A stretch of DNA of 64,000 nucleotides from Burkholderia sp. D-99 (lineage in GTDB: Bacteria; Pseudomonadota; Gammaproteobacteria; Burkholderiales; Burkholderiaceae), in assembly GCF_011605345.1 (NCBI RefSeq), contig NZ_JAAOXM010000010.1, positions 124,001 through 188,000 on the forward strand, written 5' to 3'. Both the position numbers and the translations under genes were made by a program. The notes under the pieces are model-generated. The model ran no database searches and was not told the origin of the DNA. It saw nothing but the letters and a program-made list of their open reading frames with translations. Shown one piece after another: positions 1-64,000 of this stretch (position 1 is its first letter; every line of letters starts with the position of its first letter).

Positions 1-769
1 AGTCGGGTGAAAAGCCTTTCGGTGCGGTGTCGAGCAGCACGCGCCCGGTGCTGGAGGCGAGCGCGGCCCAGCGCCGGTCGTCGGGCAGCCGCGCGCCGAG
101 CGCGCGAATCACCTGCGGCGGCGAATAGCTCGGGTTCACACGCCACTGGCCGTCGGCCAGCTTGAACCCCGTCGGCCCCGGCAGCAGCGTGAGGCCGAGG
201 CCCGGCACGCTCGCCGTCTCGACGTCGAGCACGCGCTTCGCGAGCAGCGCGCCGCGCGCCGTGTAGCTGCGCTCGTGCCACAGCCGCCCGGCCTCGACGA
301 GTGCATACGCGATCCACAAGTCGGCGTCCGACGCCGCGTTCGCGTCGAGCACGCGCCACGCGCCGTCGGGCGCACGGCCCCACAGCCACGCCGGCAGGTG
401 CGCGCTCAGGTCGCCCTGCGCGAGATTGTTCTCGGTCCATGCGAGGATCGTGTCGAACATGCGCCTGTCGTTCGCGACCAGCGCGAAGAAAAGTCCATAC
501 GCCTGCCCCTCCGACACCGTGCGTGAATCGGCCGAACCGACGTCGATCACGCGGCCGTCGGCCGAGATGAAATCGCGCTTGAACGCGTCCCAGCGCGGCC
601 ACGCCGCGCCGCATCCCGCGTCGGTCGCGTCGGCCGCACGGGCCCCCGCGGCCTGCGCGCGCGTGGCCATGCCGGTTCCCGCGCACGTGAGCGCCACCGC
701 CAGCGCGAGTGCCGCGCCGACGCGTCGCGCCGGCCGCGTTGCCCGTCGCTTCGCCATAACCCGCGCCAT
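1..769 (-). CDS. bcsZ: BcsZ endo-1,4-beta-glucanase, GH8 (partial at window edge)
   Basis: Periplasmic cellulase of the bacterial cellulose synthase operon, which trims nascent glucan. The visible N-terminal 256 residues carry a signal-peptide-like hydrophobic stretch (about residues 16-40, ending ATRAQA), then the GH8 signature SEGQAYGLFFALVANDR. Its Glu, about residue 87, corresponds to the family's catalytic acid. NAASDADLWIAY, typical of BcsZ, follows. The C-terminus lies beyond position 1. Two in-frame ATGs are possible (769 and 757); 769 sits three bases after the bcsB stop, which suggests translational coupling. Position behind bcsB is the usual bcs order. Confidence 0.93.
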   Translation of the reverse strand, partial: MARVMAKRRATRPARRVGAALALAVALTCAGTGMATRAQAAGARAADATDAGCGAAWPRWDAFKRDFISADGRVIDVGSADSRTVSEGQAYGLFFALVANDRRMFDTILAWTENNLAQGDLSAHLPAWLWGRAPDGAWRVLDANAASDADLWIAYALVEAGRLWHERSYTARGALLAKRVLDVETASVPGLGLTLLPGPTGFKLADGQWRVNPSYSPPQVIRALGARLPDDRRWAALASSTGRVLLDTAPKGFSPD

Positions 770-772
770 CCG

Positions 773-3085
773 TTACATCCCCCGTCGACGCGCGGCGATT
801 CTCTGCAGCACGCTGAACACGCCGAGCGCGAGCAGCAGCCCGGCGACGACGCCGACCGCGCCGAGCACGACCGGATGCCGCGCCGCCTGCGTCCACACGC
901 GCGCATACCACGGCACGAAGCCGACCACGTAAGGCTCGCCGACGCGCAGGCTGTCGACCTGCCCCGGCCGCACCAGCGCGAGGTCGCCCTGCAGCTGCGA
1001 CACGAGCCCGGCGCTCTCGAACACGTCGAGCAGATCGCCGAGACGCGGCTGGTCGGTCGCCGTCAGCGCGACGACGCTGCGCCCCCGGCTGCCCGGCAGC
1101 TCGAACCCGGCGAGCGCCGCGAGCGAGCCCGTCTGTTCGATATGCGCGCCGCCTTCGGCGAGGCCGGCGCCGTTGCGCCAGCGCTCCTTCACCGAGAACG
1201 CGATGCGCGCGGCACCTTCGCCTCCCGCGCTGCCTTGCTCGCCGATCACGAGCGGCAGCGCCGAGCGCCAGTGCGCGAGCAGCGGCGACGCGGGCGAGCC
1301 GTCGATCACGAGCAGATCCTTGCTGCCCGACAGCGCGGCAACGTCGCCGGGCCGCGCGACCTGCACGCGCAGGGCCGGAAACCCGGTCCATTCGCCCATG
1401 TGGCCGAGCATCGTCAGGTAAGCCTCGAGCTCCTGCGGCGACGGCCGGTCAGGCATCACGACGGCCGTCTGCGACAGGTCGGCGAAACGCGTGAACGGGA
1501 AGCCGCTGTTGGCGAAGAACGCGAGGTTCGGCAATTGCGCGTAATGGACGAAGTGCGAGAAGTCGATCGTCGAATCGGGATCGATCGCCGCGCGCTGCGG
1601 CTCGCTCGCCGTGCTCGAGCACAGGCCCGTCTTCTGCGAGTCGAGCGTGAAGCGGAACTGCAGCTGGTTGCCGCTGCCGACCCGGAACGCCGGGATGTCG
1701 ACGTCGCTCGTCACGCGCCCTTCCGGCGCCGACAGCAGCGGCAGCTGCATGCGGCCGTGCGCGTCCTCGGCATGGGCCGGCCCGAGCCGGTACGACTTCA
1801 CGAGCTGCTCGTTGATCTCGACGGCGAGCGTCGAGTTGTCCTGCACGGTCGGGGCCGTGTAGCGGTAGCGCAGCGTGATCGGCACGCCCGCGCCGTTCCA
1901 CGAATGCAGATCGGACGGCACGCGCAGGTTCAGGCGGATTGCGTCGGGCGTCGTGCCGCGCACTTCCAGGTCGCGCGTATCGGATACGAGCTCGCGGAAC
2001 GCGATCGGCCGGTTCACGGGCAGCCAGCGCGGCGCGTCGTACGGCTTGCGCGGCGCGCCGAGATCGACGTGCGCGACCGTCGCCGCCGGCCCCGACAGCG
2101 CCACGCGGCCCAGCACGAGCGTCGCGACCGCATCGTCGACCTCGGCCGCCGTGCGGCCCGTGACGACCAGCAGCTTGCGCCCCGGCGCGGCCGGGTTGTC
2201 GGCCACCGCGAGCAGCGGGCCGTTGATCGACGGCAGCGCAAGGCCGGCCGGCAGCGTCGCGGCCGTGCCGATCACCACCGCCTGATCGTCCGCCGGCAGC
2301 CCGGACGACACCGGGAACCGCGCATGCCGGTAGTCGGCCAGCGCGCCGAACCACGACGCGAGCACGCCCGCGCTGCGCAGCGTGGCCGAATCCGGCGACG
2401 CCGGCAGCACGAACGGCAGCCGCACGCGGCCGTTGTCGCGCCGGTCGAAGAACGGCGCGGGCAGCAGCGCGAGATCGTTCGGCAGGCGCACCGGCGACTC
2501 GTCGAGGATCAGCTCGCTCTTGGGGCTCACGTCGGCCCACAGCGCCGAGTTCGTCGGGTCCTCGCAATGGTCGAGCGTGTAGTGCGCGATCAGGCGCAGG
2601 CCGATCTGGTTGAAATCCGAGAAATAGCGCGGATCGATCGGGATTTCCTGCGTGACCGTGCGGCCCGCCTGTGCGGCGTCGAACGGGACGGTCGCGATCA
2701 CCTCGCCGTTCACCGATACCTTCAGGTGCGACATCGGGAACACCAGCGACGGCGAATACGCGTAGGTCAGGCGCAGCCGCGCGCCGGTCACCACGCGGTC
2801 GAGCCGCACGCCCGCGTTGATCGTGCGCGCGTCGTCGGCGCCGCGCAGGCGCAGCGGATCGAACGCGCCGAGCGACGCGAACGGCAGGTGCACCGTGGTC
2901 GCCGGCAGGCCGGCGGACGGCGCGCTGGCCGCCGCAGGCGCGGCCGCGAGCACCGGCGCCGGCGCTGTGCCGGAGGCCGCAGCGGCGGCCGGCACGGCCG
3001 GGATCGGCGCGGCCGACAGCGCGGCCGCGTGAAACGCGCCGACCATGGCGGCCGACAGGACGAGCAGCGACACGGCCGGCTTCAT
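773..3085 (-). CDS. bcsB: BcsB cellulose synthase periplasmic subunit
   Basis: 770-residue periplasmic, inner-membrane-anchored subunit that pairs with BcsA and guides the glucan chain into the periplasm. There is an N-terminal signal peptide followed by an Ala/Pro-rich linker to about residue 60. The BcsB core then follows (for example VFPMSHLKVSVNGEVIATVP, and HCEDPTNSALWADV). One C-terminal membrane helix (about residues 742-762) precedes the basic tail RRRGM. The family was once called the c-di-GMP-binding subunit, although binding resides in BcsA PilZ. bcsZ follows immediately. Unusually, bcsA is not directly upstream: the next gene on that side is a divergent GGDEF gene. Confidence 0.95.
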   Translation of the reverse strand: MKPAVSLLVLSAAMVGAFHAAALSAAPIPAVPAAAAASGTAPAPVLAAAPAAASAPSAGLPATTVHLPFASLGAFDPLRLRGADDARTINAGVRLDRVVTGARLRLTYAYSPSLVFPMSHLKVSVNGEVIATVPFDAAQAGRTVTQEIPIDPRYFSDFNQIGLRLIAHYTLDHCEDPTNSALWADVSPKSELILDESPVRLPNDLALLPAPFFDRRDNGRVRLPFVLPASPDSATLRSAGVLASWFGALADYRHARFPVSSGLPADDQAVVIGTAATLPAGLALPSINGPLLAVADNPAAPGRKLLVVTGRTAAEVDDAVATLVLGRVALSGPAATVAHVDLGAPRKPYDAPRWLPVNRPIAFRELVSDTRDLEVRGTTPDAIRLNLRVPSDLHSWNGAGVPITLRYRYTAPTVQDNSTLAVEINEQLVKSYRLGPAHAEDAHGRMQLPLLSAPEGRVTSDVDIPAFRVGSGNQLQFRFTLDSQKTGLCSSTASEPQRAAIDPDSTIDFSHFVHYAQLPNLAFFANSGFPFTRFADLSQTAVVMPDRPSPQELEAYLTMLGHMGEWTGFPALRVQVARPGDVAALSGSKDLLVIDGSPASPLLAHWRSALPLVIGEQGSAGGEGAARIAFSVKERWRNGAGLAEGGAHIEQTGSLAALAGFELPGSRGRSVVALTATDQPRLGDLLDVFESAGLVSQLQGDLALVRPGQVDSLRVGEPYVVGFVPWYARVWTQAARHPVVLGAVGVVAGLLLALGVFSVLQRIAARRRGM

Positions 3086-3563
3086 GCGCCGCTCCGCTTC
3101 GTCAGGATCATCCGGTCATCCGTCGCATCGAAACCGATGCGCGCAAAGCAGCTATGCCCGTGAGTGAACATCCCCACTGCTTCCCCTCATATCTAATTGG
3201 CCTGATTCATTTATCGAAACGATGCGGCGATTTCTTTAATCGCCTGTCACCGTGCTGCGCGCGCGCCTGGCACCGGCACACGCCCATTCGTCACACTATC
3301 TCAAAAATAGGACAAAACTCACCCCGATTCGCGACGATGAAGCGAAAAAAGCCTCAATCCAGTCGGAAATGCTGCGCGAGAGGGACGAATGGTAAGAATT
3401 GCGCCGTTGTCGCCCGACGGGCCGAACGGCATACTGCTGGCGCGATACGGCTGGCCGGCGGGCGGTCCGTTGCAGACCGCCCCGGAGCGCGCTGCCGCGA
3501 GGCGGCGCGTATGCTACCGCAATCCCGCGCCGCCGGACGTGCTTTCTTTCACGGAAAACTGAC
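3086..3563. other. Divergent intergenic region between bcsB and the GGDEF gene
   Basis: This 478-bp stretch is AT-richer than its surroundings, as expected for a divergent promoter region. I see no convincing gene. An open frame across 3154-3567 on the plus strand has Cys/Arg-rich shadow-like composition. At 3226-3244 there is a perfect small stem-loop, GGCGATT-tcttt-AATCGCC, about 140 bases upstream of the bcsB start, possibly an operator or leader structure. No clear -35/-10 pair could be assigned. Confidence 0.5.
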
Positions 3564-4586
3564 TTGAATCAAATCGCCGACTCCGCCACCCCGTCCCCCG
3601 ATACCCTGCTGCGCATCATCGCCGCGCAGACCGAGATCGCGAAGCTCGGCCTCGACCTCGGCAGCGTGATGGCTTATGTGGCCGAGCAGGTGCCGCAACT
3701 CACCGGCGCGAGCGCCGCCGCGGTCGAATTCGCCGAGGGCGACGACATGGTGTACCGCGCCGCGTCGGGCACCGCGGCCGGGATGCTCGGCCTGCGGCTG
3801 CGGCGCTCGGGCAGCCTGTCGGGGCTGTGCGTGCAGCAAGGCGAGTTGCTGCACTGCATCGACTCGGAAACCGACCCGCGCGTCGATCGCGACGCATGCC
3901 GGCGTGTCGGCCTGCGCTCGATGCTCGTGATGCCGCTCACCCATGCGGACACGACGGTCGGCGTGCTGAAGGTGATGTCGCCGGAAGTCGACGGCTTTTC
4001 GCAAGCCGACGCCGGCACGCTGCGGCTGACGGCCGACCTGATCGCCGCCGCGATGTTCCACGCGGCGCGCAACGAGGCGAACGAACTCTACCTGCGCGCG
4101 ACACACGACGCGCTCACGGGCTTGCCGAACCGCGCGCTGTTCTACGACCGCCTGCGGCAATCCATGCACACGACGCTGCGCGCGAACGGCCGGCTCGGCA
4201 TCCTCAACATCGACATGGACGGGCTGAAGCCGATCAACGACGGATTCGGCCATCGCGCGGGCGATGCGGCGCTGCGCGAGATCGCCACGCGGATGCAGGG
4301 AGCAGTGCGGCGCTCGGACACGGTCGCACGCATCGGCGGCGACGAATTCGCGGTGATCCTGCCGAACATCGGCAACCGCGACGATGCGCATGCGCAAAGC
4401 GCGCGGCTCGCGCGCCAGGTCGGCGAGCCGTTCGAATTCGAGGGACGCCCGCTGCGGCTCGGCGTCAGCGTCGGGATCGCGCTGCTGCCCGACGACGGCA
4501 CCGACATGACCGCGCTGATCGAGCATGCGGACCAGGCGATGTATGAAGTGAAGCGCACGCGGTCGCAGCGGACGGCTCACGCGTAA
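3564..4586 (+). CDS. GAF-GGDEF diguanylate cyclase
   Basis: 340-residue predicted soluble diguanylate cyclase that makes c-di-GMP from GTP. A GAF-type sensor occupies about residues 20-170 and a GGDEF domain about 175-335. The active site GGDEF is intact at 258-262, and an RxxD inhibitory site (R249-D252) lies exactly five residues before it, so product inhibition is expected. The TTG start at 3564 is chosen because the upstream in-frame sequence from 3399 is Arg/Cys-rich and unlike coding sequence, and no ATG precedes the GAF domain. It diverges from the bcs genes. Cellulose synthesis is activated by c-di-GMP, so local control is plausible but inferred. Confidence 0.88.
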   Translation: MNQIADSATPSPDTLLRIIAAQTEIAKLGLDLGSVMAYVAEQVPQLTGASAAAVEFAEGDDMVYRAASGTAAGMLGLRLRRSGSLSGLCVQQGELLHCIDSETDPRVDRDACRRVGLRSMLVMPLTHADTTVGVLKVMSPEVDGFSQADAGTLRLTADLIAAAMFHAARNEANELYLRATHDALTGLPNRALFYDRLRQSMHTTLRANGRLGILNIDMDGLKPINDGFGHRAGDAALREIATRMQGAVRRSDTVARIGGDEFAVILPNIGNRDDAHAQSARLARQVGEPFEFEGRPLRLGVSVGIALLPDDGTDMTALIEHADQAMYEVKRTRSQRTAHA

Positions 4587-4672
4587 CGCGCACTCGACGT
4601 GCTGCTGCCTTGACGGGCCGGCGGGCAGAACGACGTCCTCGACCGCCCGCGGCGGGCTTGAACGTTCGCTGA

Positions 4673-5125
4673 CTAGCCGATCTGCGGAACGGCGATCGCG
4701 AGCCCGACCACGAGCCACTGCACGATCGCGACGAGCACAGCGGCCCGGCACAGCCCGACCGCGCCGCGCACGCGGGCGTCGAGCGCACGTCCGGCCTTCG
4801 AAGCGTCGATCCAGCCGAGATCGGTGAGCGCGCGGTCGAGCGCCGCTAGCCCGTCGTCGATCGATGCGTCGCCTGCCGCCGCGCGCGCGAGCGCGGCGAA
4901 CAGCCGGCGGTCGATCCCGATCCGCACCGCATACCACAGCGCCGCGATCCCCGACCCGGTGCTGACGACGGCCAGCAGCACACGCGCGACCGTCGCCGGC
5001 GCCCAGCCCGACGCGATCCACCCGCCCGCGCCGGCCGCGGCCAGCGCGGCCGCGATCGCCCACGCGCCCGCATCGAGCGCGCCGCGCGCGGCGGCAATCC
5101 TGAATGGCGCGGACGGGTCGCGCAT
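4673..5125 (-). CDS. Small hypothetical membrane protein after ynbD
   Basis: 150 residues beginning MRDPSAPFRIAAARGAL. Hydrophobic segments lie at about residues 17-40 and 43-68, with another at the C-terminus (about 125-148), so it is probably an inner-membrane protein. I recognise no family. The ATG at 5125 overlaps the upstream stop (TGATG), so it is translationally coupled to the phosphatase gene and is the last gene of that operon arm. A role in the lipid module is inferred only from this coupling. Confidence 0.65.
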   Translation of the reverse strand: MRDPSAPFRIAAARGALDAGAWAIAAALAAAGAGGWIASGWAPATVARVLLAVVSTGSGIAALWYAVRIGIDRRLFAALARAAAGDASIDDGLAALDRALTDLGWIDASKAGRALDARVRGAVGLCRAAVLVAIVQWLVVGLAIAVPQIG

Positions 5126-6537
5126 CACACGCCTCCCGCGCTGCGACGGCGATCGATCCAGTGCTGCAGCACGGCCACGCCGTCGTCCGACCACACCGCA
5201 TGCGGCCGCACCGCGCGCACCGCGGCCAGCGCGTCGCGCGCATCGCCGAACCCGCGTCGCGCCGCCAGCCACGCGGCCGCGCACAGCACGCTGCGCCCGT
5301 AGCCGAGCGCGCAGCAGACCAGCACGTCACGCCCTTCCCCGTGCAGGCGTTCGAGCGCCGCGACGGCCTGCGCGAGCTGCGCGGCCGTCGGCGCAACGAG
5401 ATCGAGCTGCGGCACGGCCGCATAGGCGAGCGACGCATCGGCCGCCGCCCAGCGGGGCATTTCGGCCGTCAGGTCGACCAGTGCCGTGAAACCGTGGCGG
5501 CGCACGTCGCGCGCGGTCGGCGTGCGGCCGATCGACACGCGTTCGTCGATCCGCACCGGCGCCGGCTGCCGGAACGTCCACAGCCGCGAATTGACGAATG
5601 CGCCGGCGATCGTCGGCGCGAGCAGCCAGCGGATGACGACCGGGAAACGCCCGTGCGCGTCCTTCTGGAACGCGCCGGGTGCGCCGCGCCGGTAGATCCA
5701 CGCGACACACGCGAGCGCCAGCGCGACCCACCCGGCCGCCAGCGCCCAGCCGGGCGCGCGCGGCACGCACCAGAGCGCCACGAGCGCGACCGCCGCCGCG
5801 CCAAGCGCATAGCGGCGCGCGAGCGCACGGCCGGCCGCGCCCGGTGCCCCCGGCAATGCATCGGCGAGCGGCAACCGGCCCGCGACATCGCGCAGCGGAA
5901 ACAGGAACAGCGCGAGACAGCCGACGGCCGCACCGGTCGGCACGTCGATCGCGTGATGCTGGTAGGTCGTCAGCACCGACACGCCGATCGCCGCGAACCA
6001 CAGGTGCAGCACGACGCGCGCGAGCCTGCCACGCAGGTGCTTCGCATAAACCGCCCACAGCACGACGAGCAGCCCGATGTGCAGCGACGGCGCCTGGTTG
6101 AACGGCTTGTCGAACCCCATCAGCAGCGTGAACAGCGCACCGGCCACGCCGCCCGCGTCGGGCCGCTCGAACCCGAAGCGCAGCGGCCACGCGATGAAGC
6201 ACGCGACCGATATCAGTTGCACGGTCAACAGCCGTTTCACGTGATCGAGCAGGTCGGCGCGGCGCGTCCAGAAGAAGAACGACAGCGCATACAGAAGGTC
6301 GATCGACCAGTACGGCACGATCGTCCACGGCACGAACGGGATCGCGTGCTCCCAGCCGAACGCGAAGGTCGGCACCGCCGCGCGGCGCGCGGCGAGCCAG
6401 TTCGCGAAGCCGTAGGTCGAGAAGAACACGGCGCCCATCACCGCGAGCCAGCCGAGGCGCAGCGCGAACGACGCGTCGCGCGCGCCGGCGGCGGCCGGTT
6501 CGGCGAGGCCGCTCGCGCCGCCGTCGAGCGCGCTCAT
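5125..6537 (-). CDS. ynbD: YnbD-like PAP2 / dual-specificity phosphatase fusion
   Basis: 470-residue multipass membrane protein. The N-terminal half is PAP2-like: PSLH with His153, and HHAID with His194 and Asp198, match PAP2 motifs that dephosphorylate lipid phosphates. The C-terminal part is a dual-specificity or tyrosine-phosphatase-type domain with the Cys-x5-Arg loop CALGYGRS (Cys409, Arg415). This two-phosphatase arrangement is that of E. coli YnbD. The ATG at 6537 overlaps the end of the upstream hydrolase/methyltransferase gene by four bases (ATGA). A likely job is removing phosphate from a lipid intermediate made by the neighbouring head-group transferase, which is inference. Confidence 0.88.
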   Translation of the reverse strand: MSALDGGASGLAEPAAAGARDASFALRLGWLAVMGAVFFSTYGFANWLAARRAAVPTFAFGWEHAIPFVPWTIVPYWSIDLLYALSFFFWTRRADLLDHVKRLLTVQLISVACFIAWPLRFGFERPDAGGVAGALFTLLMGFDKPFNQAPSLHIGLLVVLWAVYAKHLRGRLARVVLHLWFAAIGVSVLTTYQHHAIDVPTGAAVGCLALFLFPLRDVAGRLPLADALPGAPGAAGRALARRYALGAAAVALVALWCVPRAPGWALAAGWVALALACVAWIYRRGAPGAFQKDAHGRFPVVIRWLLAPTIAGAFVNSRLWTFRQPAPVRIDERVSIGRTPTARDVRRHGFTALVDLTAEMPRWAAADASLAYAAVPQLDLVAPTAAQLAQAVAALERLHGEGRDVLVCCALGYGRSVLCAAAWLAARRGFGDARDALAAVRAVRPHAVWSDDGVAVLQHWIDRRRSAGGV

Positions 6538-8303
6538 GACGCGTCGACCCGCTGCGCGAGGCTGACCGTGAAGATGCCCATTTCGTCGATCCGCTGGTCG
6601 AGCTTGCGGAAACCCGCGCGCGCGACGAGTTCGTCCATCTCGGCCTGCGAGCGGCGGCGCATCACCCAGGTCGCCTCGCCGCGGTGATTGTTCAGTGCGC
6701 GCGCGATGAATTCGAGCTGCGGATGCCACGGCTGCCCCGTATAGACGAGATAACCGCCCGGCGGCACGGCCTGCGCGAGCCCGCGCAGCGAGCGCTCGAT
6801 CAGCGCGTTCTCGCCGAACAGCTCGTAGAGGCCCGACACGATCGCGAGCGTCGGACGCGGCTCGAGCGTCGCGAGCGACGCCTCGTCGAACGCGTCGCCG
6901 CGCTCGAAGCGCGCGATCGGCTCCAGGCCGCGCTGCGCGATCAGCACGCGCCCGGCCTCGACGTTCGGCGGGCTGTAGTCGCGCAGCGTGATGTCGTCGG
7001 GCGCCGCGCCGTCGCGCTCGGCGGCCGTCGCGATCGCATCCAGCACGTAGCGCCCGTGCCCGGCCGCGATGTCGACGATCCGCACCGGCGTGCCGTGGCC
7101 GCGCAGGCGGCCGATCGCCGCGCCGATCAGTTCCTGCAGATGCACCTTGCGCTGGCGGATGCCGATCCAGCCCGGCGAATCGAGATAGGTGCGGTCGATC
7201 AGCGCGCCGACGCCGAGGCGCCCCTGCGCGCGGTTGCGGTACACGTAGTCGAGCGTCGAGCCCGAATCGAAGCCGAGCCGCAGCCCGAGCGCGATACCGT
7301 CCGACAGCGCGCCGCCCGCCTTCAGGCCGGCCCGCGTGAGCGCCCAGTACGCACGCGCGAACGCATTCGCGGGCGGGCGGCCGAGCGCTGCGTATTCGTC
7401 GTGGAACGCGCCGCGCCGGTCGGCTTCGGCGAGCGACACACGCGGGCTCGGCGCATCGAATTCGCGCAGCACGAACGCACGCAGCGGCGCGAGCGCCTGC
7501 GCGCGGTCGCGTTCGCCGAGCGTGTCGTGATAGAAGCCCGGCAGCACGATGCGCTCCTTGCGCGCGGAGCCGAGGCGTTCGAAGAAGCGGTCCTGCGGGC
7601 CGCGATGCACGACCCAGTCGGCGCCCGAGATCAGCAGTTGCGTCGGCACGGTGATCGCGGCCGCATCGGCGACGATCCGCTGCGCGGTGTCGTGCAGGTC
7701 GAGCAGCATGTTGACCGCGATCGGCCGCGTGATCAGCGGATCGGACGCATAGCTCGCGATACGCTCGGGATCGTGCGTGAGGAATTTCGGCTTCACGTAG
7801 CTGTTCACGTAGAACAGCCCACGCAGCTTGTGCATCAGCCGCAGGCCCGGCCGCGCGAACGGCACGTAGAGCTTGATGTGGAACGCCGGCGATGCGACGA
7901 CGAGCGCGCGGATCGGCGGCGCGTAGTCGTGCGCCCAGGTGGCCGCGAGCACCGCGCCGACGCTCTGGCCGACCACGGCCATGTCCTCGATCGCGATGCC
8001 GTGCGTGTCGCGGATATGTTCGACGAAGGTCTGCAGGTCGCGCACCGACGCGGCCGCGCTCGGGCTGTAGCCACGCGCGCCGGGCGAGCGGCCGTGGCCG
8101 CGCGCATCCCACGCGAAGAACGCGAAATCGGGCAGGTCGAGCTCGTCGACGAGGTGTGCGACGCGCGCCGAATGTTCGTGGCCGCGATGCAGCAGCACGA
8201 TGGCGCCGCGGCAACGCGGGCCCGTTGCGGGCCAGTGACGATAGAACAGCGTTTCGCCGTCGTGCGTGATGAAGTCGGCCTCGCGGGCCATGCGTGCGCT
8301 CAT
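6534..8303 (-). CDS. ynbC: YnbC-like alpha/beta hydrolase-SAM methyltransferase fusion
   Basis: 589 residues with two catalytic domains. Residues 1 to about 280 form an alpha/beta hydrolase of monoacylglycerol-lipase type, with nucleophile elbow GQSVG (Ser114), Asp229 and His259 as the likely triad. Residues about 370-589 form a class I SAM-dependent methyltransferase with motif I DIAAGHGRY (from residue 411). Size and domain order match E. coli YnbC. It lies between ynbA (90 bp away) and ynbD (ATGA overlap). The substrate is unknown; a lipid with a methylatable head group would fit the neighbours. Confidence 0.9.
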   Translation of the reverse strand: MSARMAREADFITHDGETLFYRHWPATGPRCRGAIVLLHRGHEHSARVAHLVDELDLPDFAFFAWDARGHGRSPGARGYSPSAAASVRDLQTFVEHIRDTHGIAIEDMAVVGQSVGAVLAATWAHDYAPPIRALVVASPAFHIKLYVPFARPGLRLMHKLRGLFYVNSYVKPKFLTHDPERIASYASDPLITRPIAVNMLLDLHDTAQRIVADAAAITVPTQLLISGADWVVHRGPQDRFFERLGSARKERIVLPGFYHDTLGERDRAQALAPLRAFVLREFDAPSPRVSLAEADRRGAFHDEYAALGRPPANAFARAYWALTRAGLKAGGALSDGIALGLRLGFDSGSTLDYVYRNRAQGRLGVGALIDRTYLDSPGWIGIRQRKVHLQELIGAAIGRLRGHGTPVRIVDIAAGHGRYVLDAIATAAERDGAAPDDITLRDYSPPNVEAGRVLIAQRGLEPIARFERGDAFDEASLATLEPRPTLAIVSGLYELFGENALIERSLRGLAQAVPPGGYLVYTGQPWHPQLEFIARALNNHRGEATWVMRRRSQAEMDELVARAGFRKLDQRIDEMGIFTVSLAQRVDAS

Positions 8304-8393
8304 GCGTTTTCTCTCGTTTCGTTATTCGTATCTTGGTGCGCCGCCCTCCGGCGCCCGGTACCGCAACTGCCTGTCACTGCCTTTACTGCCCTT

Positions 8394-8999
8394 TCAACCG
8401 CCCTTTTCCGCGATGCCGGCCTGCACGCGCCGCACCACGGTCACGATCGACAGCACGATCAGCAACCGCCACAGCCAGGCGGCGAGCCCGCCGACCGGAA
8501 ACCCGAGCCCGATCCACAGCGCGAACGCGCCGAGGGCGAGCGCACGGTCGCTCTTGCCGAACGGGCCGTCGTAGCGGCGGCTCACGCCGACCAGCGGGCC
8601 GATCAGCCCCGCGCATTCGACGATTACCGCCGTCAGCGCGAACAGCCAGACGTCTGCCGGAGCGAACGCCGGAATCGCGAGAAACGGCAATACCAGTGCG
8701 ACGTCGGACACGACGTCGCCGAGTTCGTTCAGGTACGCGCCGAGCGTGCTCTTCTGGTTGTGCTCGCGCGCGAGCATCCCGTCGATCGCATTGAGCGCCA
8801 TCCGCGCGAACAGCCACAGCGGGATCAGCAGGAACAGCGCGCGGGCGAACACGCCGAGCCCGGCGAGCGCGCCGACGACGATCGAGCCGCCGGCCGCGAA
8901 CAGCGTGACCTGGTTGGCCGTGACGCCGCGCTCGGCGAGCGAGTTCGCGAACGGGCGCAGACGGTTCTGGAATTTGGGTTTGAGTGCGTAGAGGCTCAT
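8394..8999 (-). CDS. ynbA: YnbA-like CDP-alcohol phosphatidyltransferase
   Basis: 201-residue polytopic membrane enzyme expected to transfer an alcohol head group onto CDP-diacylglycerol. The family motif D-x2-DG-x2-AR-x8-G-x3-D-x3-D is recognisable as NAIDGMLAR (Asn70, Asp73, Arg78), Gly87, Asn91 and Asp95. The first and third acidic positions are therefore Asn. The length equals that of E. coli YnbA as I recall it, and the same substitutions may be usual for that subfamily. It is the first gene of the minus-strand arm, diverging from the acyltransferase/CdsA arm. Confidence 0.87.
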   Translation of the reverse strand: MSLYALKPKFQNRLRPFANSLAERGVTANQVTLFAAGGSIVVGALAGLGVFARALFLLIPLWLFARMALNAIDGMLAREHNQKSTLGAYLNELGDVVSDVALVLPFLAIPAFAPADVWLFALTAVIVECAGLIGPLVGVSRRYDGPFGKSDRALALGAFALWIGLGFPVGGLAAWLWRLLIVLSIVTVVRRVQAGIAEKGG

Positions 9000-9466
9000 C
9001 GTTTCGTATTCGTTCTATTCGCGCGGCACAGTCGGACACCTTTCCCGCCGCCATGCCCCAGGCGGCGAAACGGCCCTGGACGGCCTTCCATGGACGGCCC
9101 TAATCGTCGCCGAGCGGCCCCGATGCGTCAAGCATGCGCCCGGCCCGCAAGCGCGGCGCCAATCTGGCGTTTTTGACGGAAACTCGCGATAATCCGCTGG
9201 CCCGATCGCAGCACGATCCATTCGAACTGCAAACGGGCACTCGTGCAACAGCCGATTATCACGCCGCCGACCGGCGCATTCGCCGGGACGCAACAGCGTG
9301 TGGCGGCGAATCGTCCGATTATCGCGGACCTGCGACAGGCAGCCACGAATTTGAAAAAATTTAAACAAGGACCGTCCGGCGCGCATCCTGCCGCACCGGC
9401 ATTCCGGGGTCCCGCCCGCCGCGCACGCGCAGCGGGCCATGCAGGCAGGCAGGGGGCGCTGCGCCG
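9000..9466. other. Divergent intergenic region of the lipid module
   Basis: 467 bp between the starts of ynbA (minus) and the acyltransferase (plus). It should hold promoters for both arms. Overlapping open frames on both strands are Arg-rich and look like shadows. A short AT-rich run (about 9349-9367) stands out against the GC-rich background. I could not assign a convincing -35/-10 pair or operator. Confidence 0.45.
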
Positions 9467-10099
9467 ATGAACATTCTCAATGTCTGGCAGCGCGATTTCC
9501 TGCTGTCCATCGTGCGGCTCGTCGCCGGTGCGTATCCGGTCTGGCATCAGGCGCCGCCATCCCCGACGCAGAAGATCTATTTCTCGAACCACACGAGCCA
9601 CATCGACACGCTCGCGATCCTCGCCGCGCTGCCGCGCAACGTGCGCGCGGTCGTGCGCCCGGTCGCCGCGCGCGACTACTGGGACAGCAGCGACATGAAG
9701 CGCCACATCGCGCAGAAGCTGCTGAACGTCGTGCTGATCGATCGCCATCGCGAATCCGGCGGGGACCCGCTCGACCCGGTGCGCGACGCGCTCAAGCAGG
9801 GCCATTCGATCATCATCTTCCCGGAAGGCACGCGTGGCGCGGAGATCCTGCCGCAGCCGTTCAAGAGCGGGCTGTTCCACCTCGCGACCGAGTTTCCGGA
9901 CGTCGCGCTCGCGCCCGTCTATCTCGAGAACCTGCAACGGATCATGCCGAAGGGTGCGATCTGGCCGGTGCCGCTGATCTGCAAGGTGCACTTCGGCGCG
10001 AACGATGCGCTCGGCGCCCAGGAAGACAAGCCGACGTTCCTCGCCCGCATGCGCGACGCGATCGTCGCGCTCGCGCCGCCGCAGCGGCCGGCCGGCTGA
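9467..10099 (+). CDS. 1-acyl-sn-glycerol-3-phosphate acyltransferase (PlsC family)
   Basis: 210 residues. Motif I of glycerolipid acyltransferases, H-x4-D, is present as NHTSHID (His42, Asp47), and motif III as FPEGTRG (residues 118-124). Such enzymes acylate lysophosphatidic acid to phosphatidic acid, the substrate of the CdsA-like enzyme encoded 37 bp downstream, so these two genes form a coherent pair. No N-terminal membrane helix is obvious, unlike many PlsC proteins, so it may be peripheral. E. coli ynbABCD as I recall it has no such gene, making this an extra member of the module. Confidence 0.9.
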   Translation: MNILNVWQRDFLLSIVRLVAGAYPVWHQAPPSPTQKIYFSNHTSHIDTLAILAALPRNVRAVVRPVAARDYWDSSDMKRHIAQKLLNVVLIDRHRESGGDPLDPVRDALKQGHSIIIFPEGTRGAEILPQPFKSGLFHLATEFPDVALAPVYLENLQRIMPKGAIWPVPLICKVHFGANDALGAQEDKPTFLARMRDAIVALAPPQRPAG

Positions 10100-10136
10100 A
10101 CCCCGCCCCCTCCTCTCCCTTTTTGCGGATATCTCC

Positions 10137-11066
10137 ATGCGAACTCTTTTCTGGGAACTGGTCGCGGGCGTCACGGGCGTGCTCGCCATCGCCACCGTGA
10201 TCGGCGCGATCCTCGGCGCGCGCAGCGGCGGCACGAGCGCGACCATCGTCAACCTGAACCAGCGCATCCGTGCGTGGTGGGCGATGATCGCGATCATGGT
10301 CATCGCGATCAGCCTCGGCAACAACATCACGTATCTCGTGTTCGCCGTGCTGTCCTACCTGACGCTGCGCGAATTCATCACGCTCACGCCGACGACCGCG
10401 AGCGACCACACGACGCTGTTCATCGCGTTCTTCGTCGCGATCCCCGTGCAGTACCTGCTGCTCGGGATCGACTGGTACGGGATGTATTCGATCTTCGTGC
10501 CCGTGCACCTGTTCTTCGCGATGTCGCTCGTGTCGGCGCTCACGCAGGACACGCGCGAATTCCTGAGCCGCAACGCGAAGATCAACTGGGCGCTGATGGT
10601 GTGCGTGTACGGGCTGAGCCACGCGCCGGCCGTGCTGATCCTCGACATTCCGCACTACACGGGGCAGAACGCGCTGCTGCTGTTCTTCTTCCTGTTCGTC
10701 GTGCAGGTCAGCGACGTGCTGCAGTATGTCGTCGGCAAACTGTTCGGGAAGCGCAAGATCGCACCGCAGCTGTCGCCGTCCAAGACGATCGAGGGTTTCG
10801 TCGGCGGCGGACTGCTCGCGACGCTGTGCGGCGCGTCGCTGTATCGCGTGACGCCGTTCAGTTTCGGCGCCGCGTTCGGGATCTCGCTCGCGATCGTGAT
10901 CGCGGGCTTCGTCGGCGGCCTCGTGCTGTCGGCCGTCAAGCGCTCGCTCGGCACCAAGGACTGGGGTTCGATGATCGCGGGCCACGGCGGCATGCTCGAT
11001 CGCGTCGACTCGATCTGCTTCGCCGCGCCGGTGTTCTTCCACCTCGTGCGGTATCTGTACGTGTGA
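10137..11066 (+). CDS. ynbB: YnbB-like phosphatidate cytidylyltransferase (CdsA family)
   Basis: 309-residue polytopic membrane enzyme that makes CDP-diacylglycerol from phosphatidate and CTP. The CDS signature is fully recognisable near the C-terminus: SAVKRSLGTKDWG followed by GHGGMLDRVDS. The ATG at 10137 (MRTLFWELVAG) is chosen because it begins the first membrane segment. It is probably a second, dedicated CdsA for the ynb module rather than the housekeeping enzyme, which normally lies beside frr/dxr/bamA; that is inferred from context. Confidence 0.9.
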   Translation: MRTLFWELVAGVTGVLAIATVIGAILGARSGGTSATIVNLNQRIRAWWAMIAIMVIAISLGNNITYLVFAVLSYLTLREFITLTPTTASDHTTLFIAFFVAIPVQYLLLGIDWYGMYSIFVPVHLFFAMSLVSALTQDTREFLSRNAKINWALMVCVYGLSHAPAVLILDIPHYTGQNALLLFFFLFVVQVSDVLQYVVGKLFGKRKIAPQLSPSKTIEGFVGGGLLATLCGASLYRVTPFSFGAAFGISLAIVIAGFVGGLVLSAVKRSLGTKDWGSMIAGHGGMLDRVDSICFAAPVFFHLVRYLYV

Positions 11067-11070
11067 CGCG

Positions 11071-11091
11071 CGGGCGGCATCGCGCCGCCCG
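11071..11091. terminator. Bidirectional hairpin between convergent genes
   Basis: Perfect 8-bp stem CGGGCGGC / GCCGCCCG with a 5-base loop, followed by ttcctt on the plus strand. It sits between the stop of the CdsA-like gene and the stop of the convergent secreted-protein gene. Confidence 0.65.
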
Positions 11092-11108
11092 TTCCTTCGC
11101 GCGGACGA

Positions 11109-11915
11109 TCAGTATCCTTCGCGCAATACCTTCGGCACGACGTAGCGGCCGCGCGCCGCGTCGAACTTCACCGTGTAGCGCGCGTGGAGGTCCTTGTCGC
11201 CGCGCGAGCCCGTTTCCGTGACGGTCAACGGATAGACGTCGCCGGTGCCGGTCGTGTCGGGCACGATCGTGAACGTCCGGCTCTCGCAATGCGGTTTCGC
11301 GTTCCCGCAATCGAGCGACCCCGTGTTGTCGAGCGCTTCGTTGATGCGCGGCGCCGCTTCGACGATCGCGTTGCCGACCGGCAGCCAGATCGACCGCATC
11401 GCCATCGTATAGCCCTGCAGCGTGACGCCGTCGCCGATCGTGAAGCCGAACAGGTGCGGGCCGTACCGCTCGATGTGCACCGTACCCGGCTCGCCGCGCT
11501 TGCCGGACGCGATATCCGTCTTCTTCACCACCGGTTCGAGCGTCTTGCCGTCCGCCGCGGGCTTCAGCACGTACAGGTCGACGGTGCCCGTCGTGCCTTC
11601 CGAATCCATCCCCGGCATTCCGTTCTGCATGGCCGCGTCGGTCTCGCCGCACACCGCGAGCAGATACCGCGGGCCGTCGGCGGTCGCGACACGCAGCGAC
11701 CCGCACGGCGAATAGATGAAATCGCCCGCGTCCGACTGCCAGCCCTTGCGGTCCGCGCGCCAGTTGCCGTAGCCGTCGTGGAGAAACGTGCGCAGCAGGC
11801 GGTCGGCCGCGGCCGGCTCGACCGCGTGCGCCGCCGCGGGCAACACCGACGCCGGCACCGCGCACGCAACGGACAGCGCCAGACGTCGCAACAGGGGATG
11901 AACGGATGAAATCAT
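11109..11915 (-). CDS. Secreted hypothetical protein
   Basis: 268 residues. It has a clear Sec signal peptide (MISSVHPLLRRLALSVAC..., likely cut after AAAHA, about residue 32), so it is probably periplasmic. The mature part is hydrophilic with paired cysteines (for example CGSLR, CGETD, DCGNAKPHCES) that could form disulfides. I recognise no family. The ATG at 11915 is chosen because it starts the signal peptide; upstream in-frame sequence to 12044 is Arg-rich and overlaps the next gene. It lies 52 bp downstream of the DUF1266 gene on the same strand and may belong to that operon. Confidence 0.75.
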   Translation of the reverse strand: MISSVHPLLRRLALSVACAVPASVLPAAAHAVEPAAADRLLRTFLHDGYGNWRADRKGWQSDAGDFIYSPCGSLRVATADGPRYLLAVCGETDAAMQNGMPGMDSEGTTGTVDLYVLKPAADGKTLEPVVKKTDIASGKRGEPGTVHIERYGPHLFGFTIGDGVTLQGYTMAMRSIWLPVGNAIVEAAPRINEALDNTGSLDCGNAKPHCESRTFTIVPDTTGTGDVYPLTVTETGSRGDKDLHARYTVKFDAARGRYVVPKVLREGY

Positions 11916-11967
11916 GTCGGCGTCGATCGGGATGAAAAGCGGTGCAGGAAACGAACGACCGGCGGCA

Positions 11968-12639
11968 TCACCGTGGCTGCGCGACCGGCTCGGGATCGAA
12001 CGCCGCCAGCCCCGGCCACGCCGCCTGCCCCCACGCACCGTCACCCGGGGCGAGCCAGCGCTGCAGCGTGGCGTCGTCGAACGCCTTGCCGAACGGATCG
12101 GCGCGAAACCCGGCCACCCACTGCTTGCGGCCCGCGACGTATGCGCTACCGAAATCCGTCCAGCTGTCGAAACAATCCTGCGCGCGCTGCGCGTTGAGCA
12201 ACAACACGCGCCATGCGGTGTCCGGCTCGGTCCAGCCCATCAGCATCGCCACGCGCGCGAGGAACGCCATCCGCGCACCGGCGAACGCGAGTGCCGCGCG
12301 CGGGTCGTCGGTCGGCTGCAGCGCATGCAGGTCGGCGCGAAACCACTGCGTCTCGAGCACGCGTGCCAGGTGCGCGCGCGCATCGTCGTCCGTCGCGTCG
12401 GTGCGCAACTCCATCTGGTGCAGCATCTGCGCGCGCAGGAACTTGCGCGACGTGTCGTTCAGGTGGCTCGTATCCGCATCGTCGAAACCCGCGAACCCCG
12501 TCGCTTCCACGTACGGATGCGCGAGCAGCAGCGCCCAGCGCTTGCGGGCGGACAAGGTCGAATGGCGCGCCCCGCGCCGGCGGAAGTAGCGGACGATACG
12601 CCACAGGACGAACAAGGCAACGATCAGTTTGAATATCAT
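11968..12639 (-). CDS. DUF1266 domain protein
   Basis: 223 residues. An N-terminal hydrophobic helix (MIFKLIVALFVLWRIVRYF) acts as a membrane anchor. The C-terminal half matches DUF1266: a Trp-rich region with DCFDSWTDFGSAYVAGRKQW, close to the family's 'W.S...F..GY..GR..W' pattern. The function of this domain is unknown. The start at 12639 lies 13 bp after the stop of the PcfJ-like gene, so it is the third gene of a tight operon. Confidence 0.8.
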   Translation of the reverse strand: MIFKLIVALFVLWRIVRYFRRRGARHSTLSARKRWALLLAHPYVEATGFAGFDDADTSHLNDTSRKFLRAQMLHQMELRTDATDDDARAHLARVLETQWFRADLHALQPTDDPRAALAFAGARMAFLARVAMLMGWTEPDTAWRVLLLNAQRAQDCFDSWTDFGSAYVAGRKQWVAGFRADPFGKAFDDATLQRWLAPGDGAWGQAAWPGLAAFDPEPVAQPR

Positions 12640-12652
12640 GGTCTTCGCCCTG

Positions 12653-13873
12653 TCATTCGCCGGCACTGGCGCCACGCGGCGCGTCGTAGCCGGGCCAGCG
12701 CACGTTCTCGGTTGCAAAGGCGGGCCGTGCGTCGTCCGGCGGTGTGGACGGCACCGCGGGCGCCAGCGTCGCGCGCACCGCGTAACGCACCGAACCGGCA
12801 CGCGGCGGCCGCGCCTGCAACAGTTCGGGCTGCCGCGCGGCAACCAGCCACTCGACGGTCGGCGTCGGCTCGGCGAGCCGCCCGAACAATTGCGGATGGC
12901 GTGCGACGAGCCGTGCTTGCGACGCGGCATCCGCCACGTCCTCGATCCTGCACCACCCCGATGCCGTATGGACGACACCGAGCGCGATGCAGTCGGGCGG
13001 CGTGCGATCCGTCGTCCCCAGCGCATTCAGGCAGGCCAGCACGTCGTCGACATAGCGCTCGACCGGCGGCCGGTTCTGCTTGCCCTTGACCTGATCGACG
13101 TCGAGCCCCCCGTCGGCACGCACCGCGACACTGATCGTGATGTGCGGCTGGCCGCTCGCATCCCGGAAGCTCAGCAGCCGCAGCGTGCGCGCCTCGATCG
13201 CTTCCGCGTAGCGCCCGCCGTAGCCGCCCGCCAGCGCTTGCCGGTCGGCGAACTGGCCGAGGCAATGACGCATCACGTAACTCTCGAACGCCATTTCGGC
13301 GCGCAGCAGCGTACTGTCCGGCAGGAATTCGACGAAGCGCCCGTTCGCGGTTTCACACCACGTGCGCAGCGCATCGGGCTGGCTCTCGCGCCAGCCGCGC
13401 GCGATCCGGGTCGCCATCTCGGCATGCTCGCGCTCCCACATCGCGAGCGCCTGCGGGCAATTGACGCGGTCGAGCTTGCCCTCGAGCCCGGTCCCATTGC
13501 GCGATTCGAGAAACTCGACGAGCGTGGCTTCGAGCGCGAGGAGCTGCGGATCGCCCGGGTCGACCCAGACGACGGGTGCCTGCCTGCCGGCGTCGGCCTC
13601 GCCGATCGTCTTCGCGTCCGCACCGAAGCGCCGCGCGACCCACGCCGGCGGCGCGGCCTGGCCGAGTGCCTGCCGCGCATCGTCGAGCGACCCGATCGTG
13701 CGCGCGGGCTCGAAGTTCGCGACGACATGCCGATAGAAATGGTTGAGCAGCCACGCACACACCGCGTCGGCATCGCCTCGCGCGGTGCTGCGCGCAGCGA
13801 TTGCCGCTTTCAGCGCATCGGCGTTCAACGCGTTGCGCGGCGCATAACCGACCTGCCGACCGACGGCCGTCAT
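12653..13873 (-). CDS. PcfJ-like domain protein
   Basis: 406 residues, cytoplasmic, no signal or membrane segment. Residues about 195-310 resemble the PcfJ family: the conserved MRHCLGQF segment with an invariant His-Cys, then YAEAIEARTLRLLSFRD, then ITISVAVRADGG and VDQVKGKQNRPP. PcfJ proteins occur on conjugative plasmids and in scattered chromosomal loci and have no established biochemical activity. The ATG at 13873 overlaps the upstream stop (ATGA). The assignment rests on pattern memory, so the family call is moderate; the gene itself is certain. Confidence 0.7.
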   Translation of the reverse strand: MTAVGRQVGYAPRNALNADALKAAIAARSTARGDADAVCAWLLNHFYRHVVANFEPARTIGSLDDARQALGQAAPPAWVARRFGADAKTIGEADAGRQAPVVWVDPGDPQLLALEATLVEFLESRNGTGLEGKLDRVNCPQALAMWEREHAEMATRIARGWRESQPDALRTWCETANGRFVEFLPDSTLLRAEMAFESYVMRHCLGQFADRQALAGGYGGRYAEAIEARTLRLLSFRDASGQPHITISVAVRADGGLDVDQVKGKQNRPPVERYVDDVLACLNALGTTDRTPPDCIALGVVHTASGWCRIEDVADAASQARLVARHPQLFGRLAEPTPTVEWLVAARQPELLQARPPRAGSVRYAVRATLAPAVPSTPPDDARPAFATENVRWPGYDAPRGASAGE

Positions 13874-16263
13874 TGCCAGAACTTCCACCAGCGCTTGTTC
13901 GGCGCGGCCGTCGTCGGGCCCGATGCCGGAGGCGGCGCACCGGCCTCGTTGATCCGCCGCTCGATCTCGTCCACCTTCAGGTCGAGCGGTTCGGCGGCGT
14001 GCCGGTTGCCCGCGAGCACACGTTCGTAAAAATACTTCGCGTCCGGCTGGCGCCCCAGTTCGTACGCCGCGTTGCCGGCCCCGAGCAGCACGTCCAGATC
14101 GCGCGACGCGTCGGCCTGCGCACGTGCGGCGTCGTACAGCGCCGACGCCTGGTCCGGATGCGACTCCGCCATGTAGACCGCGAACAACAGGCGGGCCACC
14201 AGTGCCTCGCCGGGCAGGCTGCCGTCGAACTGGTTGTGCTCGCGCTGCCAGCCGACGAGGCGCTCGAGCCAGATCGGCAATTCGTTGCAGCGCTCGACAC
14301 GGTACAGCGCGCGCACCACGTCGCGCACGTACCAGTTCGGCTCGTGCCGGCTGTAGCCGTATTCGGCGGCGTAGTGCCACAACTGCTCGGCGGCTTCGAG
14401 CATCTCGTCGTCCTTGCCCTGGCGGGCAAGCACATAACGAACCCCGTCGTAATGCTCGGCAAACGAACTCGCCGCAATCCCGTTGCGATGCAGGACCAGC
14501 GAGTCGTCGTAACGCTCGACGCCGCGATAGAGGATCGCGAGGTTGTTGCAGAGCATCGAATACAGGTGCGCACACGCATCGTAAGGATGCCCTTTGCCCG
14601 TCTCGAAGAAGCGCTCCATGCACGCGCGGCCCTGCTCGTAGGCGGCGATCCGCAGGCGCTCGAGATCGGCGCGCACCGCCGTCTGTTCCGCGGCCGGCAG
14701 CGCGTCGATCGCCTCCTCGGCCTTATCCTCGATCCAGCCCGCGAATGCGTAGCTCCACAAGCCGCTGCGCAGCGACGGCGGCGGCAGCTTCATCGTGGCG
14801 GCGACACCCAGCGCGCGAATGCGCGCCTCGGTCAGCGTGAACGCGGTGCGGTTGTCGTGCATCTCGCCTTCCTGCGCGGCCGCGAGCAGGCGCGCGGCCT
14901 GGGTCGTCGCGTCGATGCGGCCGGTTTCGCCGTCGTACACCGCCGCGAGCCGGGCGATCCACGGATGGCCGGGCGCGCGCCGCAGTGCGACCTCGCGCGC
15001 GGCGTCGGCGATCGCGTAGCGCAACGCGTCGCCCTCGAGCGAGCCGAGCGCGGCAAAGATCTCGCCATGCGCCGGCGAACGCGCGGCCAGCGCGTCAGGC
15101 CGTTCTGCGCCGAGTTCGACGAGCCGCTCGAGCGTCGGCTGGAAACCGGCCGCGCGCATCGCGCACAACGGCCACCAGACCGACGTGTCGGTCGGCTCGG
15201 CCAGGCGTGCATGGATGATCTGCCCCACCCGGTCGAGCATGCTGCTTTCGATCTGGTACACGTGGAAGAACGCCCGGCGCCCAGCTTCGTCGAAGCGGCC
15301 CGCCTCGAGCAGCCACGGCAGTTCGTATTCGATGAAATCGTCTGAGCCGCCCGACTCGAGGCTGTGGCTCGCCATCTCGCAACGGGCGAGCGCGCCCGCG
15401 AGATCGCCTTGCGCGTGCGCCGCCCGCGCGGCAAGCCGCGCCAGCCTCACCTCGGCTTCGCGGCGCGGCGGCAGCGCCCAGTCGGCAATGCGCGACTCGA
15501 CGGCCTGGCGAATCGTGTCGTACTGCAGCGGTGCGATCTCGATCATCGCCCGGCCGATCCGCAGCCAGTCGTCGGCGTCGATGTCCTGGTCCGCGGCTGC
15601 CGACGCGATGGCAGCCACCGCGGCCTCGGCCGCCGCACGCGCGTCGTCGGCGCGGTCGAGACGCTGCAGTGCCCACGCACGCAGACATTGCCGGTTCGCC
15701 TCGTCCCATGCGCGAAACGTGGCCCGTTCGGCAATCGCGCCGTTCAGCGCATACCGCAGTTCGATCGCGTCGAGCGCGTGCTCCGCATGGTCGTATTCCA
15801 GCGTATCGAAAATGTCTGCGCGGACGAAGTGATCGGCATCGAGCGTCGGCGACGTGCGCACGATGTCGTGCATCTGGCCGATCGCGTGCGTGACGGCGTC
15901 GTTTTCGCCCAGGTGCCGGGCGACCCGCAGCCGGTAGAGCGCGAGTTGCATGCGGATATCGGCTCGCGCGTCGGGTGGCGCCGCGTCGTGCACGCCCGCG
16001 CCGTCGTCGTCGAGCACGGCGCGCGCGGCGGCCGGATCGCCGGCGTGCATCCACAGCGAATGCAGGCGCGCGATCGCGTCGAGCGAATCGGCACGCAACG
16101 GCTGGGCACGCAGCCTTGCCGCAAGGTCGCTCTCGCGGCTCGAATCGCTTTCTTCGAGATCGGCTTCGAGCCGGTTCATCAGCGTGTCGAGCGGCTGGCC
16201 CGTCAGGGTCATCGTTGTCATATCGATATGGGTGTTTGTAGTTGTATTGGCGCTGGGGGTCAT
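13870..16263 (-). CDS. Large helical-repeat (TPR-like) protein
   Basis: About 797 residues, almost wholly helical, with many Ala/Leu/Asp-rich helix pairs and TPR-like segments (for example YDDSLVLHRNGIAASS and YDAARAQADASRDLDVLLGAGNAAYELGR), suggesting a protein-interaction scaffold. No catalytic motif or signal peptide is seen. Start choice is uncertain: ATG 16263 follows GGGGGAG at short spacing, while ATG 16275 and ATG 16221 are alternatives. It is the first gene of the operon with the PcfJ-like and DUF1266 genes and diverges from a luxR-type gene. Confidence 0.72.
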   Translation of the reverse strand: MTPSANTTTNTHIDMTTMTLTGQPLDTLMNRLEADLEESDSSRESDLAARLRAQPLRADSLDAIARLHSLWMHAGDPAAARAVLDDDGAGVHDAAPPDARADIRMQLALYRLRVARHLGENDAVTHAIGQMHDIVRTSPTLDADHFVRADIFDTLEYDHAEHALDAIELRYALNGAIAERATFRAWDEANRQCLRAWALQRLDRADDARAAAEAAVAAIASAAADQDIDADDWLRIGRAMIEIAPLQYDTIRQAVESRIADWALPPRREAEVRLARLAARAAHAQGDLAGALARCEMASHSLESGGSDDFIEYELPWLLEAGRFDEAGRRAFFHVYQIESSMLDRVGQIIHARLAEPTDTSVWWPLCAMRAAGFQPTLERLVELGAERPDALAARSPAHGEIFAALGSLEGDALRYAIADAAREVALRRAPGHPWIARLAAVYDGETGRIDATTQAARLLAAAQEGEMHDNRTAFTLTEARIRALGVAATMKLPPPSLRSGLWSYAFAGWIEDKAEEAIDALPAAEQTAVRADLERLRIAAYEQGRACMERFFETGKGHPYDACAHLYSMLCNNLAILYRGVERYDDSLVLHRNGIAASSFAEHYDGVRYVLARQGKDDEMLEAAEQLWHYAAEYGYSRHEPNWYVRDVVRALYRVERCNELPIWLERLVGWQREHNQFDGSLPGEALVARLLFAVYMAESHPDQASALYDAARAQADASRDLDVLLGAGNAAYELGRQPDAKYFYERVLAGNRHAAEPLDLKVDEIERRINEAGAPPPASGPTTAAPNKRWWKFWQ

Positions 16264-16436
16264 CGACTCCCCCATCTCGGAATCGCGATAGCTTATCAGG
16301 AGACGGTGGCCGTGCGTGGCCTCGCCATTCGGGTCGAGCGGCGTTACGATCTCGTTCTTCATTCCCGGATCCGTTCGATGCGCACGGTGCGCCAGCGCGA
16401 TGCGCATCGACCGGTCCTGCCCGCCCCGGAATACGC

Positions 16437-17228
16437 ATGAACCTCACCTTGCAGGATGTCGCATGGCACCGTTCGGTCGGGCGGCTCATCGAGTCGCTCG
16501 ACCAGCCGGGCTTCTGGCTGGCGCTGATCCGGCTGATCGAGGAATACGTCGCGGTCGACAGCTGGGTCGCGCTGACGTTCGGTGACGGCCGCCCGCAGGT
16601 GTTCGCCGAATGCCCGTACGAAGGCGGCGGCCCCGACCCGCTGTTCCGCGACTACGTGCAGGGGCTGTACCAGCTCGACCCGTTCTACATCGCGAACCGC
16701 GACGCGCCGAAGAGCGGCCTGTTCCGGCTATCTGACGTCGCGCCCGAATGCTTTCGCGATACCGAGTACTACACGCGCTATTTCACGCACAACGTCGTCG
16801 AGGACGAGGTGCAGTTCAACGTCGTGCTCGACGATGCGCGCACGCTGTGCCTGTCGCTCGGCAGCAAGCGGCGCTTCAGCCCCGGGCAGGTTGCACTGCT
16901 CGACCTGATCCGGCCGTGGGTGGCCGGGCTGATGCGGCAGCGGCTCGCGTTCGAGCCCGCGTCCGCGGAACATGCGCCGCCGCGCCGGCCCGGCGCGCAC
17001 GACGGCTTCGAGCAGGCGATGGCGCGGCTCGGCACGCCGCTCACCGCGCGCGAACTCGACGTGATCCGGCTGATCCTGAGCGGCCGCTCGAACAAGGAAA
17101 TCGCGAACAAGCTGTCGATTTCCGCCGAAACGGTCAAGGTGCATCGCCGCAACCTCTACGGGAAGCTCGCGATCAATTCGCAATCGGAGCTGTTTTCACT
17201 GTTCCTGAAGGCGCAGACCGACGGATAG
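16437..17228 (+). CDS. LuxR-family transcriptional regulator
   Basis: 263 residues. The C-terminal LuxR/FixJ helix-turn-helix is clear (TARELDVIRLILSGRSNKEI then ANKLSISAETVKVHRRNLY, about residues 202-245). The N-terminal about 180 residues do not match an autoinducer-binding domain that I can identify with confidence and have no receiver-type Asp site. ATG 16437 is preferred because the upstream in-frame sequence is Arg/Ser-rich and unlike coding. It is transcribed away from the TPR-like operon, so it could regulate that operon, which is untested. Confidence 0.87.
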   Translation: MNLTLQDVAWHRSVGRLIESLDQPGFWLALIRLIEEYVAVDSWVALTFGDGRPQVFAECPYEGGGPDPLFRDYVQGLYQLDPFYIANRDAPKSGLFRLSDVAPECFRDTEYYTRYFTHNVVEDEVQFNVVLDDARTLCLSLGSKRRFSPGQVALLDLIRPWVAGLMRQRLAFEPASAEHAPPRRPGAHDGFEQAMARLGTPLTARELDVIRLILSGRSNKEIANKLSISAETVKVHRRNLYGKLAINSQSELFSLFLKAQTDG

Positions 17229-17278
17229 TGCGCGACGCACGTTCCGCCGGCGCGCGCTCGGCCCTGTGTGCCGCGTTC

Positions 17279-17297
17279 CGGCCGCCGTCGGCGGCCG
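17279..17297. terminator. Hairpin between convergent luxR-type and chemoreceptor genes
   Basis: Perfect 8-bp inverted repeat CGGCCGCC / GGCGGCCG with a 3-base loop, located 50 bp after the LuxR stop and 9 bp from the chemoreceptor stop. There is no T-run, but this type of GC-rich bidirectional hairpin fits convergent gene ends. Confidence 0.5.
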
Positions 17298-17305
17298 CGG
17301 CCGGG

Positions 17306-19135
17306 TCACGCCGATGCCGTCGCGGCCCGGTGCGAACCCGCGAGCTTGAATTCGCCGACCGTCTGCGCGAGCTGCGCCGCCTGCTCGCGCAACAGCGCAG
17401 CGGCCGCGGCCGATTCCTCGACGAGGGCCGCGTTCTGCTGCGTGGAGTGATCGAGCTGCGACACGGCCTGGTTCACCTGCGCGAGCCCGGTGCTCTGCTC
17501 GTTCGCCGCGACCGTCATTTCCGCGATCACGCTGGTGATGCCGCGCACGCCCTCGACGATCTCGTCCATCGTCGCGCCGGCCGTCTGCACGAGCCCCGAA
17601 CCGCCTTCGATCTTCTCGACGGACGACTGGATCAGCTGCTTGATTTCCCGGGCGGCCACCGCGCTGCGTTGCGCGAGCGTGCGCACCTCGCCCGCGACGA
17701 CCGCGAAGCCGCGCCCGTGCTCGTGCGCGCGCGCCGCCTCGACGGCCGCATTCAGCGCGAGGATGTTGGTCTGGAACGCGATGCCGTCGATCACGCCGAT
17801 GATGTTCGAGATCTCGGCCGACGCCTTCGTGATCTCGCCCATCGTCGCGACCACTTCGCTCACCACCGCGCCGCCGCGCACGGCAACGCCCGACGCCGAT
17901 TCCGCCAGCCGGCTCACCTGCGTGGCCGAATCGGCCGAGTTGCGCGCCGTGCCGGCGATCTCCTCGAGCGCCGCCGCCGTCTCCTGCAGGCTCGATGCCG
18001 CATGTTCGGTGCGGCTCGACAGATCCTGGTTACCCTGCGCGATCTCCGCGCTCGCCACGCTCACGGATTCGCTGAATCCGCGTATCTGCAGCAGGATCGC
18101 GCTGATCTTTTCGGCGAACAGGTTGAAGGCGCGCGCGATCTGCGCGGCCTCGTCGCCGCCGTCGGCCGGCAGCCGCTTCGTCAGGTCGCCGCTCCCGCTC
18201 GCGACGTCGGTCAGCGCGTCGCGCACGAGCAGCACGCGCTTGAATGCCGCGTTCGTCAGCGCGCCGACGAGCGCTGCCGCGATGCAGGCGACGACGAGGA
18301 TCGCAATGAGCGTCGTCGTCGCGACGGCCCGCATGCCGGCCGTCACGTCCGACCGGTCGAGCGCGATGACGAGCGACCAGTCCGTCCCGGCGATCGGGCG
18401 CGCGCGGAGCAGCTTGGTCACGCCGTCCACGTCGATCGCCACCGGTTCGGTCACCGTCTGCAGGCTGGCGAGCCGCTCCGGCGTCAGTTCGGGCGACAGC
18501 TCGGCGGCCGGCTTCATGATCAGATCGGTCTTCGCGCCCGCGATCAGGCGCCCGCCCTTGTCAACGAGGAACGCGAAGCTAGACGGCGTCGGGTGCATCG
18601 ATGCGACGATCGCGCTCGCGCGCTCCATGTAGAGGCTCGCCGCGAGCACGCCCTTCAGCGTGCCGCCGCGTACGATCGGTGCGGCGAACGCGAAGGCGGG
18701 CTTGCCGGTCGATGCGTCGCGGTACAACGCCGTGACGACGAGCCGGCCGGCCTCGACCGCCTGCTTGAACCACGGGCGCGCGGTCGGATCGTAGCCGGCC
18801 GCGAGCGGGACGTTCGAGTACGCCGTGCGATCCGGCAAGCCGAGCGTGAGCACCTGGAAACCGCCCGATTTGCCGAGCAGCGTCAGCGCCGGCAGCGGGT
18901 CGCCTTCGCCCGGCGCCAGCGTGTCGGCGAGCGCCTGGGTCTGCTGCGCGCGGCTCGCGACCCACTCGTCGAGCGCGAGCGCGTGGCCGGTCAGGACGGA
19001 CTGCAGGTTCTGGTCGATGGTCGTGTCGTTGTGTTGCTTGACGACGTAGTACACAAGGCCGCCCGTCACGGCCAAAGCCGTGACCACGATGGCGACGCAG
19101 GTCGCCAGAATCCGGGCGCGAATCGATGACAGCAT
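17306..19135 (-). CDS. Methyl-accepting chemotaxis protein (Cache-type sensor)
   Basis: 609-residue inner-membrane chemoreceptor. TM1 is at about residues 9-31, followed by a periplasmic double-Cache-like sensor ([20 protein letters not shown] is typical), and TM2 at about 275-297. A HAMP segment follows ([17 protein letters not shown]), then an MCP signalling domain with the hairpin region [20 protein letters not shown]. Cytoplasmic signalling is through CheA/CheW. There is no C-terminal CheR-binding pentapeptide; the tail ends HRAATASA. The start at 19135 begins MLSSIRARI, directly before TM1. The ligand is unknown. Confidence 0.93.
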
Positions 19136-19411
19136 GATGACAGTGGTCTCCGGTTGCCGCGTTGTTCTCGATGGGTCAAATGGGCACTCAACCGTCCTTA
19201 ACGACCACCCGCGACGCAACTTGAGGTTCGACTGGTCAGACCGCCCAAAAAAAGTGGCGAACCCATGCCGGCGACGGCACGCGAGATGGATACCCCCGAC
19301 GGGTTAACACGCCGGCGGGATGGGAAAACCGGCGGTTCGGCGCATACTCGGGCGTTCCGACATCCATCGTTGCGGAGCCGGCCGCGCCGGTCCCGCCTAC
19401 CGAAACCGCCC

Positions 19412-20233
19412 ATGAAACTGAAGCTCGACATCGTCCAGCTCGCCGGTCGCGACGGCGACACACCCTACAACCTGCAGCGCACGCTCGACGCGATCGCGAC
19501 CTGCGCACCGGGCACCGACATCGTGATGTTCCCGGAAGCGCAGCTCACCGGCTTCCTCGATCCGTCGAATCTCGCCGAATGCGCCGAGCCGCTCGATGGC
19601 CCGAGCGTCGGCGCGGTCATCGCGGCCGCACGCGCGCGTGACGTTGCCGTCGTGGTCGGGCTGATCGAGAACGACAGCGGCCGCTTCTACAACACTACCG
19701 TGTTCGTCACGCCGGGCGGCATCGCGCTGCGCTATCGCAAGACGCATCTGTGGGTGAGCGAGCACGGCGTCGTGCTGCCCGGCGACCGTTACGCGACGAT
19801 CGAATGGCACGGCGTGCGGATCGGCCTGCTGATCTGCTACGACAACGAATTCCCCGAAACCGGCCGCGCGCTCGCCGAACTCGGCGCCGAGCTGATCCTC
19901 ATCACCGACGGCAACATGGAGCCGTACCGCCCGGTCCACCGCACGTCGGCAACGGCGCGGGCGATGGAGAACCAGGTGTTCGCGGTGGTCGCCAACCGCG
20001 TCGGCGGCAGCACGCACGATGTCGTATTCGCGGGCGGCAGCCTCGCGGCCGATCCGTTCGGCAACCTGATCTTCGAGGCCGGCAACACCGAATCGCGTCA
20101 CGCGGTCGAACTCGATTTCGACCAGCTCGCCGTGTCGCGCGCGGTCTACGACTATCGCAGGGATCGGCGCCTGCACCTCGCCGGCGAACGTATCGAGCAC
20201 GCCAACGGCCTTCGCGAACTGCTGATTCCGTAA
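19412..20233 (+). CDS. Carbon-nitrogen hydrolase (nitrilase superfamily)
   Basis: 273 residues with the full catalytic triad: Glu42 in PEAQLTG, Lys110 in RKTHLW, and Cys142 in LICYDNEFPE. The superfamily hydrolyses nitriles, amides or N-carbamoyl compounds; the exact substrate cannot be read from sequence. It is cytoplasmic. ATG 19412 (MKLKLDIVQLAGR) begins the first core strand; in-frame sequence upstream is non-coding in character. It diverges from the chemoreceptor gene across about 276 bp and converges on the AtuA operon. Confidence 0.9.
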   Translation: MKLKLDIVQLAGRDGDTPYNLQRTLDAIATCAPGTDIVMFPEAQLTGFLDPSNLAECAEPLDGPSVGAVIAAARARDVAVVVGLIENDSGRFYNTTVFVTPGGIALRYRKTHLWVSEHGVVLPGDRYATIEWHGVRIGLLICYDNEFPETGRALAELGAELILITDGNMEPYRPVHRTSATARAMENQVFAVVANRVGGSTHDVVFAGGSLAADPFGNLIFEAGNTESRHAVELDFDQLAVSRAVYDYRRDRRLHLAGERIEHANGLRELLIP

Positions 20234-20263
20234 GCGCTCGCCCGCCCGGCGCGGCGCCCTCCG

Positions 20264-20578
20264 TCACGCCGGGTCGGGCACCTCGATCGCCAGCAGCGCC
20301 GAACTGACCGACTTGCCGTGTGCGTCGAGCGCGAGCGAGCGCGTGACGCCGCCGCCGAGCGCATCGCGCAGCACGAAATTGAATGCACCGAGCGCCGGCA
20401 GTTCGTAACGCACGACGTCGCCGTGCACGATGCCCGCGAGCCACGCCTTCACCGCGTCGGCATCGAGGTACATGCGCAGATGATCGTAATGGCGCGGATC
20501 GCGGCAAATCACCGATACGTTCAGCGTATTGCCCTTGTCGCCGGTGCGCGCATGCGCGAGTTCACGCAGTTGCATCAT
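20264..20578 (-). CDS. AtuA-like C-terminal domain protein (small subunit)
   Basis: 104 residues starting MMQLRELAHARTGDKGNTLN, the hallmark of the small C-terminal domain that follows AtuA/DUF1446 proteins, where it is often fused to them. Here it is a separate gene whose ATG overlaps the AtuA stop (ATGA), so the two products are probably made together as a complex. A second ATG at 20575 is also possible. Confidence 0.85.
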   Translation of the reverse strand: MMQLRELAHARTGDKGNTLNVSVICRDPRHYDHLRMYLDADAVKAWLAGIVHGDVVRYELPALGAFNFVLRDALGGGVTRSLALDAHGKSVSSALLAIEVPDPA

Positions 20579-21939
20579 GCCTCCACGAATGAAAACGACG
20601 GCGTCACGGCCGCGCGCGGCAACAGCACCGACTGCACGGCGATCACCTCGCGCGTCGACTTGAACGCGCCGCCGCCGCCGGCCGGCCCGTTCGTATAGAG
20701 CGTCTCGACTTCATTGCCGATCCGCGCCGCTTCGGCGGCGCTCGCCGCGCGGCCGGCCACCCGCACACGCACCTCGGCCGGCTCGCCGCGCACGGCCGGC
20801 GTCGCGTCGCCATACAGCGCATCGACGCCGATCAGGTCGAAGCGCAATTCGGTCGCGGCGACGCCGGTCAATGCCAGCCGCTCGCGGACGATCTCGAGCG
20901 CAAGGCGCGCGCGTTCAAGCGCGCCCGGGCCACCGTACGAGATCTGGCCTTCGCCGATCCAGCCGTCGACGTAAGCCACCGACACCTTCAGCGTGTCGGG
21001 CCGCGCCGTGCCACGCCCGCCCGTCACGCGCACGCGGTCCGGCGCCTCCTCGGCAACGGTGACTCGCGTGAAATCCGCGACGACGTCGGGCTGCAGGTAA
21101 CGCGCCGGATCGTGGATCTCGTAGAGCAGCTGTTCCTTGCAGGTCGCCGCGCTCACGCGGCCGCCCGCGTGCGGCACCTTCGTGATCACGACCGAGCCAT
21201 CGGCCGCGACTTCGCCGATCGGGAAGCCGAGCCGCGCGAGGTTCGGCACGTCCTTGTAGCCGGGGTCGGCGAAATAGCCGCCCGTCACCTGCCCCGCGCA
21301 TTCGAGCAGGTGGCCGACGACCGTCGCAGCCCCGAGCGTGTCCCAGTCGTCCATCCGCCAGCCGAACGCGTGGATCAGCGGCGCGGCGAACAGCGACGGA
21401 TCGGCGACACGCCCGGTCAGCACGACGTCCGCACCGGCCGCAAGCGCGTCGACGATCGGTGCGGCGCCGAGGTACGCGTTCGCGGACACGATGCGGTCGC
21501 GATACGCGGCGACGTCGTCGCCCGATTCCTCGAAGCGGAACGCGCCGCTCAGCACCACGTCGAGCACGTCGTCGCCTTCGACCGCCGCGACTTTCAGCCC
21601 CGCGATACCGAGCGACTGCGCGATCTGCGCGGTGCGCCGCGCGGCAGCACGCGGATTCGCCGCGCCCATGTTCGACACGATGCGCACGCGTTTCGCCGCC
21701 GCGACCGGCAGCACGGCGCGCATCCGCGCGTCGAGCAGCGGGTCGTAGCCGAGTGCCGGATCGTTGCGCCGTGCCTGCTGCGCGATCGCGATCGTGCGCT
21801 CGGCCAGGCATTCGAAGACGAGATAGTCCAACTGCCCGTGTTCGGCCAGTTCGACCGCGGGCTCGATGCGGTCGCCCGAGTAGCCGGCACCCGCGCCGAT
21901 GCGCACGCGCCGTTCAGGTTGCTTTGCTGTCATGTCCAT
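20575..21939 (-). CDS. AtuA family protein (DUF1446)
   Basis: 454 residues of the AtuA family, named from the acyclic terpene utilisation cluster of Pseudomonas. The N-terminal GAGAGYSGDRIEPAVELAE and the later SNMGAANP motif are family hallmarks. The biochemical role is unproven; in many genomes the gene accompanies organic-acid transporters rather than terpene genes, as here. It is cytoplasmic. Transporter gene upstream by 33 bp, small subunit overlapping downstream. Confidence 0.87.
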   Translation of the reverse strand: MDMTAKQPERRVRIGAGAGYSGDRIEPAVELAEHGQLDYLVFECLAERTIAIAQQARRNDPALGYDPLLDARMRAVLPVAAAKRVRIVSNMGAANPRAAARRTAQIAQSLGIAGLKVAAVEGDDVLDVVLSGAFRFEESGDDVAAYRDRIVSANAYLGAAPIVDALAAGADVVLTGRVADPSLFAAPLIHAFGWRMDDWDTLGAATVVGHLLECAGQVTGGYFADPGYKDVPNLARLGFPIGEVAADGSVVITKVPHAGGRVSAATCKEQLLYEIHDPARYLQPDVVADFTRVTVAEEAPDRVRVTGGRGTARPDTLKVSVAYVDGWIGEGQISYGGPGALERARLALEIVRERLALTGVAATELRFDLIGVDALYGDATPAVRGEPAEVRVRVAGRAASAAEAARIGNEVETLYTNGPAGGGGAFKSTREVIAVQSVLLPRAAVTPSFSFVEA

Positions 21940-21972
21940 ACCGTCGTTTGGCGGGTGCGCCGCCGGGAAAAG

Positions 21973-23280
21973 TCAAAAGATGCCCAGCACGACGCACGCG
22001 ATCGTCATGACGATCGAGGCGCCGAACAGCAGCGGGAACGTGAATTTCTGGTGCTCGGCCAGCTCGATGCCGCACAGGCCGACCACGAGGAACGTCGCGG
22101 GCGTCAGCGGGCTGACCGGGAACCCGGTCGTCATCTGGCCGAGCAGCGCGGCCTGCCCGACCTGCCCGACCTGCACGGCCGGCACGCCAAGCTGGCCGGC
22201 CACTTCCGCGATCACGGGCAGCACGCCGAAGTAGAACGAATCGGGATCGAACAGCATGCTGAGCGGCATCGACGCGAAGCCGAGCACGACCGGGATGTGG
22301 CCGGCCATCGACGGCGGCACGAAGCCGACCGCCGCCTGCGCCATCGCCTTCAGCATGCCGCTGCCCTGCATGATCCCCGTGAACACGCCGGCCGCGAGCA
22401 GGATGCCGGCCATCATCAGCGCCGCGCGCGCATGCGCGTCGATGCGCTTTCGCTGCATGTCGACGTCCGGGTAGTTCACCATCAACGCGATGCACAGCCC
22501 GACCATGAACATGATCGCGGGCGGGATCTTCTCGCCCATCACGACCATCGTGCCGAGCACGACGAGCGTCAGCACGAGGTTGAACCAGAACAGGTGCGGC
22601 CGGCGCAGCGCCTGCTCGTCGGGTGTCAGCTCGCGCTTGGGCAGCGGGATGGACGCATCGTCGCGCGACAGGCCGAGCCGCTTCTCCTCGCGCCGCCCGA
22701 GCCAGTACGCGACGCCGAACACGAACACCAGGCCGATCGCCTGCACCGGAATCAGCGGGTTGAACAGCGCCGACACCGGCAGGTGCAGCGACGCCGACGC
22801 GCGGATCATCGGCCCCGTCCACGGCAGGAAGTTGATGCCCGCGGCCATCGACACCGCGGCAGCCAGCACGCGCCGGTCCATCTTCAGCCGGTCGTACAGC
22901 GGCAGCACGGCCGGAATCGTCACGAGAAAGCACACGGCGCCCGAGCCGTCGAGGTGGATCAGCAGCGCGAGCAGCGTCGTGCCCATCACGATGCGCGTCG
23001 GCCGCGTGCCGACCGCGCGCAGGATGCGGTCGATGATCGGGTCGAGCGTGCCGGCGTCGGTGATCGTGCCGAAATAGAGGATCGCGAACACGAACATCCC
23101 GACCACGGGCGCGAGCCCCTTCAGCCCGTCAATGACGAACTTGCTGGTGTGCAGCCCGAAGCCGCCGATCAGCGAGGCGGCGATCGGCACGATGATCAGC
23201 GCGACGAGCGGCGACATCCGCTTCGACAGAATCGCGGCCAGCAGCACGACGATCGTGCCAAGCCCGAGTAACGGCAGCAT
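21973..23280 (-). CDS. CitMHS-family citrate/organic-acid:cation symporter
   Basis: 435 residues, about 11-12 hydrophobic segments, matching the CitMHS transporters that import metal-citrate complexes with protons. It is first in a three-gene operon with the split AtuA pair, and a LysR gene diverges 97 bp away. Together these suggest uptake and catabolism of a di- or tricarboxylic acid, with the substrate inferred only from family membership. Confidence 0.88.
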   Translation of the reverse strand: MLPLLGLGTIVVLLAAILSKRMSPLVALIIVPIAASLIGGFGLHTSKFVIDGLKGLAPVVGMFVFAILYFGTITDAGTLDPIIDRILRAVGTRPTRIVMGTTLLALLIHLDGSGAVCFLVTIPAVLPLYDRLKMDRRVLAAAVSMAAGINFLPWTGPMIRASASLHLPVSALFNPLIPVQAIGLVFVFGVAYWLGRREEKRLGLSRDDASIPLPKRELTPDEQALRRPHLFWFNLVLTLVVLGTMVVMGEKIPPAIMFMVGLCIALMVNYPDVDMQRKRIDAHARAALMMAGILLAAGVFTGIMQGSGMLKAMAQAAVGFVPPSMAGHIPVVLGFASMPLSMLFDPDSFYFGVLPVIAEVAGQLGVPAVQVGQVGQAALLGQMTTGFPVSPLTPATFLVVGLCGIELAEHQKFTFPLLFGASIVMTIACVVLGIF

Positions 23281-23377
23281 CCGTGTCTCCTACCTTGTCT
23301 TTTGTTGGAGACGAGCGTAAGGTCGGCGCAGCGATAGCACAATTGAAATGATTTGATCGCAGCAATCACGAACCGTT

Positions 23378-24274
23378 ATGGATCTGAATCTTCGCGACAT
23401 TCGCGCGTTCGTCACCGTCGCGCAGGCCGGCAACTTCACGCGCGCGGCCGCGCGGCTGCACCTGTCGCAGCCGGCGCTGACCGTGCAGATCCGCCGGCTC
23501 GAGGAAATCGTCGGCGCGCGCCTGTTCGACCGCAACAGCCGCAGCGTGGCGCTCACGCAGACCGGGCGCGAGCTGCTGCCGCTGCTGCAACGCTCGCTCG
23601 ACGACATGGAGCGCGTGCTGCGCGATGCGCGCGCGCTCGGCGAAGGCACGAGCGGCACGGTGCGGCTCGCGTGCCTGCCGACCTTCGCGTCCAGCGTGCT
23701 GCCGGAGCTGATCCAGTCGTTCCGGCGCGACGTGCCGCGTGCGGGCTTCGAGATCCGCGACGGCGTCGCGAGCCTCGTCACCGCGCTCGTGCGCAACGAG
23801 GAGGCCGATCTCGGCTTGACGGGCGGCGATACGTTCGATGCGTCGCTGGAGGTGCTGTATGCAGGCGCCGACCGGCTCGTTGCCGTATGCCCGAAGGATC
23901 ATCCGCTCGCGCGCAAGCGCCGCGTGAGCACCGCCGATGTCGCGGCCGTGCCGCTCGTGCTCACCGCGCAGGGCACGAGCGTGCGCAGCGTCGTCGATGC
24001 CGCGCTGGACGCGGCCGGCTGCACGCCCGACATCGCGTGCGAACCGACCTACATGATGACGGCCGTCGCGATGGTGCGCGGCGGCCTCGGCGTGACGATC
24101 CTGCCCGCGACCGCGCGCGAGGTACGCGCCGAGCCCGAGCTGGTCGCGAGGCCGATCGACGATCCCGCGTTCGTGCGGCCGATCGCGCTCGTCACGAAGC
24201 GCGGCCGCACGCTGCCGCGCGTCGCGCAGGCGTTCGCCGAAGCGATGCTGGCGGAATTGAAAAAGCGCGCGTGA
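23378..24274 (+). CDS. LysR-type regulator of the AtuA/CitMHS operon
   Basis: 298 residues. N-terminal winged HTH (DLNLRDIRAFVTVAQAGNFT, then AARLHLSQPALTVQIRRLEE), then a periplasmic-binding-protein-like effector domain. Divergent placement 97 bp from the transporter operon is the classic LysR arrangement, so it most likely controls that operon with a pathway metabolite as coinducer. The specific coinducer is not readable. Confidence 0.93.
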   Translation: MDLNLRDIRAFVTVAQAGNFTRAAARLHLSQPALTVQIRRLEEIVGARLFDRNSRSVALTQTGRELLPLLQRSLDDMERVLRDARALGEGTSGTVRLACLPTFASSVLPELIQSFRRDVPRAGFEIRDGVASLVTALVRNEEADLGLTGGDTFDASLEVLYAGADRLVAVCPKDHPLARKRRVSTADVAAVPLVLTAQGTSVRSVVDAALDAAGCTPDIACEPTYMMTAVAMVRGGLGVTILPATAREVRAEPELVARPIDDPAFVRPIALVTKRGRTLPRVAQAFAEAMLAELKKRA

Positions 24275-24313
24275 ACCGCGCGCCCTGAGCGAAACCGGAA
24301 GATCGCGTGACGC

Positions 24314-24898
24314 TTACGGTGCGTCCGGATCGACGTGCAGCGATTCGCCGATCGCATAGAAATTGCCGCCCGCGATGTAGTGCAGGCTGCGCAGCGCGGG
24401 ATCGGCCGATTCGAAATACCAGTGGCCGTCGCGGAACACGCGCGTGTCGGACCACGCACCGACCACTTCGCCGATGAACAAATCGTAGGTCTGCTGGTTG
24501 TGCGGCTCGGGAATCAGCTTGCACGCGAGCCAGCCCGAGCATCCGGCGACAAACGGCAGGTCGTGGCCGTCGACGTCGAACAGCGTGACGCCCGCTTCGC
24601 GCAGCTTGTCGGGCCGCTCGGCGAGACTGTGGCTGCCGACCGCGTGCGTGAGCCGCAGCTGCGCGGCCGTCGGCACCTGGATCACGAACGTGCCGCTGCG
24701 CTCGACGAGCTCGCGCGTCTTCGCGGACTTGTCGAGCACGACCGTCAGCTTCGGCGGCAGGAAGTCCAGCGCGCACGCCCACGCGGCGGCCATCACGTTG
24801 TCGATGCCGCCGTGGCGGGCCGACACGAGCACGGTCGGCCCGTGGTTGAGAAGACGGTAGGCTTTCTTCAGCTCCACCGGAGCGATATGACTGTCCAT
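24314..24898 (-). CDS. Flavin reductase family protein
   Basis: 194 residues of the flavin reductase/FMN-binding split-barrel family (NHGPTVLVSARHGGIDNVMA, PPKLTVVLDKSAKTRELVE and GEVVGAWSD are typical). Such proteins supply reduced flavin to two-component monooxygenases or act as oxidoreductases. The start at 24898 is supported by AAGGA six bases upstream. It is convergent with the LysR gene; no partner oxygenase is adjacent, so its partner is unknown. Confidence 0.83.
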   Translation of the reverse strand: MDSHIAPVELKKAYRLLNHGPTVLVSARHGGIDNVMAAAWACALDFLPPKLTVVLDKSAKTRELVERSGTFVIQVPTAAQLRLTHAVGSHSLAERPDKLREAGVTLFDVDGHDLPFVAGCSGWLACKLIPEPHNQQTYDLFIGEVVGAWSDTRVFRDGHWYFESADPALRSLHYIAGGNFYAIGESLHVDPDAP

Positions 24899-25030
24899 AC
24901 GGGTTCCTTGGAGAACGGCGCGCACGGACGAAGGCCATGCGGCGCGGCACCGGCCGGCGCGCGTGCGCGCGGCCCGGCCGAAGGCCGCATTCTCGCACCC
25001 AATTTCAATCGGCGCTGACGGCCCCGTGCG

Positions 25031-25456
25031 TCACTTCGCGAACAACTGGCCGATGTCGCGGAACGCCTTGAACTCGAGCGCATTGCCGCATGGATCGAAC
25101 AGGAACATCGTCGCCTGTTCGCCAACCTGGCCCTGGAACCGCACGTACGGCTCGATCACGAAGGTGACGCCGAACGACCTCAGCCGCTCGGCCAGCGCTT
25201 CCCAGCTCGCCCAGTCGAGCACGATCCCGAAATGCGGCACCGGCACGTCGTGACCGTCGACCGCATTCGTATGCGCGCCTTCCTGCGACGCGGTCTTCGG
25301 ATGCTCATGGATCACGAGCTGGTGCCCGTAGAAGTCGAAGTCGACCCACTGCGCGCTCGAGCGCCCTTCTGCCAGCCCGAACACACGGCCGTAGAAATCG
25401 CGCGCGGCCGCCAGATCGTAGACCGGAATCGCCAGGTGAAACGGGGAAAGACTCAT
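25031..25456 (-). CDS. VOC-family (glyoxalase/dioxygenase fold) protein
   Basis: 141 residues with two beta-alpha-beta-beta-beta units. The N-terminal [20 protein letters not shown] and C-terminal [14 protein letters not shown] are characteristic, and the His in FHLAIP, the His in VPHFGI and the Glu in ALEFK are the likely metal ligands. A glyoxalase-like dioxygenase or isomerase function is possible, with unknown substrate. It diverges from a LysR gene 112 bp away, its probable regulator. Confidence 0.85.
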
Positions 25457-25568
25457 GGTTGCCTCGTGATGGAACGCTCGCGTGACGCGAGGACGGCACC
25501 ATGGTAGTCAAGGTCAAGCAGAAATTAAATCAATATATAGTTGCACCATTCACAAACGGAATTGATGA

Positions 25569-26459
25569 ATGATCCGCGAACTGAAAACCCTCGTCGCCGT
25601 CGCCCGGGAAGGCACGTTCGCCGCGGCCGGCCACCGCATCGGGCTCACGCAAGCGGCCGTGAGCGCGCAGATGCAGCGCCTCGAAGCCGAACTCGGCTTC
25701 GCGCTGTTCGACCGGCAAGGCCGGTCGGCTCGGCTCAACGAAATGGGTCATCACGTGCTCGGCCAGGCGCAAGCGCTGCTCGGCCTGTACGAGAACCTGA
25801 GCTCGACCGCGCCCGGCTCGCCGGCCGCCGTGCGCGTGACGATCGGCGCGATTGCGTCGGTGCAGAGTGCGCTGCTGCCGGCCGCGCTGGCCGATTTCCA
25901 TCGTAGCCATCCCGGCTGCCGGACGCGCGTGATACCGGGGCTGTCGATCGAACTGGTCAATCGGGTCGACGCGGGCGAGATCGACATGGCCACGATCATC
26001 CGGCCGCCGTTTTCGCTGCAGAGCGACCTGCACTGGACGACGCTCGCGCAGGAACCGTTCCGGCTGATCGTGCCGCGCAGCGTGAAGGGCAAGGACTGGG
26101 CCGAACTGCTCGCGAGCGAGCCGTTCGTGCGCTACGACCGCGCGTCGTTCGGCGGCCGCCAGGTCGATCGTTTCCTGAGAAAGATGCACATCGCGGTGCG
26201 CGACACGTGTGAACTCGACGAGCTCGACGCGATCGTCAAGCTGGTCGAGCACGGCGTCGGCGTCGCGATCGTCCCGCAGACCGCCGTGTATCGCCGCTGG
26301 CCGGCCGGCGTGCGCGCGCTCGATCTCGGGCATCACACGTTCCACCGCGACATCGGGCTCGTGCATCGCGCGCGGCGGACGATGTCGGAGCCGGCGCAGC
26401 AACTGGCGCAACTGATCGAAGCGGCGTCGCGGCGGCGCTTGCCGCCGCAGGCGGCATAG
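25569..26459 (+). CDS. LysR-type transcriptional regulator
   Basis: 296 residues. HTH at the N-terminus (IRELKTLVAVAREGTFAAAG, then RIGLTQAAVSAQMQRLEAEL) followed by a substrate-binding domain. It is divergent to the VOC gene across an AT-rich 112-bp interval containing aaattaaatcaatatata (25523-25540), a likely promoter/operator. It ends 15 bp before the stop of the convergent secreted-protein gene. Confidence 0.92.
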   Translation: MIRELKTLVAVAREGTFAAAGHRIGLTQAAVSAQMQRLEAELGFALFDRQGRSARLNEMGHHVLGQAQALLGLYENLSSTAPGSPAAVRVTIGAIASVQSALLPAALADFHRSHPGCRTRVIPGLSIELVNRVDAGEIDMATIIRPPFSLQSDLHWTTLAQEPFRLIVPRSVKGKDWAELLASEPFVRYDRASFGGRQVDRFLRKMHIAVRDTCELDELDAIVKLVEHGVGVAIVPQTAVYRRWPAGVRALDLGHHTFHRDIGLVHRARRTMSEPAQQLAQLIEAASRRRLPPQAA

Positions 26460-26474
26460 CACCGATGTCGTCGA

Positions 26475-27254
26475 TCAGCGCCGACCGGCCGCCCAGTCGA
26501 CCGCCGCATCGAACAGCGCGACACCGGCCGGCGACAGGTTCACGAACGTGTCGTTGTCGAGGAAGAACATCACGCGGCGCGCCGGCGCGAGCGCTTCGTA
26601 GTCCATCGTCGCGCCCTTCTCGTACGCGAAGATCGCGGCCTTGTCGGGTTGGCCGTACACGGTCGCGATCGTGATCGCGCCGAGCCCCGGCTTGCCCCAG
26701 CTCATCGGCGCCTGCTTGCCGTACACGTTCGTCGTACCGGCCGGCAGCCCGGCCGAGATCGGGTGCGGCGCATTGACGAGCCACAGGTAGCGTTCCTTGC
26801 CCGTTTCGCCGAAGTCGACGTCATGACGCTTGCCCGTCATCGCGAGATCGTCGAGCAGGTCGTTTTCCCAGGTCACGAGCGGCTTGTCGAGCGTGCGCCA
26901 GCCGGGCCGCACGTTCTTCGACGACACCGTCGACGAAATCACGACCAGGTCGGCGTCGCGCGCCGCATCGGGCGTCGACGACTCGTCGATCAGGCGCACC
27001 GCGTAGCCGCGTTCGCCGAGATGCTGGCCGATGCGTTCGTCGACCTTCAGGTTCGGGCCGCGCAGCTGCACGAGCATCGCGACGCGCGTGACGGCCTGCG
27101 GTGCATCGGCCGCCCACGCGGGGGCGGCCGCACCCGCGCCGAGGCCCAGGCCCGCGCCGATCGCGAGCACCGAGCCCGCGATCGCGCGCAAGGTGCGACG
27201 CCGCGCACCGGCGGCCGCGGCGCGCACGGCGCCGGTCTTCATGTTCCGGTTCAT
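26475..27254 (-). CDS. Secreted protein of the iron-uptake operon (ThuA-like?)
   Basis: 259 residues with an N-terminal twin-Arg-containing basic region and a signal peptide (…GAAAPAWA, cut near residue 52). The mature part looks like a Rossmann/flavodoxin-like fold with strands ADLVVISSTV and KPLVTWENDLLDDL. This resembles ThuA/glutamine-amidotransferase-like secreted domains, but the family call is weak. It lies 55 bp downstream of the TonB receptor on the same strand, as the last gene of the Fur-regulated operon. The start at 27254 has GGAG nine bases upstream. Confidence 0.68.
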   Translation of the reverse strand: MNRNMKTGAVRAAAAGARRRTLRAIAGSVLAIGAGLGLGAGAAAPAWAADAPQAVTRVAMLVQLRGPNLKVDERIGQHLGERGYAVRLIDESSTPDAARDADLVVISSTVSSKNVRPGWRTLDKPLVTWENDLLDDLAMTGKRHDVDFGETGKERYLWLVNAPHPISAGLPAGTTNVYGKQAPMSWGKPGLGAITIATVYGQPDKAAIFAYEKGATMDYEALAPARRVMFFLDNDTFVNLSPAGVALFDAAVDWAAGRR

Positions 27255-27309
27255 CTGGATCTTCTCCGAAGCCGCGCGCCGCCGTGACGGCCGCGCGGCG
27301 ATTGCGTGG

Positions 27310-29838
27310 TCAGAACTGCAGCGTGGTGAGCAGCGACACCTGTCTCGCATCGCCGATCGCGACGAAGTAGCGGTTCGCGCTCGACGGGTAGTAGGTACGA
27401 TTGAAGAGGTTCTTCACGTTGAGCTGGAACGACAGCTTCTGCTTGCCGATCCGCGTGTCGTACGTGGCGAACGCATCGGCGAGCACGTACGACGGCAGCG
27501 TGAAGCTGTTCGCCGAATCGCCGGGCCGCGCGCCGACGTAGCGCACGTCCGCGCCGACGCGCAGGTCGTCGCCGCCTGCCACCGTGCCGAAATCGTAGAC
27601 GGCCGCGAGCGACGCCGTGTGGCGCGCGACGTTCCACAGCTGGTTGCCCGCGTAAAGCGGATCCTCGGTCGTCTTCGCGTCGATGTACGCGTAGCTCGCG
27701 ATCACGTTCACGCGCTCGCCGATCCTGCCCGACAAGTCGAGCTCGATCCCGCGCGAGCGCGCCTTGCCCGACGTGCGCCAGTCGGTCAGCTTGGTCGCGT
27801 CGTTGTATTGCGACACGAGCACGTTCTTCTTGTCGATGTTGAAGAATGCCAGCGTGCCCGTCATCCCGCCTGGCAGATCGAGCTTGCCGCCCACTTCCCA
27901 CGCGGTCGCTTCCTCGGGCGGTGTCGCACCGTCGATGATGTAGCCCGTCATCGGCGCGATCGACGACGACGGCTTCAGCGACTGCGAATAGCTGCCGTAC
28001 AGCGAAAACGTATCGGTCCACTTGTAGACGACGCCCGCTCGCGGCAGCCACTTCGAGCCGCTGAGATCGGTGTTCGCCTTGAACGGCCGGCCACGCCCCG
28101 CGACCTGGTTGTACGTGATGTAGCGCAACCCGCCCGACACGATCCACTTGTCGGTCAGGTGGATCGTGTCCTGCACGAATGCGGACGCATCGTGCAGCGT
28201 GTCGGTCTGGTCGCTGTCGCTCGCGGACACCGTGCTCGACGGCGGCAGCAGCCCGTAGACGGGATCGATATAGCTGAACGGCGTCTTCACGGCCTGCCGC
28301 AGCATGTCCTTGCGGTAGATGCGACGGTATTCGGTATCGAAGCCGACCTGCACGTCGTGCCGCATCCCGCCCAGCGTCAGCTTGCCGTTCACGTAACCGA
28401 TCCCGTAGCTGTCGGTGCTGAGCGAGCCGTGCGTCGCATCGTTGCTGCGCGTCATCGTGCCCTTCACCGGATCGACGCCGGTCGTGCGCAACTGGTTCGC
28501 GTCGTAAGTCTCGCGGTTGTAGCTGTAGCCGACATGCGCGCTCCAGTCGGCGTTGAACTGGTGATCGACGCTCAGCTGCGCGAGGTGCGATTCACCGTCC
28601 ATGTTGTTGAACGGCTCGTCGATGCGCCGCCGTGCGGGAATGTCGAGCGGCGCGTTGGTACGCGGGTCGAGCGCCGTGCCGCGATCGAACGGCGAATGGA
28701 ATGTCCGGTACTGGTAGGACACCACGACCTGCGTATCGCGGCCATACCACGCGAGCGACGGTGCGACGAAGGTCTGCCGGTATTCGCCGAAGTTGCGCCA
28801 GTACTGCTCGTTCGACTGGTCGACGATCAGCCGGTACGCGAGCCGCGAATCGCCGATCGGCCCGGTCGAATCGAAGGTCGCGCTGCCGCCGTTCTTGCCG
28901 TGCCCGAACGTCGACGCGCCGAGCGAGATCGCGTTGTAGCGCACGAGCTGCGGTTGTTTGGTGACGACGTTGACCACGCCGCCCGGGTCCATCAGCCCGT
29001 ACAGCAGCGAAGTCGGCCCCTTCAGCACCTCGACGCTGTCGACCGCCGCGTTGAACGCGCGCCCCTGCACGAGCGGCATCCCGTTCTGCATGATCGAGCC
29101 GTCGCGATTGCCGCCGAAGCCGCGCTTCATGATCGTGTCCTGCGTGCCCGCGAGCGTGTTGCCCTGCGTGATGCCGCTGACGTTGCCGAGCGCGTCGTCT
29201 AGGTTGCGCGGACGCTGGTCGCGCAGCACCTGCGCGGGCACGATGTTGACGGCCTGCGCGGTGTCGAGCAGCGGAATGTCGGAACGCAGCACGCCCGCCT
29301 CCTTCGGCGCGCGGTAGCTTTCGGCGCGCAGCGCACTGGAGCGCACCGTGATCGCCGGCAATTCGGCGCCCGCGGCGACGCCGGCCGCCACGGGTCGTGC
29401 GACCGTGCTGTCCGCGCGCTTCAGCGTGTAACCGCCGCCCGATTGGCGCAACGCGACGAGCCCCGTGCCCGTCAGCAGGCGATCGAGCGCGCCGTCGACG
29501 TCGAAGCGGCCCTGCACGCCGCCGCTCGTCAGGCCGGCCGTCAGTTCGGCCGGAAACGCGAGCAGGATGCCCGCGTCGCGGCCGAACCGGTTCAGCGCCG
29601 CTTCGAGCGGCCCGGCCGGAATGTCGAACGCACGGCGCGCCCCGCGCTGCGCGGCTGGCGCCGCATCGGTGTCGGTGTCGGCCAGCGCGGGCAGCGGCAG
29701 CAGCGCGGACACCAGGACGGCGCCGGCCAGCCGGCGCGCGAGGCGACCCGGCGCGGCAGGTGCGGCCGGGCGCGCGGCGCGCGGCAGATGTCGGTCGGGC
29801 GCCGGACGGCGCCGATAGGTGAGACGGATGGAAACCAT
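27310..29838 (-). CDS. TonB-dependent siderophore receptor with STN signalling domain
   Basis: About 842 residues. The long N-terminus includes a signal sequence ending near PLPALADT, then a secretin/TonB short N-terminal (STN) domain (RRAFDIPAGPLEAALNRFGR). The plug follows (VLKGPTSLLYGLMDPGGVVN), then a beta-barrel ending with aromatic LQF. STN receptors signal through FecR to an ECF sigma factor, both encoded immediately upstream, so siderophore binding should activate the operon. The start is uncertain: ATG 29838 is used; ATG 29886 is an alternative, and neither has a clear ribosome binding site. The ligand is unknown (ferri-siderophore of ferrichrome/pyoverdine type by family). Confidence 0.93.
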   Translation of the reverse strand: MVSIRLTYRRRPAPDRHLPRAARPAAPAAPGRLARRLAGAVLVSALLPLPALADTDTDAAPAAQRGARRAFDIPAGPLEAALNRFGRDAGILLAFPAELTAGLTSGGVQGRFDVDGALDRLLTGTGLVALRQSGGGYTLKRADSTVARPVAAGVAAGAELPAITVRSSALRAESYRAPKEAGVLRSDIPLLDTAQAVNIVPAQVLRDQRPRNLDDALGNVSGITQGNTLAGTQDTIMKRGFGGNRDGSIMQNGMPLVQGRAFNAAVDSVEVLKGPTSLLYGLMDPGGVVNVVTKQPQLVRYNAISLGASTFGHGKNGGSATFDSTGPIGDSRLAYRLIVDQSNEQYWRNFGEYRQTFVAPSLAWYGRDTQVVVSYQYRTFHSPFDRGTALDPRTNAPLDIPARRRIDEPFNNMDGESHLAQLSVDHQFNADWSAHVGYSYNRETYDANQLRTTGVDPVKGTMTRSNDATHGSLSTDSYGIGYVNGKLTLGGMRHDVQVGFDTEYRRIYRKDMLRQAVKTPFSYIDPVYGLLPPSSTVSASDSDQTDTLHDASAFVQDTIHLTDKWIVSGGLRYITYNQVAGRGRPFKANTDLSGSKWLPRAGVVYKWTDTFSLYGSYSQSLKPSSSIAPMTGYIIDGATPPEEATAWEVGGKLDLPGGMTGTLAFFNIDKKNVLVSQYNDATKLTDWRTSGKARSRGIELDLSGRIGERVNVIASYAYIDAKTTEDPLYAGNQLWNVARHTASLAAVYDFGTVAGGDDLRVGADVRYVGARPGDSANSFTLPSYVLADAFATYDTRIGKQKLSFQLNVKNLFNRTYYPSSANRYFVAIGDARQVSLLTTLQF

Positions 29839-29942
29839 GATCGGGAAGTCGGTGGACGATGGGCCAGTGCTGCTTTCATTACCCATGTCACGCGAACATC
29901 GAGAAACAGCTCAGGTCGGCGGAAACTTTTTTTCGACGCGCT

Positions 29943-30929
29943 TCAGGAACGGGCCGGCACGACCGTCGCCCAATAGCGCGTCAGGTAGCGCACGTCGATC
30001 GGCAACGTCGCCTTCAGCGTGTCGAGCACGCGCGCGGGATCGTCGAGTGGATAGGTGCCCGACACGCGCAGGTCGGCCACGGCCGCATCGCAGCGCAGGC
30101 TGCCGCGGCGATAGCGGTCGAGCTCCGCGACGAGGTCGGCCAGCCGCATGCGCGACGCGACGAGCATGCCGTCCGTCCACGCGGACGCATATGCATCGAG
30201 CGGCGTCGGCTCGCTGATTGCGTCGCGCGTGAAAGCCGTGCCCTCTCCGGCCGCGATCACGCGTGTGCCGGCCGGCGCGTCGGCCGGCTGCACGCGCACC
30301 GCGCCGGCGAACACCTCGACACGCGTCGCGCCGTCGCGCTGCCGTACCGTGAAGCGCGTGCCGAGCGGCCGCAGCTCGCCCTGCGCAGTCGCGACGACGA
30401 GTGGCCGCGCGGGCACGCGCTCGTCGTGGCCGCTCGTCACCATGATCGTCCCGCGCAGCAGGCGCAGGTGACGCGCGGTGTCGTCGAAGCGCACGTCGAG
30501 CGCCGTATCGGTGTCGAGCACGATGACCGTGCGATCCGCGAGCGTCACCGTGCGCCGTTCGCCGACCGCCGTTCGCAGGTCCGCCGGCCAGATCACCGCG
30601 CGCCGCGCAGGCTCGGCCATCCATGCGGCGCCGCCCGCGAACAGCAGCACGGCCAGCGCCTTCACGGCCGCGCGGCGGCGGCCCGCACGCGGCGGCAGCA
30701 GCGCCGCGCGCGCGACCTGCGGGTCGAGTCCGGCCGCCAGCCCGCCGAGCCGGTGCTGCATCGTTTCGATATGGCGCCATGCCGCGTCGTGCGCCGGATC
30801 CTCCGCGCGCCAGCGCGCGAGCGCGGCGTCGAACGCTTCGCCGGTGCGGCCGGCCTGCCGGTCGACCCACCATTCGACCGCGCGGCGCGCAACCTGCGGC
30901 GGCACCGCCGGCGCTCCCGGGGCGGCCAT
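29943..30929 (-). CDS. FecR-family anti-sigma/signal transducer
   Basis: 328-residue inner-membrane protein. The N-terminal DUF4880 region (ARRAVEWWVDRQAGRTGEAF) is cytoplasmic, one membrane helix lies at about residues 89-106, and a periplasmic FecR domain follows (GERRTVTLADRTVIVLDTDT, PLGTRFTVRQRDG). FecR relays the state of the receptor's STN domain to the sigma factor. It starts 3 bp after the sigma gene stop and ends about 100 bp before the receptor start. Confidence 0.93.
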   Translation of the reverse strand: MAAPGAPAVPPQVARRAVEWWVDRQAGRTGEAFDAALARWRAEDPAHDAAWRHIETMQHRLGGLAAGLDPQVARAALLPPRAGRRRAAVKALAVLLFAGGAAWMAEPARRAVIWPADLRTAVGERRTVTLADRTVIVLDTDTALDVRFDDTARHLRLLRGTIMVTSGHDERVPARPLVVATAQGELRPLGTRFTVRQRDGATRVEVFAGAVRVQPADAPAGTRVIAAGEGTAFTRDAISEPTPLDAYASAWTDGMLVASRMRLADLVAELDRYRRGSLRCDAAVADLRVSGTYPLDDPARVLDTLKATLPIDVRYLTRYWATVVPARS

Positions 30930-30932
30930 CGG

Positions 30933-31442
30933 TCAGGCCGCCATCGCGAAGAAGCACTGCGTGCCGGCCTTCACGAGATAGCGCTTCACCGTCGCCAGCG
31001 ACACGCCGAGTTCGCGCGCGATCTCGGCCTGCGTGAGCCCGTCGAGCTGCGCGAGCAGGAACGCACGCTTCGCCGCGAGCGGCAGGCCGTCGAGCAGCCG
31101 GTCGATTTCGAGCAGCATCTCGAGCACGACGGCCCGCTCCTCCGGCGACGGCGCATACGCTTCAGGCCGCTGCGCAAGCGCATCGAGATACGCGCGCTCG
31201 ATCTGCTCGCGCCGCCAGTGGTTGCTCAGCACGCGCTGCGCAACCGTCGTCAGGAACGCGCGCGGCTCGTCGGCACCGATCGGCTCGTCGCGCGCGAGCA
31301 GCCGCATGAACGTATCGTGCGCCAGATCGGCCGCACGGTGCGCGCAACCGAGCTTCCGGCTCAACCAGCCGCGCAGCCACGCGTGGTGGCCGGTATAGAG
31401 GGCGTCGATTTCTCGATGGAGGGACAGCTGGTCAGCAGACAT
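30933..31442 (-). CDS. FecI-type ECF sigma factor
   Basis: 169 residues. Region 2 is seen in ADLAHDTFMRLLARD, and region 4 HTH in LTQAEIARELGVSLATVKRY. This iron-starvation sigma factor should transcribe the downstream receptor on FecR signalling. ATG 31442 (MSADQLSLHREID) is chosen; in-frame sequence upstream runs through the Fur-box promoter region and is not coding. A Fur box lies 39 bp upstream. Confidence 0.92.
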   Translation of the reverse strand: MSADQLSLHREIDALYTGHHAWLRGWLSRKLGCAHRAADLAHDTFMRLLARDEPIGADEPRAFLTTVAQRVLSNHWRREQIERAYLDALAQRPEAYAPSPEERAVVLEMLLEIDRLLDGLPLAAKRAFLLAQLDGLTQAEIARELGVSLATVKRYLVKAGTQCFFAMAA

Positions 31443-32003
31443 GGCCGGGTTCCGGGGTGCGCAGGCGTCAACGATCTTGTAAATGAGAATGATTATTATA
31501 TACAAAACCGGGGCGACGACCGGTGCTCCGGTGCGTGCGGGCCGCTGCCGCGCATCGGCGGGGGGCGCACCGATGTCGTTCACGCCCGGGGGCGGCCAAG
31601 CACGGCGTTCGACGTACACCGCGACAACGAGGCAGGAATGGGTGACCAAACCGCGATGCCGTCGCCGGATACGCGCGTCGCTAACACATGCATTACAGCC
31701 CAGCCAAATCGATTCATTAAATAATTATTTGACTGATCGATAACAATATCCCGGCCACCTTTATTCCCCGTCGAATTGCCCGGAATTATCGCGAGATATG
31801 CAAGCCGCCATGGCGAAATCGCGAAATGACAATCAATTGATACGTAATTTTCAATAATTCAAATCCCTCGATCGTCGAGATCGGAGGACATCCCTGTCTG
31901 CGTCAGGCCACAAAAGAGAATTTCATTTTTGCCGTTTTAATCGGGCTCGGTAGTCTCCTGCCATTCCGGATCACGAACACAAGCCAATGCGCAAGGAGAT
32001 GAA
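31443..32003. other. AT-rich divergent region, sigma-factor operon and porin
   Basis: 561 bp with several AT-rich stretches (31720-31760 and 31830-31865 especially) in an otherwise GC-rich window. It carries the Fur box of the fec-type operon at its left end and the porin promoter and ribosome binding site (AAGGAG at 31995) at its right end. No gene is seen; an in-frame extension of the sigma gene to 31649 is unlikely to be translated. Confidence 0.6.
31481..31502 (-). promoter_or_regulatory. Fur box overlapping a TATAAT element
   Basis: aaatgagaatgattattata (read plus) is a close match to the classical Fur box, and its complement contains TATAAT, so a bound Fur-Fe(II) repressor would cover the -10 element of the sigma-factor gene. 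It is 39 bp upstream of the start codon. Iron limitation would therefore switch on the whole sigma/FecR/receptor operon. Confidence 0.82.
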
Positions 32004-33164
32004 ATGAAACGCACGACCCTCTCGCTGATTTCCGTCGCGTCGTTCGCGGCGATACCCGTCGCGCATGCGCAGTCGAGCGTCACGCTGTATGGCGTGATCG
32101 ACACGTCGATCACCTATGTGAACCATGCGCAGGGCAAGGACAACGCGTGGATGCTCGGCAACAGCAGCGCGGGCAACCTGGCCGGCAGCCGCTTTGGCGT
32201 GAAAGGCACCGAGGATCTCGGCGGCGGGCTGAAGGCGCTGTTCCAGCTCGAGAACGGCTTCGACCCGAGCAACGGCCGGCAGGGCCAGGGCGGCCGCATG
32301 TTCGGCCGGCAGGCGTTCGTCGGCCTGACGAGCAACCGCTACGGCACGCTCACGTTCGGCCGCCAGTACGATCCGCTCGTCGATCTCGTGCAGGGCATCA
32401 CCGCCGACAATTATCTTGGCAGCGTGTTTGCGACACCCGGCGACGTCGACAACTACGACAACAGCTTCCGCGTCGACAACGCGGTGAAGTACACGTCGGC
32501 CGTGTATTCGGGCCTGCAGTTCTCCGCGATGTATTCGTTTGGGGGGATCGCCGGCAGCACCGGCGCCGCGCAGTCGTATTCGGCAGCCGTGTCGTACAAC
32601 AACGGGCCGTTCAGCGTCGCGGGCGGTTATTTCCATGCGACCAACAGCCCTGCATCGAACGGGCTGCGCAACGGCTGGACCAGCTCGTCGGACGGCACCT
32701 TCGACGGCCCGATCAACAACGGCTACGCGAGCGCGCACTCGATCGGCATCGCGCGCATCGCGGGCCAGTACGTCGCCGGCCCGTTCACGTTCGGCCTCGG
32801 CTACAGCAACGCGCAGTACCGCCGCGATGCGAGCTCGGTATTCAATTCGAACGAGCACTACAACACCGGGCAAGGCTTCGTGAACTACCAGGCGACGAGT
32901 GCACTGCTCATCGGCCTCGGCTACAGCTATACGCGCTCGGGCGGCGATACGTCGGCGACCTATCACCAGGCATCGGCCGGCGCGGACTACAGCCTGTCGA
33001 AGCGCACCGACGTGTACGTGACCGCCGCGTACCAGCACGCGAGCGGCCGGACCGGCGACGGCAGCGGCGGGTCGATGGCCGCGCAGGCGTCGATCGGTTC
33101 GTACGGCTACGCGGGCACGAGCTCGCAGACGATGGTCAACCTCGGCCTGCGTCACAGCTTCTGA
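32004..33164 (+). CDS. Gram-negative general porin (OmpC-like)
   Basis: 386 residues. Signal peptide of 22 residues ends AHA, and the mature protein begins QSSVTLYGVID, the hallmark of Burkholderiales trimeric porins. It has 16-strand barrel features: SRFGVKGTEDLGGGLKALFQ, FGRQAFVGLTSNRYGTLTFG and the aromatic C-terminus LGLRHSF used by the BAM complex. It allows diffusion of small hydrophilic solutes. The ribosome binding site AAGGAG lies five bases before the ATG. It is monocistronic, with a hairpin just after the stop. Confidence 0.95.
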   Translation: MKRTTLSLISVASFAAIPVAHAQSSVTLYGVIDTSITYVNHAQGKDNAWMLGNSSAGNLAGSRFGVKGTEDLGGGLKALFQLENGFDPSNGRQGQGGRMFGRQAFVGLTSNRYGTLTFGRQYDPLVDLVQGITADNYLGSVFATPGDVDNYDNSFRVDNAVKYTSAVYSGLQFSAMYSFGGIAGSTGAAQSYSAAVSYNNGPFSVAGGYFHATNSPASNGLRNGWTSSSDGTFDGPINNGYASAHSIGIARIAGQYVAGPFTFGLGYSNAQYRRDASSVFNSNEHYNTGQGFVNYQATSALLIGLGYSYTRSGGDTSATYHQASAGADYSLSKRTDVYVTAAYQHASGRTGDGSGGSMAAQASIGSYGYAGTSSQTMVNLGLRHSF

Positions 33165-33576
33165 TGCAAGACGGCCGGCGGTGCGTTGCGCGGCCGGCCG
33201 AATCCGCATCGACCGACACGGCGGTTTCGGCCGCCGGCGTTTCCGGATCGCCTTTTCATCGCCCTTTTCAACCCGGATATCGACTGCCGCCCGATTTCCA
33301 ATCCGGTTCGATTCAGCACCGATTTCACGGGATAAATGACGCGATGCGTCAGTATTCCGGCGCCGTCATTGCCCCGCCATTCATCATGAAATCCGGCCAT
33401 TTTTACCGATAATGCGTCGCCTGACCGCGTGATCGGACGCGATAAAAATGCGCGGCGAACGCATGGGCAAATGCAAAGGAAAGTTTGACGCGAGCCATTT
33501 GCCTGCGCGCTATGGCACACTTCGCGTCTCGCGTAATTTCCTTGCACCGGGCGCCCGGATTCCGCCCCATCCTGCC
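33165..33576. other. Intergenic region after porin
   Basis: 412 bp. A hairpin near the porin stop is listed separately. The rest is moderately AT-rich (33290-33420) and probably holds the promoter of the transglycosylase gene. Open frames here on either strand look like shadows. No operator or small RNA could be supported. Confidence 0.45.
33172..33200 (+). terminator. Hairpin after porin gene
   Basis: 8-bp stem CGGCCGGC / GCCGGCCG with a 13-base loop, starting 7 bp after the porin stop. There is no following T-run, so the terminator call is moderate. Confidence 0.4.
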
Positions 33577-34833
33577 ATGCCGCGTCAGACCACCCGTTCG
33601 ATCAGCCGAGAAACGCTGAAAATCGCCTCGACGATTGCACTCTCGTGCGCGCTGCACGGTGTCGCGCGGGCCGATTGCCTCGACGACGCGGCCGCATTCC
33701 AGCACGTGAGCGTCAGCCTGATGCGCGGCATCGCGCAAGTCGAGTCGGGCATGAACCCGAACGCCGTCAACACCAATACGAACGGCACGGTCGACATCGG
33801 CCTGATGCAGATCAACAGCACCTGGCTGCCGACGCTCGCACGCGAAGGCATTACGCGGGAGAGCCTGTTCGATGCGTGTACGAACGCGTATGTCGGCGCG
33901 TGGATCCTGTCGCAGAACATCCGCCAGCTCGGCGCCAACTGGAACGCGATCGGCGCGTACAACTCCGCCTCGCCCGACAAGCGCCTCGCGTATGCGCGCA
34001 AGGTCTATGATGCAATCCGGACCATGCCGGATTCGCCGGATACTCCCATGCCTATCCTGCCTCCCTCTTTTACGCCGCCGCAACAGGCACAGGCGTACAA
34101 CCCGTTCGCGAGCCTGAGCGTGTCCGCCCCGCAGCAGGTCACGCGTCCGCGCACGATCTCGTCGGCCCCGCCGCCTCCGCCACCGCAGGGCGGGCCCGCC
34201 GGCCCGGCCGGCACGTACAACTTCGGCTGGACGGTCACCGGTGCCGACCAGGCGAAGCCGACCCAGGTGTTCGACGACGGTTCGCGAATCTACGTGCAGT
34301 TCAGCGACATGAAGCACTTGCCGGCGATCTTCACCGAAACGTCGTCGGGCCGCGTGCTGATGTCGTGGGAGCTGCAGTTCCCGTATGCCGTCCTGACGCG
34401 TCCCGCGCAAACGTTAATCTTCCAGCTCGGGCCGTTCGAGGCGCGTGCGCAGCGTGGCGGCGCCGGGACGACGGCGCAGGCAACGGCTGGGGCGGGAGCA
34501 GGAGCGGCAGCGGGAACGCCGCGTTCGGGCGCGACGGCGGCAACGGCTGCCACCGCACCGGCAGCGAAACAGCCGGGTGCGAATGCGTCGGCCAAGCGCG
34601 CCGCGTCGTCCGATGCGCTCTGGTATATCGACACGGCATCGACGTCGGGTTCTGCAGCGACCTCGAGTACGGCCAATGCGCCGACGGCATCGACCCCGTC
34701 GAATACGCCGGCGACGTGGCCCACCGCAGTGACGTCGAACACGCCGCCCCCCGCTGCGACGCCACCGGTGCCCGCCACGACGAAGCCGGCCGCGCGCGTC
34801 AGCACCGACGCGCTCTGGTATCTCTCGAAGTAA
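33577..34833 (+). CDS. Lytic transglycosylase fused to a VirB9/TrbG-like domain
   Basis: 418 residues in three parts. Residues about 34-148 form a VirB1/IagB-type lytic transglycosylase with catalytic Glu56 (QVESGMNP), GLMQIN (75-80) and the AYNS region. Residues about 214-286 resemble the C-terminal domain of the conjugation protein VirB9/TrbG (PTQVFDDGSRIYVQF, LPAIFTE). Residues 290-418 are Ala/Thr/Pro-rich and contain two copies of S(S/T)DALWY, one at the very end. An N-terminal signal peptide precedes ARADCLDD. ATG 33577 begins the signal peptide. A peptidoglycan-remodelling periplasmic role is likely. No conjugation genes are nearby. Confidence 0.85.
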   Translation: MPRQTTRSISRETLKIASTIALSCALHGVARADCLDDAAAFQHVSVSLMRGIAQVESGMNPNAVNTNTNGTVDIGLMQINSTWLPTLAREGITRESLFDACTNAYVGAWILSQNIRQLGANWNAIGAYNSASPDKRLAYARKVYDAIRTMPDSPDTPMPILPPSFTPPQQAQAYNPFASLSVSAPQQVTRPRTISSAPPPPPPQGGPAGPAGTYNFGWTVTGADQAKPTQVFDDGSRIYVQFSDMKHLPAIFTETSSGRVLMSWELQFPYAVLTRPAQTLIFQLGPFEARAQRGGAGTTAQATAGAGAGAAAGTPRSGATAATAATAPAAKQPGANASAKRAASSDALWYIDTASTSGSAATSSTANAPTASTPSNTPATWPTAVTSNTPPPAATPPVPATTKPAARVSTDALWYLSK

Positions 34834-34845
34834 CGCACGGGCCAG

Positions 34846-34870
34846 CCGCGCGCCGTCGACCGGCGTGCGG
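34846..34870. terminator. Hairpin between transglycosylase and T6SS operon ends
   Basis: 10-bp stem CCGCGCGCCG / CGGCGTGCGG (one G-T wobble) with loop tcgac, between the convergent stops at 34833 and 34882. Suitable as a bidirectional terminator. Confidence 0.55.
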
Positions 34871-34881
34871 CGGCCGGCGGA

Positions 34882-37005
34882 CTATCGGACGACCGTCGTG
34901 CCGGACGGCGCGGATACGGTCGACACCAGCGAGTGGTACACGTCCGCGACGCGGTCCAGGAACGCTTTGTCGGGTGCGGTCGCGATTTTCTGCATGGCCC
35001 GCGTATTCATGTAGTTCTTGATCGACACGAGGTGACTCCACACCGCCTCGATATCGCTTTCGGCCATGCTGTCGTGCACGTGCTTCACGAACAGCGGATA
35101 CATCGCCTCGACCTGCGGCAGGCGCTCGCCCGGATTGCTCCAGAGCCAGAACAGCGCCTGCGCCTGCGGGTCGGTGTTGAACATCGACGCCGGCAACTCG
35201 CCGTCGAGCTGCTTCATCGCCTGCTTCCGGTCGAACCCGTATCCCGGGCGCGTACCGTGCTGCTTCTGGTAGTCGATTTCGCGCACCAGCTTCTCGTAAC
35301 GCCCGTACGCGAGCGGGTTGGCCGCGCCACCCAGCCAGCCCGGCTTGCGCTGCTCCGCGGCCGTGCGATTCTCGGCCCGGTCGTACCACATGCGCAGCCA
35401 CTGGATATACACGACCATGTGGCCCTTGAGTTCGCCCTGGATGTCCTTCGGCAGATCGGTCACGACAACCGGGCGCGGCGGCGCCGGATCGGGCACGCGG
35501 CAACCGTCCGTCATGTCGGGCACCGGCTTGGGATTGAGGAAGTCGAGCGGCCCGGTCGACGGCTTGAGCGCCGCCGACGGATAGCCGATGCCCGCGCCCA
35601 GCGGCGACAGCGGCGGAATCTCGCGCGTCGTCGCCACGAGCTTCTTGACGGCCATCCGGTAGTCGAGCTGGAAGCTCTGCACGTCCTGCGGCGCGACGAT
35701 CTGCTGATACAGCGCGCCGTCCTCGTTCGCCAGCGCGGTCAGGCCCGGCATCGGAATACCGGCACCGTATGCGCGGTGGTACATCATCTCGAGCGGCAGG
35801 CGCGCCAGCTTGTCGGAAATGCCGTCCTCGCCTTCGATCGCACCGCCGCCCACGTCCACCTGCGCGCCGGGAAACAGGCGCTCCTGGCGCCGGCCGCGCA
35901 TGTCGGCCGGGTCGACGCCGAGCATCGTCAGCGGCTTGTACACGCGCAGTTCGTGCGCGGCCGCGTAGTGCACGCATTTCTCGATGTCCGGCGACAGGAT
36001 CAGATCCGACGACACCGCGTTGCTCATCGGGATGTAGCCCGTCAGCAGGTTGTCGTCGAAGCGGTTCGTCACGCAGTCGAACAGCCCCATGAACTTGATC
36101 TTGACCGCCACGCCGTCGTACTTGCCGCCCTTGCAGGTTTCCTCCAGCAACTGCTTGGCAAAGGCCAGCGCGAGGCCGCCGCCCATGTCGTAACCGAAAA
36201 CCGCGACGTGAATCCTGTTCACCGTGCCCGCTTGCTTCGCGCCGGCCACCGCCGCCTTGAAATCCTCGTCCGCCGCCTTCAGGCGCGTATCGACGCCCGT
36301 ATTGAACAGGGCGGCGCCCAGCTTCGTGTCGCGCGTGAGCTGGAACGACTCGGCCAGCGCACCGACCGTTTCCTTGCCGATCTCCCTCGCGATGGCCTTG
36401 GGAATCCGGTACGGATATTTGACGACATCACGCCATAACCCCCGCCATTCGCGCTTCAGGTAACGCAACGCGCGGTTCTTTTCCGAGCCCGGCCGCTCTA
36501 TCGCACGCTCGACCCGCTTGCGCGCATCGCCCACGCCTTCCTTCGCCTTGCCGAGCACCGTGTCGAGGGTGTCGCCGACGCGGCGGCTCAACGTAGGATT
36601 CCCGGTCCTGCCGCTCTGCTTCCACGCGTCCCCGGTCGTTTTAATGACCGTCTCCTTGGCCTTGCCGACGGTCATCTCCTTGAACTTGTCGCCGGCCTTT
36701 TCACCGGCGGTGTCGAGCGCCTTGTCCTTCAACACCTGCCGAAGCACGGCGGCTTCGGGATCAAAGTCGGCGCCGAGCCCCGGATAGTAGAAGCGCCGCA
36801 TGTTCTTGTTCTTCTTGTCGTAGGCGGCATTGAACAGCTTCAGGATGTTGGTTCGCGGTCCTTCCTTGTCGCCGAAACCGAATCCGTCGAAATAGAAGCT
36901 GACCCACAGCATGTGCTCGCACGCGGGACACATCTGCTCGGCTTCCGCCTTGACGCGATCCGTCTCCGCGCTTACGGCGTCCTTCTTCAGGTTGATTTCG
37001 GCCAT
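34882..37005 (-). CDS. Tle1-like (DUF2235) T6SS effector homologue with altered active site
   Basis: 707 residues related to the DUF2235/Tle1 phospholipase effector encoded at 47360. The core is recognisable: FYFDGFG (from 37), VAVFGYDMGGGLALAFAKQL (from 267), GLFD (307-310) and GAQVDVGGGA (380-389). The Ser nucleophile is Asp273 and the triad His is Gln382; the FDGTxNN loop is also lost. It is therefore probably not a normal lipase. An inserted Lys/Ala-rich helical segment (about 85-260) is unlike the paralogue. No signal peptide, as expected for a VgrG-carried effector. Last gene of VgrG module A. Confidence 0.82.
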   Translation of the reverse strand: MAEINLKKDAVSAETDRVKAEAEQMCPACEHMLWVSFYFDGFGFGDKEGPRTNILKLFNAAYDKKNKNMRRFYYPGLGADFDPEAAVLRQVLKDKALDTAGEKAGDKFKEMTVGKAKETVIKTTGDAWKQSGRTGNPTLSRRVGDTLDTVLGKAKEGVGDARKRVERAIERPGSEKNRALRYLKREWRGLWRDVVKYPYRIPKAIAREIGKETVGALAESFQLTRDTKLGAALFNTGVDTRLKAADEDFKAAVAGAKQAGTVNRIHVAVFGYDMGGGLALAFAKQLLEETCKGGKYDGVAVKIKFMGLFDCVTNRFDDNLLTGYIPMSNAVSSDLILSPDIEKCVHYAAAHELRVYKPLTMLGVDPADMRGRRQERLFPGAQVDVGGGAIEGEDGISDKLARLPLEMMYHRAYGAGIPMPGLTALANEDGALYQQIVAPQDVQSFQLDYRMAVKKLVATTREIPPLSPLGAGIGYPSAALKPSTGPLDFLNPKPVPDMTDGCRVPDPAPPRPVVVTDLPKDIQGELKGHMVVYIQWLRMWYDRAENRTAAEQRKPGWLGGAANPLAYGRYEKLVREIDYQKQHGTRPGYGFDRKQAMKQLDGELPASMFNTDPQAQALFWLWSNPGERLPQVEAMYPLFVKHVHDSMAESDIEAVWSHLVSIKNYMNTRAMQKIATAPDKAFLDRVADVYHSLVSTVSAPSGTTVVR

Positions 37006-37010
37006 GGCGC

Positions 37011-37490
37011 TCACTTCTCCTGAGTCGGCTTGAGTTCGGGCGCGTTCATGTCGTCGACCCACTGCAGCTCGGCGGTGCCGTTCTTGCGGAAATACACGCG
37101 CAGATAGCGCGACGTCGACGATTCCGGCTGCGGAATGGTCACGTCGATCGTCTTGCGCTCGGGCTGGATGCCGCGCTGAATGTCGTCAAGCGGCTGCGCA
37201 AACTCCCAGAACAGCTTTACCTTCTGCCCCGGCGTCACCTTGCAGCCGCACGCGAATCCGCCGCCGCCGCCGAATGCCTCGCCGTCTTCCCGTGCCGACG
37301 GATTGCCGAAGCACCCGGACTTGTGCTCGTTGTCGAGCCAGAACTCGTGAAGCTTGCGGCCGTACTCGTTATATCCGGTGACGCACACGTTGTGCGGTTC
37401 CGCCGACACGTCGACACCGTGCTTGCTGCATGCGGCGAGCACACCGAGCCCGACCAGCGCCAAAACGTGCATCCCTGCTCTGAATTTCAT
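37011..37490 (-). CDS. DUF3304-like lipoprotein, candidate immunity protein
   Basis: 159 residues with a lipoprotein signal ending LAAC (lipidated Cys21). The mature part resembles DUF3304 (TGYNEYGRKLHEFWLD, GGGGFACGCKV, PGQKVKLFWEF), the family encoded before Tle1-type effectors and thought to neutralise them in the periplasm. ATG 37490 has GAGGG six bases upstream; the GTG at 37502 is less likely. It ends five bases before the effector start. Confidence 0.78.
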   Translation of the reverse strand: MKFRAGMHVLALVGLGVLAACSKHGVDVSAEPHNVCVTGYNEYGRKLHEFWLDNEHKSGCFGNPSAREDGEAFGGGGGFACGCKVTPGQKVKLFWEFAQPLDDIQRGIQPERKTIDVTIPQPESSTSRYLRVYFRKNGTAELQWVDDMNAPELKPTQEK

Positions 37491-37498
37491 CGATACCC

Positions 37499-37873
37499 TC
37501 ACACACTTGCGTCGTTGTTGCCTGCTTCCGGCAATGGCGGATCGAACCGGTTACGTGCGTCGTCCCCGCGATAGAACCCGTTCATCGCGATGACGATGAA
37601 CGCGCCGCCGATCGGAATGGCATGAAGGAGCGTCCACCATCCGGACTTGCCGAGGTCGTGCCAGCGCCGGACCGATACCGCCACGAGCATCCAGACCATC
37701 ACGATCGCGAATGCCCAGCCGACGACGTCGACGAAGGTTGCCATGCGCTGCGCGAACGGCAGGTCGACCAGTGCGTCGATCAGGGAACCGGCGATCAGCA
37801 GCGGCACCGTCACGCTCCACCATTGGATGCGGCCGGCACGGCCGCTGAACGAGAACAGCGTTGGCACGCTCAT
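37499..37873 (-). CDS. DUF805 inner-membrane protein
   Basis: 124 residues with about four hydrophobic segments and the DUF805 pattern: FSFSGRAGRIQWW at the N-terminus, VRRWHDLGKSGWWTLL in the middle and a C-terminal NRFDPPLP. Function unknown in the family. It overlaps the DUF4123 gene by ATGA and sits between adaptor and immunity genes, a position with no counterpart in module C, so it may be an accessory immunity or membrane factor for this effector. Confidence 0.82.
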   Translation of the reverse strand: MSVPTLFSFSGRAGRIQWWSVTVPLLIAGSLIDALVDLPFAQRMATFVDVVGWAFAIVMVWMLVAVSVRRWHDLGKSGWWTLLHAIPIGGAFIVIAMNGFYRGDDARNRFDPPLPEAGNNDASV

Positions 37874-38766
37874 CGCTGTGCCCTCGGGTCGGTCGCATCG
37901 GCGATCGCCTCGTCATGTTCGAGCAACCGGTCGAGCAACGCATCGCACAACGCATCGTGGTCGTTGCGATGCAACGCGATGCATTCGTCGATCGCTGCAT
38001 TGCCGAGCGATACGGTGCGGTACATCGCCAGCGTCGCGTCGATCCGGTAGGCCAGCCGGTCGTCCGGCAGCCCGTGCGCATCCAGTAGCGCGTACAGGTT
38101 TCGCATGCTCGCATACGTGTCGAACGGATCGGCATCGACGGTGATCCGGCCGTTGCGCCGCAGCTCGGCGATCACCGCGTCCGGCCTGCCGTCGTGGCGC
38201 AATGCGTCGAGCTCGCGCGCATCCACGCGCGCATAGAAGATCCGTTCATGCCGGCGCGGGTGCCGCGCCGTCCCGACGACACCGTCGCGACCGACGTAGG
38301 TCCATGACACGCACGGCGACAGCAACGCCTGATAGCGCGATTCCGACAGCGCCCCCGCCAGCGTCTGGAACACCGCCGCGTCGTAAAACCGCAGCAGGCC
38401 GTCGCGATCGTCGGGCAGCGTCACGCGCGTCCTGACGCCAAGCTTCGGCGCGAGTTCGTCGAGCGGATAGACGCTGACCAGCGACAGAAACGCGAACGGC
38501 CGCCGCGCGAGCTGCCGTTCGAGCAACGCCGACACGTGCGGCGCACGATAGTCGCACACCAACGCGCAGACTTCCGGGTTGCTCGCTTCCGGCTGACCGG
38601 CGAGCAGGTTGTGAACCTGCCCTTGCGCGATCAGCTCGCGCCACGGCGCCGCGTTGATCGGCAGTTGCGACGCATCGGCCAGCAGATAGCGATGGGTATC
38701 CGGAAACGCCGTGTGCTCCGCGGCGGCGGTCGTTTCCCATGCCTGAAGCAACGTAGTCATCGCCAT
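37870..38766 (-). CDS. DUF4123 T6SS effector-loading adaptor
   Basis: 298 residues. The N-terminal part (HRYLLADASQLPINAAPWRE) and central PFAFLSLVSVYPLDELAP resemble DUF4123 (Tap/TEC) adaptors that load an effector onto its cognate VgrG. The start codon overlaps the VgrG stop (TGATG), which is typical. The cognate effector should be the Tle1-like protein at 34882. ATG 38760 is an alternative start. Confidence 0.83.
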   Translation of the reverse strand: MAMTTLLQAWETTAAAEHTAFPDTHRYLLADASQLPINAAPWRELIAQGQVHNLLAGQPEASNPEVCALVCDYRAPHVSALLERQLARRPFAFLSLVSVYPLDELAPKLGVRTRVTLPDDRDGLLRFYDAAVFQTLAGALSESRYQALLSPCVSWTYVGRDGVVGTARHPRRHERIFYARVDARELDALRHDGRPDAVIAELRRNGRITVDADPFDTYASMRNLYALLDAHGLPDDRLAYRIDATLAMYRTVSLGNAAIDECIALHRNDHDALCDALLDRLLEHDEAIADATDPRAQR

Positions 38767-41585
38767 CACCCGCGCGTGGCGATCGCTTCGTGGCGATGCG
38801 CGAGATCCCGCATGCATTCGACGCACGCGGGCTTGTTCATCGACGGCAACTGCACGTTCGCGGAACGCGGGCCGGTCAGCGTGTGCTGGGCCGCATGGAA
38901 CGTCGCCTTGCCGGGCGCACCGATCACGATGTCGTTGCCTTCCATCTTAAGGAACGCGTTGGCGGCCGTCAGCAGCAGCCGCTTCGGCGACTGCAGCGCG
39001 ACACTCGCCTGTGCGCTCGACACCGTCACCGCGCGCTGCGCATTGGCGTCGAGCGCTCCGGCGTTCTGCGCCTGCACGGTGACGGCGCCCGTCGCCGCGT
39101 GCAGCGCGATGCCGATGGCCGGCACCGGGCGAGCGCCGCCCGAGGTGCCGTGCGTGTACAGCGCGATGCCTTCCTTCGCGACGATGCTCGACTTGCCCTG
39201 GACCGTGACCTGCACGTCGCGTCCGGCGCTCAGCACGGTTTGCGTGCCCGACGTCCACACGTGGCTTCGCGCCGTCACCGCGGCAACGCCGGCCGCGCCG
39301 TGCGCGACAAGATGCGGATGCTGCCACGCAACCGCACCGCCGCCGCCGGCACCGCCCGCGCCGTTGCCTTCGCGCGTCGCGCCGATCGACGCCTGGCTCT
39401 GCTGCAGCCCCTCGATCGCCGCGAGCGGCGACGGGGCGGCGGTGGCGCCGGCACTCGCGGCACCGGGCTGCGCCGCACCCGCACCTGGCTCCGCACCCTG
39501 CTTGCGCGCGAAATCCGCGAGCCCTTGCAGCATCTCGCGTTGCTGCGCGAGCACCTGGCTCGCCGCGCTCGCGTCCATCTGGTTCACGCCCGGCGCCGTG
39601 CTGATCAGCAGGCCGGCGCCGGCCCGCAGCGCACCGGCCGCCTGCGTCGACAGTTCGGCGCCGTAGCCGCGATCGGCCAGACGCCGGTTGTCCTGTACCT
39701 GTTTGATGTGCCCGAGCGTCAGGCCGCTGCCGTGATCGGTCGTGTAAAGGCGTGCACTCGATTGGCCGGCCGTATCGTCGAGCATGAATTGCCGCGAGCC
39801 GCCCGCGCCGGTCTGGCTCGCGCTCATGTCCTGCGTCTTGAAGCCGGTCAGCACGGCCGCATGGTCGTTGCCGGCAAACCAGGCCGCCGAATTGGCCGTG
39901 CTGCTGCTCGGGCCGCCCGCGAGCGCGTTGTGCTGCGCGTCGGCGTTGCCCTGCCCGTTGTATAGCGCGGCGACCGCGACCGGCCGGTCCGGCTGGCCTT
40001 CCAGCCACTCGGTCCAGACTTCCTGACCGACGCGCGGCACGCTCACGCCGCCCCAGTTGTCGCCGCCGACCGGGGTCACCATGCGCGTCCAGGTGCCGGC
40101 GCCGCGATCGGCCGGCGCATTCGCCGCGCGCGGATGCGCCTCGCGACTCGCGGAATTCTGCCCGCGCTGCGCGTGATGCTGGATCCGGATCCGGTGATCG
40201 CGTTCGGTGTGAACCGGATCGCCCGCGCCGACCACGACGGTTGTCTGCGCGCCCGGCATCACCGCGACCGGATGCACGCGCGCACCGTGCCCGTTCGGCG
40301 CCAGCGGCCGATAGGCCTGGTCGAACGGCAACGCAGCGAAGCGATTCCGGTACACCTCGTCGCCGTCCACGAGCGCGCCGCCGGCGTGCGTCGTGGCGTC
40401 GAATGCCGCACGCAGCGCCTGCGCGCCGCCGTATCCGACTGACTCGCCGGGCGCGGCGTCGAGCATCGGCGGAATCGCGCCCAGTCTCTGCGCGATCGCG
40501 CCGTGCACGTCGGCGCCGACGTTCGCGCGCGCGTCGTGCTCGACGCGCAGGCACACGAACGCGTGCGATGCATCGAGCGACGGATGCTGCGACATCGCGA
40601 AATGCAGCCCCGGCCGCAGATCGCGACGCGTGCCGCTGCCTTCGGCCTGCAGCGCCGCCACGCGCTGTGCGTCGAGTTGCTGCTGGGCGCGCTGGTCGCC
40701 GATCGCGGCAGTCTGGAACGCGTACGGGCCGGCGACGTCGCGATCCTCGCCCGGCACGACCGCGCCGATCGCGCGCACGTCGGACGGACGGGTCGACAGG
40801 TTTCGATGATCCCAGCTTGCGCGCGCGACGCTGCCGATGCGCCAGCGGCGCGCATGCAGGAAGTGCCGGATACCGCCGCGCGGATCGCCGTCGCTCGTCT
40901 GATGGAAACCGACGACCTCGGGTTCGGCCGGGTCGAAACGCTGGTTCGTATCGGCGAGGACGAGCGTGTGCTTGCCGAGGTTCGTCGACTGCGCGTCGCC
41001 CTCGTGTTCGAACCAGTAGAAGATGCCCTCTTCCGCCCACAGACGTTCGAGAAACGCGAAGTCCGATTCGCCGGCCTGTGCTGTCAGACTGCGGCTCGCA
41101 TATCGCGCGGGGTCGGCGAGCGCCCAGCGCCATGCCGGCGCGACCGCGCCACGCGCGTAGTGCGCGAAGACCTGTTCGCTGATCTCGACCACGCTCGCGT
41201 TCACGAAGTTGTAGCTGTCGACGCGCTGCTGCAGCAGCGCGAGCCACGGTTCGACGACGAGCCGCACGCGCGCGAGCCCGCCGTTGTAACCGACGAGCTC
41301 CGCGGCAATCACATGGCCGTGGAACGGGCGCCGTACGTCCTGCCCGTCGGCGGCCTGCCATTCGATGAGGATCGGCGCACCGATCAACTTGTCGAGCGGC
41401 ACGTCGGGACGCTCGGTCAGCGCGGTGACCTGGAACCGGAAGCCGCCGCGATCGAGCGACTCCCATCCGTGCAGACTCTCGGCGACGAGTTTGTCCACGC
41501 CGAGCGGCGTGGTCAGCCACAGGAACCGGTCGTGCTGCGACCAGCCGCGGAAGAACGCCTGGATGAGGTCAGATTGGGTCGACAT
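38766..41585 (-). CDS. vgrG: VgrG tip protein, module A
   Basis: 939 residues of the T6SS spike trimer subunit. Gp27-like N-terminal domains run to about residue 400, and the gp5-like OB/needle region includes TPVGGDNWGGVSVPRVGQEV and QPDRPVAVAALYNGQ. A DUF2345 C-terminal region follows (GRDVQVTVQGKSSIVAKEGI) with no extra effector domain beyond it. It ends with a Cys-containing tail (NKPACVECMRDLAHRH) similar to the end of the module C VgrG. First gene of module A, 73 bp after the second immunity candidate. Confidence 0.93.
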   Translation of the reverse strand: MSTQSDLIQAFFRGWSQHDRFLWLTTPLGVDKLVAESLHGWESLDRGGFRFQVTALTERPDVPLDKLIGAPILIEWQAADGQDVRRPFHGHVIAAELVGYNGGLARVRLVVEPWLALLQQRVDSYNFVNASVVEISEQVFAHYARGAVAPAWRWALADPARYASRSLTAQAGESDFAFLERLWAEEGIFYWFEHEGDAQSTNLGKHTLVLADTNQRFDPAEPEVVGFHQTSDGDPRGGIRHFLHARRWRIGSVARASWDHRNLSTRPSDVRAIGAVVPGEDRDVAGPYAFQTAAIGDQRAQQQLDAQRVAALQAEGSGTRRDLRPGLHFAMSQHPSLDASHAFVCLRVEHDARANVGADVHGAIAQRLGAIPPMLDAAPGESVGYGGAQALRAAFDATTHAGGALVDGDEVYRNRFAALPFDQAYRPLAPNGHGARVHPVAVMPGAQTTVVVGAGDPVHTERDHRIRIQHHAQRGQNSASREAHPRAANAPADRGAGTWTRMVTPVGGDNWGGVSVPRVGQEVWTEWLEGQPDRPVAVAALYNGQGNADAQHNALAGGPSSSTANSAAWFAGNDHAAVLTGFKTQDMSASQTGAGGSRQFMLDDTAGQSSARLYTTDHGSGLTLGHIKQVQDNRRLADRGYGAELSTQAAGALRAGAGLLISTAPGVNQMDASAASQVLAQQREMLQGLADFARKQGAEPGAGAAQPGAASAGATAAPSPLAAIEGLQQSQASIGATREGNGAGGAGGGGAVAWQHPHLVAHGAAGVAAVTARSHVWTSGTQTVLSAGRDVQVTVQGKSSIVAKEGIALYTHGTSGGARPVPAIGIALHAATGAVTVQAQNAGALDANAQRAVTVSSAQASVALQSPKRLLLTAANAFLKMEGNDIVIGAPGKATFHAAQHTLTGPRSANVQLPSMNKPACVECMRDLAHRHEAIATRG

Positions 41586-41658
41586 GATGTGTGGGTTCGG
41601 GGTTCGCGGGGGGCGGTGTTTCCAATCGAGGCGTTCGGGATGCCCGAAGCCCGCATCA

Positions 41659-42585
41659 CTACTCGGTCAGTTCGACGGCCGGCAGCATGTCCATTCGCGT
41701 AAACATCTCGCCCTTCATTTCGTCGGGCGACTGAATGTTGACCTTGAGTGCGCCTCCCATCCGGTACGTGCCCGCATGGATCTGCCGTGCAGACGAGTCC
41801 GGATCGAACGTCACCTCCGTATAAGGCACGACGAATTCGACCTTTACCGTCTGCCCCGGTTTGATGGCAATTGACGGAGCATAGGATCCGGATGCGGCAG
41901 TCAAGTACTTCGCAACGAGTCTGACCTTGAAGTTGACACCGGAGTCGCCGAGTCCATGGATCTGAAGGTATTGCACATTCGGATTCGTAATTTTCGGCAC
42001 CCATTCGGCAGGACCGTCAATAACGACGTCCTGTTCTCCTTCATTCCTGAACACGACATCGACCACCAGATTTCGCGACGCAGAACGCACGGAAAACTCC
42101 GGATGCAGATTGATTTCCGGCTTGCCATGCTCAAGTAGATCCAGTGCAAGCTCAGCAAGAAACGACAGCTTGCCGTTGATCTCGTCACTGGATCGATACT
42201 GAAGACTGCCGTGGTAACGCGTTCCATTCTGATCGAACGAATATCTCAGGACCGATCCGATATTCCGGCCCGGGACAGACTCGACCTCGTGATTGACCAG
42301 AATCTGCTTGATCTGATCGATCGCCCGACGATATCCGTCGCTCAGTTCTCCCGTGTATTTTCCGATTCCCACATACTTCGGCGGCGGCATGAGATCAAGA
42401 TCCAGTCCACGCGAATAGTAGGCGGCACGATTGCCGTCGAACGCGAGAGCCAGCGGAGGCAAAGGCTTGCTCTGCCCGGGGCTGTCCGCGATCGTGAAGT
42501 AATCTATCTTTGTTTCAGCCACTGCCATGTCCGTCGCACAGGGAAGCAATGCCACCAACACCAGGATTCGTATAACGCGCATCAC
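41659..42585 (-). CDS. Exported protein, candidate immunity (paralogue 2)
   Basis: 308 residues with a signal peptide (MMRVIRILVLVALLPCATDM, cut near AVA). It is clearly homologous over its full length to the adjacent 308-residue protein, sharing PEFSVRS, VQYLQI-type and VPYTEVTFDPDS-type segments. No known family is recognised. Position after a metallopeptidase-tipped VgrG and periplasmic targeting make it a likely immunity protein. Its GC content is near 52-55%, well below the flanking VgrG cores. Confidence 0.75.
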   Translation of the reverse strand: MMRVIRILVLVALLPCATDMAVAETKIDYFTIADSPGQSKPLPPLALAFDGNRAAYYSRGLDLDLMPPPKYVGIGKYTGELSDGYRRAIDQIKQILVNHEVESVPGRNIGSVLRYSFDQNGTRYHGSLQYRSSDEINGKLSFLAELALDLLEHGKPEINLHPEFSVRSASRNLVVDVVFRNEGEQDVVIDGPAEWVPKITNPNVQYLQIHGLGDSGVNFKVRLVAKYLTAASGSYAPSIAIKPGQTVKVEFVVPYTEVTFDPDSSARQIHAGTYRMGGALKVNIQSPDEMKGEMFTRMDMLPAVELTE

Positions 42586-42592
42586 GTGAGGG

Positions 42593-43519
42593 TCACTTCC
42601 CCGTCAGGTTCACGTTTTCCAACCGATTCGTCGGCGTGAAGATCCGTCCGTCCATTTCCTGCGGACGCAGGATGTCGACGTTCATCTTGCCGGCGAAGAC
42701 GTAGGTGCCGGGCTCGACACGGCGCATCGGCGAATCGGCGTCATAGGTCAGATCTGCGTAAGGCACGAGGAATTCCATCTTCTCGGGCTGACCGGGCTTG
42801 ACGACGATTTCGCGCCGATAGTGGCGCGATACGTCACTCAGATATTTGCTGACAAGCCTGACGTCGAAACCCACGAGTTTGTTGCCGCCGCTGATCTCCA
42901 TGTATTGCACATCGGGCCTCGCCAGATCTGGCGACCAACGATCAGGACCGTCGATCGCCACATCCTGCTTGCCATCGTTTGCGAACGTCACGTCGACGAC
43001 AAGATGGTCGGCGGTGGATCGCACCGAAAATTCCGGATGAAAATTGATCTCGGGCGTGCCACGCGCCAGCAAATCGTGGGCAAGGTCATAAAGCGCCGAA
43101 AGGTTCTCGTTGAATTGATCGTCGAACTGATAGTTGTACGTGCCCTCGTAATGGTGGCCATCCTTGTTGAACGAATAGACGAGCACGGACCCCTTATTGA
43201 TTGCGCGGATCTGGGGGATTGTCCTGCTGCTCAACGTCGCCTTGACCATATCGACATGCTGGCGATAGGTTCCCGTGAGATCCGCCGTATATTTCCCGAT
43301 TCCGACGTAACTCGATGGCGGCATCGGGTCGATGTCCCGCCCACGCGAAAAATATGACACCGTTTGACCATCGGCCGTGAAGACCATCGATGGCGACGGA
43401 TTGAGCTGTCCCTGTCCGCTACGAATCTCGAAATAATCCGGACGATCATGTGCAAGCGTCATTTCCGCCACCCCGAAAGAAATCGTTGACATCACCAGGA
43501 ACAGGATCGAGCGCTTCAT
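42593..43519 (-). CDS. Exported protein, candidate immunity (paralogue 1)
   Basis: 308 residues with a signal peptide (MKRSILFLVMSTISFGVAEM, cut near TLA). The ATG at 43519 overlaps the VgrG stop (ATGA), so it is made with the toxin, as expected for immunity. It shares PEFSVRS, DGKQDVAIDGP, VRLVSKYLSD and VPYADLTYDADS with its downstream paralogue. The periplasmic destination matches a toxin acting in the periplasm. No family name is recognised. It is low in GC relative to neighbours. Confidence 0.78.
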   Translation of the reverse strand: MKRSILFLVMSTISFGVAEMTLAHDRPDYFEIRSGQGQLNPSPSMVFTADGQTVSYFSRGRDIDPMPPSSYVGIGKYTADLTGTYRQHVDMVKATLSSRTIPQIRAINKGSVLVYSFNKDGHHYEGTYNYQFDDQFNENLSALYDLAHDLLARGTPEINFHPEFSVRSTADHLVVDVTFANDGKQDVAIDGPDRWSPDLARPDVQYMEISGGNKLVGFDVRLVSKYLSDVSRHYRREIVVKPGQPEKMEFLVPYADLTYDADSPMRRVEPGTYVFAGKMNVDILRPQEMDGRIFTPTNRLENVNLTGK

Positions 43520-46500
43520 TTCAGCACCTCCCATTCAATCCCGGTTTTCTTGTTGAACCAGTTGCGGAAGCTGTACATGTAGTGCTTCGCAATTTCCGGC
43601 TTCTCCGTGTACACCCCCCGGCCCATCAAGTTCGTGGGGGTGTCGCGCTGCCAGTTGTCGACAAGCTGGGCCATCTTCACGTCGACCAGGTGTTGCGAGT
43701 TGATGTATTTGCCATACACCGACCCGCCATCCAGGAAATACTCATCGGGCCAGCCGAACAGGTGGCCGGCCTCGTGCACGATCGTATGTTGCGTTTTCAG
43801 CGGCACGTACCGATTCTCCCGGCCGTTCCACTGGACGTTCACTTCCCCCCAGTTCCCCGAATCCGCCCGGGTCGCCATCGGAAACAGATTGACCTCCGCA
43901 TGGCATCGCCCAATTTGAACCAGTTCGACTTCCAGTCTCAGCTTGACCTTGCATGTACATGCACTACCCAGCGGGCATTCTTTCGGCTGCATCGAATAGT
44001 TCCCTCTATTCAGCCCGTCCTCGATGCGCTTCTTGAAGCCCGACGATATGGGACCCAGACCACCCGGCCGGTCCACGATCTTAATCACCAGGTCTTTACG
44101 GTTTCCATCGCTATTGAACGGCACCGAGAACGGTTTTCCTGTCGATGGATCCATGTAGACGGTTCCGTCTTTGATCCAGTACTGGTCCTTCAGGTTGACC
44201 TTGATATAGATCATCGCCGTCACGGTCGCCGTCGCGGGTGCGTATTCGATGTCATACGAATCCTCCGTGCCGGACATATTCAGCCAGATTCGCTTCTTGT
44301 CCTTGAGCACCGCCTTGCCGTCCTCTCCCGTCTGGTAATAGCTGACGCATCCGGCATCGACCGTATGAAGCTCGGTGGAAATCGCGGGGACGTGAAGATT
44401 GCACGTCCCGCTTTGCGCAGCCGGGCCTTTCTTCGGCATGCCTTCCAGTTCGCTGGACACCGGCGGCGGAGTCGAATAACCGAGCGACGGGCCGGGCGCC
44501 GCATTCTGTCCCGACGAAGCGGGTACCGGTGCCGGCATGGATCGACTCGACTCATCTGCCAATGCCTGCGGGACAAGCGGCAAGTTACCTGCTCCCGGAG
44601 CCGGCATGTCGGCCATCAAAGCCGTCGCGCCCGACGCTGCCCCGCTCCATGTCGCCGCCCCCACCGCACTCACCCCCGCCGCCACCACCCCTCTCCCCGC
44701 CGGACTCGCCGCCAGCGCCTGTACGAGGAAGTCACACGGATCGCCCTGCGGCAACACCGGCAGCGCCGGCAGCTTCACGCTCGTCGCGCGCGGCCCCGGG
44801 AACGGATGCCCGCCCGACTTCACCGCGAACTGCCCCGGCGTCTCGACGATGATGTCGCCGCCCTTCAGCGTGATCCGGTTCGGTCCCTGCTGCAGCACGA
44901 TCGCATCCTGCGCGAGCACGTCGACGCGCTCGTCGGTCGACGTCACGCGCACGGTCTGGTCCGCGAGAATCTCCATCGTCGACGCGTGCGCCTCGACGCT
45001 CACCGGCCCTTCGCCCGCGATCGCCTTGAGCCCGCCCGCCACGCTGTACAGGCTCATCGCATCGCCCGTCGCCGCGGCCACGGTCGCACCGGCGCCCACG
45101 TGCGCGTCGCCCTGCGACGTCACATGAACATGCTGCGCCGCATACGACACCGCGCTGTCCGGCGTCGTCACCACGATGTTCTCCGGCGACTCCATCAGCA
45201 CCGCGGGTGTCGCGAATCGCTCGACGGGATCGCCGCCGTCGCGCTGCGTGCCGCTCGGCTTGGTCGCGCTCTGGCCGCCCACGCTCCCCGCATACTTGCC
45301 GTCCTGCGCAGGATCGATCGCCTTCAGGAAATCCGTCAGCGCCGCGTTCGCGCTCAGGCCGACCGCCTGCGCGCCGGTCGCCGCCGTGTCGAGCTCATGC
45401 GCGGTTTTCGCCGCGTCCTTCAACTGCTCCACGCGTTCGGCGACGTCCATCTGCGTCGACGCACCGAGCTGACGCGCGGTACTCGATACCAGCAGGCCCG
45501 CGCCGGCCCGCACGACGCCCCAACCCTGCGTCGCCAGTTCGAAGCCTTCGCCGCGATAGGCGCCGCGCATCGTGCCCTGCTGGTCGATCAGATAGCCCTG
45601 CGCGAGGCGCGTGCCGGCTGTCGAATTGTTCAGCTCGTGGCGCAATTGCCCGGCCGCATCGTCCATCACCCAGCGGCTACCCGGTTGCCCGTCGAGCGTT
45701 TGCGTCTGCAGGCCCGTCAGCGATCCTGAATGATTCGCGTCGCTGCCTTCGCCGGCCGAGAACGGCGGACGCACCCGGCCGCCGTACACCTGCCCGAGCA
45801 CGACGGGCGCATCGATGTTGCCGGACTCGAAGCCGACCACCACCTCCGCCCCCACGCGCGGCGCGAACGCATGACCGAAATTCGGCCCGGCGGCCTGTTC
45901 GGCGACGCGGACCAGGATGCCCGACCGATGGTCGCCCGGCGCATGGCCGGCCGGATTGGCGCGGCTCGCCGTATCAGTCAGCCCGCCCGGCAGCGGTGCG
46001 ACCCCGCGCATCCATGGAAACTGGATGCGGACCTGGTGATCGCGCGTGCTGCTGACGCGGCCGCCCGGCTCGCCGACCACGATCGCGGCCTGCACGCCAT
46101 GCACCGTCGGCCGGTCGCGATGCGGCGGCACGATCGGCGTGCCTTCCGGCACCGCGACGAAGCGGTTGCGATACAGGCCCTTCTCGAGCTCGCCGCGTCC
46201 GAACAGCTGCCCGATCTGCGCGCCGAGATTGTTGACGGCCTCGTGCTCGATCGACAGCGGCACGAACCGCACGGGGCCGCCCAGATAATCGTTCAGCGTA
46301 TGCACCCTGCCGATCTCGAGCGTGCGCGACGAACCGCCGCCACGGTAAATCCGCTTCGCGAGTTGCAGCGCGTCCAGACGCTGCTCGGCGTAGCGCTGCG
46401 CGTCGCCGCTCGTGTCGAAGCGGCCGGCACGCTGGCCGTCGTAGACCTCCCGCACCGGCAGCAGCGGCGCGTCGGCGTCGGCCGGCTGCTGCGCCTGGCC

Positions 46501-47247
46501 GGCCAGCGCAACGAGCTCGCTGGCTTTCCAGCTCGTCGCCACCACGCGATCCGGCACGAGCTGACGCCGATCGGAGAATTGCGTCATCACGCCGTCCGGA
46601 TCACCGACGTCCTGCGCATTGAATGCGATCGCGCTGCCGTCGGGCAGCCGCGCGTGGCGGTCGAACACGACGACCGTATGATCGCCCGACGGTGCGTTCC
46701 GCGCGTCCTGCCCGTGCTCGACGCGAAACGACAGCCCGGCTTCCGACAACTGCCGCAACACGAAATCGAGATCGGTTTCGCGATACTGGCCGCGCAGGCG
46801 GAACGCACGCAGCGGCTCGATCCGCTCGTAGCGCCGATGCGCTTCCGGGTAATCGCCAAACACTTGCTCGCAGATGCCCTCGGCATCGAGATCGACGAAA
46901 TACAGGCAATTGCGGCGCAGTTGCAGCAGCGCGAGCCACGATTCCATCGTCAGCCGATAGCGCGTGAACTCGCCATCGCTCTCCGCATACGCGGCATGCG
47001 TGACGTAACCGTTCCAGCAGCGTTCGCCCGCCGCCGTCGCGAGACGCAGCCGCACGGCGCTGCCGATCAGCGGCGCCAGATCGAGAAACGGCTCGCTCGA
47101 CAGCACGTCGATCTCGAACCGGAACGATTCGCTGATCCCTTCACGACCATGAAAGCGCTCGACCACGAATGCCCCCGGCATCGCGGTATCGATCTGGATA
47201 TGGCGGGTCGCTTGCCCATATCCCGTTAATGCGGCAACAAGATCCAT
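43516..47247 (-). CDS. vgrG: Evolved VgrG with C-terminal metzincin-like metallopeptidase
   Basis: 1243 residues. VgrG gp27/gp5-like core to about residue 700, then DUF2345 (FAVKSGGHPFPGPRATSVKLP), a Pro/Ala/Ser linker (about 880-945), and a C-terminal domain from about 949. That domain has HEAGHLFGWPDEY (His1158, Glu1159, His1162, Asp1168) giving HExxHxxGxxD, followed by TNLMG as a possible Met-turn, which is metzincin-like. Six Cys (949, 967, 1091, 1097, 1099, 1115) suggest disulfides, hence action in the periplasm. ATG 47247 is preferred to TTG 47262. Two exported candidate immunity genes follow. Analogous in design to P. aeruginosa VgrG2b. Confidence 0.9.
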   Translation of the reverse strand: MDLVAALTGYGQATRHIQIDTAMPGAFVVERFHGREGISESFRFEIDVLSSEPFLDLAPLIGSAVRLRLATAAGERCWNGYVTHAAYAESDGEFTRYRLTMESWLALLQLRRNCLYFVDLDAEGICEQVFGDYPEAHRRYERIEPLRAFRLRGQYRETDLDFVLRQLSEAGLSFRVEHGQDARNAPSGDHTVVVFDRHARLPDGSAIAFNAQDVGDPDGVMTQFSDRRQLVPDRVVATSWKASELVALAGQAQQPADADAPLLPVREVYDGQRAGRFDTSGDAQRYAEQRLDALQLAKRIYRGGGSSRTLEIGRVHTLNDYLGGPVRFVPLSIEHEAVNNLGAQIGQLFGRGELEKGLYRNRFVAVPEGTPIVPPHRDRPTVHGVQAAIVVGEPGGRVSSTRDHQVRIQFPWMRGVAPLPGGLTDTASRANPAGHAPGDHRSGILVRVAEQAAGPNFGHAFAPRVGAEVVVGFESGNIDAPVVLGQVYGGRVRPPFSAGEGSDANHSGSLTGLQTQTLDGQPGSRWVMDDAAGQLRHELNNSTAGTRLAQGYLIDQQGTMRGAYRGEGFELATQGWGVVRAGAGLLVSSTARQLGASTQMDVAERVEQLKDAAKTAHELDTAATGAQAVGLSANAALTDFLKAIDPAQDGKYAGSVGGQSATKPSGTQRDGGDPVERFATPAVLMESPENIVVTTPDSAVSYAAQHVHVTSQGDAHVGAGATVAAATGDAMSLYSVAGGLKAIAGEGPVSVEAHASTMEILADQTVRVTSTDERVDVLAQDAIVLQQGPNRITLKGGDIIVETPGQFAVKSGGHPFPGPRATSVKLPALPVLPQGDPCDFLVQALAASPAGRGVVAAGVSAVGAATWSGAASGATALMADMPAPGAGNLPLVPQALADESSRSMPAPVPASSGQNAAPGPSLGYSTPPPVSSELEGMPKKGPAAQSGTCNLHVPAISTELHTVDAGCVSYYQTGEDGKAVLKDKKRIWLNMSGTEDSYDIEYAPATATVTAMIYIKVNLKDQYWIKDGTVYMDPSTGKPFSVPFNSDGNRKDLVIKIVDRPGGLGPISSGFKKRIEDGLNRGNYSMQPKECPLGSACTCKVKLRLEVELVQIGRCHAEVNLFPMATRADSGNWGEVNVQWNGRENRYVPLKTQHTIVHEAGHLFGWPDEYFLDGGSVYGKYINSQHLVDVKMAQLVDNWQRDTPTNLMGRGVYTEKPEIAKHYMYSFRNWFNKKTGIEWEVLK

Positions 47248-47359
47248 GTCGTTTCTCGGCAATCGTGCGCGAATGCGTGTCGCGTCGGCTGGTTTGTATC
47301 AAATCGGTTCGACGGTGCAACGGCGAGCGGCCGCCGCGCTCGGGAGACGGTACGCCGCA

Positions 47360-49762
47360 TCATTGCGGGAACATCCCGTTCATGTTGATCTTGTACTGCA
47401 GCATCTTGCGCTGCGCCTCCATGTCTTCCTGCACGCTCGGTACGTGGGGCGCATCCCAGCGCACGCCGTTCACGAAGACGGTGCGCCAGCGCAGGTAACC
47501 CCACACGAACGAAAACTCGCGCCCCGAATCCTGCAGCGCGAGACCGCCCGTGACATCGGGATCGGTCAGCACCGCGCTGTCGGTCGGCGCATTCGCGTCC
47601 TTGGCCGCGCGCGCCTTCTGCGCGGCCTGCTGCGCGGCGTCGTAGCGCTTCAGGATGTCGGCCTGCTGTGCGCTCAGCGGCGAACGCGGTTCGGGTTCCT
47701 GCACCGCGCTGACCCCGGGCCCGAGTCCGAGCGCGCTCGCGCCCATCACCTGCATGATCTGCGACGGCCCGGGCAAGCCAAGTTGCTGACGCTTCTGCCA
47801 CGCCGCGTGCTGGCGCTCGAATTCGGCCTGGCGGGTTTTCAGCGCCTTGATCTGGTTGTGGTTCCAGACGTCGTCGTCGTCGCCGAGCGGCTTGAACCAC
47901 GCGCGCGAGTCGTGCATGAAGTTGTCGTACAGCGCGCTGATCGGCGCCTCCGGCGGCCCCATGTTCCAGTCGCCCCTCACCTCGAGCCACTGTTGCCACT
48001 TTTCGTCGAGCTGCAACTGGAAGAAATCCTCGGCGCGCTTCGCGCTCGCGCGCACCACCGGACCGACGAGCGGAATCGCGGACTGCAGGCCCTGGACGAT
48101 CGGCAGCACGGCCGGGGAGATGACGGCTGCCGCCTTCGGGTTCTGCGTGAGCTTCTTGCTGACCGCGTTGCCCGCGTAGCGGCGCACGGTCGGACCGCCC
48201 TGCTTCTCGCACTCGAGCAGGTCGCGCCATTCGAGCCGCAGTTCCTCGTTCGCGCTGTCGAGATCGACGGCATCCTGCGGATACGCGGCCTTCGCGGCAA
48301 GAAACGATGGTTGCGTACGCAAGTTGTCGAGGCGCATCTTGCGCCAGCGCAGGTACAGCCCGTAGTGCGCGCGCATCAGGCCCGGCGTGCCGTGTTCCTT
48401 GGCGTAGTAGTAGTCCGCGCTGGTTCTCACGTAGGCGGAAAACGCGCGCTTGAGCGCGGGCGAAATCGCGAACGCCGCGGCCGCTTCGGCGGCGACGCCG
48501 GGCCCGTTGATGTCGAGCGGAACACCGGCCTTGCGCGCTTCACGATACATGTCGAGCAGCGGCACCTGCGACAGCTTGTCCGCATCGCCCGTGCCGCGCC
48601 CTTGCTCGCCCGGCCCGTAACCGCCGCCGACGTCCGAATGGACACCCGGATAGACGATCTCCTCACGCCCGTCCGTCGACGCATCGATCAGGTCGAGCGG
48701 GAACGATCCGCGCGGTTCGTGTGCGGCAACCATGTGGACGCAGCGGCGGATGGAGTACGGCAGCCCCATCAGCTCCTTGCGCCCCCAGCCGCCGTGCCCG
48801 TCGAACAACGTCGCGGCCGTGCTTTGCGCGATGCCGACCGACGCGACCGTATCGAACAGGCCGAGAAAGTCGTACGACACGGGCACGCCGCACAGGCTGA
48901 AATCGGCGTCGAGCGCATCGTTCAGCCAGTTCGAGAACGTGCGTGCTTCGGCCGCACCGCGCGAAAAGCCGAACACGTACAGGCGGATGCGCTGCAGTTT
49001 CGGCTTGCCCTTGACCAGCAGATCGCCGACGCGCGCCTTCAACTCCGCGCAACGGGCCTGCAGCGCGACGCGCCGCTTGTCGTCCCACGCGCGCATCGTC
49101 GCGGTCCAGTTCGCCGTATCGACTTCGCCCTTGAGCTGCGCCCAGATCGTGTCGCGATCCCAGGTCAGCTCGATCCCGTTCTGCTCGGCCGCCATCAGCT
49201 TGAGCGCGCCGACGCTCGAGCTGCCGCGCGCGTTGATGTCGCCGAGACTGCCCGGCTTGGGCGGCGTGCCGCCGAGATCGATGCCCTTGAAATTCAGGTC
49301 GACGCTGACGGCCTTCGCGAGCGCCTTGTCGCTCTTGCCGAGCGCTGCGGACAGCGAATTGCCGAACGCGTGCGCATGCACGACGTTGTGGATCTGCAGC
49401 AGCGCCCAGTTGATACGCCCCTCGCCGGCCCACCCCGTCGCGGCGCCCGCCGCGGCCTGCAACCCGACGCCCTGGTCGCCGATCTCGTCGACGAACGGCG
49501 TGCCGACGCCCGCCACGTAGATGGCGCTGTGATACTTGTCGCGGGGAAACACGTCGAACAGGCGAGCGACGTTGCTGTGCTTGCCGCCGGCGCGATCGCG
49601 ATCGGCGTTGTTGCGCGTGCCGTCGAAGAAAATGCCGACATGCAGCGTCTTGCAGCAACTCATCCCGTCGTCGTCGTGCAGGCGGCGCATGATCGCGTCC
49701 TGCTCCTCCGGGGTGACGACCCCGACGTCCGGCCGGTCAGCGCTCGCGAAGCGGAAACTCAT
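47360..49762 (-). CDS. Tle1-type phospholipase T6SS effector (DUF2235)
   Basis: 800 residues with all family marks: FFDGTRNN (45-52), nucleophile elbow GFSRGA (Ser267), GLFD (Asp304) and HSDVGGGY (His375), giving a complete Ser-Asp-His triad. Tle1 effectors are phospholipases injected into the periplasm of rivals. No signal peptide. The C-terminal half (from about 400) is helical and Gln/Ala-rich with a conserved-looking FSFVWGYLRWRTVFVNG near the end. The start at 49762 overlaps the lipoprotein gene (ATGA). Last gene of VgrG module C; the next VgrG starts 112 bp further. Confidence 0.92.
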   Translation of the reverse strand: MSFRFASADRPDVGVVTPEEQDAIMRRLHDDDGMSCCKTLHVGIFFDGTRNNADRDRAGGKHSNVARLFDVFPRDKYHSAIYVAGVGTPFVDEIGDQGVGLQAAAGAATGWAGEGRINWALLQIHNVVHAHAFGNSLSAALGKSDKALAKAVSVDLNFKGIDLGGTPPKPGSLGDINARGSSSVGALKLMAAEQNGIELTWDRDTIWAQLKGEVDTANWTATMRAWDDKRRVALQARCAELKARVGDLLVKGKPKLQRIRLYVFGFSRGAAEARTFSNWLNDALDADFSLCGVPVSYDFLGLFDTVASVGIAQSTAATLFDGHGGWGRKELMGLPYSIRRCVHMVAAHEPRGSFPLDLIDASTDGREEIVYPGVHSDVGGGYGPGEQGRGTGDADKLSQVPLLDMYREARKAGVPLDINGPGVAAEAAAAFAISPALKRAFSAYVRTSADYYYAKEHGTPGLMRAHYGLYLRWRKMRLDNLRTQPSFLAAKAAYPQDAVDLDSANEELRLEWRDLLECEKQGGPTVRRYAGNAVSKKLTQNPKAAAVISPAVLPIVQGLQSAIPLVGPVVRASAKRAEDFFQLQLDEKWQQWLEVRGDWNMGPPEAPISALYDNFMHDSRAWFKPLGDDDDVWNHNQIKALKTRQAEFERQHAAWQKRQQLGLPGPSQIMQVMGASALGLGPGVSAVQEPEPRSPLSAQQADILKRYDAAQQAAQKARAAKDANAPTDSAVLTDPDVTGGLALQDSGREFSFVWGYLRWRTVFVNGVRWDAPHVPSVQEDMEAQRKMLQYKINMNGMFPQ

Positions 49763-50367
49763 GGCGCGATCCTCTTGTCGGGATTCGGGCACTGCGGATC
49801 GCTGTTGCGCAACGTGAAGTGCCCCGGACACGCTTCAGCGGGCGCCTGAAGATTTTCAGGAAAGCCGCGGTAGCCGGGCATCCACTGCGACGCATAGACC
49901 TTGATTCGATCGTGCGGAAAGAACAGGACCCACAGGAAGCCGTCCGAGAACGCGTCGTAGCGCTCGACCGGCACGACGCGGCTCGCAAGCGCCTTCGGAT
50001 CCTTCTTGTACAGGTTGTCGTCCCGCCACTGCAGGTTGACGGTCAGCCCCGGATGCCATTGCTTCGGCAACGCGACACAGCAGATGATCGCGCCGCCGCC
50101 GCTGCCGATGCGTGCCGGAACCGCCCCGCCCCAGGTACCGTCGACATAAAACGCGCCGATCGGAACGTCGGTGTAGTTGAGGGCATTCAGCTTCAGCCCC
50201 ATCGTGTCGGGCGCGGCCGACGTGCTCGACACGCTCGACGCCCCCGGCGCCCCCGGCGCCGAAGACGACACGTCGGTCGCACGCGAACATCCTGCCGTCC
50301 CCAGCAGGATGGCCATGAACATCAGCAGCCGAGCGGCAAACGTCGTGGAACCGGCATTCAGACTCAT
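49759..50367 (-). CDS. DUF3304 lipoprotein, candidate Tle1 immunity protein
   Basis: 202 residues with a lipoprotein signal ending GTAGC (Cys27). Mature DUF3304 features: LNYTDVPIGAFYVDGTWGG, GGGAIICCVALPKQWHPG and LWVLFFPHDRIKVYASQW. It is co-encoded with the Tle1 effector by ATGA overlap. Periplasmic lipoproteins of this family are the usual immunity partners of Tle1 phospholipases. Confidence 0.87.
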   Translation of the reverse strand: MSLNAGSTTFAARLLMFMAILLGTAGCSRATDVSSSAPGAPGASSVSSTSAAPDTMGLKLNALNYTDVPIGAFYVDGTWGGAVPARIGSGGGAIICCVALPKQWHPGLTVNLQWRDDNLYKKDPKALASRVVPVERYDAFSDGFLWVLFFPHDRIKVYASQWMPGYRGFPENLQAPAEACPGHFTLRNSDPQCPNPDKRIAP

Positions 50368-50485
50368 CTCTTGATCCTCTTGTCCGACGCCGTCCGGCGC
50401 GGATCGCTATCCACTGCGTGCCCCCGTCGCATGCCGCGCCGACACGTCCGTGTCGCCGTTCGCATGCACGCGAACCCGCATCGTT

Positions 50486-51343
50486 CTATGCGGACGACGT
50501 AGCCGGCGCCGGCTCCGTCACCAGGTACCCGGCCGCCGCGAGCGCATCGAGCGCGACCCGCGCCGCCGCCGCGCGCGGCCCGTCGTGCCGCGCCCACGCC
50601 GCGCTCACGCACGCATGGGCTTGCGCCGGCGTTGCCACCAGCCGGCCGAAACTCTCCGGACGCTGGCGGACATGAAAAATCAGCGTGTCGACCTTCGCGG
50701 CCTGCCGCAGCCGTTCGACCTGGTCCTCGTCGAGCACGTAGGGCTCGCCGCTGCGCCCGGCGTCCGTTTCGCCGACGGCCGCTTCGCTCGCGGTGTCGAC
50801 ATCGAGCGCCATGAGCGCCCCGGTGCGATCGAACACGTGCCACGCATCGATGCCGTCCGTGAAGCGGCGACGCTGCGCGGGCGTGAGCGCCTCGAGCCAG
50901 GCCGGCACGCAACGCGTATCGGCGAGACGCACCAGGAACGCTTCGCCGTCGGCCGCCGCGCTCGCCTCCATCTGCCCGCGCAGATGCGCGGCGAGCGCGT
51001 CCGTATCGCGCGCACCGCGCAACAGGCTCACCATCGGACGTCCCGACGTCTCGCGCAGCATGGTCCCGAGCATCGCCGTGCGCGCTGCCGCGTCGGCAGG
51101 CAACGGTACGAGGCAGGGCGAAATCGCCAGCAGGTCGTCGCCGTCGTACACACCTTCGTACAGCACGACGACGGCATCGTTGCGGTCGACGGCGGGCATC
51201 CGGTCATGCAGCGCCGGCGCGAACCCCATGTCGAGCAGCAGATGCCAGCGGCCAGCGGCCGGCGCGCGCTCGAACAGTGCGTTCAGCCGGTCCGGCGTGT
51301 CGTCGGGGTAGCGGTCGATCCAGTCGGTCGTCTCGATCATCAT
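50486..51343 (-). CDS. DUF4123 T6SS effector-loading adaptor
   Basis: 285 residues with DUF4123-like composition: RWHLLLDMGFAPALHDRM at the N-terminus, VVVLYEGVYDGDDLLAISPC and GRPMVSLLRGARDTDALAAH centrally. It begins 2 bp after the module C VgrG stop and precedes the immunity/Tle1 pair, so it should load the Tle1 effector onto that VgrG. ATG 51343 or 51340 may be the start. Confidence 0.83.
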   Translation of the reverse strand: MMIETTDWIDRYPDDTPDRLNALFERAPAAGRWHLLLDMGFAPALHDRMPAVDRNDAVVVLYEGVYDGDDLLAISPCLVPLPADAAARTAMLGTMLRETSGRPMVSLLRGARDTDALAAHLRGQMEASAAADGEAFLVRLADTRCVPAWLEALTPAQRRRFTDGIDAWHVFDRTGALMALDVDTASEAAVGETDAGRSGEPYVLDEDQVERLRQAAKVDTLIFHVRQRPESFGRLVATPAQAHACVSAAWARHDGPRAAAARVALDALAAAGYLVTEPAPATSSA

Positions 51344-51345
51344 GC

Positions 51346-54141
51346 TCAGATCGCCTTGCCCGCAAGCGCGCTGCCCGACTGCATCGCGTGCAGCAGGCAT
51401 TCGACGCAGACCTTCTCGGGAAACTGCGGCAACGGCGTACTCATTTGATCGGGGCCCACGAATGCATGCTGCGCGGCGTACACGACGAATTTGCCCGGGC
51501 AGCCGAACGTGACGTCGCCGCCTTCGATCGTCACGTGCGCGCCGCCGCTCACCGCGAGATGCACGGTCTTCTTCGCGGCAACCTCGACATCCGCGCTCGC
51601 GGACGCGACCTTCAGATCGTCGCGCGCACGCAGGCCCAGCGCGTCGCGCTGCGCCTGCAGCGTCAGTCCGTCCTTGCCGGCGATCATGCTCATGCCGACG
51701 CCGTCCGCGTGGCTCGCGCCGGCCAGCCAGCCGATGCCCTGCCCGCTGTGAATGCGCAGCTGCTGCGCGGCGGCGAGATTGAAGTCGGCACCGCTGCCGA
51801 GCGACAGCGTTTCGCCGGCCGCCCATTGCAGCGCCTGCCCGGCGATCAGCCCGTGTCCGCCCCGTGCCTCGATGCCGAGCACCGCGTCACCCGTATGCGG
51901 CAGTGCGTTGCCGGTCGATCGCTGTGCGGCATCGGCCGATGCCTGCGCGTAGCCGTTCGCGCCGACCGTCGTCGCGAAGCTCTGCGCGAGCGCGTCGAGC
52001 GGCGCGGCCTTGCCGTTCAGCGACGACTGGCCCGCCTGCTCCACGCCGCGCTGCGCGGCGAACGGCAGCGTCCTGTGCGTATCGGCCGTCTTGTCGAACC
52101 GGCCGACCAGCGCGGCGTGCCGCGCGAGCAGCGCCTGCAGCGCGGATGCATCGCCCGCCGGCTGCGCGGCGCCGGCAGGCGCATAACTCGACACCAGCAA
52201 GCCGCGCGTCGCACGCATCGCACCATACGCGTCCGAGCGCAATTCGACGCCCTCGCCGCGAAAGCTGCCGAGATAGTTGTCGGACTGATGACGCAGATGA
52301 CCGAGGTTCAGTTGCGTCGCCGCGTGCGTGGTCGCCATCTGCAGGCGTCCCATGCCGTCGGAATCGTCCGCGACGAGCTGGTTGTGGCCCTGCCCGTCGA
52401 ACCCCTGGCTCTTGAAGCCCGACAGCGCGCCGGCGTGATGGTGGCGATCCGTGCCGCCGCCGGCGCCGTGCCACGCGGGGCTCAGCCCGCTCGCGAGATT
52501 GCCCTGCGCGCTCGGCGCATGGTCGCCCGCCTGCGTGTAGATCGATGCGTCGAGCGGTTTCCCGGCCACACCGCCCGGCGAAGGCGACTCGCCGCCTTCG
52601 CCGCGGCCGTTGAACAGGCCGCCGAGCACGATCGGCCGGTGGATCAGCCCATGGTGAAACTGCACGAGGACTTCATGGCCGATGCGCGGCACCTGCTGAA
52701 GGCCGTGCCCGTCGCTCGCGAGCCGTTGAATGGCGCGCGTCGGATAGGTGCCCGCATCGTCTTGCGCCTGCCAGTGGAACCGGACGCGCAGGCGCCCCTG
52801 CGCGTCGGCATGCACCGGCCCCGTCGAACCGGGCTGCGCACTGCCGGTCGGACCGACGACGATCGCCGTCTGCGCGCCCAGCGCCGTCGCGACCGGATTG
52901 AGCCGCTGCCCGGTTCCGTCCGCCAGCGTGGGCCGCCAGACTTGCGTGCGCGGCACCGCATCGAACCGGTTCGCGTAACCGCCGGCCTTCGCTTGCCGGA
53001 GCACGCGCGGATCGAGCTCCGCCGCGGGCAACGGTCCGAGTTGCCGCTCGATGGCTTCCATGACGGTCTGCGGGAGATTGTTGATCCCGACGTGCTCGAC
53101 GTGCGTCAGCAGAAAATCCTCGGGCGCCGCGGCGCCGCGCACGGCTTGCCAGCCGGAATCGACGAGCTTCAGCGCGCGCCCGGCGCGCGCCGTGCGCAGC
53201 GTGCCGTAGCCGGTCCAGAAACATGCGCGCGACACGATCGCGTCGGCCTGGCGCCGCGCCGCGTCTTCCGCGTCGCGCAGGGTGTCGAACGCCTCCGGCC
53301 CGACGTCGTCGTAGAGCTCGCGCGTGCCGTTCGGCCGGCCGAGATGCGTGCTCGCGGTGGTCGCGCGGTTCGCGCGGTAGTCGCTGCTGATCAGCGTGAT
53401 GCGATCGGCCGTCAGCGACAGCGACTGCCCGATCCCGAGGATCACGTCGTCGGCGTCGGTCGCCGTCCCGCTCGAGCGGCGCGGCACCCCGCCGCGTCGC
53501 GCCGACGTATCGTCCTCGGCCAGTTGCGCGCTGTCGTCGAAGACCAGCATCGCATGCCCGGCGGGCGCGTCCTCGTCCTCGACGAAGCAGAACCCGAGGC
53601 CGGCCTCGGCCAGCAGATGCTGCACGAATTCGTAGTGCGTATGAGTGCGGTACTGCACGCGATACGCAACCGGGGCCAGCGCGTCGAGACGCCGGCTCGC
53701 ATCCGGCGTGAGGCGCCACCGCGCGATTCCCGCGTACGGTGCGAACACCGTGTCGAGCACGTCGGCGAGCGTCTGGTTCACAAAGGTGCGCTCGTCGCGC
53801 GCATGCGTGAGTGCCGCGAGCCACGGCACGATCTGGAGGTGGTAGCGAGCGAGGCCTGCGTCGTAACCGATGCACTCGGCCTCGGCGACGAGTCCGCTGC
53901 GCAGCGTCGTCGTGCCGTTCGCGAGCGTGGTGCGGATCGCGACACGCTGCCCGAGCATCGCGTCGAGATCCAGTGCGGGATCCGTCGACAGCGCATCGAC
54001 GTTCCATTGAAAGAGATCGGAGAGCGATTCGCGGCCGGTCCAGCGCTCGATTTGAAATGCAGCAAGTGCACCGGATCCGTCCAGCGAATACAGGCGATTG
54101 AACGCGCCGAACAAAGACGCAAATTCCTTGATGACGCTCAT
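51346..54141 (-). CDS. vgrG: VgrG tip protein, module C
   Basis: 931 residues. Gp27-like N-terminal domains, then a gp5-like segment (QVPRIGHEVLVQFHHG, RPIVLGGLFNGRG), then a DUF2345 C-terminal region (VEVAAKKTVHLAVSGGAHV) without an added effector domain. The tail EKVCVECLLHAMQSG resembles the end of the module A VgrG. First gene of the minus-strand island, diverging from the PAAR gene. Confidence 0.93.
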   Translation of the reverse strand: MSVIKEFASLFGAFNRLYSLDGSGALAAFQIERWTGRESLSDLFQWNVDALSTDPALDLDAMLGQRVAIRTTLANGTTTLRSGLVAEAECIGYDAGLARYHLQIVPWLAALTHARDERTFVNQTLADVLDTVFAPYAGIARWRLTPDASRRLDALAPVAYRVQYRTHTHYEFVQHLLAEAGLGFCFVEDEDAPAGHAMLVFDDSAQLAEDDTSARRGGVPRRSSGTATDADDVILGIGQSLSLTADRITLISSDYRANRATTASTHLGRPNGTRELYDDVGPEAFDTLRDAEDAARRQADAIVSRACFWTGYGTLRTARAGRALKLVDSGWQAVRGAAAPEDFLLTHVEHVGINNLPQTVMEAIERQLGPLPAAELDPRVLRQAKAGGYANRFDAVPRTQVWRPTLADGTGQRLNPVATALGAQTAIVVGPTGSAQPGSTGPVHADAQGRLRVRFHWQAQDDAGTYPTRAIQRLASDGHGLQQVPRIGHEVLVQFHHGLIHRPIVLGGLFNGRGEGGESPSPGGVAGKPLDASIYTQAGDHAPSAQGNLASGLSPAWHGAGGGTDRHHHAGALSGFKSQGFDGQGHNQLVADDSDGMGRLQMATTHAATQLNLGHLRHQSDNYLGSFRGEGVELRSDAYGAMRATRGLLVSSYAPAGAAQPAGDASALQALLARHAALVGRFDKTADTHRTLPFAAQRGVEQAGQSSLNGKAAPLDALAQSFATTVGANGYAQASADAAQRSTGNALPHTGDAVLGIEARGGHGLIAGQALQWAAGETLSLGSGADFNLAAAQQLRIHSGQGIGWLAGASHADGVGMSMIAGKDGLTLQAQRDALGLRARDDLKVASASADVEVAAKKTVHLAVSGGAHVTIEGGDVTFGCPGKFVVYAAQHAFVGPDQMSTPLPQFPEKVCVECLLHAMQSGSALAGKAI

Positions 54142-54419
54142 GTGATTCCCGCTCTCTCAGGATTTGACGTCTTTAAATGCATATGGCTGCGACGAACACG
54201 GGACGATGCACGATAGCCGGCATCGCAATCGCCACGCCAACCGGCAGGAAACCCGCGGAATTCCCCTGCAGCATCGCTTGGTAAGGGCGCCCGCCCCGCT
54301 ATCAGGCGGAACGCACGCCGGCTGGCCGGGATGATGCGCCCCTATTTGAAGCTTACTATTTTAGATTACACAGTCAGGCTCCGCCATAGGCAAACAACCT
54401 AGATTTAAAAATGCGAGGC

Positions 54420-54447
54420 TTGACGCACGGGCTTCACGCACGATAAT
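54420..54447 (+). promoter_or_regulatory. Candidate sigma-70 promoter for PAAR gene
   Basis: TTGACG (54420-54425) and GATAAT (54442-54447) are separated by 16 bp. The transcript would begin near 54454, leaving an approximately 165-base leader that includes the stem-loop at 54549-54596. Confidence 0.4.
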
Positions 54448-54548
54448 GGCTGCTTTCAGTTCGACAGCTACCTGACTATTTAACCGGATCAGGAAATTAT
54501 TTCCGAAAGGTAACAAATACCTGATTCAGTCTAAATAGCTTCGAGAAG

Positions 54549-54596
54549 CGTCGTCGATTACATCCGGGATCGGGAAATCCGGATGCATCGACGACG
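54549..54596 (+). promoter_or_regulatory. Long stem-loop in the PAAR leader
   Basis: Arms CGTCGTCGAT-TA-CATCCGG (54549-54567) and its near-complement (54579-54596) pair over 10 plus 7 bp, with an internal TA/C mismatch and an 11-base loop. It ends 23 bases before the PAAR start codon, just upstream of its ribosome binding region (TGAGG, 54606-54610). With no T-run it is more likely an operator, attenuator or stability element than a simple terminator. Confidence 0.6.
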
Positions 54597-54619
54597 ATCC
54601 AGCAATGAGGCCCATCAGT

Positions 54620-54883
54620 ATGACCCAACCCTTCGTCGTCCTTGGCGACAAGCACAGTCATGGCGGCACCGTGACCAGCGCATCCACGCTGTCATCGGTC
54701 GACGGTCGCGGCATTGCTCGCCGCAACGACACGGTGACGTGTCCGATACACGGCCCGAATCACATCGTCGACGGCGACGACACGATGATCGTGCAAGGCG
54801 AAGGCGTCGCACGCGACGGCTACAAGACGGCCTGCGGCGCGGTGCTGGTCGCGAGCAGAACGGCAGGCAGCGACGGCAGCTGA
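54620..54883 (+). CDS. PAAR-domain spike-sharpening protein
   Basis: 87 residues, essentially one PAAR domain: VLGDKHSHGGTVTSAS, ARRNDTVTCPIHGPNHIVDG and YKTACGAVL. The His and Cys residues (CPIHG, TACG) are the zinc-site type. It caps the VgrG tip. ATG 54620 is chosen over 54605 because TGAGG precedes it at about 9 bases and the fold begins at TQPFVVLGDK. It diverges from the VgrG island and could serve any of its VgrGs. Confidence 0.92.
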   Translation: MTQPFVVLGDKHSHGGTVTSASTLSSVDGRGIARRNDTVTCPIHGPNHIVDGDDTMIVQGEGVARDGYKTACGAVLVASRTAGSDGS

Positions 54884-54920
54884 CACGCGACGTCGGCAAG
54901 TCACGGGGGAATCGACGGAA

Positions 54921-56318
54921 ATGATCACGGGGTTGCGCAAAACGGCACTCGTCGCCGCGCTATTCGTTGCGGTGTGGGTCGCCGTGCTCGTCTGGTGGAA
55001 GACGACCCGACATGCACCGACCACCAGGGAACTCCTGCTGTGCGGGCTCGTGCTGCCGGCGGCGCTCGCCGTTTGCGTGGCATGGTTGCGCCGGGGCCTC
55101 GGCCAGCGCCCGGCGCTCGCGGCCGCCGCACCGGCGACATCGCACGCGTCGAATGACGCTACGGCCTCGCAGGATGCCGCGTCGCATACTTGGTCGGCCC
55201 TGCTGCTCGACAGCAGCGTCCGGCTGCCGACAGGTGCGACGACCGCGGAAATCGATGCGGCGGCCCAGGAAGAACGTCCCGTCGCGCTTCATCCCGAACT
55301 GCAACGCCCGGACGGAACCGGTGTATTCGCCAGCACGGTCGATTCGGTGTCACTCGACCGGTTCGATGCAAGCCTCCTGGCGCCAGGCACGCAGGAAACG
55401 CTGCAGGATGAGCACTGGCGCGGGCTGCTGCTGGCCGCCGATGCGCTCGACGAATTGCGCGAGCGGCATGCCATGCTGTCCGGCGCGGGCACGGACGCGT
55501 CGCCGCTCAGGCTCCACCTGCTGATGCCGGATCGCTGGCAACCGGTCGCCGCAACGCTCGCCGCATGGCTCGACGCGCACGCGGCACGCGAAGCCGTCGC
55601 GCCGGGCATCGTGCGCGCGCAACTGCGCACGGTCGCCGATCCCGTACAAGCGTGGGCAGTCATCGACGAACTGATCCAGGCGTTGCACCTGCAACCGTCC
55701 GGCGATCTGCACGTCGTGCTCGCATTCGACTCCACCGCGAGCCAGGACGCCGTCGACGCGCTGGATCGCACGGGCCGGCTCTACGGCCGCGATCGGCCGA
55801 ACGGCGTGATGCCCGGCGAAGGCGCATGCGCGCTGCTGCTCGGTCATCCCGACGCCCCGCATGCGACGCCCGTGCCGTCGCTCCATCGCCTCGCGGCCGC
55901 GCGCCGCGCGGGTTCCGCCGATCACGGCAAGGCCGAATCGACGACGCTCGGGCAGTTGCTCACGGCGGCGGGTACGCGCCTGTCGATGCTGCACCCCGAC
56001 CTGATGACCCCCGGATTCGTCACCGACGCCGATCAGCGCAGCAGTCGTCGCACCGAAGTCGTGACGGTCAGCGAACAGACCTGGGGCGACGATGCCGCCG
56101 AGCGCAGCCGCCACCTCGGGCTCGCCAACGGCGCAAGCGGCGCGGCGCTCGCGCTGGCGGCGCTGGCGGTTGCTGCCGATCGCGCGATGGAAGAGCGGCA
56201 AGCGGTATTCGCGGCATCGGTCAGCGACCCGCTCGCACGCGGCGTGATGCTCGTCACACCCGCGACGACGGCCGACACCGCTGCCCCCACGCTGCAATCC
56301 GGAATGGCCGCCGCGTAA
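54921..56318 (+). CDS. Membrane-anchored ketosynthase-like protein beside PAAR
   Basis: 465 residues. Two N-terminal membrane helices (about 8-26 and 38-57). The rest resembles a degenerate beta-ketoacyl-synthase/thiolase fold: VVLAFDSTASQDAVDALDR, GRDRPNGVMPGEGACALLLG (the GEGA loop of ketosynthases) and a C-terminal ANGASGAALALAALAVAA block. I do not see an obvious catalytic Cys-His-His set, so enzymatic activity is doubtful. It starts 37 bp after the PAAR stop, presumably co-transcribed. Function unknown; possibly an inner-membrane factor for spike or effector handling. Confidence 0.72.
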   Translation: MITGLRKTALVAALFVAVWVAVLVWWKTTRHAPTTRELLLCGLVLPAALAVCVAWLRRGLGQRPALAAAAPATSHASNDATASQDAASHTWSALLLDSSVRLPTGATTAEIDAAAQEERPVALHPELQRPDGTGVFASTVDSVSLDRFDASLLAPGTQETLQDEHWRGLLLAADALDELRERHAMLSGAGTDASPLRLHLLMPDRWQPVAATLAAWLDAHAAREAVAPGIVRAQLRTVADPVQAWAVIDELIQALHLQPSGDLHVVLAFDSTASQDAVDALDRTGRLYGRDRPNGVMPGEGACALLLGHPDAPHATPVPSLHRLAAARRAGSADHGKAESTTLGQLLTAAGTRLSMLHPDLMTPGFVTDADQRSSRRTEVVTVSEQTWGDDAAERSRHLGLANGASGAALALAALAVAADRAMEERQAVFAASVSDPLARGVMLVTPATTADTAAPTLQSGMAAA

Positions 56319-56340
56319 CCGGACGCAGCGGCCGAATCCG

Positions 56341-56676
56341 TCACCCGCGCCGCACCCAGATCACGTTGCCGTCGCGAATGCCGAGATTGCGGCGTTCCTG
56401 ACGGTAATCCATCGTGCCCGGCAGCGATTTGCCGTCGCGCTCGAGCACGCGCCACAGGCAGCCGTCGAGCAGCGCGGCCGCGTCGGCCTCGGATTTGCCG
56501 ACCAGCGCGTCGTCCGGCGCGGCGTCCGCCTTGCACGCGCTCACGGCGCCCGACGGCGCGGGATTCATCACCGCGCCGCCGGCGGTGGCGTTGGGGTGCT
56601 TCGTGTTCATGTCCGCACATCCTGAAAAGGTTGCGCTAGCAACGAGTGCAACGAGCATCGCGATCGTGTTCTTCAT
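56341..56676 (-). CDS. Small lipoprotein with I78-type protease-inhibitor-like domain
   Basis: 111 residues with a lipobox ending FSGC (Cys20). The mature C-terminal part, VGKSEADAAALLDG then RVLERDGKSLPGTMDYRQER and NVIWVRRG, matches the pattern of peptidase inhibitor family I78, though it lacks the usual terminal Cys-Gly. It would sit on the outer or inner membrane facing the periplasm. ATG 56676 has GGGAGAA five bases upstream. It converges on the ketosynthase-like gene. Confidence 0.75.
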   Translation of the reverse strand: MKNTIAMLVALVASATFSGCADMNTKHPNATAGGAVMNPAPSGAVSACKADAAPDDALVGKSEADAAALLDGCLWRVLERDGKSLPGTMDYRQERRNLGIRDGNVIWVRRG

Positions 56677-56956
56677 CGGCTTCTCCCTGTTGCGACCCGG
56701 TGTGCCGTGTACGGCCTTCGTGCACGGCCGGGCGTCGCATGAATGATCGGTGCCGTGCGCCGCCGGCCGTTTCCTGACGAAGACCGGCCAGCGAATGTCG
56801 GCGGTGACGCGACACGGTCTGGCCGTGTCGGCGAACCGGGTCGCAAGCCCGGCATCGCGCCGGACCCGGCTGCATGTTACCGCACGCGATTCGCCGCGAC
56901 GGCTGCCACGTCGACACCGACGCATCGCGTGCGGCATACGCGCGCCGGCAACCCGT

Positions 56957-57736
56957 TCAGAACTTGTAGGTCACGCCCGCGATGCCGTAGTAGTTGCTGC
57001 GCGACTGGACGATCGGGCTGTCGCCGTAGCGACCAAGCAACCGCGTCACGCCGCCGGTCGCGAGCACCGACCAGTGCTGCGACAGCGTCCAGTTCCACGC
57101 AACCGCCATCGACGCGCTGTCGATCCCGCCGCTCGTCGAATACGGCCGGAACCGGCTCGTCATCGACTGCGCGTCGGTCACGCCGTAGAACGTCTGCGTA
57201 TAGCGCCCCGAGCCCGCATGCACGGTTCCCGTCAGGATGATCTCGTGCTGCGAGGTCTTGAACACGGGCACCGCGAGATCCATGTGCCCCGACACGCCGC
57301 GCGACGTGTGCGTCACGGGTGTGTCGATCGTGACGCTCAGTTCCGCCGCATTGAAGAGCGTCACGCCCGCGCGCACGCCGACCAGCACCGAGCCCGGAAT
57401 CCGGCCCATCCCCTTCAGGTAGTCGGAGCCCGGCATGTCGAAGCGGTTCTCGTCGGCGCGGCCCGCGTCGTAACTCACGGCCGCCGACAGGAACACGCCG
57501 TGCGGCAGGTCCAGCCGGTAGCCCGCGCCCTCGGTACTGTCGACGAAGAAGCCGTTGCCGAACTTCGCGGAAAACCCCGGCGCAACGACGCCGCGATACT
57601 GGTTGCTGCCCTGGTAGCGCGGCGCGAAACCGCCGCCAAGCGAAAGCGAATACTGGTTTTCCGCGTGGGCGGCGGCGGCAAGGGTCAGGCCGGCGAGCGG
57701 CATGCAATAGCGGTAGCGGCGGAGTATTGGGCGCAC
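56957..57736 (-). CDS. MipA/OmpV-family outer-membrane protein
   Basis: About 259 residues. Signal peptide ends AAAAHA before ENQYSLSLGGGFAPRYQGSN, the MipA/OmpV N-terminal pattern, followed by a beta-barrel ending GIAGVTYKF. The GTG at 57736 (RPILRRYRYCMPLAGLTLAA) gives a full signal peptide; the ATG at 57703 would leave only a short hydrophobic leader, so GTG is preferred, though neither has a good ribosome binding site. It diverges from a two-component system that probably regulates it. Confidence 0.85.
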   Translation of the reverse strand: MRPILRRYRYCMPLAGLTLAAAAHAENQYSLSLGGGFAPRYQGSNQYRGVVAPGFSAKFGNGFFVDSTEGAGYRLDLPHGVFLSAAVSYDAGRADENRFDMPGSDYLKGMGRIPGSVLVGVRAGVTLFNAAELSVTIDTPVTHTSRGVSGHMDLAVPVFKTSQHEIILTGTVHAGSGRYTQTFYGVTDAQSMTSRFRPYSTSGGIDSASMAVAWNWTLSQHWSVLATGGVTRLLGRYGDSPIVQSRSNYYGIAGVTYKF

Positions 57737-57812
57737 AATATTGAGATAAGAGTGACGGAGCCCGCAGTCTAGGTGCCGCGCTGCGCCGAGACTGTCCTGA
57801 ATCTTCGGAAAA

Positions 57813-57847
57813 TCTGTGCTCAATTGTGTTCGATTGTCCGAGATTGT
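57813..57847. promoter_or_regulatory. Phased direct repeats, likely response-regulator site
   Basis: ATTGT occurs at 57823, 57833 and 57843 with exact 10-bp spacing, and TCTGT at 57813 extends the phase to four. OmpR/PhoB-family regulators bind direct repeats spaced by one helical turn. The site lies between the divergent MipA-type gene and the response-regulator gene, about 100 bp before the latter's start. Confidence 0.55.
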
Positions 57848-57949
57848 CGTACCGCTCCCCCGGTCTTCGACGCGCCGGATAGAATTTGCGGGCCGCGCCG
57901 CACACCGGCTTGCCGGGGCGTGAGATGGCGCGTGCATCCTGAGGAGACC

Positions 57950-58675
57950 ATGAACGAAGATCCGCTCAAATACCGCGTACTGCTGATCGAGGACGACGAC
58001 CGCCTCGCGCAACTCGTCCGCGAATATCTCGACAGCTATGAATTCGCGGTGACGGTCGTCCGGCGCGGCGACCTCGCCGTCGCGGCCGTGCGCGAGCACC
58101 AGCCGGCCCTCGTGATACTCGACCTGATGCTGCCGAACCTCGACGGGATGGAAGTCTGCCGGCGCATCCGCGCGTTCACCAACGTCCCCGTGCTGATCCT
58201 GACCGCGCGCCTGGACGTCTACGACCAGGTCGCGGGCCTCGAGACGGGCGCCGACGATTACGTGACCAAACCGATCGAGCCGCGCGTGCTGGTTGCCCGC
58301 GCCCGCGCGCTGCTGCGCCGCGCGCAGCCGGCCGCCGCGGAAGCGCCCGTGGCCGCGCCCGAAGCGCTCCTGTTCGGCGAGCTGGCGATCTCGCCGCCGA
58401 ACCGCACCGTCACGTGGCGCGGCGAGCCGGTCGACCTGAAGACCGCCGAATTCAACCTGCTGCTGATTCTCGCGCGCGCGGCCGGCACCGTGCTGAGCCG
58501 CGACGACATCCTGAAGCAGCTGCGCGGGATCGAGTTCGACGGACTCGACCGCTCGGTCGATTCCGGCATCTCGAAGCTGCGCCGCCGCTTCGAGGATGCG
58601 TCGTCGGAGCCGCACAAGATCAAGACGATCTGGGGCCGCGGCTACCTGTTCAGCCCTTCTGCGTGGGACGAATAA
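57950..58675 (+). CDS. OmpR-family response regulator (RstA-like)
   Basis: 241 residues. Receiver domain with acidic pocket Glu14-Asp15-Asp16, phosphoacceptor Asp58 (VILDLMLPNLDG), Thr85 and Lys107 (VTKPIEP); a winged-helix DNA-binding domain at about 140-235 ends IKTIWGRGYLF. GAGGAG six bases before ATG 57950 is a strong ribosome binding site. The stop TAA abuts the kinase ATG. Closest in style to RstA/KdpE-type regulators; the stimulus is unknown. Confidence 0.93.
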   Translation: MNEDPLKYRVLLIEDDDRLAQLVREYLDSYEFAVTVVRRGDLAVAAVREHQPALVILDLMLPNLDGMEVCRRIRAFTNVPVLILTARLDVYDQVAGLETGADDYVTKPIEPRVLVARARALLRRAQPAAAEAPVAAPEALLFGELAISPPNRTVTWRGEPVDLKTAEFNLLLILARAAGTVLSRDDILKQLRGIEFDGLDRSVDSGISKLRRRFEDASSEPHKIKTIWGRGYLFSPSAWDE

Positions 58676-60052
58676 ATGCTGCGCCCGTTGATCAGGCTGT
58701 ACCTCGTCGTGATCCTGTTCGTCGCCGCGTCGATCCTGTTCATCCAGCTGGCGTTCGACCGGATCTTCTACGAGCGCGTTGCACAGGCGCAGCGCGACTC
58801 GTTGACGACTTATGCGTTCGTGCTCAACGACTACCTCGAACGCCATCCGGGCGGGCAACGCGAACTCGCGCTGCGCGAGCTCGCGAAACACGGCAACGAA
58901 GGGTTCGGCTTCCTGTCGATGACCGCCGCCCGTGCGCAATTGAGCGGCGTGCCGCTGCGCGATCTCAATGCCGGCCGGATCGCGATCAGCTACAACGGCA
59001 AGGATTACTACATGCCGCTCGCGGACGGTACGGTCCTGCATGCGCGGCCGATCGAAGCCTTCGATCTCGACATCAGGATCTATGCGTACCTGCTGCTCGC
59101 GCTCGCCACGCTGTTCGCGGTGGTGCTGTGGGTTCACTATCACTGGCGCGACCTGCGCAGGCTGCAGGAGGCCGCCCGCGCATTCGGCGCCGGCACGCTG
59201 GCGACACGCGTGAAGCTGTCCGGCAAGTCGAACATCTATGAACTGTCGCAACAGTTCAACGACATGGCCGAGCGCATCGAGGCGTCGATCAAGCAGCAAC
59301 GCGAAATGATGCACGGCATTTCGCACGAACTGAAGACGCCGCTCGCGCGGCTCGAATTCGGGCTCGCGCTGCTCGCCGAGCCCGACGAAACGGAACGCAT
59401 GCGCGAACGCCGCGACGCGCTGCGGCGCGACGTGCGCGAACTCGACGAGCTCGTCACCGAGCTGCTGACGATCGGCCGGCTCGAACAGGGTGCGAGCCAG
59501 CTCGCGCCGATGGAAGTCGTCGTCGATGCGCTGATCGACAGCGTCGCCGGCAACGTCGCGAACGATATCGCCGATCGCGGCATCTCGCTCGACGTGTCGA
59601 CGCTCGGTGCACCCGCCACCCACGTGTGCGACCCGAAGCTGGTCGCCCGCGCGTTGCTGAACCTGATCCGCAACGGCGCGCGCTATGCATCGCGCACGGT
59701 GCTGCTCGCCGCCGCGAGCGACGCGTCCGGCACGCTCGTGCTGAGCGTCGACGACGATGGCCCCGGCATTCCGGCCGCCGAGCGCGCCCGCGTGTTCGAA
59801 CCGTTCCAGCGGCTCGACTCCAGCCGCGACCGGCAGACCGGCGGCTTCGGGCTCGGGCTCGCGATCGTGCGGCGTGTCGCGCAGGTGCATGGCGGCGACG
59901 TGCGGCTCGAGGATTCACCGCTCGGCGGCGCACGCTTCGTGATCACGCTGCCCGCGCGAACGCTGCCGGACAACCTGTTCGACGTGCCGGATCCCCTCGC
60001 GCCTGCCGATGCATTCGGCGCCGGCACGGGCATGGCCATCCCGCGGCGATGA
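58676..60052 (+). CDS. Sensor histidine kinase (RstB-like)
   Basis: 458 residues. TM1 at about residues 8-27, a short periplasmic sensor (about 28-133), TM2 at about 134-153, HAMP (about 155-205), then the H-box HGISHELKTPLARLEF with His217. N-box (LLNLIRNGARY), G1 (DDDGPGIP) and G2 (GGFGLGLAI) are intact, so it is an active kinase/phosphatase. Expressed with the preceding regulator (abutting genes). The C-terminal 30 residues beyond the ATPase domain are Pro/Asp/Ala-rich. Confidence 0.94.
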   Translation: MLRPLIRLYLVVILFVAASILFIQLAFDRIFYERVAQAQRDSLTTYAFVLNDYLERHPGGQRELALRELAKHGNEGFGFLSMTAARAQLSGVPLRDLNAGRIAISYNGKDYYMPLADGTVLHARPIEAFDLDIRIYAYLLLALATLFAVVLWVHYHWRDLRRLQEAARAFGAGTLATRVKLSGKSNIYELSQQFNDMAERIEASIKQQREMMHGISHELKTPLARLEFGLALLAEPDETERMRERRDALRRDVRELDELVTELLTIGRLEQGASQLAPMEVVVDALIDSVAGNVANDIADRGISLDVSTLGAPATHVCDPKLVARALLNLIRNGARYASRTVLLAAASDASGTLVLSVDDDGPGIPAAERARVFEPFQRLDSSRDRQTGGFGLGLAIVRRVAQVHGGDVRLEDSPLGGARFVITLPARTLPDNLFDVPDPLAPADAFGAGTGMAIPRR

Positions 60053-60380
60053 AGCGCGCGGCAGGCGCGCCGGCCGCCCTCGCCTGAGCGCTTGAGCGCT
60101 TGAGCGCTTGAGCGCTTGAGCGCTTGAGCGCTTGAGCGCCTGAGCGCCTGAGCGCCTGAGCACCTGAGCACCTGCGCGCCTGAGCACCTGCGCGCCTGAG
60201 CTCCTGAGCTCCTGAGCTCCTGAGCTCCTGAGCTCCTGAGCTCCTGAGCTCCTGAGCTCCTGAGCTCCTGGGCTCCTGACCGCCTGCGCGCCTGAGCGCC
60301 TGAGCGCCTGAGCGCCTGAGCGCCTGACCGCCTGCGCGCCTGAGCGCCTGACCGCCTGACCGCCGATGCGTGCGCGTCGC
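60053..60380. other. Intergenic region filled by tandem repeat
   Basis: 328 bp between the convergent ends of the kinase and the ABC permease genes. Positions 60084-60363 are one uninterrupted 8-bp tandem repeat, described separately; the remaining bases are ordinary GC-rich spacer. Open frames that cross it on either strand encode low-complexity repeats and are not supported as genes. Confidence 0.85.
60084..60363. repeat. 35-copy 8-bp tandem repeat
   Basis: Exactly 280 bp in perfect 8-bp phase with no insertion or deletion. Variants occur in blocks: CTGAGCGC, six TTGAGCGC, two CTGAGCGC, CTGAGCAC mixed with CTGCGCGC, nine consecutive CTGAGCTC, one CTGGGCTC, then CTGACCGC, CTGCGCGC and CTGAGCGC variants. 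Many units contain or create palindromes (GAGCTC, AGCGCT). Block homogeneity suggests expansion by strand slippage. Confidence 0.97.
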
Positions 60381-61421
60381 TCAGCGGCGCCTCAACAACG
60401 CGACGAAGAACAGGCTGCCGAACATCGCGGTCACGATCCCGATCGGCAGATCCTCCGGCGCCGCGAGCGTGCGCGCGGCCACATCGGCCCACACGAGCAG
60501 GATCGCGCCGGTCAGCGCGGCAACCGGCAGCAGCCTGCCGTGCTCGGCACCGACGACGCGACGGCACAGATGCGGCGTCACGAGCCCGACGAAGCCGATC
60601 GCCCCGCTCACCGCCACCATCGCGCCCGTCGCGAACGACGCGACAACGAAGACCTCGCGCCGCATCCGCGCGCTCGGCACCCCGAGCCCGGCTGCGGCGA
60701 CGTCGCCCGACATCAGCGCATTCAGTTCGCGCCGGCGCGCATACAACGCGCCGCCGGCGAGCGCCGCGCAGACGGCCGGCACCGGCAGCAGATCCCAGCG
60801 TGCGAGCCCGACGCCGCCGAGCATCCAGAACAGCACCGACGACGCGGCGCGCTGATCGCCGAGATACAGCAGCAGGTTGCCGAACGCGGCCATCATGAAC
60901 GACACCGATACGCCCGCGAGCAGCAGCCGGTCGGATTCGAGCCGGCCGCGCCGGTAAGCGAGCGCCACGACGCAGGCGGTCGCCGCGAGCGCGCCCGCGA
61001 AGGCGGCGGCCGACAGCGTGAACGGGCCGAATGCCGCGCCGGCCAGCACGGTGACCGCGACGGCGCCGAGCATCGCGCCCGCGCTCACGCCGAGCAGGTG
61101 CGGATCGGCCAGGCGGTTCGCGGTCGCCGCCTGCAGCGACACCCCGACCGCCGCCAGCGTCGCGCCGACGATCGCGGCGAGCAGCGCGCGCGGCATCCGG
61201 ATCAGCCACACGATGCTGTCGTCGCCCGCCCCCGCCGCGAGCGCGCCGGCCTCGCCGAACGCCGGCACGAGGTGCATGACGACGATCCGCACCGCGGCCG
61301 GCATCGCGATCGGCGCCGGACCAAATGCAGCCGACGCGACGATCGACACGATCAGCAACAGCGCCAGTACCGGCAGCACCATGCGCATGGCGGGCCGCGA
61401 TGCACGCACGGGCACGCTCAT
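60381..61421 (-). CDS. FecCD-family ABC transporter permease
   Basis: 346 residues, about ten membrane helices, with the family signatures ANRLADPHLLGVSAGAMLGA and GAIGFVGLVTPHLCRRVVG plus the coupling segment near the ATPase. It imports ferri-siderophore, haem or cobalamin across the inner membrane with the ATPase and binding protein encoded upstream. ATG 61421 overlaps the stop of the binding-protein gene. Last gene of the operon, ending just before the 8-bp repeat. Confidence 0.93.
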   Translation of the reverse strand: MSVPVRASRPAMRMVLPVLALLLIVSIVASAAFGPAPIAMPAAVRIVVMHLVPAFGEAGALAAGAGDDSIVWLIRMPRALLAAIVGATLAAVGVSLQAATANRLADPHLLGVSAGAMLGAVAVTVLAGAAFGPFTLSAAAFAGALAATACVVALAYRRGRLESDRLLLAGVSVSFMMAAFGNLLLYLGDQRAASSVLFWMLGGVGLARWDLLPVPAVCAALAGGALYARRRELNALMSGDVAAAGLGVPSARMRREVFVVASFATGAMVAVSGAIGFVGLVTPHLCRRVVGAEHGRLLPVAALTGAILLVWADVAARTLAAPEDLPIGIVTAMFGSLFFVALLRRR

Positions 61422-62446
61422 CGCACCGGGCCGGCGAACGCGGCCGGATACAGCGCACGCGCCAGCGTCTCGACGGCCGCGACATTCTCGGGGCCCGGCG
61501 TCGCCGCATCGTATGGAATCACGATGAAGCGCCGGTCGCGGATCGCGGCCACGCGCGCGAGCGCCGGCTGGCTCAGCAGGGACTGCTGCTTCTGCGCTGC
61601 CGTCACGGCCGAATAGTCGACGATCACGATCACCTGCGGATCGCGCGCCACCACGCTTTCCCAGCTCACCTGCGTCCAGCTGCGCGGCAGGTCTGCCATC
61701 ACGTTGCGCGCCCCGGCCGCCGCAAGCAGCGCGCTCGGCATCGCGAGAGCGCCGGCCGTCATCGGCTTGTCGGTGCCGCTGTCGTAGACGAACACGCGCA
61801 ACGGCTCCGGATGCCCGATCGCGCGCGCCACCGCCGCAAGACGTGCGCGCATCGCGGCCACGACCTGCGCGGCGCGTGCGTCGACACCGAAGATCCGGCC
61901 GAGATTGTTCAGGTCGCGGAACACGTCGTCGAACGACGCGCCCGCCTGCTTCATCACGTGCGAGCACGATTCGGTCAGCTCGTACGTCCGGATGCCGAAC
62001 GGCGCGAGCGTCGCGGGCGTCACCGGGCCGCCGACATGCATCCCGTAGTTCCAGCCCGCGAGATAGAAGTCGGCGCGCGCGGCCACCAGCACTTCGCGCG
62101 ACGGATACTGGCTCGCCAGTTCGGGCACGCCGCGCAACGCGTCGCGCACGCGCGCGGTGCCCGTCTTCCACCCGCCGATGCCCGTGTAGCCGACGAGCCG
62201 GTCCTTCAGGCCGAGCACGAGCATCATCTCGGTCAGGTTCACGTCGTTGCTCACCGCGCGCGTCGGCGCGCGTTCGAACGTCACGTCGCGATCGCAGCTG
62301 CGCACGGTAACGGGATACGCACCCGCATGAGCGGCCGTACAGCCGAGCACGGTCGCGGCAACCAGCCGGCGGGATATCGACGACAAAGCGGACGACAATT
62401 CGGACGACAAAGCGGAGAACGAGACAGGAAACGGCATGGTGGTCAT
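61418..62446 (-). CDS. Periplasmic substrate-binding protein of the ABC importer
   Basis: 342 residues of the FhuD/BtuF-like family. Signal peptide contains a Ser/Leu-rich stretch (ALSSELSSALSS) and ends near AAHA. The mature core has APTRAVSNDVNLTEMMLVLG, a typical N-lobe, and DPQVIVIVDY in the C-lobe. The start at 62446 overlaps the ATPase stop (ATGA); ATG 62437 is an alternative. The ligand is not determinable: siderophore, haem or corrinoid. Confidence 0.9.
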   Translation of the reverse strand: MTTMPFPVSFSALSSELSSALSSISRRLVAATVLGCTAAHAGAYPVTVRSCDRDVTFERAPTRAVSNDVNLTEMMLVLGLKDRLVGYTGIGGWKTGTARVRDALRGVPELASQYPSREVLVAARADFYLAGWNYGMHVGGPVTPATLAPFGIRTYELTESCSHVMKQAGASFDDVFRDLNNLGRIFGVDARAAQVVAAMRARLAAVARAIGHPEPLRVFVYDSGTDKPMTAGALAMPSALLAAAGARNVMADLPRSWTQVSWESVVARDPQVIVIVDYSAVTAAQKQQSLLSQPALARVAAIRDRRFIVIPYDAATPGPENVAAVETLARALYPAAFAGPVR

Positions 62447-63240
62447 TCCGGATGAAGCGGCGTGATGCGCGGCCGGCCCGTGACGGGATGGCGATCGACG
62501 AGCGCGGCGACGCCGAACACGTCGCGCAGCAGCGCTTCGGTCAGCACGTCGGCCGGCGTGCCCGATGCGACGACCCTGCCATGCGCGAGCACGTGGAGCC
62601 GGTCGCAATACGCGGCCGCGAGATTGAGGTCGTGAATCGTGGCGAGCGTCGCGATGCCGAGGCGCCGCACGCGCGCGAGCAGTTCGAGCTGATGGCGCAG
62701 GTCGAGATGGTTGGTCGGCTCGTCGAGCAGCAGCAGTTCAGGCTGCTGCGCGAGCGCGCGAGCCAGCAGCGCGCGCTGCTTCTCGCCGCCCGACAGCGAC
62801 GCGAAGCGTTGCGCGCGGCGCTCGACGAGGCCGACGTCGTGCAGCGCGGATTCGACGATCCGACGATCGTCGGCCGTCTCCGCGTCGAACGGCCGCTTGT
62901 GCGGCGTGCGCCCCATGTCGACCAGTTCGTCGACCGTCAGCCCGAAATCGTCCGGCGTCTCCTGCTGCAGCACCGCGATGCGCTGCGCGACCGCGCGCGG
63001 CCGCATGCGCCACACGTCCTGCGCGTCGAGCGCGACACGGCCCGCATCGGGCCGTGCGTAACGGAACACGCAGCGCAGCAGGCTCGTCTTGCCGCTGCCG
63101 TTCGGGCCGACCAGCCCGACGAACTCGCCTTCGGCCACGCTCAGCGTCACCGAATCGAGCACGGCGATCGCACCACCGGGAGACCAGCTCACGCGTTCGA
63201 TGTCGAGCATGTGGGCCACGGGAAGCTCGCCGCGCCGCAT
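62443..63240 (-). CDS. ABC transporter ATPase (FepC/BtuD-like)
   Basis: 265 residues. Walker A GPNGSGKTS, Q-loop LQQETPDD, signature LSGGEKQRA, Walker B LLLLDEPTNHLD and switch His (IHDLN) are all intact. ATG 63240 overlaps the receptor stop (TAATG), implying coupling; ATG 63210 (MLDIERVSW) begins the conserved core and is an alternative. It powers uptake with the FecCD permease. Confidence 0.93.
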   Translation of the reverse strand: MRRGELPVAHMLDIERVSWSPGGAIAVLDSVTLSVAEGEFVGLVGPNGSGKTSLLRCVFRYARPDAGRVALDAQDVWRMRPRAVAQRIAVLQQETPDDFGLTVDELVDMGRTPHKRPFDAETADDRRIVESALHDVGLVERRAQRFASLSGGEKQRALLARALAQQPELLLLDEPTNHLDLRHQLELLARVRRLGIATLATIHDLNLAAAYCDRLHVLAHGRVVASGTPADVLTEALLRDVFGVAALVDRHPVTGRPRITPLHPE

Positions 63241-64000
63241 TAGAAGCGCATCGTCGCGACGAGCTCCGCCGAGCGCGACGGGCCGAGCAGCCACTGCTCG
63301 CCGCCGTTCGACGTCGTCACCGCATACGTGCGGTTCGCGAGATTGCGCAGGTACAGCGCCAGCTCGGTGCGCGACGTCGGCTGCCAGCGCAGCGACGCAT
63401 CGAACACCGTGTACGACGGCACCTGCACACGGTTCGCGTCGTCGCCGTAAGTCGCGCCGACGTAACGCACACCTGCATTCGCCTGCCAGCGTTCGGCGAA
63501 CGCCCAGCCGAGCCACAGGTTCGCCGTCTGCTGCGGCACGTTGGCCGGCGCATTGTCGGCGCGCGACACCGTCGCACCGCCGACCTTCTGGTTGAACTCG
63601 TCATAACGCGCGCGCAGCAGCGCGACGTTCGCGTCGATCGTCCAGCCGTGCGGCAGCCGCGCGCCGCCTGTCAGCTCGATGCCGCGCGACGATTGCCGGC
63701 CGACCTGCTGGCGCAGCGCGGGATTGAACGGATCGGTGCTGAGCAGGTTGCGCTTCGTGATGTCGTACACCGCGAAGGTCCAGTACGCGCGGCCGTCGAG
63801 CAGCGTCTGCTTGACGCCGGCCTCCCACTGCTCGCCGGTCGCGAGCCGGTAGTTCGCCTGCGACGCGGACAGCGTCACAAGCGAGCCGAGGCCCTCCGCG
63901 CCCGTCGTGTACTGCGCATAGGCGCTGAGCGTCGGCGCGACTTCGAACACGAACCCGGTACGCCAGCCGACGTTCGCGAAGCGCTTGTCGAAGCCCGCGC
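63240..64000 (-). CDS. TonB-dependent receptor, C-terminal part (cut by window end)
   Basis: About 253 residues of the beta-barrel of a siderophore/cobalamin-type receptor are visible: EQWEAGVKQTLLDGRAYWTF, ANVPQQTANLWLGWAFAERW, LRNLANRTYAV and the terminal aromatic residue in LVATMRF. The frame is open to the last base, so the plug and signal lie beyond 64000. It leads an operon with ATPase, binding protein and permease; the whole is a complete outer- to inner-membrane import route. Confidence 0.92.
   Translation of the reverse strand, partial: AGFDKRFANVGWRTGFVFEVAPTLSAYAQYTTGAEGLGSLVTLSASQANYRLATGEQWEAGVKQTLLDGRAYWTFAVYDITKRNLLSTDPFNPALRQQVGRQSSRGIELTGGARLPHGWTIDANVALLRARYDEFNQKVGGATVSRADNAPANVPQQTANLWLGWAFAERWQANAGVRYVGATYGDDANRVQVPSYTVFDASLRWQPTSRTELALYLRNLANRTYAVTTSNGGEQWLLGPSRSAELVATMRF

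What the first reader, a model, noticed from the sequence alone, without database searches (positions are those of the whole stretch)
43516..47247. VgrG carrying its own HExxHxxGxxD metallopeptidase warhead
The C-terminal 295 residues, beyond the VgrG/DUF2345 core, carry HEAGHLFGWPDEY with Asp as third ligand and a possible Met-turn (TNLMG), plus six cysteines. Sequence shows the motif and domain layout; known precedent is P. aeruginosa VgrG2b, a periplasmic metallopeptidase tip. The Asp ligand and Cys content look different from what I recall of VgrG2b, so this may be a new toxin subfamily.
Basis: partly seen in the sequence, partly recalled or inferred. Interest (0 to 1): 0.85.

Follow-up and report, generated by a model that had tools for sequence, protein, structure and literature searches.

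The report
T6SS spike tipped with Asp-type metalloprotease
A Burkholderia type VI secretion spike protein ends in a probable zinc-protease domain unlike the known VgrG2b tip, followed by its own probable exported antidote, and related spikes carry a different protease tip in the same place.

Summary
In detail: a 1243-residue VgrG (minus strand, 43516-47247) whose last 295 residues carry HEAGHLFGWPDEY, TNLMG and six cysteines. In 32 homologous domains HExGHxxxxPDEY and the MG of the putative Met-turn are invariant; no later acidic or His column is, so the third zinc ligand is most likely Asp1168. Four of the six cysteines are conserved. The domain does not match VgrG2b (6H56), a gluzincin, whereas a Burkholderia control tail does at 4e-29. 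Weak, motif-borne matches point to Asp-ligand metzincins; the AlphaFold model is middling and does not settle the fold. In 32 of 32 loci an ORF starts -26 to +40 nt from the stop; 31 were compared, form one superfamily and co-diverge with the toxin. Warhead and antidote genes have 55-56% GC against 69% for the VgrG core. Core stretches 94-96% identical carry warheads 54-90% identical. In a sibling species the same slot carries a VgrG2b-type gluzincin. Best reading: an antibacterial, periplasm-acting T6SS effector-immunity cassette with a metzincin-like warhead. Toxicity, zinc and substrate are untested; an earlier in-silico "metalloprotease" label exists for a B. cenocepacia VgrG.

The parts
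43516..47247 (-). vgrG (tssI), 1243 aa, specialised VgrG with C-terminal peptidase-like domain
44788..47247 (-). VgrG core, residues 1-820 (GPD, OB, T6SS_Vgr, DUF2345), GC 69.0%
44404..44787 (-). Pro/Ala-rich linker, residues 821-948
43519..44403 (-). C-terminal warhead, residues 949-1243, GC 56.0%; homologous domain in 14 of 65 genomes of the genus and 34 of 398 sampled from the family (own genome counted in both)
43951..43977 (-). conserved cysteine cluster C1091-C1097-C1099 (CPLGSACTC)
   Evidence: 32/32, 32/32, 31/32
43738..43776 (-). HEAGHLFGWPDEY, residues 1158-1170: two His, catalytic Glu, presumed third ligand Asp1168, then Glu and Tyr
   Evidence: HExGHxxxxPDEY in 32/32
43621..43635 (-). 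TNLMG, residues 1205-1209, putative Met-turn (M1208, G1209 in 32/32; 40-54 residues after the Asp)
42593..43519 (-). candidate cognate immunity gene, 308 aa; its ATG overlaps the vgrG stop (ATGA); hydrophobic N-terminus like a signal peptide; GC 55.9%
41659..42585 (-). second copy of the candidate immunity gene (46% identical), 308 aa; GC 54.9%
47360..49831 (-). Tle1-like phospholipase effector, upstream neighbour
   Evidence: PF09994, 1.2e-25
49759..50367 (-). DUF3304 protein, Tli1a-like (Tli1a model below its cut-off): probable immunity protein of the lipase
50486..51349 (-). DUF4123 adaptor (start not fixed)
   Evidence: PF13503, 4.1e-19
38766..41585 (-). next VgrG, downstream of the immunity genes
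51346..54141 (-). third VgrG of the island

Best explanation
It is a specialised (evolved) T6SS VgrG whose C-terminal 295 residues are a zinc-dependent, metzincin-like endopeptidase with Asp as third zinc ligand, used as an antibacterial effector that acts in the periplasm of the struck cell. The immediately downstream gene, whose start overlaps the vgrG stop, makes an exported antidote that protects kin; a second antidote copy follows. Warhead plus antidote form one horizontally acquired, fast-diverging cassette joined behind the DUF2345 spike of a conserved VgrG. Shown here: domain layout, invariant residues, gene pairing, co-divergence, base composition, shared locus slot with another warhead type. 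Inferred: zinc binding, metzincin fold, proteolysis, export of the antidote, periplasmic site of action, neutralisation, horizontal acquisition.
Confidence: 0.7

Rival explanations
1. The domain is a divergent VgrG2b-type (DUF4157/eCIS_core) gluzincin, so it is simply another VgrG2b.
For: Same architecture, same kind of genomic pairing with a downstream gene, and a true VgrG2b relative sits in the same slot in a sibling species. PF13699 is a poor test: even that true relative scores only 0.036, below cut-off.
Against: 6H56 is not hit by the domain or its 30-member profile at E up to 10, while the control tail in L080 hits it at 4.1e-29. hhalign to a crude gluzincin set is 0.6%. No invariant Glu follows the HExxH apart from the adjacent E1169. 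VgrG2b's third ligand is E983 on a later helix (PMC6899460, passages).
Confidence: 0.05
2. The tail is an active metallopeptidase but acts mainly on eukaryotic host proteins (anti-host effector); the downstream proteins are co-secreted or accessory.
For: VgrG2b was earlier proposed to act in entry into eukaryotic cells (PMC6899460, abstract start in listing). Some Asp-ligand metzincins act on animal proteins, e.g. IgAse on IgA (PMC12237041, abstract start in listing).
Against: Pairing and co-divergence with the neighbour gene, antidote copies in a genome without a warhead hit (G001) and duplicated antidotes are typical of antibacterial pairs. Two further genera carry the domain, one member being Paraburkholderia silviterrae.
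Confidence: 0.12
3. The domain is a self-processing or structural tip (cargo carrier) that releases or binds another effector, not itself a toxin.
For: PVC-type metallopeptidases are thought to act as releasing peptidases in other systems (PMC3482391, passages).
Against: It is the C-terminal end with nothing beyond it, it diverges much faster than the core, and it has a neighbouring partner gene in 32/32 loci.
Confidence: 0.08
4. A zincin of the Asp-zincin or minizincin type (PF06262-like) without a true Met-turn; the invariant MG has another role.
For: PF06262 is the only Pfam hit of the window domain scanned alone (E 0.022, below cut-off), and that family has HExxHxxGxxD without a Met-turn (PMC3890501, passages). 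Masking the MG stretch does not change the M6 score.
Against: M1208-G1209 is invariant in 32/32 and is followed by a predicted C-terminal helix, the metzincin order. PF06262 proteins end soon after the motif.
Confidence: 0.12

Closest known systems
Pseudomonas aeruginosa VgrG2b with PA0261 immunity (PDB 6H56; PMC6899460)
   Same: Specialised VgrG with a DUF2345 spike extension, HExxH C-terminal domain, downstream immunity gene; in Burkholderia both kinds ride on related VgrG cores
   Different: VgrG2b is a gluzincin with Glu983 as third ligand and a TTR-like linker; no sequence match to the window domain. The window antidotes have no tblastn hit in L080, which carries a VgrG2b-type tail with its own small ORF; PA0261 itself was not compared
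Metzincins with Asp ligand: snapalysin (M7), immune inhibitor A / thuringilysin (M6), IgAse (M64)
   Same: HExxHxxG/NxxD-type motif (IgAse has one residue more); the Asp is followed by Glu-Tyr in IgAse as here; Met-turn and C-terminal helix order
   Different: Those are secreted enzymes, not VgrG tips (recalled); curated M6, M7 and M64 models stay below cut-off; similarity is confined to the motif; the upstream C-x5-C-x-C cluster is not mentioned for them in the passages read
PVC-metallopeptidase and Tox-MPTase1-5 toxin domains (PMC3482391)
   Same: Zincin-like domains at C-termini of polymorphic toxins; a PVC-metallopeptidase on a Burkholderia T6SS tail protein is mentioned there
   Different: PVC type has HExxHxxQ-E (Glu ligand). 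The Tox-MPTase signatures in the passages do not include HExGHxxxxPDEY; a distant relation was not tested
BCAL1359 of B. cenocepacia (Aubert 2015 as cited in PMC6612558)
   Same: A TssI with a C-terminal effector domain; a figure legend there names a metalloprotease domain for a TssI of strain J2315; its locus number lies among tssI and tle1 loci (BCAL1355-BCAL1366)
   Different: In-silico label only in what I saw; whether it is the Asp type or the VgrG2b type could not be determined (the 2015 paper is not held)

Membership tests
T6SS specialised VgrG (TssI) | GPD, OB, T6SS_Vgr and DUF2345 domains plus extra C-terminal domain | tested here: met
   extra domain 949-1243
T6SS effector-immunity pair | adjacent dedicated gene, co-inherited and co-diverging with the toxin domain | tested here: met
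   32/32 loci have the adjacent ORF; 31 compared: r 0.93, partial 0.84 on 19
T6SS effector-immunity pair | toxicity and specific neutralisation | not testable with these tools
   needs bench work
Metzincins, MA(M) | HExxHxxG/NxxH/D zinc motif (consensus as given in PMC12237041) | tested here: met
   HExGH and D in 32/32; the G/N position is G 9, N 19, S 3, A 1, so 28 of 32 fit strictly; the window sequence fits
Metzincins, MA(M) | conserved Met of a Met-turn after the third ligand | tested here: inconclusive
   a conserved Met is there: MG in 32/32, 40-54 residues after the Asp; that it forms a Met-turn under the zinc is not shown
Metzincins, MA(M) | catalytic-domain fold with C-terminal helix | tested here: inconclusive
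VgrG2b C-terminal domain (6H56, gluzincin) | sequence homology to 6H56 | tested here: not met
   no hit at E up to 10 for the domain or its profile; control tail hits 6H56 at 4.1e-29
VgrG2b C-terminal domain (6H56, gluzincin) | match to PF13699 (DUF4157/eCIS_core) | tested here: inconclusive
   no hit at E up to 1, but the true VgrG2b relative in L080 also scores only 0.036, so the model is insensitive here
VgrG2b C-terminal domain (6H56, gluzincin) | Glu third ligand on a helix after HExxH | tested here: not met
   no invariant Glu column beyond the adjacent DEY; best is E in 21 of 32 at 1225, where the window has Tyr
M6 (immune inhibitor A) | curated model TIGR03296 above 110.8 bits | tested here: not met
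   26.9 bits, 20 residues; profile match vanishes when the motif is masked
M7 (snapalysin) | curated models PF02031 / NF033628 | tested here: not met
   only 5 of 30 members match at all, best E 0.018 / 0.031; the window member does not
M64 (IgAse) | curated model PF09471 | tested here: not met
   1 of 30 members at E 0.17; the window member does not match
PF06262 Zincin_1 minizincin | gathering score, and a chain ending soon after the motif | tested here: not met
   15.2 bits against 22.4; 73 residues follow Y1170 (sequence)
Tox-MPTase1-5 | homology to the families of PMC3482391 | not tested
   no model under these names was at hand

The most novel reading that the evidence does not exclude
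This is a class of T6SS effectors that are metzincins with an Asp third ligand, paired with a new family of exported metallopeptidase inhibitors. On one VgrG chassis it is interchangeable with the unrelated VgrG2b-type gluzincin, so two zincin subclans have been recruited to the same slot of the same weapon, presumably against related envelope targets.
Probability: 0.5. Interest if true: 0.72.

Novelty: new variant of a known kind. Interest (0 to 1): 0.58.

Why it matters
Only the gluzincin kind of VgrG-borne metallopeptidase came up as characterised in the papers I saw, and its authors could not identify a substrate (PMC6899460, passages). A second zincin kind without detectable sequence relation, on the same chassis and in the same locus slot, with a different antidote, gives a natural comparison. 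If both cleave the same envelope protein, that target is a recurrent weak point of Gram-negative cells. The antidotes, if they inhibit by binding, would be a new family of protein inhibitors of metzincin-like enzymes.

Tried and rejected

Rows dropped. Searches list 42 distinct places of the domain; 32 were fetched as loci by those calls. One of these (L015) was left out because of an in-frame stop, and three (L008, L009, L020) are the same contigs as L003-L005. With L052 this gives the 32 domains; A2 holds 30 of them (not L033, L052). L028, whose downstream ORF is only 123 aa, was left out of the antidote comparisons. Of 12 M6 loci offered to the script, 8 gave a usable stretch. The gluzincin set is 8 PF13699 loci (of 13 places found; L061 and L066 overlap) plus L080; where a locus held several HExxH stretches the first was taken, so this is a crude control. 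The antidote comparison close clade against L052 alone gave only 33.4%.

Paper searches used: all 10. I saw no title or abstract start in those listings that names an Asp-type T6SS metallopeptidase. The library lacks most subscription papers, so this is not proof of absence from print.

Full report
WHAT IS THERE. The ORF lies on the minus strand, 43516-47247, 1243 aa from ATG. The first 820 residues are an ordinary long VgrG: GPD, OB, T6SS_Vgr and DUF2345, all above Pfam cut-offs, with TIGR03361 and TIGR01646 above their NCBIfam cut-offs. Residues 949-1243 have no Pfam or NCBIfam assignment above cut-off. HEAGHLFGWPDEY starts at 1158, TNLMG is at 1205-1209, and the six cysteines are at 949, 967, 1091, 1097, 1099 and 1115.

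RELATIVES. The domain occurs in 14 of 65 genomes of the genus, in 34 of 398 genomes sampled from the family, spread over 3 of 25 genera, and in 2 of 369 sampled from the class, one being the window's own and the other a 28-residue motif hit; the own genome is counted each time. Named carriers are B. cenocepacia NCTC13227 (69-70% identity), B. puraquae CAMPA 1040 (58%) and Paraburkholderia silviterrae (46%). The aligned members split into a close clade (9 of 32, the window included, 46-90% identical to it) and a far clade (24-35% identity in A2; L052 29%). On present sampling it is a narrow Burkholderiaceae family.

ACTIVE SITE. Over 32 aligned domains, HExGHxxxxPDEY is invariant. So are M1208 and G1209, which follow the Asp by 40-54 residues, and C1091 and C1097; C1099 and C949 are kept in 31 of 32. 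C967 and C1115 are not conserved. After the motif no D, E or H column is invariant: the best are H in 23 of 32 (at 1178, where the window has Tyr), D in 23 (at 1189) and E in 21 (at 1225, where the window has Tyr). By elimination the third protein ligand is most likely Asp1168, or the next Glu1169. A recent paper gives the metzincin consensus as HExxHxxG/NxxH/D, with Asp in snapalysins, thuringilysins and (with one residue more) IgAse, a Glu and Tyr just after it in IgAse, a Met-turn and a C-terminal helix (PMC12237041, passages). The window domain has these in the same order. The G/N position is G in 9, N in 19, S in 3 and A in 1 of the 32, so 4 members depart from the strict consensus.

NOT VgrG2b. 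VgrG2b's domain is a gluzincin with E983 as third ligand (PMC6899460, passages). Neither the window domain nor the 30-member profile hits 6H56 at E up to 10. PF13699 is silent too, but a true VgrG2b relative also stays below its cut-off (0.036), so this adds little.

THE ANTIDOTE. The stop of vgrG overlaps the ATG of a 308-aa ORF with a hydrophobic, signal-peptide-like start; a second copy follows directly. In 32 of 32 loci an ORF of at least 110 aa begins -26 to +40 nt from the toxin stop; most have a hydrophobic N-terminus by a simple hydropathy window, the weakest scoring 0.8. As picked by the script, sizes are 308-315 aa in the close clade, 425-498 aa in the far clade (several cut by the end of the fetched stretch; L028 only 123 aa, apparently broken) and 291 aa in L052. 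Close-clade and far-clade proteins are related (hhalign 98.4%, 206 columns); L052 joins the far clade at 99.7% but the close clade directly at only 33.4%; L028 was not included. None of eight tested passes a Pfam cut-off. In the genus, homologues of the window antidote are in 8 of 65 genomes: all 7 with a close warhead, plus G001 with antidotes but no warhead hit; the 7 genomes with a far warhead give no hit with this query. Toxin and antidote distances correlate at r 0.93 (31 pairs; 0 of 2000 permutations as high). On the 19 loci with core sequence the values are toxin-antidote 0.95, toxin-core 0.82, antidote-core 0.88, and 0.84 for toxin-antidote after removing the core.

A CASSETTE ON A SHARED CHASSIS. 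GC is 69.0% for the VgrG core, 56.0% for the warhead and 55.9% and 54.9% for the two antidotes. In five sibling genomes a 221-residue core stretch (600-820) is 94-96% identical while the warheads are 90, 81, 70, 59 and 54% identical. Of the 15 places in 13 of 65 genomes that match this stretch at E up to 1e-30, six are the frames of 1259-1285 aa with this warhead, four have frames of 1126-1130 aa, and five have 900-936 aa. The four intermediate ones (L080, L101-L103) all end in HEMTHVWQ domains with an EQQGN segment and have a small exported-looking ORF downstream. The one tested (L080) matches the VgrG2b structure 6H56 at 4.1e-29. L080 is the syntenic slot: Tle1, VgrG core (81%), warhead, small ORF, next VgrG, in the window's order; neither window antidote has a hit in it. 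G031 carries both kinds. The five short frames were not examined further.

SETTING. The window island has three VgrGs, Tle1 with a Tli1a-like partner, two DUF4123 adaptors, a second Tle1-like gene and a PAAR gene, like the triple tssI clusters described in Burkholderia (PMC6612558, figure legends). The genome has 16 T6SS_Vgr matches and four TssC sheath matches.

PRIOR WORK. PMC6612558 (passages and two appendix sections) says that BCAL1359 and BCAS0667 of B. cenocepacia have C-terminal effector domains, and a legend colours a 'metalloprotease domain', citing Aubert 2015, which is not held. So a metalloprotease label for a B. cenocepacia VgrG exists; which type it is, I could not tell. PMC3482391 (passages) notes a PVC-type (Glu) metallopeptidase on a Burkholderia T6SS protein. 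I saw no paper on an Asp-type T6SS metallopeptidase in the listings of my ten searches.

VERDICT. A conserved and apparently mobile effector-antidote cassette; a new variant of a known kind (VgrG-borne metallopeptidase effector). Confidence 0.7 that it works as an exported, zinc-dependent antibacterial protease with the neighbour as antidote; about 0.5 for the stronger claim of a true metzincin class with a new inhibitor family.

Noticed in passing
L079 (G352:C86) 4943-7173: Pieces of a Tle1-like gene run up to the last 76 residues of a peptidase domain, followed by an antidote homologue of nearly full length: a degraded locus that kept its antidote. Described only.
   Followed up: partly
L077 (G001:C30) 5185-6634: One nearly full-length and one partial antidote homologue in a genome without any warhead hit, next to short VgrG-like pieces.
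   Followed up: partly
G009:C1 2267412-2270341: Three antidote copies in a row behind one warhead; the window has two.
   Followed up: no
L078 (G395:C5) 4845-7566: A warhead at the end of a 1222-aa frame plus a second, partial warhead about 1.5 kb downstream, reminiscent of orphan toxin modules.
   Followed up: no
L015 (G003:C6) and L028 (G373:C106): A warhead frame with one in-frame stop (L015) and an antidote ORF of only 123 aa followed by another ORF (L028): probably broken genes; left as they are.
   Followed up: no
L052, contig IMGVR_UViG_3300048929_000226: A contig of the viral collection holds a VgrG-like frame (judged by eye) with this warhead and a 291-aa antidote relative; probably bacterial DNA in a viral set.
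   Followed up: partly
L053-L057, L059: Six viral-collection stretches encode HEVGHAL[YF]TPDEY at residues 63-89 of frames of 105 to 728 residues; apparently unrelated to the window domain.
   Followed up: no
L075 (G433:C38): A 1080-aa frame outside the family holds HEIGHTYGFCDEY; only the motif resembles the window domain.
   Followed up: no
window 34882-37062: A second Tle1-like lipase gene (PF09994, 7.7e-12), downstream of a DUF805 protein gene and a DUF4123 adaptor.
   Followed up: no
window 33448-34833: ORF combining a lytic transglycosylase (SLT) domain and a CagX match.
   Followed up: no
A2 members: DUF4136 (PF13590) matches 5 of 30 members, best E 0.0034; not explained.
   Followed up: no
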